Positions 1 through 64,000 of a DNA stretch of 64,000 bases are shown here, piece by piece (position 1 is the stretch's first letter; every line of letters starts with the position of its first letter). This stretch comes from Valencia hispanica (lineage: Eukaryota; Chordata; Actinopteri; Cyprinodontiformes; Valenciidae), in NCBI GenBank assembly GCA_963556495.2, contig OY747713.1:372001-436000 (forward strand), in the 5' to 3' direction. Below the pieces are notes generated by a model. That model made no database searches. It saw only the letters and a program-made list of their open reading frames with translations, and was not told where the DNA came from. Both the position numbers and the translations under genes were made by a program.

Positions 1-1067
1 AGTATGAATATGCATGCATTCTTTGTGTCAATAGGAAACTTTTCATCAGAACGAACAGAAATCACGTGGGGTTCCCCAGGGCTCCATCCTGGGGCCCCTC
101 TTATTTAATATCTACATGCTCCCACTAGCCCAGATTATAACAACCAATAAGATTAGTTACCATAACTATGCGGATGATACTCAGCTCTACATTACGATGT
201 CAACAGGTGACTTTGAACCCATCCAAACCTTAAGTAAATGCATCGAGCAAATAAATGGATGGATGGGCCATAACTTTCTCCAGCTGAACAGAAACAAAAC
301 AGAAGTAATTACTTTCTGACCTAAAGAGGAACGATCAACAGTCGGCACACAGCTTCAGTTAATCCAGCTAGAAACTACTGATCAGGCCTGAAATCTAGGT
401 GTAGTAATGGACTCAGACCTGAACCTCCAGGGTCACATAAAGGTCAATAACAAGGTCAGCCTTCTATCACCTGAAGAACATTTCTAGGATTAAAGGACTG
501 ATGTCACAACAGGACCTCGAAAAACTCATCCATGCGTTTATCTTTAGTCCGATTGATTACTGCAACAGCGTCTTCACAGGTCTGCCTAAAAAGTCAATCA
601 GACAGCTGCAGCTGATCCAGAACGCTGCTGCTCGTGTTCCTCACTAGAACCAGGAAAGTAGAGCACATCACCCCAGTTCTAAAGTCCTTACACTGGCTCC
701 CTGTAGCTCAGAGAATAGACTTCTAAATACGTCTACTAGTTTATAAATCATTGAAAGGCTTAGCAACAAAGTATGATGACAATCTACTGTTACTGAGTTC
801 TTTTAAATCCCAACTAAAAATGTATCTGTTTAGAGCTGCCTTTGAGTAATGTTTTCATGCATCCTATGTTTTGTGTGTTTCATTCGTCATTGCTCTTTAT
901 ACTTCATCCTAAATTCATGTCTGCTTTTGAGTAATTTGTTTTCCTGTCATATGTTCTTTCTATTTTATGGTTTATTGCAGTTTTTACTTTATCCCCTAAT
1001 CATGTGAAGCACCTTGAATTTCCTTTTTGTTGAAAGTGTGGTATACTAATAAAATTGCCTTGTCTAA
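1..1067 (+). mobile_element. L2/CR1-clade LINE, 3' part, decayed
   Basis: The 3' half of a non-LTR retrotransposon that enters from the left edge. Reverse-transcriptase motifs [10 protein letters not shown] (near 74-103) and YADDTQLYI (about 167-193) are readable on the + strand, followed by the thumb-like stretch ending KTEVITF at 317. In-frame stops after 317 and near 388 and a deletion of the late C-terminal coding part (around 770-800) show that it is dead. The 3' end is an AATAAAATTGCCTTG-type tail near 1050-1067. Two more copies of this family lie at 2888-3690 and 47716-50210 on the minus strand. The clade call rests on remembered motif style. Confidence 0.8.
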
Positions 1068-1185
1068 AGACCAAGGCTTGTATGAAGAGTTTTGGGAGTG
1101 AAGGTCAGTTAGTTTTAAACAATTTATAAATAGTTTATGACTAAATAGCACCTTATGATTTGTGTTCAAATCACCAATTCACAAT

Positions 1186-1250
1186 GCAAAGCTTCGAGGT
1201 GATTCTGGTCCATCATCATGTCAGAGTTTGGTACGCATTGCCGGCAGTAA
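1186..1250 (+). mobile_element. Rex3 LINE, 5' segment split off by a Harbinger insertion
   Basis: A short piece of reverse-transcriptase coding sequence reading SLVRIAGS just before the Harbinger left end. If the Harbinger element and one TAA copy are removed, the frame runs straight into the Rex3 segment at 15409. The TAA at 1248-1250 is repeated at 15406-15408 and is the target-site duplication. The left limit is approximate because the Rex3 copy is 5'-truncated. Confidence 0.75.
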
Positions 1251-1493
1251 AGGCCGGTTTATACTTCTGCGTCGTGTCCCTCGCGTAGGGTACGCCGTAA
1301 CCGCCGTAGCCTCTGCGTAGGTCCGCCGAGGCTTGAAGCGCACCTCCTCGGACCTGACGTGCACCCCGGCGACGCAACGCAGAGACGCGGAAGTACTCCC
1401 TTGTGATTGGTCAGTCAGATTACGTATTTACGGATGTTAGGTTTTTGTTGCTGAATGTATGCCGAAGCCGCCATTTTTAAAACATAACCCACA

Positions 1494-2192
1494 ATGGACC
1501 AGACCAGCGAGCAATTCATTGAGGAGGTCAGGAAATATATGCATATCTATGACTCCGCCTCAAGAGATTACAAAGATATGCAGATGAACCTAAACTCATG
1601 GAGGGAACATGTGTTGCCGACATGTAACTGTGTATTAACAAACAACAAGAAAATGTAACTGCTAATATCGATGCATATGACTCATACAGCCACGGTATTA
1701 ATGAGTAATGTTATCTAGTAGGACAATATTTCCCATTGTTCTGCAACAGGGAAACTGGCACGTGCTAGCGCGTTGCTGTCTTGATTACAGCACACGAGTT
1801 TTTCTACTTTTTTTTTCAAACAGGATGCAACACCCGCAGAATCTCTCACTCAGACTGTTGTCCAGTCCACGTCTGGTTTCAGCATGCCCGAGGAAGAGGG
1901 CACTTCCTCTTCCCCCAGCCCCTCTGTGCTGCTGCCAGCCTCGCCATGCCCCGTGCCCTCTCCGTCACCAAAACCTCCACGGTATTCAATAAAAAGGAGA
2001 AGAAGTGAAGAGTGGATCAAAGAAGAGCTGCAACGGGCACACGAAAAGCGGCAAGCAGCGGAGGAGCACCTGGCATGTGCCATTGATGAGGGAAGATTCG
2101 GTGCCCATATTGCGGATTTGCTGCACAAAATACCCGGCGACACAAAAACGAGACTCATGGGAAAAGTTTATGAAGCTCTCGCCACAGAATAG
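1494..2192 (+). pseudogene. Harbinger MADF/Myb-like DNA-binding protein, broken
   Basis: This is the accessory gene of the Harbinger element; in this superfamily such proteins help the transposase bind and enter the nucleus. Exon 1 starts at ATG 1494 and shows the N-terminal half of a MADF/Myb-SANT-like domain (FIEEVRKYMHIYDSASRDYK). The rest of the domain is missing after about 1600. A second exon follows an acceptor CAG at 1821-1823 and runs from 1824 to a TAG stop at 2190-2192. It is Ser/Pro-rich, then has a basic and coiled-coil-like segment (IKRRRSEEWIKEELQRA). The stretch between has stops, so no full protein can be made. Confidence 0.7.
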
Positions 2193-2887
2193 GTTTTTCA
2201 CTAAATGTGAATTGTATAGTTTTTCTCATTTTCTTAATTTGTTTTTTTATTTTTATATTTGGTACTTTTATTTGTGTATTGTTACGTTACAGTTGCTTTT
2301 GTGCACTTTAATATATTATTCATAGTTGAGTTTTTCCATTTTTTGCAGTTATATTTTATCTGCACTTTGTGTGTTTTCATATACCCATTAAACTTAACTT
2401 TTTGCAGTGCCTCATTGTACTTGTCTATTTCACTGACTATATCCCTTTGATGCATATGTCCTACAATTGACACCCATTTAAAGGTTTTTTATAATATATG
2501 CAAGGGTGTGGATGGTATCTTTGCAAATCTTTCACTTCATTAGACATTAGACGTCATTCAATACTCTGCCAGTAAATAAATGTTTGTCTCAGTGACAAAC
2601 GGGCCCAAAAAAGGATAGATGTTTTTATAGAATACATATCACAAATATGACAGCATATTAATGTTAATATAAATAGCTTAATAGAATAGACTAAAACTGA
2701 ATAAAAAGTCAAATAAGTTTAAGATTAAGAAAGCATTCTACATCTGTAGATGTTAAATGTTGTATGTGGAAAAAATTTGTTTTAATAATTCAAGCACTAG
2801 AGGGATATTGTAATTCATCTTGTTTGTCTTGTGTAATTAAGAAACATACCATTGGCAACCAAGTCATGTCTTTTATTGCATAAAACA
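2193..2887. other. AT-rich non-coding stretch inside Harbinger
   Basis: No gene seen. AT-rich sequence between the broken DNA-binding gene and the next LINE insertion, probably internal Harbinger sequence. Confidence 0.5.
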
Positions 2888-3690
2888 CAAGGCAAGGCAA
2901 TTTTATTTGTATAGCACACTTTCCTACAGCAGGGTAATTCAAGGTGCTTTACATGATTTGGTGATTTAAAAAAAACCCACATGGAATATAACATTGGAAA
3001 TTAAAAGTAAAAAAAACACATTACACATGACACACAATAAAGCAAGAGAGCATGAACACACTTCATACATATGACATCAATCATTTACTCGAAGGCAATT
3101 CTAAACAGATGGTTTTTAGTCTCGATTTTAAGCAGTTCAGAGTTTCAGCAGCTCTACACTCGTCAGGAAGTTTGTTCCAGATAAGGGGAGCATAGAAACT
3201 GAAAGCTGCTTCTCCATGTTTAGTTCTGAGTCTAGGGATGTTTAGTAGGCTAGAGTTGGAGGACCTGAGTGGTCTTGGTGGTTGGTACCATGACAACAGG
3301 TCTTCAACATACTTTGGTGCTAAGCCATGTAATGATTTATAAACTAGTAAAAGTATTTAGAAGTCTATTCTCTGAGCTACAGGGAGCCAGTGTAAGGACT
3401 TTAGATCTGGGGGGGATGTGCTCTACTTTCCTTGTTCTAGTGAGGAACACAAGCAGCAGCGTTCTGGATCAGCTGCAGCTGTCTGATTGACTTTTTAGGC
3501 AGACCTGTGAAGACACTGTTGCAGTAATCAATCCGACTAAAGATAAACGCATGGATGGGTTTTTCTAGGTCCTGTTGCGAAATCAGTCCTTTAATCCTAG
3601 AAATGTTCTTCAGGTGATGGAAGGCTGACCTTGTTATTGACCTTTATGTGACCCTGGAGGTTCAGGTCTGAGTCCATTACTACACCTACC
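2888..3690 (-). mobile_element. L2/CR1-clade LINE, 3' end, minus strand
   Basis: The tail (AAGGCAAGGCAATTTTATTTG on the + strand) lies at 2890, so the element points left. On the minus strand the C-terminal part of ORF2 reads [20 protein letters not shown] and WNKLPDECRAAETL (3081-3296), a conserved end of L2/CR1-type proteins. The segment closely matches 47716-48330. It breaks off at about 3690, where the 47.7-kb copy continues. Confidence 0.85.
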
Positions 3691-4390
3691 AGTGTTTCCT
3701 CTAGGATTTTTTTTTTGCAGTGGGGGCAGGCCTGCTGAAAGCCTCCCCCGGAAACGTCCCGCCTAGTATGAAATGGAAATGACACTTTGCTGCAACACAA
3801 ACAAATATATTTATTCACCTCTATTCACACACAAGACGTATTTCAGTTGTGATTGAACTGTATTTCTGGAGAATCTACAACAGAAATTCTTAACAGGGAA
3901 GCCAAAACCCAAAGCATTGAACGAGATGAAACAAATAGCATCTTTGCCTCAGTGGCAAAGTTGGCAGCCTTGCTGTGCACATTAAATTTTCCTAGGCTTT
4001 TGGAAAAATAACTCCAAGGCTCTGTTATAGGGGAATTCTGAAATAGGTGGTCCAGTGATGCTCAGTAGCATACATGCTGCTAGATGGTCCCTGTTTTAAC
4101 CTATAAAATAATAAAACGAGTGATGAGATATTGATAGCTGAACAATCTCTCATTTCACATAACGCTGAAATATCTTACCCTGTTCATGGTGGAGAAATCT
4201 CTCACAGTTGACACTTGAGATTGGCACTGTGAGGGCAATGGCTGCCATCTTACTGAGGGAGGGAGTGTTGCCAACTGTCTCAGGCAGAAAGTAGCTGAAG
4301 TTGCCCCAGAAAGTCGGTAGATGTCGCCAGATGACGTCATACGCTAATTTGCATAATGTTAATGTCATCACGTGATGATGAATGAAACAG
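3691..4390 (-). mobile_element. hAT-type transposase relic
   Basis: On the minus strand, 4150-4371 encodes the typical hAT C-terminal dimerisation block: LSKMAAIALTVPISSVNCER, which continues in another frame as DFSTMNRV. A frameshift therefore falls within the motif. No complete domain or clear ends were found, and the stretch 3700-4100 is non-coding. Confidence 0.6.
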
Positions 4391-4424
4391 AAAGGAGGAA
4401 ATAATTATATTTAGAGTAGGATTT

Positions 4425-4740
4425 TGTCATACAGGGTTAAACAATACATTTTTTAAACAGGGGAAACATGCTACAGGGAAATGTGACTTCTGTCTTCAAG
4501 AAGAGACGGTGGGACATGTTATATTATTTTGCCTGAAGTATATTGCTGAGCAAACTGGTACAAAATTTACAAGATATCAAATTTCAACTGGACATCAAAG
4601 ACCTTTTAAACAAAATTTAAAGTTCTGAAGAAAAAAAATGCATTTGCTGAGATATCTCAGGAAGACGAAATTAATGGAGAGAATATAGTTGATTGTTTAT
4701 TAGTATTTTATAAAAATAAGTAGGGCATATCTAACATGCA
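4425..4740 (+). mobile_element. L1/Tx1-type LINE C-terminal relic
   Basis: The + strand reads GKCDFCLQEETVGHVILFC at about 4477-4535. This is the CxxC...HxxxxC knuckle found at the C terminus of L1-clade reverse-transcriptase proteins. The frame is then lost, and nothing else of the element is clear. Confidence 0.55.
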
Positions 4741-5189
4741 TCAAAAGTTTATTGCTTATAGTATTATTTTCAGTGGGGTTTTTTGTCAGCGATGTCAAAT
4801 GTCCTACGTTTGTGAACTCACCATACATTTCGAACGTTCCTTGAATGCACCACAAGTGTGTGATGCAAGGGGCAAACTCCGCTGCTCAGAATTGAGGCCA
4901 ACCCGGAAGTAACAAAAATTGCAGTTCACCCCTTATCCGCTGGGGGCTGGCTCCAGAATGGAGCAATTTCCCATTGACTCCCAAAAGGCCAACTTCACAG
5001 CAGAAATAAACCTGTTTACAGCCTGGTTCAAAAAAAACATTTTAGGTTTATTAGGTCAGGTTTGTCGTCATGACAACTCTGAGGGGGGTGAATTTTCTTT
5101 CTAACTCATCCGTTGCATTAAGTTAATGATCATTTCATTTGAGTAAATTATTTCAATTTAAATGTTAACTTACCGATTTAATATTGTAT
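4741..5189. other. non-coding stretch
   Basis: I see no gene or recognisable element here. It lies between two LINE fragments inside Harbinger. Confidence 0.4.
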
Positions 5190-5350
5190 TTACAGCCTGG
5201 ATGGAAGAGGGTAGCAGAGTTGCTCTACTGCAGCTTTAGCTGTGGAAATTTATCCCATGCTGTCTAATGATTCTACCAATTGGAAGCATATATATGGTGA
5301 AAAGAATTGGTCCAAGCACAGAACCCTGTGGAACTCCACAAGTAACCCTT
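5190..5350 (-). mobile_element. LINE reverse-transcriptase fragment
   Basis: The minus strand reads [20 protein letters not shown] near 5270-5342, a core RT motif ([10 protein letters not shown]) of L2/CR1-type LINEs. It ends in a stop before the YADD box. It sits next to the 5' LINE piece at 5365-6362 and may belong to the same internally deleted copy. Confidence 0.75.
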
Positions 5351-5364
5351 GAGAGTGAAGAAGA

Positions 5365-6362
5365 TTGATTATTTAGTGCCTGGTTCCCTCAAATATCAAA
5401 TATCTGTAATTATCAGTGGGGGGAAGCTCCCAGACTTATTGACACTAGTCCCAGGCGTTTGGTGTAGTCTAAGTTTAGGTGTTAATTGTGCCCCAAATTT
5501 TATTTGCTCGTTCAGTCTGTCTGTAAAGTTTCTGTCTGTAAAGCCTCAATTCCATTAATTGATCCATCTTGTATGATAACAATCATTGCTGAGGGGGCTC
5601 TTACTTTATGTGTCCAGTTGATGCGCTGGGTTTCTCCTGGTGGCTTTGACTGGTCCTGGGGGCTGCGTCATCTTTCGGGCAACTCAAGGCTGCAAATCTG
5701 TTTTTCAGCGGGATTCCAGGTGGAGAAATATCTCTTGTTTTTGGCTGAAACCTCTTTTGTTTACTTTTAGCAGAAGCGGCAGGTCTGGGTTCAGAGCTTT
5801 CTCTGTGCTGGAGTTTCTTTTGTTTTTTCTTCCTCTGAGAACAAGCTGGGTTTTATGATTCCGTGCGTTTTAAAGCTGACCAGTCTTTATTAGAGTGCGG
5901 AGTTCTGCCAGTAAGACGTCTGTTTGCTGATGGAGTTGTGTTGTCCTGTGTTTTCTCTGACACGGTTAGACCGATGTAACACCGGGCTGATAGGCTGTTC
6001 CCTCTGTGTAGTCATTGGTAAAGTTGTGTCGTTTCCATAATCAGCGTGGTGATCAAAATTAATTTCCAGACGACGTAGCTTCGTTTCAATGCCCTCAATT
6101 CTGTGGAGCAGTTTTTCAAAATCCTCAGCTGAGCAAAAAGCCATGTTGATAAGTCCATAAAAAAGTAATCCAAGAAGAGATCCGGTCCAATACAGTAACT
6201 CCAGGGGCTGGGTAGATAAAGTAACTAAGAAAGGGTTAAGAAAAGAAAACAAAAGAAAAGAAAAGAAAACAAGAAAAGAAAACAGAAAAGAAAATAAAGT
6301 CAACGGATCTGGAGAGAGACAGAGAGCAGCTGCTCCTCCTTCAGCTGCTCCTCCTTCAGCTC
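5365..6362 (-). mobile_element. L2/CR1-clade LINE 5' region with ORF1-like fragment
   Basis: Positions 5370-5535 match the 5' region of the better preserved copy at 49715-49860. On the minus strand 5890-6145 encodes a short helical, coiled-coil-like protein piece (FEKLLHRIEGIETKLRRLE) resembling LINE ORF1 proteins. An AAGAAAAG-rich simple tract (6240-6300) and pyrimidine-rich leader precede it. The piece ends near 6362, close to the 3' end of the Harbinger transposase. Confidence 0.6.
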
Positions 6363-6409
6363 TCATGCAGATGTTTTCAATAACAAATAGTTCAGTCATT
6401 TGCGGATCT

Positions 6410-6864
6410 TCAGGTGAGCCGTCCACGATGGATGACAATCTCCTGCCATGGCAGCTTCCGAACATCCGAAATGAAATACTTTGTCAGGTCTGTGCGCTCT
6501 GCCAGGGCTGCTCTGGAGGACCGTGCCCTGGAAAGCTGATGTGGCAGCAATTCTTCGAAATACTTGTCCCCTGCCACCACTCTTCGCCAATCCCCAGCTT
6601 GTGCAGATCCAGCCGTCTCCGCATCAACAAAAGCAACAGGGATGTATCTGCTTGCCTCGGCGTTGCTGTCGTCAGTGTAGGCCAAAAAGTTGTGCAAGAC
6701 AAGACAGGCCTTGACTATGTCCACAGCTTTGTCAGGGAGGCATTCGAGGGACCGTCCGAGGATCCGCCATCTTGCCACAAGAATCCCAAACGAGTTCTCA
6801 ATGACTCGTCTGGCTCTGGAAAGTCAGTAGTTGAATGTCTGCTTCTCCACTGGTAAATTAGCAC
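6410..6864 (-). pseudogene. Harbinger DDE transposase, last exon
   Basis: The C-terminal exon of the PIF/Harbinger (HARBI1-like) transposase. The acceptor TATGCAG lies just above 6864. The exon completes a split Gly codon, then reads NLPVEK, a TGA stop, and LSRARRVIENSFGILVARWR, containing the third catalytic acidic residue (Glu of RRVIEN). It continues through RILGRSLECLPDK and IVKACLVLHNFL to a TGA at 6410-6412. The in-frame TGA in the NY-LSRARR motif makes it non-functional. Its partner exon lies 7.5 kb away because the TTAA element sits in the intron. Confidence 0.85.
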
Positions 6865-8244
6865 CTGCATACACAGACCACACATAATATGAGCATCCAG
6901 TATATCCAGTATTTTTTAAAGTGCCCCTGGCAGGAAATTTGCATTATTTTAGTTTTTTGGTCATTTTTGTTAGTTTCCCCAGCCTGCCTATGTCCCCTAA
7001 GGGGTTAAAACTACTGATTAGTGTTTTCTTTGTCCCCGGGTATGTCTGCCGACATAGTGAAATTAGCACTCAGAAACAGGCTGTTTTGCAGTTCGGCATA
7101 TGACCTCACGTTTCGGCATATGTCGTAACTAAGTTCCAGCCAATTACCCCCTTCTCTGAACTACAGTCTCCAAGTCCCTCCCCCCGCGACGCGTATTGCT
7201 ACCTAAACAACGAGAGCTACGGTAAAAGCCAAACGACAAACCAACAGCATGGATTCAAGACCACATCGACACTGCTCTATACCTATACCTATATATTTTT
7301 GTCCTCCCCACTTCCTCCCCACTGAAAAGCTTGTGGATTAACATTATTTATGCAGGGAATGTACCCGATCGACTCCCGAAGCGCGTGGTCGTTTGTAGCA
7401 AACATTTCTCAAACGAATCTTTTATTAACTTGGGACAATACAGCAGCGGATTCGCAGATCGTCTAAAACGTTTACCAGGATCAATACCAACTCTCCGTGA
7501 ACCAGCAAACATCCCTATACAAGTGAGTATATTTCCGCAATAATTTCCTTCAGCTGTTATATACACATTGTTGCATTGTTTTAGTTCTTCGCTTTACAAT
7601 TAGCTTCAAAGCTAACATTCAGAACTAGCTTCACAGCTTATACCCCAGTTTGTTTATGTAGTATTGGTGCTGGTATGCTTTTCTTTGGAAAAAGATTATA
7701 TATTATAGTTCAACATTCGAAATATCGTTAACATTAGCTAAGAAAATATGGCGAGTCTTTTTCTGGTCGATCAGACTTATTGTGGTTGTTCAGCCTTATG
7801 TTGCAAGTGAAATTGTGTACTGTGATCTAAACCAAAGTTTGTGCACTAACACCTGGCGTATTCGTACATTTCGGCCCGACAATAAATCCCACCCCAAGAC
7901 AAAGAAAACTGCTAATCGGTCGACACAACTATTTATTTCTTTTTAAAATAATGGTAGCTAATCAAATTGTCTTGTAAAACAGGCCAGCACATCTCAGTCA
8001 GCACATCAAGCCAGTGTTCCCGAATCACCCGCTGGAGGGAAGCTCTTTAGTGGAACCTTCAAAGGCACACGACTCTACTTATGATCCAGCAAATTCAGTC
8101 ACAGCTTTATCCGACATTACACTTCAAGCGTAAGTTGATTACTATTTGTGAGTGTGTCTTTGGCTTTATACAACTTTCCGAGTTGTTTGCATTCAAGCTT
8201 CAAGGAATCTTCTCAGCAAAATCTTTTGTGATATAGATTTTAGT

Positions 8245-8300
8245 GGCTGTTGTTGTTGTTGTTAATATTATTAATATTATTATTATTATTATTATTATTA
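8245..8300. repeat. TTG/ATT microsatellite
   Basis: GTT repeats pass into about ten ATT repeats inside an intron of the TTAA-element transposase. Confidence 0.9.
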
Positions 8301-8351
8301 AACTTGTGGTGCCTAACTTGTGTTAGCATTACTTGTTTGTTTGGTTAATTA

Positions 8352-9496
8352 CACTCAACAAAAATATAAACGCAACACCTTTGTTTCTGCTCCCATTTTT
8401 CATGAGATGGACTTAAAGATCTAAAATTCATTCCAGATACACAATATTACCATTTTTCTCAAACATTGTTCACAAATCAGTCTAAATGTGTGATAGTGAG
8501 CACTTCTGCTTTGCTGAGATAATCCATCCCACCTCACAGGTGTGCCACATCAAGATGCTGATCTGACATCATGATTAGTGCACAGGTGTACCTTATACTG
8601 CCCACAATAAAAGGACACCCTGGAATGTGCAGTTTTTTGCTTTATTGGGGGTCTGGGGACTCAGAACCGGTCAGTATCTGGTGTGACCACCATTTGCCTC
8701 ATGCAGTGCAACACATCTTCTTCGCATAGAGTTTATCAGATTGTCAATTGTGGCCTGTGGAATGTTGGTCCACTCCTCTTCAATGGCTGTGCGAAGTTGT
8801 TGGATATTAGTGGGAACTGGTACACGCTGTCGTATACGCCGGTCAAGCACATCCCAAACATGCTCAATGGGTGACATGTCCGGTGAGTATGCTGGCCATG
8901 CAAGAACTGGGACATTTTCAGCTTCCAAGAATTGTGTACAGATCCTTGCAACATGGGGCCGTGCATTATCTTGCTTAAACATGAGGTGATGTTACGGCGA
9001 CGAGCTGGAGTCAGGTCAAGACCCCGATGAGGACGACGAGCATGCAGTTGAGCTTCCCGGAGACGGTTTCTGACAGTTTGTGCAGAAATTGTTTGGGTAT
9101 GCAAACCAATTGTTTCAGCAGCTGTCTGAGTGGCTGGTCTCAGACGATCTTGGAGGTGAACCTGCTGGATGTGGAGGTCCTGGGCTGGTGTGGTTACACG
9201 TGGTCTGCGGTTGTGAGGCCGGTTGGATGTACTGCCATATTCTCTGAAACGCCTTTGGAGATGGCTTATGGTGGAGAAATGAACATTCAATGCACGAGCA
9301 ACAGATCTGGTTGACATTCCTGCTATTATCTCAGCAAAGCAGAAGTGCTCACTATCACACATTTAGACTGATTTGTGAACAATGTTTGAGAGAAATGGTA
9401 ATATTGTGTATCTGGAATGAATTTTAGATCTTTAAGTCCATCTCATGAAAAATGGGAGCAGAAACAAAAGTGTTGCGTTAATATTTTTGTTGAGTG
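8352..9496. mobile_element. Tc1-like transposon, 1145 bp
   Basis: Flanked by TA on both sides (8350-8351 and 9497-9498). The terminal inverted repeats are 172 bp (8352-8523 and 9325-9496), begin CACTCAACAAAAATAT and differ at only three positions by my reading, so the insertion is young. It lies in an intron of the TTAA-element transposase and is the innermost layer of the nest. Confidence 0.93.
8671..9362 (-). pseudogene. Tc1-like transposase with central deletion
   Basis: The minus strand from 9362 encodes the paired helix-turn-helix DNA-binding region (MSTRSVARALNVHFSTISHL and TVRNRLREAQL). Near 8990 it jumps, with a frame change, to the C-terminal catalytic part (DNARPHVARICTQFLEAENV, then YSPDMSPIEHVWDVL), ending at 8671. 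Roughly 100 residues carrying the first catalytic Asp are missing, so the copy cannot transpose itself. Confidence 0.9.
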
Positions 9497-12182
9497 TAAA
9501 TACTAATCCAGCCCAGCTTTAGGGTCTTAACAACAAAATATCCAATCTGTTGTACTGAATATGTTTTTCTGTGTTCTGACATATAGAGAGGCATCATCCA
9601 CCCCAGCACATCACACCAGCAAATACATAGTTTACGAGGACTGCATCCTGGAGCTGTTCAATACCTGCCCAGTCTGCACGAGGAAATGCAAAGTGAGGAT
9701 CACGCGGCTTGGGACATTCCTGGCGGTTAACCAGTTCTGCCCACACTGCACATTCGGTAGACGATGGAACAGCCAGCCTATCCTGTGGAGCACGCCAGCT
9801 GGGAACATTCACTTGTCTGCAGCCGTGTACCTGAGTGGTGCATCATTCATTCAACTTCAAAAGGTAAGCTGTCAAAAAAAATGCATGAACTGTAAAAGGC
9901 ACTGGAAGACAACAGATCTCAACCAGGCAACACAATTTTGATATATAAAATCCTTTTTTTTTTAAATATTGTAGCCTATCCAGATGGTATTATGGATGGA
10001 TTATTTTTACTAGCCATGCGCATTTTAAAAATTTCATGAAAAAAACTGTTCATAGATTTCAAAGACATGTTAACAATGTAACAAAAGCAACCATACACAT
10101 ACTCTCAGTAGAGGAAATGTAAAATGTGACTGACTTCTGTTTAGAATTCATTGACTTTATCATACACCTATTCTTTTCTCCTCTTCACTGATAGGTCTTC
10201 AAAGCAATGAAGCTCCACGTGTTTCGTTTCGAGACATTTTGTGGCCATGCCAGATCTTTCATTGAACCGGCTGTCATTCACCACTGGAAGGTCAAGCAGG
10301 ATGAAATTCTGCAGCGGCTGAGTGCGGAAGAAAACATCATACTTGGCGGAGACATGCGGGCGGACTCCCCTACTTCAGTATTTATGATTATATACATCTA
10401 AAGTATTTTATGAAATGCAGAAAACTAAATTATATAAAAAGCCAGCAGTAATGCAGAAGTGGTGGAGATTGAACAATAATTTCACTTTAAAATACTTTCA
10501 ACAGGTCACTCGGCAAAATATGGAAGTTATACCATGATGTATCTGAAGACAAACACCATTGTGGACTTGCAGTTGGTTCAGGTGAGCTTTTATTACTGAC
10601 TTTGTTAACCTTATAGATGGGTTGTTGAGTCTTTTTTAAATCATAGTTCATGGTGTATTTTGTCATTATCTCTTTCTATGGGGCTAGAGCAACGAGGTTG
10701 GGGACAGCTATCATATGGAGAAAGAAGGCCTTTCGCGAAGCCTGACACTGCTGGAGGCGTGTGGCATCACCTTCGACTGCATTGTCACTGACCGTCAATC
10801 ACAAATTCAGAAATTTCTTAGACAGCAAAACATCACCCATTACTATGATGTCTGGCACATGGCAAAAGGTTAGTGAGAGTTGTGCATTTGATTTAAGGGA
10901 TCTGGACTGTGGCCAAATTTCCATAATACTTACTACTCACATACTGATAGCTGTATTGGATCCAAGGATGGTATTGTAAATATTTTTCGTTTTCACCAAG
11001 TACTACATTACTATCATTGTAGGAATTATGAAGAAAATAGATGCAATCAGCTGCGAAAAATTACAGAAGTGGAAGAAGAGCATCAACAATCATATATACT
11101 GGACTGCTGCTTCCTGTTCATCTGGTCCAGAGAGAATTGCCAGATGTAATGCGATCCTGAACCATGTGCGAAACATCCATACACATGAAGATCCTCTGTA
11201 CCCAGAGTGTGAGCATGCAATCCGCAAGACTACGGACAAGAACAAATGGCTCAGAGCAGTTACTTTACAAAAAATAAAAAAACTGGTAATTCATCACTAC
11301 AGACAACCACACACAACTAGTGTGCAACAACCACACTGCCCTACCTGGCTCATTCAATATACCACCCTAATCATCCCCCTGCATTTCAATGGCTAACTTG
11401 TATCATCTCTCATCACCTCAAAAACTTGTGTGCAGTGCGTGTTCCGGAGTGCTACACATCGGTGGAGGTAAATTCTGCCCCATAACCACATTATATTGTT
11501 TTGAGTGCCTTGAAAAAAGTGTTATATAAAAGCAAAGAGTTATTATGATTTATAATTTGTGGATTTCAAAGATGAAGAAGATGTTGTCAAACTAAGCCTC
11601 CACCATCAGACATCTTCTGTGGAGTCATTCCATTCAGTGATCCTCCGTTTTGCCCCAAAAAATGTCGTCTTTCCCTTCATTGGAACGCTGTGCAGGTAAG
11701 AAAAACTATTTTATTTGTAATACACTATTTTTGGCATCATCAATAACTGCACTATTATTTATCCTTTGTTTTACCCTTCAGACTATATCTTGCTGCCATG
11801 CATTATAATGAAAATGCAGAGCGAGCACAGGCTGTGACCATGGAAGGTGTGCCTCGTTTCACGCTGTCCTTCCCAAAGCCAAGCCAAGGGGAGTGCAGAG
11901 CCAGACCTCTGAAGACTCGGGCAACGTTTGGTAAGGGTTTATTATATTTTAAAAAATCTCAAAAAATAACATCACAGATGCAAGAACAAACACACAACTT
12001 CACTACAATTTTTTGTTTTTGTGTTATTTTTTTCTAATAGGCTATGTTGCAGACTTGATCGACCTGATCTTCACAGAAGTCTTTGTAAATCCCTCGCTGT
12101 ACACAGAGGCGCTGTTAGCCATTCCTGTCCCTGAAGACCTTTCATCACAGTACGAGAGGCCCAGCAAGGAGGAGGTCAAGGT

Positions 12183-12345
12183 TTAGACCCGGGGCAGTTT
12201 AAATCCTGTGTAATGGTCTTTATTCTCTGGGAATTCAGCACGAATCCGTTGCACCACACATGCTGGAATTACCACCCGGATTGTACGGCAAAGGAGTCCC
12301 CAACACCAGCTCACAAATGACCGATACGCCAGATACCTGAAACGA
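12183..12345 (-). CDS. ballast-like gene exon 4
   Basis: Acceptor TTTACAG. Encodes RYLAYRSFVSWCWG, then IPACVVQRIRAEFP and YTGFKLPRV, ending in TAA at 12185-12183. This is the segment most like the end of P2X7. Confidence 0.85.
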
Positions 12346-13719
12346 CTGTAAAATAGATTGACTCAGTATATGGCAGAACTCATTATATAGTATTTATTAT
12401 AGCTTTATGTTGCTATTGAATGCTACTTATTTGATTTGTTAGGATTTCTAAGTTCATTTCTACAATGTAAATAAAATCATTCTTAAAATGTAAATTACAG
12501 GTGTATTGTTCTGTAGTGGAGTGGGCCATAATCGGCTTGGTAAATCTGGCCTGCATTTTGCAGTGAGTAAACATTCAGGCAGACAGGGTCCAGTCCTGGA
12601 TGTTCTATCATGCACTGCAGCTCTCCATCTGCTTCACAAAGTCGACTCATAACCTAATAAAATTATAAAATATTAAGTACGTGTGACAAACCAATAGCCT
12701 AGATAATTGGTGATCTGAATTGTTGTAGAATGTAACCTTGGGAATCTCATGACAGCAAATGTTCTCTACTTCTGTTGGCATTGATGTGCAATTCCCACAT
12801 AGGCACCTATTGAAAAGCACCAGGTAGGTAAATGTAATTGTAAAAGTCTATCTGCCTAGTGTGTTTGTGTAATTGGCCAGATAGCAATGTAATCAATATC
12901 TGGGGGAAATTATAGGTCTTGCCCTGTGAACTCATTGTCAGAAAGAATCAGATTTATTCACAAAGTGTATGAGCACATGTAAAGAATTTTTCACCAGCAG
13001 ATGTCAATCTACTATAAAAAAATAGTGCTGATAAAAAATAAAACGCATAAAGAAAAAAAATGGTGTGAAATTTATAAAATAATTGCTGTTGACCTGTTAA
13101 ACTGAGTGACTGCAGTGGGGAATAAGCTGTGCCTGTTGGTCCTGCTCCAACATGGGAAAAAAAATAGTAAATAATAATAATACATGGGGATAATAACAAT
13201 AATCACGCTTCACTGACTACAGCAAGTGTAGCATATTCGCAAATTGGAGGTCGAGACAAACGGTGGAATACTGAGATACTTTTTTTGCCACAACACTATT
13301 GTCAAACGATTTTCAAAGCACGTAGAGATCGTTGATCTCCATGCAAGGGGCAGTGTTTCAACTACTAGCGTACAGTAGTAAAGCAGCATTTTGTAAATGT
13401 TCAATCCGAAATTTTTAGAACCACTAATCGAAATCGTGGAAGTACATTCGTATCTGATGTCAACAAAACAGACTAATTTGGTGTGGTAGAAATAGCCTAA
13501 TCAGACTGATACGGGGCAAATCCGCACCGAGATGTTTTAAACCTAACTAATATCCCCTAAACAAACAAAAAAACACAACCAAACTGTATTGACAACTAAC
13601 CATTCGGACACGTCCTGTTGAAGCCGTGGCGTTTCTGCTTCCTCTTCAGGTGCTTCGCCGTCTGGATCAGATTCTGGATCGAGTTGAAATGCCATTACAG
13701 TAGTAGATAACTGAGCCAT
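12183..13719 (-). CDS. P2X7 C-terminal ballast-like zinc-binding protein carried by the TTAA element
   Basis: Four minus-strand exons (13601-13719, 12737-12806, 12499-12653, 12183-12345) join in phase into 168 codons plus TAA, all with GT/AG borders and no interruption. Residues 1-40 are acidic (LDPESDPDGEAPEEEAET). Then come the cysteine motif CLCGNC and an ENICC pair, a middle block with HPGLDPVCLNVYSLQ, and a C-terminal block with LAYRSFVSWCWG, IPACVVQRIRAEFP and HYTGFKLP. The order of Cys clusters and the ending (IRxEFP then YxGFK) match the cytoplasmic ballast domain of P2X7 receptors, which binds zinc. There is no P2X channel part and no membrane segment. Its stop overlaps the stop of the convergent transposase. 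Function is unknown; a structural or accessory role in the element, or a domesticated host protein, are both open. Confidence 0.82.
12499..12653 (-). CDS. ballast-like gene exon 3
   Basis: Acceptor ATTAG, donor GTAATT, leaving a split codon in phase 2. Encodes the middle block with CEADGELQCMIEHPGLDPVC and YQADYGPL. Confidence 0.82.
12737..12806 (-). CDS. ballast-like gene exon 2
   Basis: Acceptor CAATAG, donor GTTACA. Encodes CLCGNCTSMPTEVENICC and EIPK, the first two Cys clusters of the ballast-type fold. Confidence 0.82.
13601..13719 (-). CDS. ballast-like gene exon 1
   Basis: Starts at ATG 13717-13719; a second in-frame ATG follows at 13693-13695. It ends in a split codon (phase 2) before donor GTTAGT. 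It encodes an acidic 39-residue leader ending QQDVSE. Confidence 0.8.
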
Positions 13720-14199
13720 TACTGTCGTGGTGAAACTAGAGACGTAAGGAGGACAGATGGATGTGTGGATGGATGATCAAATATTTTATTAGGCCTGTAA
13801 TTTGTAAACAGATTATTGTGTAACAAACAATATAATAAGGCCTAAGCCTAATTATATTGTGTGTTACACAATATAATTAGGCTTAGGCCAAATTATCTTT
13901 CATTTATAATATTGGAATTTTGGGCAATTTGTGGTGTGCAATTTGTGGTACGCAAATGCATGTTTCATCAGATGCGGAAGTCAGTTTCTCCTTTCACAAT
14001 AAAGGGGCATGGCTTTGGCCCCGCCCACCAAAACTCGGTTGTTCTGTGCTATTGCTAACAGAAGGGCCACCTAGTAGGGGCTGCAATTCTACAACAAGGC
14101 TGAGTTACGGCTATCGATCCTTTGATACAGTAATAAGGTACTTTAATGTGGGACTAAAAAGGGTGCAAACGTCGCGGGGAATTTCATGTCAGTGGCACT
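13720..14199. promoter_or_regulatory. right end of TTAA element, probable promoter region of ballast-like gene
   Basis: 480 bp between the ballast-like start codon and the right terminal repeat. It contains the perfect hairpin at 13839-13889. No TATA or other core signal can be assigned with confidence; the promoter role is inferred from position only. Confidence 0.35.
13839..13889. repeat. perfect 24-bp hairpin with 3-base loop
   Basis: The arms 13839-13862 (starting GGCCTAAGCCTAATTATATT) and 13866-13889 are exact reverse complements around the loop GTT. It lies between the ballast-like gene start and the right terminal repeat. Confidence 0.95.
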
Positions 14200-14352
14200 T
14201 TAAGTTGAAAAACTTATGGTGATATAATCTACTTTGATGGGCAGATCTGTGTTGTGATGACATGACTGTGTCAAAGTATAAACAAATACAATCTAAAACA
14301 ACAATATAAATGTTTTGAGATAACACAGATATAATATGAATTATTCTCATAC

Positions 14353-15278
14353 CTGGACAGGGACGCATCAAGTTGCTGTGCAGTGGGAAGGCAGCATCAC
14401 CGACGATAACATGGGAGACCTTGACTGCCGTGCCTGGCAGGTTGGTTGGAGGAGGAAAGTCGGCTTGGTTACCTAGCAGCATGAAACCAAAACTGCTTTC
14501 CTTGAATACTCCACCATCACTTTCCCGGCCATATGCTCCTACATCCACCGTAGTGAACCAATACCTGGCGTCACACTTGGCCATTAGAACAATGGAGTGA
14601 TTGCCCTTGTAATTGTAAAAGCTGCTTCCAGACCTCGGTGGCGCACGGATGTTCACATGCTTCCCGTCTACACTTCCAACACATTTGGGAAAGTTCCATA
14701 ATCGCCAAAAATCGATGGCAATGGCTTCCCATTGTGTGACTGATGGGCGAGCGAGATATTCCGGAAAATTCGGAAATTATGCAGGAAACTGTGCTTTTGG
14801 ACATGCGGACGTGGCTACTGCCTGCTGGCTTCCACCACTAGCCAAAAATCTCACCGTAACCGCCAGTCTTTCGTGTGTGGTGATTGGTGAATGGCGAGTA
14901 CTTTGGTGGATTATATATGGAGCAACACGACGAGCCAGGTCATCAAATCTACTTGCAGACATTCTGAAGTAGGTGAAGTGCATTTCCTCATCGACATCCC
15001 TGAGTGGCAGAACACCCGTCGGTAGATCTATTTTCATTTAGCGGGCGCACGTACCATCTTCTACGTCTCTGTCTTCTCATTTGCTTGCGTTGCAAAGTGT
15101 TCAAAAGAAGGATAATTTGTTCGTCTGCTTCCACAATCTCGTTGAGACACTGCACCAAGTCGGCTGCCATTGTTGTTCTAAAACAGGAAATACTTGCCGG
15201 AACTGAAGCAAACATAAGCAAACCATCAGAAAAACTCCACCCTGTGGAGTTTGCTGACTGATACCAGCCTACTGCCAC
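14353..15278 (-). pseudogene. Harbinger DDE transposase, upstream exon(s), frameshifted
   Basis: The N-terminal and catalytic part of the PIF/Harbinger transposase, reading leftwards. It starts near 15170-15278 with a basic run ([18 protein letters not shown]). It changes frame into [20 protein letters not shown], then LARRVAPYI, changes frame again near 14790, and reads [20 protein letters not shown] with the first catalytic Asp (VDGKH). The Asp of [10 protein letters not shown] is the second. It ends at 14353 with a Gly codon split across donor GTATGAG, and the last exon at 6864 supplies the matching half codon. At least two frameshifts make it inactive. Confidence 0.85.
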
Positions 15279-15405
15279 CTGCAGGTCTGGAAATGAAACA
15301 GCAACGCGACGCTTTAAGCCGTACGCAGAAGTATAAACAGCAGTGGGTACGGCGGTTACAGCGTAACCTACGCGACTGACGCGACGCAGAAGTATAAACC
15401 AAGCT

Positions 15406-16359
15406 TAAGTCGGGCTTGTTTCCGGTGAGAGTTGGACTCCACCAAGGTTGTCCTTTGTCACCGATTCTTGACTTTTATGGAAAGGATTTCGAGGCACAGC
15501 CAAGGTGTTGAGGAGATCCGTTTAGGTGGCCGCAGGATCGGGTCTCTGCTTTTTGCAGATGACGTGGTCCTGCTGGCTTCATCGGAACGTGATCTGCAGA
15601 TTTCGCTGGAGCGGTTCGCAGCTGAGTGTGAAGCGGCTGGGATGAGAATCAGCACCTCCAAATCCGAGGCCATGGTCTTGAGCCGGAGAAGGGTGGGGTG
15701 CCTTCTCCGGGTCGGAGATGGGGTCCTTTCCCAAGTGGAGGAGTTTAAGTATCTGGTGGTCTTGTTCACAAATGAGAGAGAAATGAAGTGGGAGATCGAT
15801 AGACGGATTGGCGAGGCATCTGCAGTTATGCGGGCGCTGTACCGGTCTGTCAAGGTGAGGAGAGAGCTGAGCCGAAAGGCGAAGCTCTCGATTTACCGGT
15901 CGATCTACGTTCCTACCCTCATCTATGGTCACGAACTCTGGGTGGTGACCGAAAGAACGAGATCACGGATACAAGCGGCTGAAATGAGTTTTCTTCGTAG
16001 AATGTCTGGGCTCTCCCTTAGAGATTGGGTGAGAAGCTCGGTAATCCGGAGGGGGCTCATAGTAGAGCCGCTGCTCCTCCACATCGAGAGGAGTCAGTTG
16101 AGGTGGCTCGGGCATCTGGTCAGGATACCTCCTGGACGCCTCCCTGGTCAGGTGTTTCGGGCACGTCCCACCAGGAGGAGGCCCAGGGGAAGGCCCAGGA
16201 CACGCTGGAGGGACTATGTTTCTCGGCTGGCCTGGGAGCGCCTTGGGGTTCCTCCTGAGGAGCTGGAACAAGTGGCTGGGGAGAGGGAAGTCTGGGTCTC
16301 TTTGCTTAAGCTGCTGCCCCCGCGACCCGACCCCGGATAAGCGGAAGATGGATGGATGT
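15406..16359 (+). mobile_element. Rex3 (RTE-clade) LINE, 3' segment
   Basis: The 3' kilobase of a Rex3 element, interrupted by Harbinger at the TAA 15406-15408. The sequence around 15437-15463 matches the region widely used to detect Rex3 in fishes, and the 3' end is the characteristic GGATAAGCGGAAGATGGATG tail (near 16336-16358). Confidence 0.88.
15410..16340 (+). pseudogene. Rex3 reverse transcriptase, C-terminal part
   Basis: Reads GLFPVRVGLHQGCPLSPIL in one frame to about 15468, then shifts frame into FMERISRHSQG and stays open to the stop at 16338-16340. The catalytic box FADDVVLLAS is at 15552 onward, and the family's typical C-terminal blocks follow (RSQLRWLGHLVR, then WRDYVSRLAWERLGVPPEEL). 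The N-terminal endonuclease is absent and the frame is broken once, so this copy is dead though little diverged. Confidence 0.85.
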
Positions 16360-16618
16360 TTAAATTATTTTTTTTAAGCTGATCTGTATTTTGAATATCG
16401 TAGGGAACAATCTTTATTGTTTATGAAATGCTAGCGATGTGCAAAAGCAGGCCGCACTAATCAGAAACCTTTGAAAACACTGTTCATACCCAAACAATTG
16501 AAGAATGAATTCTTACAGATGCAGCAAAAACACAGTGAAATAGACGATCATAACAAACTTTAATTTATTTATCTTAAGCTCATTTCTTTGCCCAGACACA
16601 ACCTTACTTGAACGATTC
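16360..16618. other. non-coding stretch
   Basis: No gene or element recognised between the Rex3 tail and the foldback element. Confidence 0.4.
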
Positions 16619-16621
16619 TTA

Positions 16622-17289
16622 AGCCCGCCCCACATGAGAGCTATCTGCTGAGCAAAAAGTCATTGGAGGCCGTTTGCTCAGCAGATAGCTCGCCTTGTGC
16701 GGTTAATTTTCGGTGAGTTTTCTGCCTCATGAGGCGTTGAGGTGAAAATCAAACAGGTTTGATATTTTTCGCCTGGCGTGTGCGCTCTACTTGAGCTGAG
16801 TGCTGAGGGCAAATATTCAAGCGACCAATCAAAACGCATCCTCCGCTCACATGATTCCAAGATGGCAGCCCCCTGTTTTCAGTGAAAACAATGAATGAAA
16901 TGGAGACAGAAATGGATTTGGGGCAGAAATGCTGCTTCTCATTTTGTTTATGAGGCGTCGCCCCCGTCACCGTTTGAAGGTTAGGAAAATATGGCTTACG
17001 GTCGAGTACCCACGAGTTTAAATTCTAAAAAATAATCTTCTCTGTGGGCTGCCATCTTGGAATCATGCGAGCAGAGAATGTGTTTTGATTGGTCGCTTAA
17101 ATATATTTGCCCTCAGCACACAGCTCAAGTAGAGCGAGGAGAAAAATATCAAACCTGTTTGATTTTCACCTCAACACCTCATGAGGCAGAAAACTCAACG
17201 AAAATGAGCTGCACACGGCGAGCTATCTGCTGAGCAAACGGGATCGAATGACTTTTTGCTCAGCAGATAGCTCTCGTGTGCGGCGGGCT
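16622..17289. mobile_element. foldback MITE with ~245-bp inverted repeats
   Basis: The ends AGCCCGCC/GGCGGGCT are flanked by a TTA duplication (16619-16621 and 17290-17292). Most of the element is two long inverted arms, each about 245 bp. Each arm also contains a smaller palindrome in which GAGCTATCTGCTGAGCAAA faces its complement. No coding capacity. The 3-bp TTA target suggests mobilisation by a PIF/Harbinger-type transposase, but the ends differ from the Harbinger copy to its left. Confidence 0.85.
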
Positions 17290-17292
17290 TTA

Positions 17293-18424
17293 GATCTCCT
17301 TTGAAGGGTGGTTTCGTTGTCTGGGGGATCAGTGTTAAGGCAGAGAAACCAGCACTTAGCTGGTCAGTTAGCAGCAGCTGCGTGGGGCGCTGCCAGCAGT
17401 CAGTCCTCATGGGTGGGAGCCACCGTTAGCTCAGAACGTTGTCGTCCTCTCAGCTCGGTTCTGTTCGGCAATACTTTCCCACGGACCGGTCCCTTGTCAT
17501 AGGCAGCTTTCAGCTTAGCAGCTCTGGGCTCGTTCAGCATGGACCAGCGTGTCAGCGAGGCTCCTGTAATTTAAAGATTCTTTTTGCAGGGGTTAAACAA
17601 GTCAGGTTCAGGATTTATTCCATTGTTTACCTGATCGATTAGCAAGCTGTTGTCTGTTGGATCCAATGGGTTTGGAGCCGCTCCCCTCGCCAGTGAGGAT
17701 GGATGTTTAAAGTGCCGATTTCTCTCCTGATGCGAGTCCAGCGGATTAACGGGCAAAAGAGACTTGAGTTCAGGGCAGCAGCAGTTGTTTCTTTGGGATT
17801 CACAACTCCTGTTGAAACTAGAAATGCATTGTGCGATTTAGCACCCCTACCGGCTGTAGGTCTGTGTTTTGGTCCAGTAATCACAGCTGTATTCCAACAA
17901 CAAGCAAGAACCTTTTTCTGGGATTAGATTTATAAAGTACTCAAATTACGACAGCAAAAACTCAGTGCAGCTCATGCATTGGTGTTTGTGGAAGTAGGTG
18001 GCTTTTACAGGCGCTGCCTCATGTCCTTGGGCCTTTCAGCGTCACGTTGCTGCGACTCTTTGTCGTAATGTTGGCCCAAGTCTAAATAAGCTGTTGTAAT
18101 TCCTTCACGTTATGTATTATTGTCGTTTACAATCGATATGATTATTGAGGTAACCAGGAATAATTGGAATCATTATTGAGTGACTTTCATGACTTTTGGA
18201 CATACTAGCTGTTACCATTCACTTCCATTGTTTATGCTAAGCTAAAGCAAATGAACTGGGCTGGTTACAAAATGTTTTTTCACACTAATCTAACTCTGGG
18301 GAAAATGGCAACAGACAAAATTTCACTTAGAGGGGTGGAATATCCCTTTAGAGAGGTCGTCATGACGCTAATTAACTTTTGCTTTTTCTTGGCGCTGTAA
18401 TGATGGATTGTTACTGTTGCTCAG
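17293..18424. other. atp9b intron sequence (5' part of window gene)
   Basis: I see no exon here. Upstream atp9b exons would encode the segment before GFVLAVTM, and no such coding stretch is visible on either strand. Confidence 0.5.
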
Positions 18425-18533
18425 GGTTTCGTGTTGGCGGTAACGATGGTGCGGGAGGCCGTGGACGAAGTGCGGCGCTATCAGCGTGACAAAGAGATGA
18501 ACTCTCAACTCTACAGCAAACTCACAGTTAGAG
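18425..18533 (+). CDS. atp9b: atp9b exon 1 of window
   Basis: Acceptor TCAG, donor GTGAGC, ends phase 1. Encodes [20 protein letters not shown] and the stretch to LYSKLTVR: end of membrane helix 2 and start of the actuator domain. Confidence 0.95.
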
Positions 18534-21500
18534 GTGAGCCCCCGAGCACATGATCCCTTCTCCAAGGACCTTGTTGCTTCACAGACTCACTGCACAGATT
18601 TAACTCTTTATTATCGGAGGATTTTTAGATTTCTCCACCTCCAGATCTTTTTTCTTTCAATGTAAAATCATGTGCTTTGGCTTTATAACGAAAGTTGGAG
18701 CTTCGTGTGTGTGTACTCTATTCTGATTCATAGCAGATAACAGAAGTTCAGAACAGCTGTTGTTGGGTTTTCTGACCAGAGGAAAGAGAACTATATCATG
18801 TTTTCAGTTGGATGTAATCTGTGATGTTTCTAAGAGCCAAAAATCAATCCTAGGTGTTTAATTTAAAGCTCCTAAAAATGTCTTTCTGCTTTATTGTTTC
18901 TGCCGTTTGTGGGGTAGGGTTAAGATTATTGCTGCATTTTTGTTCCTCTGAAACTTCTGATTTATTTTTCAGGTAAAATCCAGGTGAAAAGTTCAGACAT
19001 ACAAGTTGGAGACCTGATAATTGTTGAAAAGGTAACACTGCCTGGTTAAATCTGTGCCCCTATAGTCATGAAGATAGTTTTATGTAATCATAGTAAGGGA
19101 TATTCAAGCAGGTATGAAAGTCACAGCAGAGAAGGTCAGTACTTCCTTACACTGAGCTGCTTCTCTGTCTGCAGGGTATTCAGTGAACTTTCATTTATCC
19201 TTTCTGTTCAATTTTTTCCTATTTCAGAAAATGTTTTTTTTCTGTTACTGAGCAGTCAGTGTCTTACCTGTGATAACAAGTCCTCAAGATGATCACCAGT
19301 TTTAGAATCAGGGTAGAATTCATGTGAAAGATTAAAGTATTTTTTATATCTTATAGATTTTGCATGAAGCAGCAAAGTTCAGGTTATTTTTGTTGTGCGG
19401 CGTCACAATATTGTCCTCCTTCCTGTTTGAGGTCATTTAGTGGAACTATTGTGTGAAAACAATCATTTAGGACATAAATTTGGGTCACTACTGAGTAAAA
19501 GTTGAACATCAAGTGGCCTCCGTGGAGCCAATCAGAGATGGTGTAAACCACGGGTGTCTGAACATTTTGGGCCTAAACCGTTAAGATCTCCATCTGATGG
19601 AGGGCCACATCTCTAACGGCTTAAATGGCCCCGGGCCACACTTTGGACACCCCGGTGTAAGGTCGTTCCTGATTGGTTCCTGCTCCAAGCATCTGTTGGC
19701 TTGACTCTCCCTGGGGAGATTTTTCTCTGAATCTCCGAACTGCTGCTAGGACGACACTGACTGCTAAGAACTGCTCTACACAACCATGCTTTGAAAAACC
19801 CGAACGACCCAGATTACTATGGGATGTTTTTACGAGGATTAATTTCATCACAAACACTCAGCTGTGAGAAATGAATCCGTTCCTCAAATGAACCAAACAG
19901 ACCTTATTACTCTCCATCAATATTTATTTAAAACAAAATGACTCAGTTTCATGTCTTTTAAAAGCTCTTGAATTGTTTTTGCAGAACCAGAGGATTCCTG
20001 CAGACATGATTTTCCTGAGGACGTCAGAGAAGACGGGTCAGTACCAAACCGGGTCAGAGCAGAGACGATGCAGCAACAGAAACGTTAGATGAATGTCTTC
20101 ATGGTGCTGAAACCAGTTAGACGCCTCCCTGTAGGATGTAGACATCTGTTCCCTCTTTGAGTCCTCTGAGCTCCTTGGATCAGTGGTTCCTGTGACTGAT
20201 GATCCAGACTCAAACCAATCAATGAGCTCGGCCTTTTTCCTGAGGAAATGCTCAGAGGACATCGTTTCCATCCATCTCTGACATGTCGATATTGTCCCAA
20301 AGTGAGGCGTGGACGTCTTTGTCTCTAAAAACGCACCGTCCCCTTCGATAGGTCTCAAACTTGTTTCTCTGTGAGGAGCTGAGCTTCCTCTGCAGCACAG
20401 AGATGGATCATCCTCACTGTGTTAATGTCTTCTATCATGGTGGAGCCCACAGGGAGCGTTTACAGCTGCCCTCTGCCCTGCATGTCCCTTAGAGGCTCCC
20501 ATCCATCAGCTGTTTGATCTGTATATCACCTCATGCTGCTGAAGCTTCTGTGGAGGCTTCTTGATGAAACACCTGGAGAGGCTGTCAGGGTTTATTGATA
20601 GAAAAATGGATGCAAGGTACAGTCATTTTATTGCTGGGACCGGAATTATACCAAACAGGCATAACATTATGACCAGATGGGTGAATAACCCATCCACCTG
20701 TTTGTTAGATATATTGGGCAGGGAGTGAATAGTAGAACTGAGCATTGTGAGGTTCTGAAAGGGTTAAACTGATTCATGCAAAAACTAAACCTGAACCTGT
20801 CGCACTGTGACAGAAGACACCAGGTAAGAACCATGTGAGAAAAGTCCAACAGATCTCAGTTCAACGATGAATGGACGGCTAGTTTCAGGTAGCGCCACCA
20901 ATTCTTCCTCAGCTTTCAGCCTGCAGATTTATCTGCACACCTTCAGGGTTCTGGTGCGGTCCATGCCTTGATGAGTCGGGGCTGGTTTGACAGCAAAAGG
21001 GCGACCAACACACTGTTAGGCAGGTGGTCATAATGTTATGCCTGAAATGTATAAACCTTGAGGGAAGATGAAGTGTTGATAGTAGTTTTCTTTTCCTCCA
21101 GGGGCGTGTTTCATCAGGACGGATCAGCTGGACGGAGAAACGGACTGGAAGCTGAAGGTGGCGGTTTGCTGCACGCAGCGCCTCCCAGCGGTCGGGGTAC
21201 GGAGACGTTAGCGACGCCATCTGATGGCTGCCTCTAGATAAAACATTTGACATTTGGGTTCAGTTCATGGATTTATTATTGTCACTTAATTTCATGGTAG
21301 AGACATCAGGTCTGAGTTTCTGGAGTTTTATTTTAGATAACAACTCACCTCCCTACCAGAGTCTAACTCTGTCCATTTTTCCTGTTTGAAAAAATGGGCC
21401 AAAAGGAGGCGTTACCTGGCGCACCGAGGGAGGCTGTTCCACTTTTCCATTCTGACCATATTTATTAACCCTAAAAGTGTGTAATTATGGAGTGAATGAA

Positions 21501-24500
21501 AACAATCTAACAAATCAATAACCAAAGAGATCCACATCATTACAACTATTTTCACATATCTAACAGTGCTGTGGTTCAAGCATTTTCTTGTCATTTTGAA
21601 AGAACCAAAACTTTGTGTAAAAGGAAGAATCTCTTATTTTTCACATTTTATAAAAGAAAATCTCTCACCACCAAACCATGTCTAATAAAGAGACCTGGAA
21701 ACAGTAAATCCTTGTGCTCACTTCCATAATGATCAGGACCTTGGTTCATTTTTATTCTCCAACTCTGTCCCAGCTCCACTGAAATAAATACGGGACATGT
21801 CAGTATTTTGGTGTTTATCTTATGTTCCTGCAGACCTCCATTTGCATTCCTTGCTCTTTTACCCTGAAGGGACACGGATCTTCTTCTCCTCGTTTCTGAT
21901 GTGACTCTGGACCATCAGTGGTCGTCGTCGTGAGCTGACAGAACTTATAGAACGGTTGTTCTCCAAATTCATAAACGCATAACTAGTCCTGGCGCTAAGC
22001 TTCAAGTCTTTTATTATTAATATTATTTGGAGGACATCTGAGTTCCAGGTGCTGATGGTTCTTGTGGGGGGAAATTCTTCCTTCGATCTTTTTCCTATAA
22101 ACTAAAATGATCATTATCTGTGGCACGTTAGCTTCTGGTTCTGACCCATTCAGGGTCCAGATAAAATCTATCCAGAAGGTAAGCCTGGGTGAGGAAGAAC
22201 CTTCTGATGTTTCTATACTCGGGTTCCCTCTTAGGGCTGATTTTGAAGTTCTGGGGAAAAAAATAGAAAAATCTGTCAAAAATGTACATTTTCACTTTTG
22301 GGAGAAACTTGAAACAAATGTTGTTGCGTTAAGTTCTGTGAGGAGAATTATTTTACTCCTAATGATATACAGATTAGTCAGAAAATATTGAATTGAGAAT
22401 AAAATGTAACCGAACGATAAAAAGTTCAGATGGTTAAACCTGAAATGTTCTCCCTCTGCTCTCCAGGATCTCTTCTCCATCAGCGCCTACGTTTACGCCC
22501 AGAAGCCTCAGCTGGACATCCACAGCTTCGAGGGGAACTTCACCCGGGTACTGCATCTTGCTGACACTTTTATTACCTGCACAACTATCTCCAACACTGA
22601 CTTCCATGATGGTTCTGGCTGGGAAGTGCTGACTGGTGACAACAAAGAGGCTCTGTGTCCATCTGGGCTGCTACTCTCTGATGCAGGCGTCCCTCTGACA
22701 TCACTGCAGCTCTCTGCAGCTCCGGCTCCTTCCGTCCCATCCTGCTTGTTCCTCAAAGATTTTTCTTCTTCTTCTTTTTTTATTACTAGCAGATTAGTGC
22801 AGCCCCCACAGGGAGGAGAGCTGCAGCACAAAGGGGGGCTTTGTGGTGCATCTTTGCTCTTGGCCACACACCAGGCTTAGTGAGAGAGCACTTCCTGCGA
22901 TCATTCAACCTCCGCGGCCTTCCTTTGCAGACCTTGTGCTTTTAGTCGTGGCGGGTCGGGTAGAAAGCATTCCCACAGATCTCAGGCTAATGAACTCACC
23001 TATTTATCAGGATTCCTTTCCTTGCAGACAGACATGGCAGCTTGGTTGGGAGCCGGTGCGGTTCTGAACGGTTAAGCAACCTCTTCCCATGTTTGAGTGG
23101 ATTGACCGGAGGAGGCCGCCTGGGTATCATAATTATCATATCAGACAGAACCCTCAGCGTGAACTCTGCACTGCTGACTCGACACATTTTCAGCGTTTTA
23201 CTTTGTTTAAGAAATGAGCAGCTCTCCAGGGCCGGATCTATCACTGGAACGGCCAGGTCTACTGAGAGGATCCCTACTGGGGTGGGATGCTGCAGAGCTC
23301 AGGCTTTCATCCAAACATGTTTAACTATAAATGTCACTAAAGTGTTTCTGAATAATCCTCCACATCAGAAAACGGTTCAATATAAAACCTACTGAGGGAA
23401 ACTACAGCTCCCAGCATTATAACCATACTGAGATCTAGACTTTGACTAGACCGCTGCAACGCCTGGGTTCTTTAGCTGCTGCTGTCTGGGATCATTGTTT
23501 TTGTGATGACTTGGTTAGTCAGACAGATGTTCTCCTTTCTGACTCTAGAATACTTTGTTCTACAGGAGTTCATGCTCCATTCACTGACTGCAAAGTGCAA
23601 AACAATCCTGGGTCATCATTCCTCCACCACCGTGCTTCACAGTTGGAGTCAGGTGTTGGGTGTCTGGTTTCCTCCATCATGGTTCTAGGGTTAGGGTCCT
23701 TCTGGTTTGAACACTGAAGTTCCTGCATCACTTAGTTTTTTTTTTGTTTTTTTTTTTGTAGGAAGACCTGGACCCACAGATCCAGGAGAGTCTGAGTATT
23801 GAAAACACTCTGTGGGCGAGCACAGTTGTTGCATCTGGTGAGTGAACTGCGGCTAAAGCTATTAAAACTCTACATGCTTTCTTCTTGCATTCATTTTTCT
23901 TTTATGCATCATCATGTAACCAATAAATCCAATTCAGTTTATTTCTATTATGCCAATTCACAACATGTCAAATGGCCTGCATTTGTATGGCTCTTTTTCA
24001 GTCAGAGGACCACAAAGTGCTTCACACTACATTCACTCATTCACACGCTGGTCATGGTGAGCTACATTGTAGCCACAGCTGCCCTGGGGTTAGTGCCATA
24101 TTGGGAAGGTCCGGTCAAATTACCTGGAAGTTCAAATAGTGGAAACATGCGTTAAAGTGCAAAATATTAGCTGTATTTTGTAAAATTCGCGCTGCATGGC
24201 TGAAACGGTTTCGTCGGTCCGTCTCCTAAAAATGTCCGCATGACAGGAAGGACTTTTATGTTTTTCTCATTTATTATAATGAATAATTATCGTTTTTTAA
24301 CACTCTTGAATAGCTATCGCAATTAATGGGTTTATGATGAATCGGCACATCCCTACCCGTTAAAGAGGCTATATGCAACTTTTCCCCCAAAATAAACGCA
24401 ACAATAGCCTTTTTATTTGACCATTTATGACTCAATCATCTCCTGATGATCATACTGACACCTTGTCAGCTCACAGTTGCTGCACCTATAAGCCTGTATC

Positions 24501-25623
24501 TAATTTTTTCTATTTTCTGTCGGATTTTCCCGCGCTGTCTGCGGATGTGACGTCAAGCGCGTTCATGTTAAATGTTTCAGATCACTCTGCCACCACCGCT
24601 AGTCAGCACTCGTAAGCAGTTCAATGGATTGTGCGAATACACAGAAGAGACTAAGGACAATCTGACACCAACAGTAACTCCACATAAGACTAAAAAAGTT
24701 AAACCCCTGACAAGTGCCCGAAAAATATTGAAGATTGAGAGCGACCGGCGTACGAGTGCGCGCTGCGAGAGCGAGCAGAAAGGAAGAGCAGTTCCGTTTT
24801 TTGGCCACATGGGGTCAGTCGCGAGTTTAAATTTCAGAAAATTGTATATAGCCTCTTTAAGTCTAAATACATGGTGCTTCATCAAGCAACCTTTGCGATA
24901 AACATATTTTACATAAGGGTAGCTACTTATGAAATTTATATCTCCTTATTCTTCATAATCTAAAGTAATCCTTTGATTCAATGTCATAGTAGAAATAGAT
25001 GCAATGAATTTACAATCTCTACAAATATATCCAAATTGTACATATAACCAATAGTAGTAATATTACTCGTTCCAATTCAGTTTATTTCTATAGAGCCAAC
25101 TCACAGCACATCATCTCAAGGCACTTTGAAAAAAGTAATTTAAATTCAATCATGGATATATTTCAATTAATCCTTCAGTTCATTATTCCAATCAGTTTAA
25201 ACATTTTCCATCTAAAGAATCCCAGCAGATCGAGTCATTGACCTGCAGCATTCATTCCTCCTGGACCAACATGTAGCCACAGCAGACTGTCGCCTGTGTT
25301 GTGTCATTGACTATACAGCAATCCCTCATACTGAGCAAGCATGTAGCGACGGTGGAGAGGAAAAACTCCCCTTTAACAGGAAGAAACCTCCAACAGAACC
25401 AGGCTCAGTAGGAGCGGCCATCTGCCACGACCGTCTGGGGGTTTGAGAAGACAGAGCAGAGACACAGAAGGAACAGAAGATCTGATATAAGAGAACTTTC
25501 TTTGTTACAGAAAGTAAAAAGTTGATAACAGGACACAGTGGATGTTCAGTTACTGGGAGGATCATCCCAGTCGATGCCCCCCGTCCAACAGGGCATATGT
25601 GGACTACTGAGCATTAATAAGTG

Positions 25624-25687
<64 letters not shown>

Positions 25688-28600
25688 GAATAGTATCACC
25701 AAAAGTCTTACAACCTCCGCACAGACAAGACCCCTGCAATCGCTAATGACCCCCTTGTGGGACACGAACCTCATGTTGGGAACCACTGTTCTAGAGGCTG
25801 AATCCGCGCTGACGCACTGGAGACTGGAACTAAAAGCTCCACTTCAGCTAAAGTTTTGAAATCAGGGAACATTTCTCTGAAACCAGCTTCATGTCGCTTC
25901 AGCAGCAGAAAATGTCGGAGCATTTGCTCATTCACTCGGGTGTTTGGCACAACACCGGGCTCTTTGAAGCGCGTCTTTAACCAGCCGCACCGGTAACAGT
26001 CACGTTCCAAAGCCTCCCGGTCTGAGATGATGCTCAGATGGCTTCATGGAAATCTTCTTATTATAAATTTATTGATTCAGTTATTTGTACTCCGCGCTTC
26101 AACTCCAACCTAAAAATTTCTGCGCGTCTGCACCAAATGGTCAGGGGTGTGAATTATAATCTGTCAAAATGACAAGTGGCCTTCGGATTTTCTGTCAGCG
26201 TTGTAAAAAAAACAACAACGGACTAATATGGAAAATATTCGGTTAACGGGACCCGTGTTCGCAGTACCCAATGCATCGCATACAGCGGGGTGTCCGAATG
26301 GTAGATGTTTAAAATTATGATCAAACCGAAGTCAAATTCTATCCAGTAGGCGCATTTTTTGATCTTTTTTTGTGTGTCTTCTTAATAAAAGACTTAATGA
26401 AGCAGGAGTAACGAGGCTATTTTTAAAATGTTAGGAGTAGAAAGTACAGATAATTGCGTGAAAATGTAAAGAGTAGAAGTAAAAAGTAGGCCCATAGATA
26501 ATTGCTTCAGTAAAGTATAAATACCCAAAATCTCTACTTATGTAAGGTAACAAAGCATTTGTACTTTGTTACTTGACACCTTTGCACCTGTGACATATGA
26601 CACCGCGTTCTGGACCGGCTGCAGAGGTTTCACAGACTGGAAGACACGTTAGGAGGGCGTTATAGTATCCCAGGAAGGAGATGACCTCAGACTTTACCAG
26701 GAGCTCAGTGGTGTGCTGGTCAGCTATGGCCTGATCTGCCCCATGTTAGACAATGTAAAGCAGCAGGATGGAGAAATGATCCTTAAAGTTCAGCTGGTTG
26801 TCAACCCAAGTTTCTACCTTTGATGGAGCAAGAGATGAGGATTCTGTTTGGATGCAGATGTTGTGCAAAGAGAGGAGGTCCCAGTACTAAGCCTTGGGGC
26901 GCCCCCTGTGGGGAGGTGGTGCGCTGCAGATGAAACGTTCTCAGCATTCGTCATCCTGCTCAGTAATCCTGGAGCTGGAAGTCCTCAGATCGTTCATCAC
27001 TTTTCTCCTGCAGGGCTCCAACTACAGCTCTCTTCTTCCTTCTCATCCTCATCTTCACTTCCTTTTCATTCTTTTTCACCCGCTTATAACGTTCTCAGCA
27101 GTTTCATGGGTTTCTGAGGCTGAATTCAGGTATTATTAGTGCCTTTTCTCCCCCATTAAGCTCATCTAATATTAATGAGTCATTAATCCTTCCTAATAAG
27201 GCCGCTGTAATGAATTGGCAATAAAGAAGGGAAGTATTGATCCGAGTTTATGAGCTTCCAGAGGATCGTCCTTCACCATCATGAGGAGTTTGTGTTTGTG
27301 TGGCAGCACCGGTTAATGAGCTTCATCACTTTGTTTGTCTGGATGTTTGACAGGAACGGTGATCGGAGTGGTGATCTACACGGGGAAGGAGACTCGGAGC
27401 GTTCTGAACACGTCCTACGCCAAGAACAAGGTGAAGGTTCTTCTGTTGGATGCTTTCCTGACAGAGCTGAGCCCAGTTGGTCCGTATTAGAGGCAACAGC
27501 TGCTCCCTTTCCTCCTTCAGAATAAGAGTCTGAAACAGACATTTCTTCTCTGAAAGGTAGAATATTGTGAAAAAGTTCAATATTTTTTCCCTCATCTCAG
27601 AAAGTAGAACTCTTATAGATCTATTCCACATAGAGGGAAAATGTCCGCCTTTATTTCTTGTAGTTCTGATGGTTCTGGTTCGCACAGAATGAAAGTCCAC
27701 AATACAGAACATCAGAATATTCCTTCAGATTTTAAACAGAAATGTCAGGATTCTGTAAATGTTCACTTCATTGCTGTTAGTTCTGGTCTGGGCTCCTTTT
27801 ACCTGAACTCCTGCATCAATGCGGCGTGGCGGTGGTTCTGCTGAGGTTCTGGAAGCCCAGGTTGCTCTGATAGAACCTTCAGGTCATCTTCATCAATGGT
27901 TCTGATGTCTCTCATCTTCCTCCTGACAATACTCCCCAGGTTCTGTATCGGGTTCTGGTTAGGCCCGTTTAGGCCGATCAAGCCCAGAACCAGGATGGTC
28001 TTTGGACCAGCTTCTGGTACCGCTGGTAGTGTGGGCAGGTACCAAGTGCTGCTGGGAAATGAAACTAGCATCTCCATAAAGCTGGTCAGCAGAAGGAAGC
28101 ATGAAGAGCTCTAAATTGTTCTGCTAGATGCTGAGTTGGCTGTGGGCTTCAGGAAACCCAGTGGACCAGAACCAGATGACTTGGTACCCCCGATCATCAC
28201 TCTGGACCTCCAGCAACATGGGTTCTGGTCCACTCCTTCTCCAGACTCTGGGACTTTGAGGTCCAGATGAAATGAAAACGTTACTTTCTTTTGAAAAGAG
28301 GAGATCAGACCACTGAGCAGCAGTCTGATTCTGGTTCTGGTTCTCTGAGCTCGTATCTGTCTGACCGTAGTGGATCTAGATGTTCTGACTCCAGCCTCAG
28401 TCCTCTCCTGGTGAAGCCCTCAAAGATTCTAGAATGGCGATCATTTCAAGGCTGCTATTATCCCTGTTGGTGGTTCACCTTTTCCTTCCACACAACTTTC
28501 TATGATTTTGCTTGGATACCCCGAGCTGTGAACAAGCAGCTTCTGGTGTCGCTGACTGTCTTCTGGACCTCTGTCCACTCAGCAGTCGCCCCCATGACCC

Positions 28601-31600
28601 AGACGGATCTGAAACCCCTGCAGGTGTTTAGGGTTAATTAACCAATCAGAGTCAGACACCAGGAGTTCCCAGTATTAGCTTTAGGTGATATTCTAACCTT
28701 TTGAGATGTAGCTGTTGTTCATTATAACGGGGATACACTGACATGGGAACTAGAGTGCTTTGGGAGCTAGACTTTACTTAGACAACAAATATTGTGGGAT
28801 GTTAATATCTTTGTTATGCATCTCATCAGATTGGGATAAGATCCCAGGAAAGTTTGGTGTTTTAACTGAAAATGAACCTGAGATGTCCTCCAGAAACACT
28901 GCGTTTCATCAGCCCTGATGGCGAACCCGTCCTGATGAACTGGTTCTTAATTAACCTCAAAGGAAACGACCTGCGTATTTTAATCTGCAGCACAACTGAT
29001 CCCTGATCTCATAGATAAATGAAGCTAGATGTGTGATTTTCTGTTGAGGAGACCTGAAGTGTCCTGCTGTAGCAGCGTTTTGACACGTCCGTCTGTTATA
29101 ACACCCCTGATGCTGCAGCGAGCTCCGCAGCTGAGAGCCAGTCGATATTTCAAGGAGACGATGTCAGAAGTGTCAATATGGAGAGTGGAGATCAGGGGGA
29201 GAGTCGATACAGGAATGTTCCGGCCTCCTATAATCTGCTGTGACACGGACGAGGACAAAGCTGCGCTAGATCGATGTGTCAGGAGTCGCAGAAACACTGA
29301 GGAGCGACGACGTTTGATGAGAAGTTTCACTTCAATAAAGACTGAAGTGTTGCTTCTAGTGCCTTCCTCATGTTCTGGCTCAGGTGGGTCTGTTCTCATT
29401 TAAAGGTTGGAGACAAAGTGCTTCAGATGCTTCTGAACTAGCAGTGGGCCATATTAAAGGTAGAAATGATATAATTATAGCCATAGGTAGAGATTCTGAC
29501 TAAACCAGCAGACCGCTCATTTTGATGATGTCATCAAGGAGGATAAATATTGATGTTTAGTGTTCGTCTTTACATACTGCAAGTTTAAAACTTGTTGTTT
29601 TCCATTTAACGGGGGGAAAAACCGTTGAACTTAAAGTTTTTTTAATTCAAATATGTGCAGCTTTATTTTTGTGCGATATTAAATTTATAAATAAGTAACC
29701 AGGAAACGGCTAATTTTGAGTTTTGTGTGTTTAAAAAAAAACAAAAAACGTTTAGCTTTTAAATTATTTAATATCTTCATCCTTATGTTGTGAGAATTTT
29801 TGTGTTGCATTTTTTATATTAATGAATGTTGCCCAATAAATGTTTAAATGGTTCTAAAGTTTTTTTTTAATTTGTTGTTCTGCCGCAATGTGTCTTTAAA
29901 GTGAGAATGTTCATAAACGGTCATTTTGACATATATAAAGAAAAGAAATGTTGTTACTGCACACTCCTTAGATTATATCACAATATAGGTTTGAGGCTAT
30001 ATCGCCCAGCCCTACTCCAAACTGTTACTTCTATTGACGGATGTTTTTGTTTCATCTGTCATTTAATAAAGAAGAGATGGAGCACCCCCCCCCCCCCCAA
30101 ATGGTCTGCACTGAGATCTCAGGATGTTTCTGTTGGTCGATTGGTTTTATTAACAGAAAGGGCTGACGGTTGGTGTATTGGGTGGATAGAGCCCAGACGT
30201 GAAGGTTAGGGTGGAGGGGCTGGAGACGAGGGTCTGAGGTTGTCCCATTTAAGATGATGCCATAATTTTAACTGTATTTGTGAAGGAAATTATTAAGAAG
30301 AGATGTTAAGATGAAATGTTGGTGGGCCAAGAATTGGGCTTTGGGGTTCTCCACACTTACCAGACACAAAGAAACGTCCATCTTTGAGCCTGATTATTAC
30401 AGGGATTATTCTGGTTTCACTTTTTAACTGATTGGAATGTTTGTATAATTGTATTGAAATGACTTCTTGTTAAGTGCCTTGAGATGACATCTGTTGTGAA
30501 TTGGCGCTATATAAATAAACTGAATTGAATTGAATTGAATTGGTTAAAGAATGAAGCAAATTGCTCAGATTTTTCTAAGTGGAATTAAAAATGTTAAATG
30601 AAGCTGCTGGGAAACTGAAATGTTCTCCACTCTGACTTTGGTTCTGCTCTACAAACCCGTTTGTGGGGTTTCCAGACATTCCTTCATACTCCTGGAGTCT
30701 GAAGGTTCTTTAGTTTTAAATCATGCATATTCATGTTCATTCTTCATCACATGGTTCTAGAACCTGAGCAGATCCAATCATTCCTTTTGGGTTTTAATGG
30801 CTCAGCGATGAATGGACTGAAATGCGCACTTTTATTCACTGATAGCATCTTTACGTTGGGGTAATTGAGTCCCTCTTTTGCCCCCTTGACTGAATGAATA
30901 ATGACTTCATCTGATCCCCAGCGAGCCTTGGAAAATGTGGAGCGGCCATTGTTCCAGCGGAGAAGGATCCTTTGCTTTTCAGGCGTGCTCCCTGGTCTCC
31001 ATCTTAATTTTTCTTCATTATAATCCACCCAAACCTCCTATTTTTGTAAATAGCTCAACCATGAAGCATGTAGTGATTGGGGGGGTGTTACATACCGGCC
31101 CTCCTTCGTGCTCTGCTGCTGGGAGTTTGAATCAGTCACACTGATCCCCCATTTTGTCCTCAGGGGAATGCTGTGTAGGGGTGGGGGGGTGTTGCTGCTT
31201 TTTGTACCCCCCCCCCTCCCCCAGAGGAGGGAGATGTGATGTTGTGCTGTTTTTGTAAGCTTGGTGCGTCACATGAAAGGCCTCTGTGTCCGCGGCTGCG
31301 CTGCCAGGAAGGGGTTGACCGCGTCTTTATTTGACATCTTTTTCCCACATGCTCCATTGGCTGGAAGATCCACTCCAGACATAAAGGACAACCTACCCCC
31401 ACCCCACCCCCCCTCCCACTCCCCTCTCTGCTCCTGTTTTCCTGCTCTTTATAGGAGCTTTTCAGCGTTTTTGAGGCCTTTTAACCTGCTGTTGCATTGA
31501 TGCACCAAACCTGATGATGATGATGCAGGCTGGAGTTCAGCTGAAAGTTGCAGATTTTGCATGAGAAAAGTGGCTTTAAACGAAGCTGGTTTTGTTTCTG

Positions 31601-34600
31601 GACCATCTGGGTCTCCTTCAGAATAAGACGCCACAGAAGGATTAACATGTTTGTTCTCACATTGTAGACTTAATGGGCTTGAACTGTTTTAACAAGCATG
31701 GCAGTAATTCCTTGGTTCTGACTCGCTACAGGTGGGCCTTCTGGACCTTGAGCTGAACCGCCTCACCAAAGCCTTGTTTCTGGCCCAGGTGGTTCTCTCA
31801 GTCGTCATGGTGGCGCTGCAGGGCTTCGTGGGCCCATGGTTCCGGAACCTTTTCCGATTCATAGTCCTGTTCTCCTACATCATTCCCATCAGGTGCGGTG
31901 TGGTTCTGAATGGATCCGTCTCAACGTTTGGCTCTGAAAGTAGAAAGTGAAAGGATGTTTGTGTTCTGATGTGCAGCCTGCGGGTCAACCTGGACATGGG
32001 GAAGTCCGCGTATGGATGGATGATCACGAAAGATGAAAACATTCCCGGCACTGTGGTCAGAACCAGCACCATCCCTGAAGAACTGGGCCGACTGGTCTAC
32101 CTGCTGACGGATAAGACAGGTGGGAACCAATCAGGGCCTGATAGAACCTGAGCTGAGGTCAGAGAACCGTTCTGTCCCTTTAAGCTGCAGGTTGCACTGG
32201 GGTGATGTGAGCGTAGATGAGCCAACAACATGTTACCCACCCCCGCTTTAACAGTCCCACACTTTGATGATGATGCCTTCATCAGCCAGACCCGACTTAC
32301 TGGATGGTTCTGAACCAAACCTGGACTAGTGAACCAAAACACACATATTTAGTACTATTGATGGCTGTAATTAATGATTATTTGAAATGTTTTTATTATA
32401 TAAATCTGGTGGTGATTTAATTATTCTCCAAAAATCCACAAATTGAATAATTTTCTATGAAAATAATCCTGGAACCAAAATCAAATCTGAGAAGTTCCGT
32501 CTGCTGCGAAGCATGAAGCTCTTTAGGTTGGAGAGATGACAGAACTGGATCAGGTGGATTTAGTTTCATCCAACTTTAGAGTCCGGTCCTGATCAGGAGG
32601 TTCTGATCCAAGCAGCAGAGCTGTGTGGTTCAGTCAGTCACCTGGAAATGTATTTATTTATGTTTGGGTTTATTTTCCTCTCCTCCTCTGAATAAGTCTG
32701 CTCAGTCTTCTCTTTCTGCAGAGATGTTTGTTGTTGTCCGTCTGCAGCATCACAGGAAGCTCCTGATGATAAAATGTTTCAACTCTGCTGTGTTCTGCTT
32801 CTTTTCATCGTGGCTGTTTGCTCTTTGTTCTGTTGAAGTGTTTAAAATCACTTTCTGACCTGCAGGAACTTTGACCCAAAATGAGATGATTTTCAAGCGG
32901 CTGCACCTCGGAACCGTCTCCTATGGCACGGACACCATGGATGAGATCCAGAGCCACTTAATCCAGTCCTACGCTCAGGTGAGCAGCAGCTAACGGGTTG
33001 ATCAGAGCCCAGAACAAACTGCTTTACAAGGTTCTGGTTCTGGTTAGGGCGGGAACGTCCCTTTAAAGTTCGCCTTTACTTAAATAGTTCTTCTGTTTAA
33101 GACCAAAGAGTGAGGTGCTGCTGGTTGATTTCCCAATTGGTGCTTGTTTTGTTGCTTCGTGGCTTAGAGGAAAACAAAGGTTTGTAGAGATGATCCGACA
33201 CCTTAGGGGTTTTTATGGTAACATTTCTAAAGATTTTTCCTTTAAGTTGGAATTTATTGAGTTTGGAAATAAATGAATTCAGTTTACCATCCTGCTGCGT
33301 TTAAAGCAGAGAGTTCAGATTCTGGATGAGGAATGTCCAACCAGTCCTTCCTCTACTTCAACCCGAAGCTCTCTCAAAAACTTCAGCAGCATTGGCTTTG
33401 ATTTGCTGACTCCACATTATTGGAGGAAGACCAGTTTGCTTCTGAACAGAACCAGCTGGTCTGACTCTCATTGGTCTCTGTTGGTGTTTTTCATGTCTAA
33501 GGTGTTTTTCATGTCTAAAATCCCATCTATAGAATAGAATAGTCCTTTATTGTCCCACAGAGGAGAGATCCAGCTGTAACAGCAGCAAAGTCACAGGTAA
33601 TAGAAGCATATAGATTCACGCAAGAAATGTAGAAACAGAAATAAGAGTAACATATGTACATTAAGGACAAAACTGAAGTAATGTGCAGTTATTAGAAATA
33701 AAAATGGGATCCTCAGATTTCAATGTGCAACTGAGTAAAATAACTGAAGAATATTTACAGAATGTGGAGGTGTATGTGTGGATCGAAAAGCAACATACTT
33801 ACAAGAAGTAAAGATGGAGTCAAGTAAATAATATATGTGCAAATAAAAGCAGCAGAAAAGATATTTGAAGTGAGATAAACTATAAATCTACAGTAGAGAT
33901 GTAAACATGGAGTTTGTTAGGAGCAGAAAAAAGTAAATATAAAAGATGAATAAAACCTTTTTAAATGTGAAACAGTTTGGAGTTTAAATCCAAAGTGTCC
34001 CATGTTTCCCTTCCTGCCTGTCGCTCTGTTTTAATCAGAATCCAGCGGCTTCCAGGAAAGCTGATCATATTGTCCATTCATCACTCCTGATCCCTGGGGT
34101 TTTCCTCGCTGGGTGGCTCGGATCCGGCCGCAGTCGGGACAGAATGATATTGTTTGTGGTCGGCCAGCTCCAAACAGCTGCTGGAGCTGGAACCATCTGC
34201 CCCACGCCTTCATCTGTAATCTCAGCTAATGAGAAATGACTCGAAGCAGCCAAAACGGGCCGGAGCTGCTCAGCCTAGGAACACCTGTTGTTGGTTCTTG
34301 TTTTAAACCTGCTTCACCTCCAGGGCTCTTTAGTTTAATTATCAGCGTAACTTGTTTTTTTTTCATGGATTACGGTTATTTTCCTAAAAATATTCAACTG
34401 CGGCTGATCCTGTTGCAAGAAAACAGATCGGTCTAAACCGATCCGGAAGTAACTCGGATGTAAAATAAAATCCAAAGCTCTCACAATATTCCAGGTGACC
34501 TCTCAGCCATCCGGAGGGGCCGCCAGCTGCGCCACGCCGTCACAGAAAAACCAGCCGCCTGGCCCGAAGGTCCGTAAGAGTGTGAGCAGTCGCATCCACG

Positions 34601-37600
34601 AAGCGGTGAAGGCCCTCGCCCTGTGTCACAACGTAACGCCCGTCTACGAGTCCCACGCCGCCGCCGCCAACGGAGAGACTGAGTCCGCAGAGGCCGACCA
34701 GGACTTCAGCGACGACAACCGGACCTACCAGGCCTCCAGTCCAGACGAGGTAAACACACATCTGAGTGCAAACACAAAGAAGAAGACGTGATGAGGTCTG
34801 GCATCATTCATTTAAATGACACACTTTTCAAACCCTGGCCTCAAAGTACACAAGAACTTTAGATGATCCAAAAACTAGAGAAATAGGTCTTGCTCTATTT
34901 TTTTATTTCACCATTTTTTTAACCAGATCAAAACCTGTTGATCAAAACCTCTCTTTCAAGGATGATATGGTCAAGAGACGGCAACAATATAACAATTCCC
35001 ATTTCAGACAATTCATAAAATACTAGTAAGTTATAAAGTATAAAACCAAAAGGAATCCTAAAAACAATCAGAGTAACAACTCACCTCCATAGGTGTAGAC
35101 AATGTATAATTTTAAAGGTAATATTACAATAGTTGTGGTAAATGGACTGAACTTGTAAAGCGCTTTTTCTAGTCATTCTGACTCAAAGCACTTTCAGTCA
35201 TTCACACATTCATACACCGATACAGAGCTCGGTAGGAAACGGGGGGTTAAGTGCCTTGCCCAGGGGCACATTGACATGTGACAGGAGGAAGCTGGAATTG
35301 AACCTACAACCCTCCGATTGCAACACAAGCAGGGTTTGAATTATGGGGGAGCTAAAGGGAGCCAGTCTCCCCTTAACCCAGTGTTTCTCAAACTTTTTTA
35401 TCATTCCCCACTTTGGACAAAGGAGCATCCACAAGCCCCCCTGCTTTTATCGCTCTAACAGAATGGTGACCACGCCTGATTTTAAAGGGTTTTATTTATT
35501 TAAATAGCCGAGTTAGTCTACAAGTTTCTAAGGGTATAAATTAGTTGGAAAAAGGGGTTGTGCACTGGTATAAAACCGGCTCAGAAATATATGCTGTCAC
35601 TAGTTGCGACATGTAGAACTTCAGTTCACAGTTGGAGAAAAATAAAAGTTGTAGTTTTATCACAAAGCTGTCAAAAATAAAAAATAAATAAAGAGCAAGA
35701 TCCTCATCCCTGTAGTTCCTCCGTGGTTGACCGTGTGACTTCTGACTCTGAAACGTTCCCTGATCTTTTTAGATATTTGTACATTTTGTAGATGGAATCT
35801 CTGATAATGCGGCGACTTCAGCTTGTTTTGTTCTGCTGCGATACATTCCAACATCAAACTCCCAGCCCGATGTTCCAGGTCCCGGTTCTGTTTACAATCA
35901 TGATCACAATTGCTCATTTATTTGAGTGTGTTTAATTTTGTGAGAGGGGGGAGCTGGTTGATTTAATTTACAGTGCAGTGAAACATTCACAACGACAGAA
36001 TCTAGGGGGGGGAAACTATTTAAATCCAAATGATGTCACGCCCCACCTGCAATACCTCTGCGCCCCACTAGTGGGGCTCGCCCCATAGTTTGAGAAAAAC
36101 TGCCTTAAAGGGAGATGGTCTCCCCCGAAAGCCATCAACTAGAATACCAAGGGGGAGCTCTAAAAATGGTCCAGTTTCTGTTTATATTACATTATTTTTT
36201 CCACAAGATTCATAATTTAAATAAATAAAACAATCAAGTGTTAAATCTCTCACGTTAAATTTTCAGATGACCTTTAAAAATGTCCTTCTGTGACTATGCA
36301 GCAGTGGTCGCGCTGTATTGATTGGCATAGGCTACGTCAATCATGCTAATGCTGATTTGTGTTGGGTTCTTGCTAATCATGGACGTTTGGAACGTTGTGG
36401 ACATTACCTGCAGTTAGACAGGCCAAAGCTTTGCTTCAGTTTTGGACATTGTGCCTAAACATGAGCTGGACAACTTCGGTTTTATATGGCAAAAAAAAGT
36501 TAGCAATGAAGAGGAGAGTTGGGTAACAGGTTTTGGTCGCTGTGAGAGCTTATCAGCAGGAGGATCAGACATCGCCTTTGTGTCAGAGGATGAATCTGGT
36601 CATGCAACCTTACCTGTTAACTAGTCAAAGAAGCAATGGACTGAGTGGAAAGGTAGGAATACCTGGCTCTTTACTCAAAGTCACGAGTTAGGTCTGTTGC
36701 TGGCTGAAATCAAAACTGGGGTGCATCTGTCCAAACTCTGAAGAATGGATAAATGGGATTCAGGCCACGTTGAGCCCTACTCATTTAAGGTAAGATGAGA
36801 ATCAGGGCTGATATGAGTTCTATTTTACCAGGATTTAGCAATGTTTTTGGTTTTGATGATGATGATGATGGTGTTTCTGAACTAAGTTGTATTTGTGATT
36901 TGTTGTTCTTGAATGGCTATGATGAGGCAGAAAATGTTGCACTGCATGTGGATCCGCTGTTGCTTTTTGTTTGTTCAGAACCTGTTAAACTACTAAAGTC
37001 CAAGCAGGATTTTTCTTTTACTTGATTGACCACTGTGCTATAAAATATGTACGTGCATGCACGTGAATTTGGAAATCGCGGTGCCCTGAACACAAGTACT
37101 CTTCCTGCTTAGCCACAGTTTTCCCCAAGATTATAACAATAAATCCTAACAGTGGGACTTCTAGCACCAGAATAAACAGCCGAGGTGAATAGCCAAAAAC
37201 ATTCAAACCACTGGTCCATGAAACAATCAGTGGTATTATGACAGTTACTTAGTGGTTGTGTTGCATGATAACACAAGATATCATGAAGGTGTGTCAACGG
37301 TATTATTGCACATAGATTTAGATGTGACTCTGCTTAGGTCCAGGTTTTTGGTGCCTGGTATTTGAATCCTTGTTTCCCTAACTTAGTTCTGATATGTGGC
37401 GCTACATACATCAGTGTAGTTAGTGATTGCAGTCAATAACAGCTGGTTTGTCTTACCATTTTACCTGTCAGGTAAGCTGGTACTGTTTAAAAAGTGTGTA
37501 ACGCCTTACAGCAGGAGATGGCAGTGCGGCTTTCTTATATAACGCACAATGATGACGAACTGTAGCACACTATCATATAATGGCTCAAGAGATGACCATT

Positions 37601-40600
37601 TCTCCATTGTCCACAATCGATAAAAAATAATACTAACAAGGGTTTTCCACGCCTTAAAAGAAAAACATGATTTATTCCTGTAAAAAAAAAAAAAAATTAA
37701 GATAATTACACAACTGTGATATATCGGAGATCAGGTGGGATACGTTGGCGTTCCCTTAGCAGATGGGATGTTTTAATCCTTCCAGTGAAATGTTCCCAGA
37801 AAACCTCCATCCTGATCAGATACCAGATCCTCCTCAGCTGACTCCTTTCATTGCAGAGAAGCAGCAGCTCAACTCTGAGTCCATCCATCCTACCCAGGAC
37901 GCTCAGTCCTGATCCAGATCTTGGGACCATAGGTCAGGGTTGGAACCTAAAAGCACCACTAAATCGAGAGCTTTGCTTTGTGGATCAGATCTTTTAGAAT
38001 ATAACATTGGAAATTAAAAGTCGCAAATTCGCATGAAACACACATAACACATGGGGCACAATAAATCAAGAGAAACGTCAATAAAGCAAGAGAGCATGAA
38101 CACAGTTGAAACAGATGACAACCATTTACTCAAAGGCAATTCTAAGCAGATGAGTTTTTAGTCTTGATGTTAAGCAGTACCAGTCCATGACTCCACGAGT
38201 CATTGAAGTGGAAAACGGGGTTTAACTCCAGATAAATGGGAGGTATGAACTGTGTTCAACATGTTCAGAACTTGGTTGAATATTGGAGACCATATCTTCA
38301 GTCAGAATCGGGAGGTTCATGTTGCCGGTTCTGGGTTCCGACCTCCAGTTTGTTGGCTGAATGTCAGAGGTCATGAACCCCTGTTGGAGGTTAATCTGTT
38401 TAAGGGGAAGGATGCGGCTCGTTCCCTGAAAGCATCTTAACGACTTTCCGTGTCAAACCGGAGCTTTGTGGGCCGAGGAACCAGCCAGGTGGAATAGATG
38501 GAGGCGTTTCTGATTAAAGCAGAGCTGATGTTTACAGAAAGGCTTGAGATGATTCAGTTTTGTCAGGATGGACTGTGGGAGATACTTAAGAGAGGTTTAT
38601 TGTCGCACAAAGGAGGGATTGTTTGTTTCTCGATAAAAACTCTGATAAATCGGAGTCCTTCCTCTAGAAATGTGTCTGTTTCCTCACTGCTCCGTGTCGT
38701 TTCTGTCAGGTTGATCAATATTTAATTTTCTCTGAGACAAAAAGACGTCGGCGCCTTTGAGGCCGTCATTGGAACGTTCTCATCCTCTGCTTTCCTTTTG
38801 TTGTTCCTCTGTTTCAACTAAGGCGTTAGATCTCAGGCGATGTTCCTCTGAATAAATAAATTCCAATTAGAGATGGAATGGACCAGGTTCAAAGGTCAGA
38901 CTGCAGCTCAGTGGATCTGTTTGTAGCGTGAGCCGTAAACTTTCAGTAACCTTTGACCTGAGGAATTGGGTCTGGGTGTGGAGGGTCCAGAAAACCATGA
39001 ATTAGTGTTTGATTCTGCTGTTCTTCGGCCTCCAGGTGGCGCTTGTGCGCTGGACGGAGAGCGTCGGTCTGACCCTCGTCAACAGAGACCTGACCTCCCT
39101 GCAGCTGAAGACCCCATCTGGACAGATTCTCTCCTTCGTCGTCCTGCAGATCTTCCCCTTCACCTCGGAGAGCAAACGGATGGGCGTCATCGTCCGGGTG
39201 GGGACACCTCCTGCCGCTGCTGCCAAACCGTGAGCTAATTTTCTTCTCCATGAAGTAATCAAGGCTTTCTAATCCATCCAGGAGGAGTCAACAGGAGAAA
39301 TTACCTTCTACATGAAGGGGGCTGATGTTGCCATGGCGAGCATCGTCCAGTATAACGACTGGCTGGAAGAGGAGGTAGGAACTGGGAGGAAACATTCCCG
39401 ATTCGGTGGGTTCAGAATCTATCCGTCATCTTCAGGTTCTGATGGACACTTCTCTGAGCCTAAAGTATTCATACCCTGCTAAAGTTTCCCCATTTTGTTA
39501 CATTTCATCCACAAGTTTTAATGTGTTTTATTGAGACTTTACATCACAAACCAACACATTCATTTATTTGGCTGCGGAGAAACTCTGGCCTGCTTCCCAC
39601 AGCATGATGCAGCCACCACCATTGAACATGAATGTATGCCATACTTTTATATGTAAACATTTATCATTATTCCTCAGCTGCTCAGTCATGCACTGCCTGT
39701 GTTTATCACCTTAAATTCAGATTAAACACGTTGCTGTTTAAGGCGGTAACGGGGGGGACCTTCATCATCATCATCAGATTGGCTTTATTGAATCATTTAG
39801 CACCGGGGGCAGCTTCTGATTTAATTAGTGACCTAGATAAAGTTGATGTAATCAGTGTTTGTCATATTCATGAACAGAGTTGTTGGCTGTAATATCCTGC
39901 TGTCAGATCAGCGGGCGGCGCTCCGACCCGGCCCGTCAATAACCAATCAGCTGCACCGATTGGTGTTTTCATATCAGAAATAAACCGCCATCCGTCCTCT
40001 GAGCTTCACCAAAGGCTCTTATGCTCTATTGATTTCTGTTGGTTATAATAAGGTGTTATTGGCAGCTGTGGACGTGGTGTTCATCCGCCCCACATCTACA
40101 TTCATTCAGGGTCGCTGCACAGAAAAACCACAACATTTATTCTCAGTGTTAAAGTCTGGAGAACAAATGCTTTCCCAAACTTATCCAGACGTTCCTCTCC
40201 TTTATTTTCTTGAAGAAGAGCAGAGGTCATGGTTCCTGGTAGGAAAAGTAGGAATTTTCCTTCCTGGTGGTTCTGGGTGATGACAAGATGGAGATGACAT
40301 TGTTCTGGTCTGATGATGATGATGAAGCTGATCCTGAATACAGCAGCTTTCTCTCTGCCTCACAGAGGAGGAGGAGGTCCATCATCAGGGGCCATCTCAG
40401 AGTGGAGCTGCTGCTCCTGCACCATCAGAAACAATCTGGAAAATATTAAATAAATGAAATATTCTCCAGGTCCAACCCGACCATAGTTCATGCATGGCCT
40501 CCTGTTTTTGCAGATTCCATATTTAAAGCCTCGGTGGAAATATATCGATCATTAACTCTGCAATGAACTACAGGAAAATAATGTCTAGAAAAGTATGGAA

Positions 40601-43600
40601 AATGTTTCAGAACCTTGAAAGGAGTCGGCTAAAGAGGTTCCTCTGATCCAGATGCTTCCTGCTCGCCTTGTTCAGACCTCTTCCTTCCAGAACCTCTGGG
40701 GGAACTTTATATTCCTTTAGCTTAGAAATGCCCTGGGATGCCCCAGTAGGTATGTTTGGGTTTCTATCCTGGTCCCGATGAATCTGTAACCTGAACAATG
40801 TATGGATCTCTAGTAACTGGTCTAACCTCCAGCTTCCTGTCTGGGTCCCAGACTGAGTGAATTTAAAATCAGCTTCATATTTGTGTTGTTGTGAAGCCAA
40901 AGTGGTGTATGAATACCCCTAATGTTGATTGTTACATATGCCTCTCATACCATCGATACTATTGGATACTGCTTTGATATCATCTAGTGGTCAGAGTGTG
41001 AACTACACCTGGTTCATAGAAGCAGAAGTGTTCATTTAACTCCCTAACCCTGTAGAGGTGTGGGGAAAATCTCTCTTAATAATCAACATGGGACCAAAAG
41101 CCTAAACTGTTTATTTTCGGTTTGAAGCTTTTTAGCGACACTAGGCAACTATGGAATGTAAAATGGGGCATTGACTTTGATAAGTAACTGAACATCCACC
41201 ATGTCATATTATCAACTTTTTACTTTCTTTAACATAGAAAGTTCTCTTATATCAGATCTTCTGTTCCTTCTGTGTCTCTGCTCTGTCTTCTTGAACCCCC
41301 AGACGGTCGTGGCAGATGGCCGCTCCTACTGAGCCTGGTTCTGGTTCTACTGGAGGTTTCTTCCTGTTTAAGGGGAGTTTTTCCTCTCCACTGTCGCTAC
41401 ATGCTTGCTCAGTATGAGGGATTGCTGTAAAGTCAATGACACAACACAGGCGACAGTCTGCTGTGGCTACATGTTGGTCCAGGAGGAATGAATGCTGCAG
41501 GTCAATGACTCGATCTGCTGGGATTCTTTAGATGGAAAATGTTTAAACTGATTGGAATAATGAACTGAAGGATTAATTGAAATATATCTATGATTGAATT
41601 TAAATTGCTTTTTTTAAAGTGCCTTGAGATGATGTGCTGTGAGTTGGCTCTATAGAAATAAACTGATTTGGAACGAGTAATATTACTATTGGTTATATGT
41701 ATAATTTGGTTATATTTGTAGAGATTGTAAATTCATCGCATCTATTTCTACTATGACATGACGCGTCTCCTTTGCTTCTCGTCAGTGTGGGAACATGGCC
41801 AGAGAGGGCCTGAGGACCCTGGTGGTGGCCAAGAAGTGCTTGTCTGAGGAGCAGTATCAGGACTTTGAGGTAAAGATGAGCTGTCAATACTAATGTTTTT
41901 GCTTAATATTATGATGAAGACATCAGTTTCAATAACTCAAGTTTTCCTCACAGCTTTATGTGACTTTAAGCTATTCTCCCTCTGAAAGCTTTAATCATGT
42001 TTAGTTCTGAAACCGACCAACGACATTAATCACCAGCATGCTGACTGAATGCAGGTGACTGGAAATGTTATTGCTTAACAAATATTGTAGTTTATTGTGC
42101 AGCTCTACTTTTCACATATTCTCCTTCTGGTCACTAAAGCTTCACTAAGGTATCGTTGGGTTTAGTTACTGATACACATTGGCCATTTTTCTCACTTTTT
42201 TACTTCATACTCAGTAAATAATTGAAACAGTTTTTTTTTATGTTTTTGATAAATTAATAGGCTCACATGGTAAAATGTGGTTCAGAAATAAAACCGTTGA
42301 GACCAGAAAAACAGCTTCAGTTTACACATCTGGTTCTGAATGAAGGAGGAGACCTCTGGACAGAACATAGACTGATACCAGCTGTAAAGCACGGCGGTGG
42401 AAGGTTGGTGATGTGGGCTTGTTTTCCTGCCATAGAACCTGGGTTCTTTGCAGTCCCTGAGTGGATCATGATCTCCTCTGTGTACCGAGGTGTTCTAGAG
42501 GCAAATGTGAGTCCATCTGTCCAGCAGGTCCAAATTGGGTCGTCAACAGAACCTTGAACCCAAACACAGCAGCAGATCTAGAGCAGAATGACTCAAAAAG
42601 AAAAGAAACGAGGTGCTGCAATGGCCTAATCAAAGTCCAGACATCAGCCTGTGTGAAATAGGATTCCACCACCAGCTCTGGTGAAGCACTGGGGCCACTG
42701 TAGAGCTCTATAGGAGAGCAGTGCATGAACTAAAGCAACGTTGGAAAGACCTCTACAAGCTGCTGATGTTTCTATTCGATGTCCTTGGTACCAGAACCAA
42801 GGACAAATGTTCAGATGAATCCATGCTTCCAGCTCTGGCTCACAGTCTGCACTGATCCGCCTGATAAAATGGTTGAGGCCAGTCCAAACATGTAGAACAT
42901 GAGGGCAGTAACGTAGTTTTCTGGTCTAACCTCAACTTAAGCTTAGGATATCCTCCAGACTTCACCTCCTATCTGTCCAGAACCGGTTCAACCAGGCAAA
43001 GCTGAGCATCCACGACCGAGCTCTGAAGGTGGCTGCAGTGGTGGAGAGTCTGGAGAGGGAGATGGAGCTTCTGTGTCTGACCGGAGTGGAAGATCAGCTT
43101 CAGGCTGACGTCAGGCCCACGCTGGAGCTCCTGAGGAACGCCGGCATTAAGGTCGGTGCAGGAACCAGACCCATCCCGCAACAGTTTGATGTTACAGCCT
43201 CTCCTCATCCTCCTGTTTTCTCCTCAGATCTGGATGCTGACAGGAGACAAGCTGGAAACGGCTACATGCATCGCCAAAAGCTCCCATCTGGTTTCCCGGA
43301 ACCAGGATATCCACGTCTTCAAACCGGTGCGCTCTCTCTGAGCATAATGGAGGCACTCAGATGAAGATCACAGGAGGCCTGAGTGTTCTTGTGTCTAATT
43401 GTGTTTTGTGGCTCTCGAGCAGGTCTCCAACCGAGGAGAGGCCCATCTGGAGCTGAACGCCTTCAGAAGGAAGCATGACTGCACGCTGGTCATCTCTGGA
43501 GACTCTTTAGAGGTACTAGAGCTCCGCCACATTTCCTGCCGCTGCAGATGATGCTGAGGATGCAGCCAAAACAAATACTGCACAGTTCAAACTGGGAGTT

Positions 43601-46600
43601 GGAGCCTCACAGAAGATCTGCTGTTTCTGCTGCAGGTCTGTTTGAGGTACTATGAGCACGAGTTTGTAGAGCTGGCCTGCCAGTGTCCGGCTGTGGTCTG
43701 CTGCCGATGTTCTCCGACTCAGAAGGCCGAAATCGTGCGCCTCCTCCAGCAGCACACAGACAACAGAACCTGCGCCATAGGTGGGCTTCAGAGACTGGGT
43801 CAGAACTCTGGATCTAGTCTTCATTAAGGCCATGTTCACACGTAGCCGGGGTTTTTAAAAACGGATATTTTCACCAACTGTAGGGGGCAGTAGTTCCCCC
43901 AAATTATCCACTCAGTAACTTTCTACTTTCTAACTTCTACATAGAGCAGTAATTAAGCTTGTAAAAACAAGCAAGCAAAAAGCGTTTGGACAATCGATGA
44001 TGCCAACACGTCTCTGAGGTCATAAACACTGTTTCTGAGTGGAAACAGGTGGAACATGTGATGTTGGAGCATGTTTGTCATGGAAAGTGACGTTGCGGAG
44101 CCTAAAACTCTGGTTATTTCTGTCTGCAACCAAACGCTTAAAACGGAGAAAACGCAAATCTTTACTTTGGCCGGAGTTTTTAGAAAGATTAGTTTTCGGT
44201 GCCGTAAATCTATGTTTTCGTGTGGATGACGGGCCGAACTGTAGAAAAATATAATCGTTTTGTAAGATACTCAGCTACGTGTGGACAAGGCATACGTTTC
44301 TGCTTTCCCTCCGGACCTTCCTGTAATGTGGGATTTATTCCTCACTGAACACATATTCTCGGTTTTTCTTGCTGCTGCAGTAAAAGATGATTTATTATTT
44401 TAGTTTTTTTTAACATTATCAGAGGAAACCGTTTTTAAGGACTCTTATTTTCCTTAGAGGAAAACCAGCTTTATAATCATCTGACAATAAAACTGATATC
44501 TGCTACAATTAGCCACAAGACGGGAGTCAAACTACCTCAGTTTGACCCGTAAGCCTAGGTAACATATTTTTTCCATATGATTGGTTTTTGTGGCAGGTGA
44601 TGGAGGGAATGATGTGAGCATGATCCAGGCTGCAGACTGTGGGATCGGGATTGAAGGAAAGGTAAAATCTTCCTGAACTCTTGATTAGTTATAACTTCCT
44701 GCAGCTGGAGAACAAACAGGCGTGTTAGAAAGGTTTTGGATTTATGTCCCTTGGTGCAGATATGTGAAAATGTTGGTGATAAATGTTGAGCAGCAGCAGC
44801 TCCGTCTCTCAGACCTTGTTTCTGTGCAGGAAGGGAAGCAGGCCTCGCTGGCTGCAGATTTCTCCATCACTCAGTTCAAACACATCGGCCGCCTCCTCAT
44901 GGTTCACGGCAGGAACAGCTACAAGCGCTCGGCGGCACTTGGACAGTTCGTCATGCACCGAGGGATGATCATCTCCACCATGCAGGTACGGAAGCAGCTC
45001 CTAACCCTGACCTGCTTCATTCACCTGGACTTTCTTCTTATCCTGCTTGTTGGTTTCTCCTCAGGCCGTCTTCTCCTCCATTTTCTTCTTTGCATCCGTG
45101 CCTCTGTACCAGGGTTTCCTCATGGTCGGGTAAGTAAACTTCTACAGTCATAATCAGTGGTCCAAACATCTGCCAGACCTCCTGCCTTGTTTTAAAACAG
45201 AGCAGTTCTGTGCAGCGGTTGGTGGGAGGAGAACATGTTGAGCTAAGATGTTAAAATAAATCCTACAGGAGGGTTCTTTATTTAGGATCATTTCCGTAAA
45301 TTAAACTGAAAAACTGTAGAAGGTTCTGGTTCTTTTGGTACCGCACCTGCTTGCTGCTCCACATCCATTCTTGTTGTGTATTTCTGTTCCATGCAGGTAC
45401 GCCACCATCTACACCATGTTCCCTGTGTTCTCCTTGGTTCTGGATCAGGACGTGAAGCCAGAGATGGCGCTGCTTTATCCAGAACTTTACAAAGACCTCA
45501 CCAAGGTACCAGTTCATGTTCCAACTGTCGACTCTGCCACGCCGCTGGAGGTTCGCTTCTCTGATGATGTTTCTGTTTTCAGGGCCGTTCCTTATCCTTC
45601 AAAACATTCCTGATCTGGGTTTTAATCAGCATCTACCAAGGTAAGCTGCTGGTAAGAAGCGTCTTGGTGTCCCTCGGGTCCGAAGACGCTTCGTTTCCCT
45701 CGGGTCCGACGACGCTTCGTTTCCCTCGGTTCCGAAGACGCTTCGTTTCCCTCGCCTCCGAAGACGCTTCGTTTCCCTCGCCTGTGAAGACGCTTCGTGT
45801 CCCTCGGGGTCCGAAGACGCTTCTGTTCCCTCGGGGTCCGAAGACGCTTCGGTTTCCTCGGGGTCCGAAGACGCTTCGGTTTCCTCGGGGTCCGAAGACG
45901 CTTCGGTTCCCTCGGGGTCCGAAGACGCTTCGGTTCCCTCGCCTCCGAAGACGCTTCGTGTCCCTCGGGGTCCGAAGACGCTTCGTTTCCCTCGCCTCCG
46001 AAGACGCTTCGTGTCCCTCGGGGTCCGAAGACGCTTTGTTTCCCTCGCCTCCGAAGACGCTTCGTGTCCCTCGGGGTCTGAAGACGCTTCGGTTCCCTCG
46101 GGGTCCGAAGACGCTTCGTTTCCCTCGCCTCTGAAGACGCTTCGTGTCCCTCGGGGTCCGAAGACGCTCCGTGTCCCTCGGGGTCCGAAGACGCTCCGTG
46201 TCCCTCGGGGTCCGAAGACGCTCCGTTTCCCTCGCCTCCGAAGACGCTTCGTGTCCCTCGGGGTCCGAAGACGCTTCGTTTCCCTCGCCTCTGAAGACGC
46301 TTCGGTTCCCTCGGGGTCCGAAGACGCTTCGTGTCCCTCGGATCCGGAGACGCTTTGTGTTCCTCTGGTCTAAAGTTTCCATCCTCTGATCATGTAGACG
46401 ATGGAGAAGAACATCTGGCTGTTTTTCCGGAGTGGAACGATTATCTGAGGTTTGACCATGAATCAGTTTCTCTGGCTCAAATGTATACATACACCCCCAC
46501 TTACTCGACGTACCTCAGCAGGTTGAACTTCCAGCCTGGAAGGAGAACAGCTCAAACAGAATGATGGACCTTCATGAAGAGGTGGATCATCCCCCAGTTT

Positions 46601-49600
46601 GGGTTCATTGAAGATAGTTCTTTGTTCCTTTTTGGCTCCGCCCCCTCCCAGTGAAGTTTCTCAGTATCTAAGGTTTCCAGCCACCGTCCTCGTTCACATG
46701 CAGCCTTTTGTCTGAGCCGTAAATCGATACGATGAAACCGCTAAGCCGTGCCGCGTGTGAGAAAGATCTGTGTTCCTGCCGGAGCGTGACTTCCTGACAA
46801 CTCCGGGTTTTTAATTAAAGACCCAAAAAGCTTCAGGGAAAATTAGACGATATGGGAGGGCGGGGGGTGGGGGGGGGGGGTTTATCTGGCTCCATTTATA
46901 CAGAGATTGACTCGCTGGAATCCGCCGCATGAAGACTGTATATAAGAGCAATTATGTGATCAGTTAAAGGCTAATTACGCTTAATTTGTGTGGCGTTATG
47001 ATGAAACCAAAGGCTATCAGCATACAGTAGGCGCCCAGAGGTGGTTAGGGTCAGACACAGCGGGACTTATCTTCACACTCGCTGATCCTGCAGTTCGGGG
47101 GGATGTATTCTTTTGAACTTAAATTTCTCTCTGGCTTCTTTCCTCCAAGATTTTCTTGGATGAGGATAAAAGGAACTCTGATAGTTTCATTTATCCACAG
47201 TCCTGGTAGAAGAAGCTCAAACAGTGTTTGGATCAAAGTCTGGAAAACCACAGAGATTCTTATATTTGACTTTTAACATGTTGCAGAAACAATATGTCAT
47301 ATTTTGTCTCATCAGCTTCATCTAACTCAGCAGGCACCAACCTTTTTTTCACCATGGACCGGTTTAATATCAGACAATATTTTCACGGACCGGCCTTTAA
47401 GGTGTGGCGGATAAATGATAACGGACGGTATAAAAACGGGTTATTTTTATTAGAATATAATAATTATAATGTAAACCAAGGTAACATTTAAACATACCTT
47501 TAATAATTCAAGATTTACCACAAAAACAAAGTGCATGAAAAACGTAACTCACCACAACGCTGAATCAGTGAGAGCCTTGGGACTTTTCCCCTTTCCAGAG
47601 AAACAATGGAGAGACGTTTGTTTTCTATCCATCATGCTCGCTGTTAGCTGTAACCATCACATGACCAATACACGCCTACTTGACATGTCAGACTGAGCTA
47701 CGTAACGGGATATCTGCTCATTTTTCAAAATTAAACAGCGGCAATTCTAAACAGATGGTTTTTAGTCTCGATTTTAAGCAGTTCAGAGTTTCAGCAGCTC
47801 TCCACTCGTCAGGAAGTTTGTTCCAGATAAGGGGAGCATAGAAACTGAAAGCTGCTTCTCCATGTTTAGTTCTGAGTCTTGGGATGTTTAGTAGGCTAGA
47901 GTTGGAGGACCTGAGTGGTCTGGGTGGTTGGTACCCTGACAACAGGTCTTCAACATATTTTGGTGCTAAGCCATCTAATGATTTATAAACTAGTAAAAGT
48001 ATTTAGAAGTCTATTCTCTGAGCTACAGGGAGCCAGTGTAAGGACTTTAGAACTGGGGTGATGTGCTCTACTTTCCTGGTTCTAGTGAGGAACACGAGCA
48101 GCAGCGTTCTGGATCAGCTGCAGCTGTCTGATTGACTTTTTAGGCAGACCTGTGAAGACGCTGTTGCAGTAATCAATCCCACTAAAGATAAACGCATGGA
48201 TGAGTTTTTCTAGGTCCTGTTGCGACATCAGTCCTTTAATCCTAGAAATGTTCTTCAGGTGATAGAAGGCTGACCTTGTTATTGACCTTTGTGTGACCCT
48301 GGAGGTTCAGGTCTGAGTCCATAACTACACCTAGATTTCAGGCCTGATCAGTAGTTTCTAGCTGGATTAACTGAAGCTGTGTGCTGACTGTTGATCGTTC
48401 CTCTTTAGGTCCAAAAATAATTACTTCTGTTTTGTTTCTGTTCAGCTGGAGAAAGTTATGGCACATCCATCCATTTATTTGGTCAATGCATTGATTTAGG
48501 GTTTGAATGGGTTCAGAGTCAGTGATTTCCGATAAGAACGATTCCCTAGCATCTTTTATAGTTAGCTGATATCTATTCAGTCTATCTTTGTAGATCTTAC
48601 AGTGAACCTGGAGTCGAGTTTTCCGCCATTTTCTCTCGGCGCGTCGACACTCTCTCTTTTCACTACATACCAGTGGATTACTTGTCCACAGAGACTTCTT
48701 TCTACCTGAGACTACTTTCACTTTAGTTGAAGCAATGGAATCCATGATGTCTGAGGTTTTCGCAAGGAAATGATCTACCAGCTTATTTACTGAGTTTGAG
48801 TTGGGAGATGAGGGGGATGTGGTGGAAGGATAAATACGTTTAAAGGTTTCTACTGAACTGTCCCCTAGAAAACGCTTTTTTATAGTGGTCTTACTGTGGC
48901 TGGATAATTTAGCAGAGATGGTACTTTCAAAGAAAATACAGAAATGGTCAGATAATGCAATATTAATTACAGAGATGTCAGAAATATTTAAACCTTTGCT
49001 GATAATTAAGTCCAGAGTGTGTCCTTTATTGTGTGTTGGTTGTTTGACATGCTGGGTCAGTCCGAAGTTGTGGAGAGTATCATCTAACGTTTTTGCTTGT
49101 CTATCTTGGGGGTTGTCGGTATGGATGTTAAAGTCCCCCACGATGATTAGTTGGTCATAGTCGATACATATTACAGAAAGAAGGTCATTGAAATCATTAA
49201 AGAAGTTAGAGTTAAGTTTTGGTGGTTTATATAAACTTAGAAATAACGCTTTGTTAGGCTCATTTATCTGGGTGGCTAGATATTCAAAAGAATCAAACGT
49301 GCCCAGAGTTACCTTTTTAAATTTCATTGAGTTGTGAAAGATGGTGGCTACACCTCCACCTCGTCTGTGTTTTCTGTTCTCGCTTAAGAAATTGTAATTT
49401 GGAGGAGTAGATTCTATTAATGCAGATGTTTCATTATTTTCATCTAGCCAAGTTTCTGATAAAAAAGGGCTTGTAAATTATGCTCAGTGATGAAGTCATT
49501 GATAAGAAAAGACTTCCCGGATAGAGATCTAATGTTTAATAAAGCTAACTTAAGTATTGTGATGATGGGCAGCTGAACCTTCTGACAGGTTATCAATTTG

Positions 49601-52166
49601 AGATTTTGTTTAATATGAGAGCGTGTGGTTAACGGTTTAAGTTTCCTGCTGCTGATAATCTTAGACTTGGGGGTGCCGGACGAGTTCTGGGAGACGGTAG
49701 GGGTGGATTTATTGTCCGGTTCCCTCAAATATCTGTAATAACCAGTGGGGGGAAGCTCCCAGGCTTATGGACACTAGTCCCAGGCGTTTGGTGTAGTCTA
49801 AGTTTAGGTGTTAATTGTGTCCCAAATTTGATTTGCTCATTCAGTCTGTCTGTAACGTTTCTAAATGGAGACTCATTTGATGTGGCTGAGTCACAGGAAG
49901 ATGAAGACTTGATCTCTGATGGTTGTTTATCTGTTCGGTCCTGTGGTGTCATCATGACTTGCTGTTTTTGTTCTCTGATATCCATGGGCGCCTCAAGGTC
50001 AGCTTTTGGGAGCAAATGTTTTGCTTTCTGATTTTGATAAGAAAAAATGTTTGCTGCTAACAGCCTTACTCCGGCCTTGTTCAGATAACGTAACATTTCT
50101 TTGAACAGATGGTTAGCACTTCCAAATACTTTGAAAATATGATTAAATGTGAACGACTTCTCAGCTGATTGTTTCTTCAACCATATATGGAGCATGCGGA
50201 GTCTGCTAAATCTTTCATCATTCCCTTCAGGGAATGTAGGACTGGACCTCGGTTCTGACTCAGCTGCTGGAAGATCAGGATCATAAATGCGTGGCTTCTA
50301 TAAACCTAACATTTGTTTGTGTTCTTTGGCGCCCCCAGGTGGTATCCTGATGTACGGCGCGCTGGTGCTGTTTGAGTCCGAGTTTGTTCATGTTGTGGCC
50401 ATCTCGTTCACGGCGCTCATCCTGACGGAGCTGCTGATGGTGGCGCTGACCGTCCGGACCTGGCACTGGCTCATGGTACTGGCCGAGTTCTTCAGCCTGG
50501 GCTGCTACCTCGCCTCGCTCGCCTTCCTCAACGAGTACTTCGGTACGTGTCAGAGTTCCTGCACCGTTCTGCTGTTAACTCGGTTTCTATTCGGAAGTAG
50601 CAGTAACTTTTCTGGATGAAGTTCTGGAGGGGAAACATCCTGGTGGACCACAGAAGGAATCAGTCTGGAGGTCAGATCAGGATCCCTGAAGGGTCTCCAT
50701 CCTTCAGAGCTGATCCGTCTGACAGGAGAAAACTGGAAATATTTTGGTTCATAATTTCACAATTTTTCCTCCAACTGTTCCAAAACAATGTTCTGCTGAT
50801 CCATGTTAGTTTCTAATGATTCTGAAGAACCAGAAGCTGTTAGTTTCTGAAATGATCTGTTGATGGGGTTCCTCCATCACTGCTCTTCTTCTTCTTCCTC
50901 TCTCCTCATTTCTTCTTCTTCTCCTTCTGCTTCTCTAATGTCTGTACCAGGCATAGGCAGGGTGTCGTTTGGAGCGTTCCTCGGTAGGTCCTCACCTTCT
51001 CCTCGTCTTCTCCTCATCTTTTCCTCGTCTTCTCCTCGTCTTCTCCTCATCTTCTCCTCACCTTTTCCTCACCTTTTCCTCACCTTCTCCTCATCTTCTC
51101 TTTTCTTCATCTTTTCCTCACCTTCTCCTCATCTTCTCCTCTTTTCTTCATCTTTTCCTCACCTTCTCCTCGTCTTCTCCTCGTCTTCTCCTCATCTTCT
51201 CTTTTCCTCACCTTCTCCTCATCTTCTCCTCATCTTCTCTTTTCTTCATCTTTTCCTCACCTTTTCCTCACCTTTTCCTCACCTTCTCCTCATCTTCTCC
51301 TCATCTTCTCCTCACCTTCTCCTCATCTTCTCTTTTTTTCATCTTTTCCTCACCTTTTCCTCACCTTCTCCTCATCTTCTCCTCATCTTCTCCTCTGTCT
51401 CTGCAGGTTGTTGTCCCGTGTTTTCAGTCCATCCCACCTCCTGTTGTTAAATCCTGAGATAATCACAGTGTCCCTTATGTTGCTTCTTGGGTTCAGATTT
51501 TGGCTCAAAGGGTTTCTGCCTTAAATGTTTTCAAGAACCAATCAGAGGAGGTCATCTGGTGTTATCGAAGGATTCTAGCATCTCATTGGTCAAAGTTTCT
51601 GCAGTGACATAAATCCTTATAGTTCCTGAGGGACGCTGAACCGACGAACCGGTTTCAGTTTCAGGAGTTAATCTCTAACTTTGCTCCAGTCTCCTGCTGC
51701 CAGCGCTGCATAAGCTCTTTGATGGTGGTACCATGAGCTTGTTGGATCACCTTGGACTTGAAGCTCTTGATGGTCCAGAAAAGCTTTGAGGTTTTTCTTT
51801 TCTGCTCTTTTGATTCGTTTCATAAAACTGCAGTAAAAGTTTGTGGTTGTGAATAAAATCTGGAAACATTTAATGGGTGTGAACATTTTTGAAGGTTTTA
51901 AATTAATGGAGTTGTTTTAGATTTTAAAAAGTGAGTTTCTGTAACATTTGTGTTTCTGCAGAGACTTTGTGTTTATTAAAGCTTCTGGTTTAATGTTTTA
52001 ATTTGTCGCTTCCTTCCTTCCTTCCTCAGACCTTTCCTTCATCACGACGTGGCCTTTCCTCTGGAAGGTGTCGGCCATCACACTCATCAGCTGTCTTCCT
52101 CTCTACATCATCAAATACCTGAAACGTAAATTTTCCCCTCCAAGCTACTCCAAGCTGTCCTCCTAA
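18425..52166 (+). CDS. atp9b: atp9b, phospholipid-transporting P4-ATPase IIB, exons for the C-terminal 963 residues
   Basis: A P4-ATPase of the ATP9 group: multi-spanning endosome/trans-Golgi proteins that need no CDC50 partner. ATP9 proteins act in membrane trafficking, and direct flippase activity is less certain than for other P4-ATPases. Twenty-six exons total 2892 coding bases, exactly 964 codons with the stop. In residues counted from the first codon here: DGET at 84-87 (dephosphorylation loop), PISL at 235-238 (membrane helix 4), phosphorylated Asp of DKTGT at 282, KGA near 473, TGDK at 582-585, GDGGND at 689-694. ATP9B rather than ATP9A is indicated by [25 protein letters not shown] and the [11 protein letters not shown] microexon. 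About 180 N-terminal residues are encoded to the left of the window. No frame breaks: this is a working gene as far as seen. Confidence 0.95.
18973..19031 (+). CDS. atp9b: atp9b exon 2 of window
   Basis: Acceptor TTCAG, donor GTAACA. Encodes [19 protein letters not shown], actuator domain. Confidence 0.95.
19985..20036 (+). CDS. atp9b: atp9b exon 3 of window
   Basis: Acceptor TGCAG, donor GTCAGT, ends phase 1. Encodes [17 protein letters not shown]. Confidence 0.93.
20656..21044. mobile_element. MITE with CAGGCATAACATTATGACC ends
   Basis: 389 bp with inverted ends CAGGCATAACATTATGACC (20656 onward) and its complement ending at 21044, AAA on both flanks. Non-coding. It sits in atp9b intron 3, 57 bp upstream of the next exon. 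Its superfamily cannot be assigned from the ends alone. Confidence 0.75.
21102..21196 (+). CDS. atp9b: atp9b exon 4 of window
   Basis: Acceptor TCCAG, donor GTACGG. Encodes [20 protein letters not shown], with the DGET motif that completes the catalytic cycle, and ends PAVG. Confidence 0.95.
22467..22547 (+). CDS. atp9b: atp9b exon 5 of window
   Basis: Acceptor TCCAG, donor GTACTG. Encodes [20 protein letters not shown] and FEGNFTR. Confidence 0.95.
22548..23761. other. atp9b intron 5
   Basis: No gene. The stretch 23620-23650 (CCTCCACCACCGTGCTTCAC) resembles the reverse of the VKHGGG motif of Tc1 transposases, so a weak Tc1 relic is possible. Confidence 0.4.
23762..23837 (+). CDS. atp9b: atp9b exon 6 of window
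   Basis: Follows a long T tract ending GTAG; donor GTGAGT, ends phase 1. Encodes [20 protein letters not shown] and TVVAS. Confidence 0.95.
23980..24110. repeat. dispersed teleost repeat fragment
   Basis: A GCTCTTTTTCAGTCAGAGGA to CACAGCTGCCCTGGGG stretch of a style often seen dispersed in fish genomes. Recognised by eye only. Confidence 0.4.
24364..24856. mobile_element. TTAA-flanked MITE
   Basis: 493 bp flanked by TTAA (24360-24363 and 24857-24860). The inverted ends begin AGAGGCTATATGCAACTTTT and match at about 17 of 20 positions. Non-coding. It was moved by a TTAA-specific transposase (piggyBac or Kolobok type), but its ends differ from the element at 6920-14199. Confidence 0.8.
24975..25530 (-). 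mobile_element. LINE 3' tail, inverted relative to 41197-41760
   Basis: The 3' untranslated tail of an L2/CR1-type LINE (AATAAACTG-type end near 25080 on the minus strand), plus about 100 bp beyond it shared with the copy at 41197-41760. The two are near-identical reverse complements. A related tail occurs at 61300-61660. Confidence 0.85.
25627..25683. repeat. AT dinucleotide microsatellite
   Basis: A nearly pure run of TA repeats of about 57 bp in atp9b intron 6. Confidence 0.97.
25771..26010 (-). mobile_element. hAT transposase C-terminal relic
   Basis: The minus strand reads [20 protein letters not shown], the hAT C-terminal dimerisation motif, within an 80-codon open stretch. Nothing else of the element could be traced. 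Confidence 0.6.
26865..26915 (-). mobile_element. LINE reverse-transcriptase motif relic
   Basis: The minus strand reads [12 protein letters not shown], resembling the GVPQGxVLGP motif of LINE reverse transcriptases. Short, with no frame around it. Confidence 0.45.
27354..27430 (+). CDS. atp9b: atp9b exon 7 of window
   Basis: Acceptor GACAG, donor GTGAAG. Completes a split Gly and encodes [20 protein letters not shown] and YAKNK, near the start of membrane helix 3. Confidence 0.95.
27850..28340 (-). mobile_element. Tc1-like transposase relic
   Basis: The stretch corresponds to the catalytic part of a common fish Tc1-like transposase on the minus strand. The + strand shows TCTCATCTTCCTCCTGACAA, GGCAGGTACCAAGTGCTGCT and TCAGCAGAAGGAAGCATGAA, which I recognise from that family. 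It is broken by many changes. The N-terminal part of the same kind of protein appears at 53782-54030. Confidence 0.65.
28641..30364. other. atp9b intron 7, non-coding
   Basis: No exon recognised. AT-rich in part, with a C run near 30084-30099. Open frames on both strands at 29025-29403 match nothing I know. Confidence 0.4.
30365..30541 (+). mobile_element. LINE 3' tail with TTGAA repeats
   Basis: Reads GAATTGGCGCTATATAAATA then AACTGAATTGAATTGAATTG, the tail of an L2/CR1-type LINE, heavily 5'-truncated. Confidence 0.7.
31178..31222. repeat. G tract facing a C tract
   Basis: A 12-base G-rich run (31178-31189) is followed after 17 bases by a 16-base C-rich run (31207-31222), able to form a short G:C hairpin in the atp9b intron 7 transcript. 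Confidence 0.85.
31732..31892 (+). CDS. atp9b: atp9b exon 8 of window
   Basis: Acceptor TACAG, donor GTGCGG, ends phase 2. Encodes [20 protein letters not shown] to SYIIPIS: membrane helices 3 and 4, including the Pro of the PISL motif whose Ser codon is split here. Confidence 0.96.
31977..32119 (+). CDS. atp9b: atp9b exon 9 of window
   Basis: Acceptor TGCAG, donor GTGGGA, ends phase 1 inside DKTG. Encodes [20 protein letters not shown], then [20 protein letters not shown]. The phosphorylated Asp is codon 32110-32112. Confidence 0.97.
32866..32978 (+). CDS. atp9b: atp9b exon 10 of window
   Basis: Acceptor TGCAG, donor GTGAGC. Completes DKTG and continues [20 protein letters not shown], then [14 protein letters not shown]: phosphorylation domain. 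Confidence 0.97.
33525..33920. repeat. dispersed repeat with TTTATTGTCCCA start
   Basis: Begins ATAGAATAGAATAGTCCTTT and is A-rich throughout, like the 3' ends of several fish retroelements. The family is not assigned. Confidence 0.45.
34495..34749 (+). CDS. atp9b: atp9b exon 11 of window
   Basis: Acceptor TCCAG, donor GTAAAC. Encodes the variable Ser/Pro-rich linker and then [28 protein letters not shown] and YQASSPDE: start of the nucleotide-binding domain. The [15 protein letters not shown] block separates ATP9B from ATP9A. Confidence 0.95.
35130..35315. repeat. dispersed teleost repeat fragment
   Basis: Reads GTAAATGGACTGAACTTGTA to AACCTACAACCCTCCGATTG, a repeat of a kind very common in fish introns. 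Recognised by eye only. Confidence 0.5.
35379..36102. mobile_element. non-autonomous hAT element
   Basis: The ends CAGTGTTTCTCAAACT and (complement) CAGTTTTTCTCAAACT are typical of hAT. The flanks CCTTAACC (35371-35378) and CCTTAAAG (36103-36110) look like an 8-bp target duplication matching at 6 of 8 positions. Non-coding, about 724 bp. Confidence 0.75.
36111..37700. other. atp9b intron 11, non-coding
   Basis: I see no exon or clear element. Short open frames around 36442-36624 and 36795-37025 match no family I know. Confidence 0.4.
37706..37930 (-). mobile_element. RTE/Rex3-like LINE C-terminal relic
   Basis: The minus strand reads [20 protein letters not shown] and YLIRM, a diverged form of the block VEPLLLHIERSQLRWLGHLV seen in the Rex3 copy at 16060-16110. 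Confidence 0.55.
37998..38180 (-). mobile_element. L2/CR1 LINE 3' fragment
   Basis: Closely follows the 2985-3135 segment of the LINE copy at 2888-3690 (AACATTGGAAATTAAAAGT, then AAGCAAGAGAGCATGAACAC and AAAGGCAATTCTAAGCAGAT). Confidence 0.75.
39036..39197 (+). CDS. atp9b: atp9b exon 12 of window
   Basis: Acceptor TCCAG, donor GTGGGG. Encodes [20 protein letters not shown] to [15 protein letters not shown]: nucleotide-binding domain. Confidence 0.96.
39282..39374 (+). CDS. atp9b: atp9b exon 13 of window
   Basis: Acceptor TCCAG, donor GTAGGA. Encodes [20 protein letters not shown] and NDWLEEE, with the KGA ATP-binding motif. The first residue is Glu, where mammalian ATP9 has Asp. Confidence 0.96.
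39480..39625 (-). mobile_element. Tc1-like relic
   Basis: The + strand reads CACAGCATGATGCAGCCACC, the complement of the KHGGGSIMLWG-type motif of Tc1 transposases. Too short to say more. Confidence 0.45.
39626..41185. other. atp9b intron 13, non-coding
   Basis: No exon recognised. A short [13 protein letters not shown] stretch near 40400 may be another RTE LINE trace. Confidence 0.4.
41197..41760 (+). mobile_element. LINE 3' tail, inverted copy of 24975-25530
   Basis: Runs from GTTCTCTTATATCAGATCTT through GACGGTCGTGGCAGATGGCC to the AATAAACTG tail near 41660, then about 90 bp more that is also shared with the 24975 copy. It lies 25 bp upstream of atp9b exon 14. Confidence 0.85.
41786..41869 (+). 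CDS. atp9b: atp9b exon 14 of window
   Basis: Acceptor GTCAG, donor GTAAAG. Encodes [20 protein letters not shown] and EEQYQDFE. Confidence 0.96.
42245..42880 (+). mobile_element. Tc1-like transposase relic
   Basis: The + strand reads [20 protein letters not shown] (near 42385) and, in another frame, [11 protein letters not shown] (near 42617), the order and spacing of the Tc1 catalytic domain. Several frame changes. In atp9b intron 14. Confidence 0.75.
42981..43151 (+). CDS. atp9b: atp9b exon 15 of window
   Basis: Acceptor TCCAG, donor GTCGGT. Encodes [20 protein letters not shown] through [20 protein letters not shown] to NAGIK. Confidence 0.96.
43228..43326 (+). CDS. atp9b: atp9b exon 16 of window
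   Basis: Acceptor CTCAG, donor GTGCGC. Encodes [20 protein letters not shown], with the TGDK motif of the phosphorylation domain, then [13 protein letters not shown]. Confidence 0.97.
43423..43512 (+). CDS. atp9b: atp9b exon 17 of window
   Basis: Acceptor GCAG, donor GTACTA. Encodes [20 protein letters not shown] and [10 protein letters not shown]. Confidence 0.96.
43636..43780 (+). CDS. atp9b: atp9b exon 18 of window
   Basis: Acceptor TGCAG, donor GTGGGC, ends phase 1. Encodes [20 protein letters not shown], then [14 protein letters not shown] and RTCAI. Confidence 0.96.
43829..44290. mobile_element. MITE with CACACGTAGC ends
   Basis: Inverted ends GCCATGTTCACACGTAGC and (complement) GCCTTGTCCACACGTAGC bound about 460 bp of non-coding DNA in atp9b intron 18. 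Such ends are common on hAT-like MITEs in fish; superfamily not proven here. Confidence 0.6.
44597..44661 (+). CDS. atp9b: atp9b exon 19 of window
   Basis: Acceptor GGCAG, donor GTAAAA. Completes [20 protein letters not shown] and GK; GDGGND is the metal-binding hinge motif. Confidence 0.97.
44830..44985 (+). CDS. atp9b: atp9b exon 20 of window
   Basis: Acceptor TGCAG, donor GTACGG. Encodes [20 protein letters not shown] to [13 protein letters not shown], leading into membrane helix 5. Confidence 0.97.
45065..45129 (+). CDS. atp9b: atp9b exon 21 of window
   Basis: Acceptor CTCAG, donor GTAAGT, ends phase 2. Encodes [20 protein letters not shown] and V. Confidence 0.96.
45397..45505 (+). CDS. 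atp9b: atp9b exon 22 of window
   Basis: Acceptor TGCAG, donor GTACCA. Encodes [20 protein letters not shown] and [16 protein letters not shown]. Confidence 0.97.
45583..45640 (+). CDS. atp9b: atp9b exon 23 of window
   Basis: Acceptor TTCAG, donor GTAAGC, ends phase 1. Encodes [20 protein letters not shown] minisatellite begins about 15-20 bases after its donor. Confidence 0.96.
45655..46375. repeat. 27-bp minisatellite
   Basis: About 27 tandem units of 26-27 bp with core GAAGACGCTTCG and TCCCTCG, alternating GGGGTCC and CCTCC variants. Long open frames on both strands here are only a result of the repeat. Confidence 0.96.
46376..47326. other. atp9b intron 23, non-coding, with G run
   Basis: No exon. 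A run of 17-18 G (one T) lies at 46862-46880 and could form a quadruplex. Confidence 0.5.
47327..47712. mobile_element. probable hAT-type MITE fragment
   Basis: Starts GGCACCAACCTTTTTTTCAC and carries CATGGACCGGTTTAATATC and CACGGACCGGCC motifs of a kind very common in fish hAT MITEs. Ends not resolved. Confidence 0.45.
47716..50210 (-). mobile_element. L2/CR1-clade LINE, best copy in window, internally deleted
   Basis: Minus-strand element in atp9b intron 23. From 5' to 3': an ORF1-like C-terminal piece (50195-49725), the apurinic endonuclease (N-terminal part at 49444-49600 with [27 protein letters not shown] and HTLDLIIS within 49327-48900), then a jump that removes the reverse-transcriptase core including YADD, then the C-terminal part and the tail near 47720. 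Positions 47716-48330 match the copy at 2888-3690. Confidence 0.85.
48338..49327 (-). pseudogene. LINE ORF2 remnant: endonuclease joined to C-terminal RT part
   Basis: A 329-codon open frame. Residues 1 to about 140 carry endonuclease motifs ([33 protein letters not shown]). About residues 170-270 are the Lys/Arg-rich linker region ([14 protein letters not shown]). At about residue 273 it passes directly into [20 protein letters not shown] and [13 protein letters not shown], which in the copy at position 1 lies after the YADD box. The polymerase core is thus deleted in frame. Confidence 0.8.
50339..50542 (+). CDS. atp9b: atp9b exon 24 of window
   Basis: Acceptor CCCAG, donor GTACGT, ends phase 1. 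Encodes [20 protein letters not shown], then [20 protein letters not shown] and AFLNEYF: membrane helices 7-9. Confidence 0.97.
50878..50950 (+). promoter_or_regulatory. pyrimidine-rich tract before the microexon
   Basis: CTCTTCTTCTTCTTCCTCTC and further TCTTCTTCTCCTTCTG runs directly upstream of the microexon acceptor, rich in UCUU-type sites that PTB-family splicing repressors bind. The regulatory role is inferred. Confidence 0.45.
50951..50983 (+). CDS. atp9b: atp9b exon 25 of window: 33-base microexon
   Basis: Acceptor ACCAG, donor GTAGGT. It begins and ends in phase 1, so skipping it keeps the frame. Encodes [11 protein letters not shown], an 11-residue insert known in ATP9B and absent from ATP9A. 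Skipping joins exons 24 and 26 directly, giving an ATP9A-like junction. Confidence 0.93.
50988..51403. repeat. homopyrimidine tandem tract
   Basis: About 415 bp of almost pure C/T on the + strand, made of CTTCTCCTCAT-like units, starting 4 bases after the microexon donor. It ends CTCTGCAG at 51398-51405, which looks like a splice acceptor. It carries many TCTT motifs and could form triplex DNA. Confidence 0.92.
52030..52166 (+). CDS. atp9b: atp9b exon 26 of window, terminal coding exon
   Basis: Acceptor CTCAG. Completes an Asp codon and encodes [36 protein letters not shown] and PSYSKLSS, ending TAA at 52164-52166: last membrane helix and short cytosolic tail. Confidence 0.97.
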
Positions 52167-53072
52167 GCCCATCGGGGGGAAGATCCTGATTCTGGGTGAC
52201 GGACAGCGACCCCTGCTGGCCGAAGGAACACTGGACGCATCATAAACTGAGAATCTTTCTTAATTTGAAAACAGGAGGACGAGAGGGAAGGACCGAAGCA
52301 TCCAACCTGGTTTAGGTCGATCTGCCTTCAGCTGTTTTAAACTTTTCTACGGTCTGAATGCTACAGCTGCACAGTTTGCTTTTATAAAACCTTTTTTTTA
52401 ACTGTTTTTTATTCTGCTTGTTGTGTTTTGCTGGAGGGGATATAAAGTTCCCACATGTTGCTGTAAATCCTGCAGCTTCAGTCAGTAACGGAACCAAAAC
52501 GTCATGAAGCCGCTCGTGTTTTCTTTATTTACTGCAGACTCAGCCATCTGGGCGTAGAACCAGCAACCCTCAGGCAGGAAGTGGCAGCTGGTTTTGTGCC
52601 TCTATGTTTCGTCTGTTTAACGTCCGGAAAGTTCACCTGAAACATCGAGTCCCAAACTGCTGACCTGCTTTCAGATCCAGGTTCTGAAGCCTGTTTTTAA
52701 GGTGGAATGAGTTTTATCATTCTCCGTCTGCATCAGAGCAAAGAAGTAGAGATCCAACTAGATGTTTCTCTACTTTAATCAGATCACTGCAGAACTCTGC
52801 TCACTTTTTGACCTTTGACCTGGAGAATGTTGCTGCTCTGCTGGTAAAAACAAACCTGGATGCATTTTTTAGGAAGAATCGGCTCCGCTGGACCACTTTG
52901 ATGCAAACTGAGTTCAATCGAGTGTTTTTTGTTTTTTTTACTGTTTCCTGCTCTGAATCCTGTTTTCTACTGATTGGTTTGTGTCGTGTTTGTTTCATTC
53001 CTTGTCCTAAAGTGCTGTCAGTATTTATTTAAAGAAATTTTCCTTATTAAAGAAACGAATGCTGGGAAAACT
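52167..53072 (+). other. atp9b: atp9b 3' untranslated region (probable)
   Basis: Non-coding sequence after the stop. The right limit is set by the ATTAAA signal at 53046-53051 plus about 20 bases. No transcript data can be seen, so other poly(A) sites are possible. Confidence 0.55.
53046..53051 (+). terminator. atp9b: probable polyadenylation signal of atp9b
   Basis: ATTAAA in an AT-rich setting, about 880 bases after the stop codon. Confidence 0.5.
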
Positions 53073-53781
53073 TCTATTCTATTAACTTTGTGGCCACTAG
53101 ATGGAGACAGAGGCTGATTTCTGTTAACAGGGATTATAACATGACATCTGTAACCCAGGTTAGCAACGCAGTAAAGTAAGTACACCCTTGTTGCTACTGT
53201 GAGGTTGAGAAGTATCAGGCAGGTGGTTCTGATGGACCTACTCCTCTGGTCCATTCAGGTTAGGATAAAGCTTAAAATAAAGAACTTTTTAAAGATGAAA
53301 AGTTTGCTGCTAGTCTTACTGAGTTGATGAGAATCAGTCAAAACTCAACTTCAAACGAAAACTGCAGGTTTAGTTTTTAACTTCCAGAAATAAAACTTTG
53401 AACTGAAACCGTTGAGTTGGACTTCCTGTGTAGTCCGACTCAGCAGCACAGAGGAGTACTGCTGGGTCGGACTGCATTTACAGGTGAAACCTGAAAAACT
53501 AGAATATCGAGCAAAAGTTCATTAATGTCAGTTATTCAACTTAAAAGGTGAAACTAATATATGATACAGACTCATTACAAGCAAAGTGAGATATTTCAGC
53601 CTTTATTTGTTATTATTTTGATGATTATGGTTTACAGTTTATGAAGACCCAAAAATCTCAGAAAATCTGAATATTCTGAACAGGTAGAATATTTTAGGTT
53701 CAAAGTGTCCGACTGTAATCAGCTCCAAATGGTTCCTGTCCCTTTAAATGGTCTCAGTCTGGTTCTGTAGGAATCATAATC
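53073..53781. other. intergenic, with transposon-like flank
   Basis: From about 53490 on, TACAGACTCATTACAAGCAA, then AGTGAGATATTTCAGCC, resembles the terminal part of the same Tc1-like family as the relic that follows. Confidence 0.5.
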
Positions 53782-54033
53782 ATGGAGAAAACTGCTGACC
53801 TGACAGAAAGCCATCACTGACCTCCTCCATGAGGAGGGAAAGCCTCAAGAAGGTGGATGTTCCCAAAGTGCTGCATCAAAGCGCATTAATAGGAAGTTAT
53901 GTGGAAGGAAAAGGTGCAGGGATGAGTGCAGCCTGGAGAGGATTGTCAGTAAAAGGTCATTGAAAAGTGTTGCTGACCTTCATAAGGAGCGGATTGAGGC
54001 TGGAGTTAGAGCATCAAGAGGCTCAGACGGATC
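53782..54033 (+). mobile_element. Tc1-like transposase N-terminal relic
   Basis: The + strand starts MEKTADLTE and, with frame changes, gives QSAASKRINRKLCG-like helix-turn-helix sequence, then LERIVS and LHKERIEAGVRASR, and RRILDM at the edge of the minisatellite. It is the DNA-binding half of a common fish Tc1-like transposase. Confidence 0.7.
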
Positions 54034-55685
54034 CTGGACATGAGCTTCACATGTCCTGTTCCTCTAGTCCTGGACATGAGCTTCACATGTCATGTTCCTC
54101 TTGTCCTGGACATGAGCTTCACATGTCCTGTTCCTCTAGTCCTGGACATGAGCTTCACAGGTCCTGTTCCTCTTGTCCTGGACATGAGCTTCACATGTCA
54201 TGTTCCTCTAGTCCTGGACATGAGCTTCACATGTCCTGTTCATCTAGTCCTGGACATGAGCTTCACGTGTCCTGTTCCTCTAGTCCTGGACATCAGCTTC
54301 ACATGTCCTGTTCCTCTAGTCCTGGACATCAGCTTCACATGTCCTGTTCCTCTAGTCCTGGACATGAGCTTCACATGTCCTGTTCATCTAGTCCTGGACA
54401 TGAGCTTCACGTGTCCTGTTCCTCTTGTCCTGGACATGAGCTTCACATGTCCTGTTCCTCTAGTCCTGGACATGAGCTTCACATGTCCTGTTCCTCTAGT
54501 CCTGGACATCAGCTTCACATGTCCTGTTCCTCTAGTCCTGGACATGAGCTTCACATGTCCTGTTCCTCTAGTCCTGGACATGAGCTTCACATGTCCTGTT
54601 CCTCTAGTCCTGGACATGAGCTTCACATGTCCTGTTCCTCTAGTCCTGGACATGAGCTTCACATGTCCTGTTCCTCTGGACATGAGCTTCACATGTCCTG
54701 TTCCTCTGGACATGAGCTTCACATGTCCTGTTCCTCTTGTCCTGGACATGAGCTTCACATGTCCTGTTCCTCTAGTCCTGGACATGAGCTTCACATGTCC
54801 TGTTCCTCTAGTCCTGGACATGAGCTTCACATGTCCTGTTCCTCTAGTCCTGGACATGAGCTTCACATGTCCTGTTCCTCTGGACATGAGCTTCACATGT
54901 CCTGTTCCTCTAGTCCTGGACATCAGCTTCACATGTCCTGTTCCTCTTGTGCTGGACATGAGCTTCACATGTCCTGTTCCTCTAGTCCTGGACATCAGCT
55001 TCACATGTCCTGTTCCTCTTGTGCTGGACATGAACTTCACATGTCCTGTTCCTCTGGACATGAGCTTCACATGTCCTGTTCCTCTAGTCCTGGACATGAG
55101 CTTCACATGTCCTGTTCCTCTAGTCCTGGACATCAGCTTCACATGTCCTGTTCCTCTAGTCCTGGACATGAGCTTCACATGTCCTGTTCTCCTGGACATC
55201 AGCTTCACATGTCCTGTTCCTCTTGTGCTGGACATGAACTTCACATGTCCTGTTCCTCTGGACACGAGCTTCACATGTCCTGTTCCTCTGGACATTGGCT
55301 TCACGTGTCCTGTTCCTCTGGACATTGGCTTCACATGTCCTGTTCCTCTGGACATGAGCTTCACATGTCCTGTTCCTCTGGACATGAACTTCACATGTCC
55401 TGTTCTCCTGGACATGAGCTTCACATGTCCTGTTCCTCTGGACATGAGCTTCACATGTCCTGTTCCTCTGGACATGAGCTTCACATGTCCTGTTCCTTTT
55501 GTCCCGGAAATGAGCTTCACATGTCCTGTTCTCCTGGACATGAGCTTCACATGTCCTGTTCCTCTAGTCATGGACATGAGCTTCACATGTCCTGTTCCTC
55601 TAGTCCTGGACATGAGCTTCACATGTCCTGTTCCTCTTGTCCTGGACATGAGCTTCACATGTCCTGAGCTTCACATGTCCTGTTC
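54034..55685. repeat. 36/30-bp minisatellite, 1.65 kb
   Basis: About 48 units of CTGGACATGAGCTTCACATG plus TCCTGTTCCTCTAGTC (36 bp) or a 30-bp form lacking six bases. Both lengths are multiples of three, so all units stay in phase and three frames remain open for hundreds of codons (566 and 552 codons on +, 424 on -). The first unit continues the Tc1 relic in frame (RRILDMSFTC). Confidence 0.96.
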
Positions 55686-56104
55686 AAGCTGCTCCTGAAC
55701 AACAAACGTCAGAAGCGTCTTACCTGGGCTCAGTGGCGGTCCTAGACTATTTGGTGCCCTAGGCGAGCTTGACTGATGGCGCCCCTTGCCCACGAAAAAA
55801 GAAGTCATGTCCAAAGAATTGTACATTTATTTAGATAATGATAGTGTAACAATAACAATATAACACGGGTAAAAGAATAAAGCTGTTCAATAAATATACA
55901 AAAAAAAAGTTTAACTTGAACAGTAATGCAACATCTGACAACAAAGTGCACACTAAAGAACCCAAACACAAAATAAATTAACAATAAAACATTGTGTACA
56001 AAATTATATTATATAAAACTGTTGAAAAAAATAATTAGACATAACTTTTTTTTTTCTCGCCGCATATTTGGCGTCTTCCATAACAGAGCAGAGCTACAGC
56101 CTCA
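55686..56104. other. non-coding stretch, probable MITE piece
   Basis: Begins CAGTGGCGGTCCTAGACTAT and GCGCCCCTTGCCCACG, a style of end seen in fish MITEs, then AT-rich. No gene. Confidence 0.35.
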
Positions 56105-56887
56105 TTAACTGTAAACCATAATCATATATACTTTATTTATAAAGCGCTTTTCATACAAACAATGCAGCTCAAAGTTCTTTACAGATTAAAAAGACCACAT
56201 TTTCATCCTCCCCCACATAATTAAAAACACGGTCACATTTATACCCCCCTCCTCCCCACCCAGCATTCCTGCACACATGAAAGAGCAACAATAAAAGGAC
56301 ATCTGGGCCGAGTACAGATGAACCAGGTTAGGAAACACCATCAGAGGAGCCGTCTGCACCGGCAGCAGCAGATTAACTGCAGCAGCCGAGGCACCGACCC
56401 AGAGCGCTCAGAGGAGGGGAGGCCGAGACCCCCACCTCCACCCAAGCTCCACCTGGAGAGCAGCTACAGCCGAGGCAGAGGAAGGGCTCCCATAGAGGAA
56501 ACACTGGAAGGAAGATTAAAGTAACAGGTTAAGATATAAAATAAAGAGTAGATAAATATGAGATGTAAAGAATTAAACCGACAATTATAATCAGTTAAAA
56601 GCTATGTTAAAAAGGTGAGTCTTGATCCTGCTCTTAAAAACATGAACGTTCTCTGAGGTTCTCCAGCAGCCTGTTCCAGAGGTGAGGAACATAATAATGG
56701 AAAGACGCCTCACCATGAGTGTGTGTCCTGACTTTAGGGATGACAAGGAGACAGAGGAGCGCAGAGACCGCCAAGGTTCATATGGTAAAAGTAGTTCTGA
56801 GAGATAAGAAGGTCCAAGACCATTAAGACACTTAAAAACCATTAAAAGAACCTTAAAATACACAAAAGGCTGCAATGGCCTAGTCAA
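56105..56887 (-). mobile_element. L2/CR1-type LINE 3' end
   Basis: The minus strand encodes VFKCLNGLGPSYLSELLLPY and FKSRIKTHLFNIAF (56591-56887), the C-terminal block of CR1/L2-type proteins, with one frame change between. The tail lies near 56120 (TTTATTTATAAAGCGCTTTT on the + strand). Confidence 0.75.
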
Positions 56888-56950
56888 AGTCCAGGCCGCA
56901 ACCTGACTGAGATGCTGTGGTGGGACCCTGAGAATGTTCCTCCACAGTAA
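56871..56950 (+). mobile_element. Tc1 transposase motif relic
   Basis: Reads QWPSQSPGRNLTEMLWW, close to the WPSQSPDLNPIE motif of Tc1 transposases. Isolated fragment. Confidence 0.6.
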
Positions 56951-59760
56951 TGTCAGTAAATGATGAAGCTGGAGAAGGTTCTACTGTCTTACTTTTTTCT
57001 AACAATCTATAAAAAGATCAAATGTAGATTATTTTTAGTGCTTTAAAATGTGACGTTCTTTAAAGCAGAACTTGGAGGTGGCCAGCGCTGCCTGGCTGCT
57101 CGTCCTGCCAACAGCGCCATCTATCCTCCAGCAGATGATCTGAATTGTCAGTGAAATTTAAAATGAGCCGTTTCTGGTCTTCAGAACCATCAGCTGTGTT
57201 TGTCTTTATTAGATATAAGCTCATTAAATGCTCCTCAGAGCTGGTCGAGTCGTTTCCATCACAGGAGAACGTTCAGCTTTAAGAACCTCCAGAAAGTCGC
57301 TCTTCAGGAGCAGAAGCTCTAAGAAACATTTGGAGCGACGGTTTAACTATGTTGTCTGTGTGCATCGGGCTCAATATGTTCTCAATTTGATCCCACAGAG
57401 CAGGAAGCAGGAGGAACCTCTGATGAATGTGATGGTCCGTTGGCTTCAGAACCTCTTTCATCTTTCTCTGTAGCTGCAGGTCCGCTCAGGAAGACCTGAA
57501 GCTCTGCAGGTTGGATCCAACTCTAAAGACGTCTCGGTACAGTTCAGTCCAAACATGTCAGACTTTTTCTCATCTTGATTTAAAACTAGAAAACCATCTG
57601 AATTTGGGTCGTTTCCATTTGAGGCCTAACTTAAAGATGAACTCTGAAGTTCTGCTGGGACCCATCGGGTTAATGTGCAGCAGATCCGGTCCGACCCAAT
57701 CACAGAGAGGAAACTCCCTGCAGCAAATCCTCCAGAACCCACACTGACCCTCTGTCAGATGTTCTGGACCGGTCCAATCCATGGAGGCTCCTGAGAATCT
57801 GCACAACAGGTTGTAATGTTAACAAAATCACAGTTTATTTGCTGGTTTTAATTTAGAATTTCCTGGTTTGGTCTTTAATATATCTCCATGGTTACGTTTA
57901 CCCATCCGTACCCAGAGCTGGGTTTGGTGTTGGACGGCTTGGTTTATGATTCGTCCCGGTTCTAAAGAGCTGCTGAAGGTTTAGTCATTACTGTCTGCTT
58001 AGTTAGGCTTGGTCTTAATAGCTGCTGGGTTAGGACTCTGTAACGGGTCACAGCGGCGTTCATCGGGTTTCAATTCTATGGTTTTAATTTGAAATGCACA
58101 ATTATTTCTTCTTCTTACTTCACCCTGTTGAATATCCAGGAAGAGATGTTCTCCCTGTGGAACGCCTGCTGAAGGACTGAAGCCAGACATGAGGTCCACC
58201 TGGAGAACCTTTCTAGTTTTTTATTGTTTTTAAAAAACTTTTAGTTGCAGGTTTTTTATTTTGTATTTTCTGTATTGTCATTGCATTAAGAACATGCGTC
58301 AGTCAAAATCGCTGGAGTTAATATTTAAAACTGCCTGATCAGGGTTCTGCATCTTTTCCATCCATCCATTTTCTCCTCAGTCCAACTGAATAAATGTAGT
58401 TTAGAAACAGGATGGCTCCGTTTGTTATGGGATGTTGATAAATAAAAACAAACAGAGAAAAATAGATTAACAAATATTACTGGGACTTTGTGTCATTGTG
58501 TTGTGGAAATATGAAATCATTCCATGGAAATAATGCAGTTGTTGTAATTTCTGTCCTTTAAACCATCATTTGGTCCTTTAGGGTTCTGGTCGGTTTTAGC
58601 CAGTTAACAGGAGTCGTGGTGGAAGGTCTGAAGAAGCACTTGTGGCTCCGGAGCTGCAGGTTGCAGAACCCTGGTTTATATTTGGTTCAGTTGATCCTCA
58701 AACAGAACCTCTCAGAAGCACATTAACAATCATTTCATTCTCCCTGGTTTTACTTCTATGTGTTTATTAAAAGTGACTCAGAGTTCATCTTTATATTTAT
58801 CAGGTTGTACAAAAGTCTTCATTTACACCTGAACCACTGAAACTAAAGTTTAAACAATTATTCATATATCCTTTGCCTCAAAATCTGAAATGTGAGCCCG
58901 GTTTAGTCTGGTGTTTGTAAACCAGAACTTTGTGACTCTGCCGGGTTTGGACCTTTGAATCAAATGTCTCCTAGACAGAGAGGAGAGTCCGACTGTCTCG
59001 GCCATTGGTTCTGCCAGAGCTGCTGCAGAGCCTTTTGGACCGGACTGAACCTCAGTGGAGTTTCTACGCTGCAGCTGATCTTCTGTTTTCTCTTCTGAGG
59101 AAAAGTTATGAAAATGATTCCATAACCTGGTTTGAGGCATGCAGGATGCGACATTTCTGCAAACACTTCTCTTCTCAACTCGATTACATTCATCCCATAA
59201 GTGGCAGCAAAAACACTCACGCAGCACAATCTGGGGAACATTTGTTCAAATTAGTGCATTTATTTCCCATTTCTGCAGCTTTCTGACGAGCTGGAAAAGA
59301 AGAGCTGCCATTATGCCATTAAGCTATCCTGTTACTAAGTGGCTTCTGCAGCCATGTTGCTCCCACTAAATTCCACAGCAGCCTGTTTGGAGGAAGGAGC
59401 GAGCGGCAGAGATAACCTCACTGTTACTCATCTGAGGAGGTCAAAGAGTTTAAAGAGCTTTAAGGGAGGCGAGATGTTTCCACACAGACAAATAATCAAA
59501 TGTTGCTTTTATCATATTGGAGGTGATGGATTCAGTCCAACTCTGCTCAGGAACCAGTGAGGAACCCAAGAGAGGAACTCAGAGGCCACTGACTAGAAGG
59601 ATGCAGTGAATTTCAGAAATGAATTGATTGATTTAGAGGTTTTTGGAACCAGCACCTCTGGCTCTGAGAGCCGGATCTTGAACTGGAAAAGTGTTGTGTG
59701 TCTTCGGGGTCGAGGTTTTGGTCCGAAGGGAGGACTTAAAGTATCTCAGGGTTAGGGTTC
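56951..59760. other. intergenic, no gene recognised
   Basis: Both strands show only short open frames with no known domain. No splice-flanked conserved coding stretch was seen. Confidence 0.45.
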
Positions 59761-59769
59761 ACAGTATTT

Positions 59770-59885
59770 TTGAATTAAATCGAAGGTCCTGGGTTTGATT
59801 CCCAGCCTGGAGTCTTTCTGTTTGGAATCTGCATGTACTCCCCAGGTACTCCAGCTTCCTCCCAACCGTCTCTAAGCTTCCTCTA
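59770..59885 (+). repeat. SINE-like fragment with a possible B box
   Basis: Contains CTGGGTTTGATTCCCAGCCT, whose GGTTTGATTCC is near the polymerase III B box, followed by TCTGCATGTACTCCCCAGGT and ACTCCAGCTTCCTCCCA, a dispersed fish repeat. No A box was found. Confidence 0.45.
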
Positions 59886-60967
59886 GGTCTGAGTGTGTGC
59901 ATTGTTGTCCTCCTCCTCTTGTCCAATCATCACTGGAGATAGAACCCCGCCCATCGTCTATTCAGAGAGGGAGGAGACATGTTGGCTGATGTTCATTCAT
60001 TATATTTCTGATCTGAGAGAGTTTGTTGTTCTCATCAGTTCATTTGTGATCTCCAACAGACCCAATACTACAGGAGATGAATGTTTTATTATCATTATTA
60101 TTAATGACCAAAAACATTTTTAAAATCTGTTTGTCTCCTGCCTCCGTCGTTGCAGAACCTGTCGTAACCTCCGGCTCCCAGAAGGTGGCGCTCTCAATGC
60201 TTCTGGAAGCTCCCGCTCTCTCATGACTCCTCCCTCAGCTGTTACCAAGGCGACAGGTTTGCACAGGGAAACAGAACCGGTGATTCTGCAGCAAAGACGG
60301 ACCTATGATGGGGGGTCAGTAGAAGGAGCGTCGGCGGTGGTGTTGTAGGGGTCAAAGGTCAGCTGTTCGTCAGGAGAACCATAAAACCAACCCGGACCTG
60401 AGTAGATGAGGAATGTTCAGCAGATTTCCTTCAGAACCAACTCTGCTGCTGCTGCTCAGCATCATCAAACACTTTATAAAGTTCTGAGTTTGCTCAGACG
60501 TGTCTGAGAGGCAACAATATTCCAAATCAAGCAGGTGGTTCCGACCCATTGCTTTCCCAGCTTTTAAAGAACTTCCAGCCCAGTCCAGTGATCCAGGGTG
60601 ATTCTGTTCAGGAGTTGGATTCTTAGGGAATGAGCCGTTGAAAGAAAAGCCTTACTGAGTCCAAACCGCGTCATTCCAGAGACGGCGCTCAGCGTAGACC
60701 TGTGGGTTAGTGATGGGGGAGACCACCCCCAAATCTAGATCCTGAACCTGAGACGTCTGGAGACTCCGGTCCAAACCTGAGGAAAAGCATCAATCCCAGC
60801 AGCAGGATCAGACAGGTTTGAACGTTTCCTGGACAGAAGAAGATCTGCAGTGTGATTCTGACCCAGCAGCTACAGAACCAGAAGATGTTTCTGCACCAGG
60901 TGGAAAGAATGATCGGAGGAAACGTGTTTGTAACGGATCTGGGCTTTTCTGAGGCAGAGCGACTGGA
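59886..60967. other. intergenic, no gene recognised
   Basis: Nothing I can assign on either strand. Confidence 0.4.
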
Positions 60968-61662
60968 CCCGATGATACACAACTATATTTATCCATAAAT
61001 CCTGATGAACCCAGTCAGTTAGGTAGATTACAGGCATGTCTGGAAGACATAAAAACATGGATGACTCTAAACTTTTTGCTTTTAAATTCTGACAAAACAG
61101 AAGTTTCTGTCTTTGGACCAGAAGTTCTTAAACAGAAACTGATTAGTCAATCACTTCATCTGGATGGCATTAAATTGGCCCCCAGTAATAACGTAAAGAA
61201 CCTCGGCGTTATTTCTGACCAAGACTTGACATTTAAATCCCATATTAAACAGGTTTCTAAGGTTTCTTTCTTTCACCTCCGGAATATTTATAAAAATGTC
61301 TTCCTTCTGTGTCTCTGCTCTGTCTTCTCAAACCCCCAGACGGTCGTGGCAGATGGCCGCTCCTACTGAGCCTGGTTCTGTTGGAGGTTTCTTCCTGTTA
61401 AAGGGGAGTTTTTCCTCTCCACCGTCGCTACATGCTTGCTCAGTATGAGGGATTGCTGAAGGATTGCTGAAGGATTGCTGAGGTTGGAGTCTGAATCAAC
61501 GGGACGCAACCTCAAGTCAACGACTCGATTCAATCTGCTGGGATTCCTTAGATAGAAAACTTTAATCTGATTGGATGATTGTTTTAAAATCACTTATCTT
61601 GTGAAAAGCCTTGAGATGAAACATCTGTTGTGAATCGGCGCTATAGAAATAAACTGAATAAT
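60968..61662 (+). mobile_element. L2/CR1-type LINE, 5'-truncated
   Basis: The + strand opens at DDTQLYLSINPDEPSQLGRL, continues KTWMTLNFLLLNSDKTEVSV and NLGVISDQDLTFKSHIKQVS, then loses frame near 61300. The 3' tail (GACGGTCGTGGCAGATGGCC ... CGCTATAGAAATAAACTGAA) matches the inverted pair at 24975 and 41197. Confidence 0.85.
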
Positions 61663-61689
61663 AATTGTCATTAATCTGGGGCTTCTGGG

Positions 61690-62880
61690 TATTTTTGGAT
61701 GGTTCTTCTTCCAGGGTGGATCAACTCCCATGATTTTTAAAAGTGAGGAAACAGTAGATTAGTTTGAGTTTCTCTGATCCACACAGGGTCAAAATTATCC
61801 ACACACTCCCATCATTTTAACAGGTAGCAGTTTTATTATGATAGAGGACCGGTTCTAGCCCAATGAATGACCTTCGTGTCCATGATGAGGTGGATACGTC
61901 TGGGGTTTTATATGGCAGGTAGAACCTTAACTAGCTTCTGGTCCATATCTGACCCCTGACCCTGCTTTTTTCCAGTCCAGAACCAGTTTGGCATCAATAT
62001 CCTGTTGAAACGTCAAACTAGGTCCAAGTTTCAGACATCTAGTTGGTGGTTTGAGGTAACATTGAAGAATTTGGAGGTTGTCCTCCACCTTCATTTTTCC
62101 ATCCACTCGTGTGTCAGGATCAATGGTAGCCAAACAGCCCCACAGCATGATTCTGCCACCACCATGCTTCACTATTAGTTCAGTGCTCTTAGGTCTGAAG
62201 GTCTCTGTTTCCTCCAGACATTAATCTTCTCAATGTGTCCGAACAGCTCCGTCTTTGTCTCGTCTGCCCAACACATTTTTCTTCAGAAGACGTTTTGTTT
62301 GTCCATGCAGACCACTGGAGGTTTTTAGTCCAGCTTTATGATGTCAGTTTGGGAGCAGGAGATAATTCCTCCGTCCATGATGAAGCTTCACTGAGGACAA
62401 TGACCTGGTGCTCCAGAAGTTAACAGCTCATGGTTGAGTTGAGTATTGGTAGTTCTCGGGTTGTTCCTGAACATTATAACCAGATTCCTTTAACCTGAGG
62501 GGGGCAGTTTGGGTCAGGTGGTTAAAACTTGGATCCGTTCGGCTTTTCCAACAGGACATCTAACCAAGCACATCCAAACTGGTTCTGGACTGGAGAAAGC
62601 CGACTGGAATGGTTTTCCCAAAGCTCCGACCTGTAGGAAAGTTGTGGGCCGTGTTAAAAAGCCGGTCTTTTCCAGGAAACTAACCAGCTTAGATGAATTG
62701 AACCAGTTCTGCCCAGCAGAGGTCCAACATCCAACCAGAATGATACCAGAAGCTTGGTGATGGTTCTGGTCCGGCTGCAGCTTGGTGGGAGACAGTAGAG
62801 GAGAGTATGTATGTCTCCAAGTCTGTATGTATAATTTTGACCGTGTGGATCAGAACTAATCCACATAAAGTCAAAGTTGT
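61690..62880 (-). mobile_element. Tc1-like element with decayed transposase
   Basis: On the minus strand DETKTELFGH (near 62260), MKHGGGRIMLWGCLATIDPD (62172 down) and KVEDNLQILQCYL follow in the order of a Tc1 catalytic domain, with stops between. Matching inverted segments TCTGATCCACAC and GGTCAAAATTAT lie at about 61774-61802 and 62838-62854, marking subterminal repeats. Confidence 0.75.
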
Positions 62881-63545
62881 GCTCTCAGTTCAAATGAATC
62901 ATTAAGACCCAAAATGAATCAGAACTTTATTTTCATGATTTCTATGATGTCAGTAAATGTCTGACTAGAACCAAGTATGTTTATCAGGTGTATGATGTGG
63001 TTCTGTCTGATACCCGAACCCAGACAGAACCCTACAGGACCCTGGAGCTAACTGACGTCCAAATCCACGAGTCAATCAGCAGTGCAGCTATTTATTAACA
63101 AAAGACGTGTTCATTGCAGCACATGCTTCACCCCCCCATCCACCCCTCCGCACTAGAACCAGCAGCTTTCCATGAGGTCAATCAAACAAGCGGGGGTCTT
63201 TAAATGAGAAGCCGCTGAGCCTCGTCTCCGTGACGAAACACACCAATTGGGTTTCACAAGAGTCCCAAGATATGGCATCCCAGCGGGGAGGGAGGGGCGT
63301 CTGCTAATCTGTTACACAACATGCTGGGATCAAGAGATGAAAACGTTTGATAGCAACTAATTAATAAGGGGCAGTGGGGCGGAGGGGGGGGGCTGATGGG
63401 TGGAAAAGAGGCCTCAGAATGTCTGTGGGTTTGACGCAGGACAAAATCAGATTTATTTTATCGTCCTGCAAAGTAAAAACTAATTCTCCAAAAAGCCTTT
63501 TGAGATTCAGCTGAGATCAACTAATGAATCCCAACTGGTTTCACT
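62881..63545. other. intergenic, no gene recognised
   Basis: No coding or element signal beyond short C and G runs (63130, 63384). Confidence 0.4.
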
Positions 63546-64000
63546 GAAATGGGTCGTATTTAGTCCCAGTTTAGTCTGTGGGTCGTATTTAGTCCCAGGT
63601 GAGTCTGTGGGTTGTATTTAGTCCCAGGTGAGTCTGTGGGTCGTATTTAGTCCCAGTTTAGTCTGTGGGTCGCATTTAGTCCCAGGTGAGTCTGTGGGTT
63701 GTATTTAGTCCCAGGTGAGTCTGTGGGTCGTATTTAGTCCCAGGTGAGTCTGTGGGTCGTATTTAGTCCCAGGTGAGTCTGTGGGTCGTATTTAGTCCCA
63801 GGTGAGTCTGTGGGTCGTATTTAGTCCCAGGTGAGTCTGTGGGTCGTATTTAGTCCCAGGTGAGTCTGGGGGTCGTATTTAGTCCCAGGTGAGTCTGGGG
63901 GTCGTATTTAGTCCCAGGTGAGTCTGTGGGTCGTATTTAGTCCCAGGGGAGTCTGTGGGTCGTATTTAGTCCCATGTGAGTCTGTGGGTCGCATTTAGTC
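63546..64000. repeat. 29-bp minisatellite running off the right edge
   Basis: About 15-16 units of GGGTCGTATTTAGTCCCAGG plus TGAGTCTGT, with TTTAGT and TCTGGG variants. The array continues beyond the window. Confidence 0.96.

Follow-up and report, generated by a model that had tools for sequence, protein, structure and literature searches.

Kolobok DNA transposons are marked by TTAA, 5′-RR…YY-3′ ends and a DDE transposase with a DxxH motif, and their RR/YY termini separate them from piggyBac elements (Kojima & Bao 2022, PMC9587614, consulted in part). The Kol0 lineage of Kolobok carries KolX as a standard second gene. A ballast fold was recognized in KolX by the same authors, who proposed that P2X7 arose by fusion with a KolX. 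Ballast proteins also stand alone in fish, where they are known as nanor-like/ZCD proteins (Rump et al. 2020, PMC7016195, likewise consulted in part).

The window analyzed here, a stretch of 64,000 nucleotides from Valencia hispanica, contains an element of this type. It is read as a decayed Kolobok-type DNA transposon whose intact four-exon gene is its regular second gene, KolX, encoding a protein with a predicted P2X7-ballast fold and a likely role as zinc-binding helper of the transposase; the probability of this reading is put at roughly 0.9. The element has a 4-bp TTAA duplication, as does a second copy (L009), RR/YY termini and a DDE transposase gene with a C/DxxH motif (the gene is broken), and its second gene with a ballast domain assigns it to Kol0 by gene content. 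Because the TTAA, the RR/YY ends, the DxxH transposase and the ballast gene match the description of Kolobok and Kol0, the ballast gene is KolX and not cargo, as a preliminary description of this DNA had called it. A piggyBac identity was considered and rejected: the ends are RR, the Pfam families found on the frames of the element include THAP and no piggyBac family, and the transposase is related to THAP proteins. The element is thus a further member of the published Kol0/KolX kind (Kojima & Bao 2022, PMC9587614, in the parts consulted), sharing with it TTAA, RR…YY ends, a DDE transposase with DxxH and a ballast gene with seven cysteines, and differing in that this copy sits inside a Harbinger intron, holds a Tc1-like insert, has a KolX of four exons and a dead transposase. 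The exon structure of KolX goes unmentioned in the consulted parts of that paper. The boundaries of the element and its surroundings are as follows.

6413 to 6823, minus strand: PIF/Harbinger transposase, C-terminal half (Pfam DDE_Tnp_4, profile positions 113-158 of 158)
6916 to 6919: left TTAA target-site duplication (from the sequence)
6920 to 6939, plus strand: left terminal inverted repeat (17/20 bases complementary to the right end)
6920 to 14199: Kolobok (Kol0-type) element (TTAA and inverted ends, Harbinger rejoining, L009 alignment)
8349 to 9499, minus strand: Tc1-like element inserted into an intron of the Kolobok transposase (175-bp inverted repeats, 98.3% identical)
14180 to 14199, minus strand: right terminal inverted repeat (inverted-end comparison)
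14200 to 14203: right TTAA target-site duplication (from the sequence)
14340 to 15037, minus strand, extent approximate: PIF/Harbinger transposase, N-terminal half, host gene of the insertion (Pfam DDE_Tnp_4, profile positions 1-94 of 158)

Between its TTAA duplications the element measures 7,280 bp and has the termini AG…CT (5′-RR and YY-3′), with 17 of the terminal 20 bases complementary between the two ends. This is the single TTAA pair around KolX that passes an inverted-end scan. None of 579,460 TTAA pairs in a shuffled control reached 17/20, while 16/20 was attained in the real window by three of 28,973 pairs: that of the element itself, one in the repeats of the Tc1-like element and one in an inverted repeat that spans about 3.1 kb at 480-3604, with arms of 300 nt that are 94% identical. 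Independent proof of the ends comes from the insertion site, since excising the element with one TTAA in silico leaves a 204-bp GT-AG intron over which the Harbinger halves read through in frame, one stop codon excepted. The element would have arrived by a cut-and-paste move into a TTAA inside this intron. L009, a nearly complete second copy from a different chromosome, aligns end to end with the window element and contains both genes. It has TTAA at both sides, its own inverted ends are down to 14/20, and it is 89.8-95.4% identical to the window element in aligned pieces, with about 2.8 kb extra near window position 8026. The 7.28-kb TTAA-flanked element with inverted ends of the preliminary description is thereby upheld by the 17/20 ends, the Harbinger rejoining and L009.

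Other repeats are present elsewhere in the window. A reverse-transcriptase fragment (RVT_1) lies at 15429-16340, and a 379-aa frame at 48338-49477 presumably represents something resembling a non-LTR endonuclease region. A long imperfect palindrome at 16617-17294, with 161-nt arms that are 91% complementary and additional inner arms, looks like a miniature element. Minisatellite-like arrays at 45622-46514 and 53964-55698 are open in several frames on both strands.

The KolX gene of the window is read from the minus strand.

13601 to 13719, minus strand: KolX exon 1, with its ATG at 13717-13719 (ends match P0001 across 100% of the query)
12737 to 12806, minus strand: KolX exon 2, zinc cysteines CxCxxC and CC (splice join and alignment)
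12499 to 12653, minus strand: KolX exon 3 (splice join and alignment)
12183 to 12345, minus strand: KolX exon 4, with the PACVVQRIRAEFP…YTGFKLP end (Pfam P2RX7_C, E 5e-12 for the frame containing exon 4)

Joined, the exons give 507 nt, or 168 codons and a stop, with no internal stop and three of three introns bordered by GT..AG, in agreement with the four-exon, uninterrupted 168-codon frame described before. The closest protein is an Odontesthes ‘P2X purinoceptor 7-like’ protein of 167 aa, 70% identical over its full length; because it matches over the whole length, it supports the assigned ATG as well as the splicing of the four exons. The Pfam family P2RX7_C (PF20478) covers residues 24-164 of the joined protein with an E-value of 2.9e-17, at 63.6 bits against a curated cut-off of 23.5. 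Both this profile search and the protein search confirm the earlier view of the gene as a P2X7-ballast relative. Its PDB matches are four sequences, all of them P2X7 (best E 3.8e-11). A Pfam scan of the 168-aa protein, in which one family matched, found no P2X channel domain. Alignment identifies seven zinc-type cysteines (C41, C43, C46, C57, C58, C77 and C144), which are predicted to bind zinc, and two of the five guanine-nucleotide site residues (R546, H547, R574, R578 and K583) are retained. The ballast fold is predicted for this protein from a model of the 70%-identical relative. The window KolX thus resembles the P2X7 ballast (PF20478; PDB 6u9v, 9e3m) in domain family, predicted fold, seven zinc cysteines and the IRxEFP..Y.GFK end. 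It differs from P2X7 in having no channel domain, in a ballast that is split by introns where that of P2X7 occupies one exon, and in a CCx18C spacing in place of CCx6C.

Most likely, the KolX protein would act in the nucleus as a zinc-stabilized or zinc-binding partner of the transposase. Such a role is suggested because KolX is retained beside Kolobok-type transposases and because some fish gene models fuse KolX to the DNA-binding domains THAP or SAP. The ballast domain is joined to THAP in gene models P0181, P0197 and P0202 and to SAP in P0195. A repeated acidic N-terminus precedes KolX in nine models (P0033, P0034, P0035, P0181, P0183, P0184, P0187, P0189 and P0214), several of which have an identical junction. 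These models come from what we take, by their source names, to be cyprinid genera, and the N-terminus is presumably of the FiNZ type known from zinc-finger genes of fish. Possibly they represent further host captures.

The transposase gene runs toward KolX on the plus strand, so that the two genes are convergent. A tblastn search with the fish THAP protein P0061 recovered nine transposase stretches on the plus strand, from 7295 to 12177.

7295 to 7522, plus strand: THAP domain remains, with N-terminal zinc ligands and frame gone (Pfam THAP, E 4.6e-6; tblastn with P0061; L009 comparison)
7983 to 8129, plus strand: transposase exon fragment; the counterpart of about residues 90-184 of P0061 is absent (tblastn with P0061)
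9587 to 9863, plus strand: transposase exon x3
10195 to 10370, plus strand: transposase exon x4, GDMRADS; expected end without GT
10505 to 10581, plus strand: transposase exon x5
10688 to 10868, plus strand: transposase exon x6, IVTDR…DVWH
11023 to 11259, plus strand: transposase exon x7; TT in place of the GT of L009 and L010
11572 to 11695, plus strand: transposase exon x8, SSVESFHS
11782 to 11930, plus strand: transposase exon x9
12041 to 12186, plus strand: last transposase exon, x10; premature end relative to L009 and L010

The motifs follow in the order GDMRAD, VTDR, DVWH and SVESFHS, from which the catalytic residues are deduced. As stated in the preliminary description, the gene is broken: the search with P0061 and the comparison with L009 and L010 reveal that about 95 N-terminal residues are absent, the THAP ligands and frame are lost, splice sites are gone and the C-terminal end is truncated. 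L009 and L010 have decayed less; in both, the convergent coding sequences of transposase and KolX share their last 20 bp, read from opposite strands (7430-7449 of L009; 7496-7515 on the reverse complement of L010). A similar tail of the SRFxxxxV type ends 50 of 120 transposase relatives among the matches listed. The idea that the GFK ending of KolX is a mere by-product of this overlap with the transposase stop was rejected, as P2X7 retains GFK without a transposase.

Further copies were sought in the genome from which the window derives (1.29 Gb, 29 contigs). With a KolX DNA query, scoring 40 of the 678 candidates from a first look produced at least 41 matches, of which five are long; these copy numbers are therefore lower bounds. 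An independent transposase DNA query gave 22 matches, with 16 of 16 candidates scored and pieces at least 90% identical in five places. Transposase-only and KolX-only queries arrived at an identical set of five close copies (on C16, C3, C10, C24 and C2), each carrying both genes. The expectation that the gene always lies between the same ends is therefore supported as far as the presence of KolX is concerned (5/5), while both element ends are visible in the window and L009 only, the other three copies being incomplete in the stretches read. About ten further places have short transposase pieces of 67-89% identity, and in two of them (C3 near 714,000 and C16 near 49,276,000) a ballast match lies within about 2.2 kb. 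Most of the KolX DNA matches (34 of at least 41) are short and fall inside the first 363 bases, and another two belong to split copies, as their second parts. L007 and L008, two of the short pieces, have TTAA and a similar end nearby; the short pieces are likely short non-autonomous derivatives.

Outside this genome, a ballast gene and a Kolobok-type transposase occupy adjacent locus tags in Coilia grayii, and KolX-type proteins of the window type are present in corals, molluscs, echinoderms and lancelets. Searches of viral contigs (queries A1 and P0241) and of GTDB prokaryote contigs returned no relative.

A second Kolobok family, this one young, is present in the same fish genome. A search of the genome with the human P2X7 ballast yielded 103 matches, the best being the fish's own P2X7 (53% identical, one exon). 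Besides P2X7, 83 frames on 23 contigs extend over most of the ballast in a single reading frame, 78 of them free of stops within the match (one of the 78 contains masked letters). A 2,170-aa open frame was considered as a giant ballast protein and rejected owing to masked letters in the stretch; its row is still counted within the 78. These numbers, from one genome, set the present case apart from the nanor-like/ZCD proteins described by Rump et al. (2020, PMC7016195, in the parts consulted), which it resembles in the occurrence of stand-alone ballast proteins in fish.

The 83 frames comprise several related types, of which type B is the commonest. In the 13 copies of it that were read, identity between terminal exons is 97.5-100%. 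Nine of these were read on 10-kb stretches (L023-L030 and L034). Ends consisting of TTAA plus AGGGACTCTAAGGAAGTT were found on both sides in five of the nine and on the left alone in three, with no exact match in one. Copies with both ends visible measure 4,461, 6,010, 6,805, 6,911 and 6,913 bp, full copies being about 6.8-6.9 kb. One example is located as follows.

L025, 2850 to 9654, given strand: type B example copy

The opposite strand of type B contains Kolobok-type transposase pieces that are about 20-39% identical to those of the window family (best E about 9e-9). Two distinct Kolobok lineages thus exist in one genome, and in both the ballast gene and the transposase face each other. 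The type B ballast is encoded in one terminal exon of 171 aa, which follows a 77-bp phase-0 intron (both borders present as exact motifs in six of nine copies) and has its zinc cluster from residue 49 onward. The ratio of nonsynonymous to synonymous rates across the 13 copies is 0.59, based on 31 changes, one of them a stop, which are too few to carry much weight. The consulted parts of the published Kolobok/KolX work contain no description of a young family of this kind, whose ballast is P2X7-like and confined to a single exon, and it is new beside the known KolX/P2X7 proposal.

The existence of two KolX kinds bears on the origin of the P2X7 tail, for which mobile DNA had been named as a plausible route in the preliminary description. 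The suggestion is right and had already been made (Kojima & Bao 2022, PMC9587614, consulted in part). The P2X7 tail is likely derived from a KolX, and its donor may more likely have been of the second kind than of the window kind. Against P2RX7_C, type B scores 93.6 bits, the window gene 63.6, a rarer third type (C) 108.2 and the fish's own P2X7 216.7; against P2X7 chains, the E-value of type B is 1.7e-16 and that of the window gene 3.8e-11. Type B has the CCx6C and PSCC of P2X7, whereas the window gene has CCx18C and PAC. As type B keeps its ballast in a single exon and three introns divide the window gene, the uninterrupted ballast of P2X7 is easier to derive from type B. The terminal exon of the fish's own P2X7, taken from its likely acceptor, encodes 168 aa in phase 0 with the cluster at residue 42, and exon 13 of human P2X7 encodes 170 aa (Rump et al. 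2020, PMC7016195, consulted in part).

From these shared features, single exon, CCx6C and PSCC, all absent from the window kind, a bolder and doubtful reading can be drawn, namely that the last exon of P2X7 is the captured ballast exon of a second-type KolX. Over their first 41-48 residues, the terminal exons of P2X7 and type B have no detectable likeness, 194 of 1,000 shuffles aligning equally well, and so capture finds no support beyond the ballast domain. The phase-0 intron of type B is missing from type C (L031) and from L038, whose frames are gapless through the junction. This border is consequently not an old shared feature, and the near-equal exon lengths (171 against 168 and 170 aa) may be coincidence; for the same reason the reading was downgraded from somewhat short of even odds to distinctly less. 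A first tree, with P2X7 from rat and human only, placed P2X7 on a long branch outside all KolX. A second, unrooted tree that included the own-fish P2X7 and the second type resolved three clades, the window type (A), the second type (B/C) and P2X7 (98/99, 99/97 and 100/98); being unrooted and three-claded, it is silent on sister pairs and direction. By eye, the frames of P0237, P0238 and P0241 seem to pass directly from intron-like letters into an uninterrupted ballast that opens with the first zinc cysteine, a layout that would suit an old first KolX intron and two young inner introns.

Among alternatives to a regular KolX, the ballast gene could be a nanor-like host gene picked up as an accidental passenger. 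Stand-alone ballast genes of this sort are indeed known in fish (Rump et al. 2020, PMC7016195, consulted in part), yet this is very improbable given a ballast gene beside Kolobok-type transposases in two lineages of the genome, KolX in all five close copies, the adjacent locus tags of Coilia grayii and the standing of KolX as a standard Kol0 gene (Kojima & Bao 2022, PMC9587614, in the parts consulted). Only slightly less improbable is a domesticated host gene that outlived its element under selection. The intact frame beside a broken transposase would agree with it, as would the alteration of only 2 of 59 conserved columns (0-6 in annotated relatives), but the gene still lies between the element's own ends. 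Moreover, pairwise dN/dS of KolX between the window and L009, L010, L011 and L012 is 0.66, 0.23, 1.48 and 0.64, not clearly lower than the 0.84, 0.34 and 0.62 of the transposase between the window and L009, L010 and L011 (codons with indels dropped throughout; transposase values from retained exons, two copies lacking some exons). This comparison, proposed earlier as a check, gives no sign that KolX was preserved. With 3-6 disabling lesions per about 2.1 kb of transposase, a 507-nt frame stays intact by chance with a probability of 0.24-0.49, and KolX is broken by stops, frameshifts or lost splice sites in four of four other long copies, being intact in the window only. The contrast between intact gene and broken transposase drawn in the preliminary description accordingly carries no weight, and the data fit an element that decayed after insertion, with its KolX spared by chance.

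A further alternative reverses the direction of transfer, with second-type Kolobok elements acquiring their ballast from P2X7. CCx6C, the PSCC double cysteine and the uninterrupted ballast exon are common to type B and P2X7, and the unrooted three-clade tree gives no direction. Standing against it, KolX-type proteins reach the corals, molluscs, echinoderms and lancelets (these are of the window type, the second type being known here from this genome alone), whereas P2X7 is found in bony vertebrates only (Rump et al. 2020, PMC7016195, consulted in part). Such a reversal is accordingly judged improbable, if a shade less so than domestication, and derivation of the P2X7 tail from a KolX is preferred.

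One well-bounded copy confirms that a fish gene of the database type ‘P2X purinoceptor 7-like’ belongs to a transposon, and many such annotations are therefore probably transposon genes. Two distinct KolX kinds coexist in one genome, the second nearer to P2X7 by score, cysteine spacing and uninterrupted ballast exon. The idea of a transposon origin for the P2X7 tail thereby narrows to the question of the donor lineage, which is answerable from public genomes. If capture from the second type were true, the donor of the P2X7 tail would be a definable transposon lineage that is open to study today.
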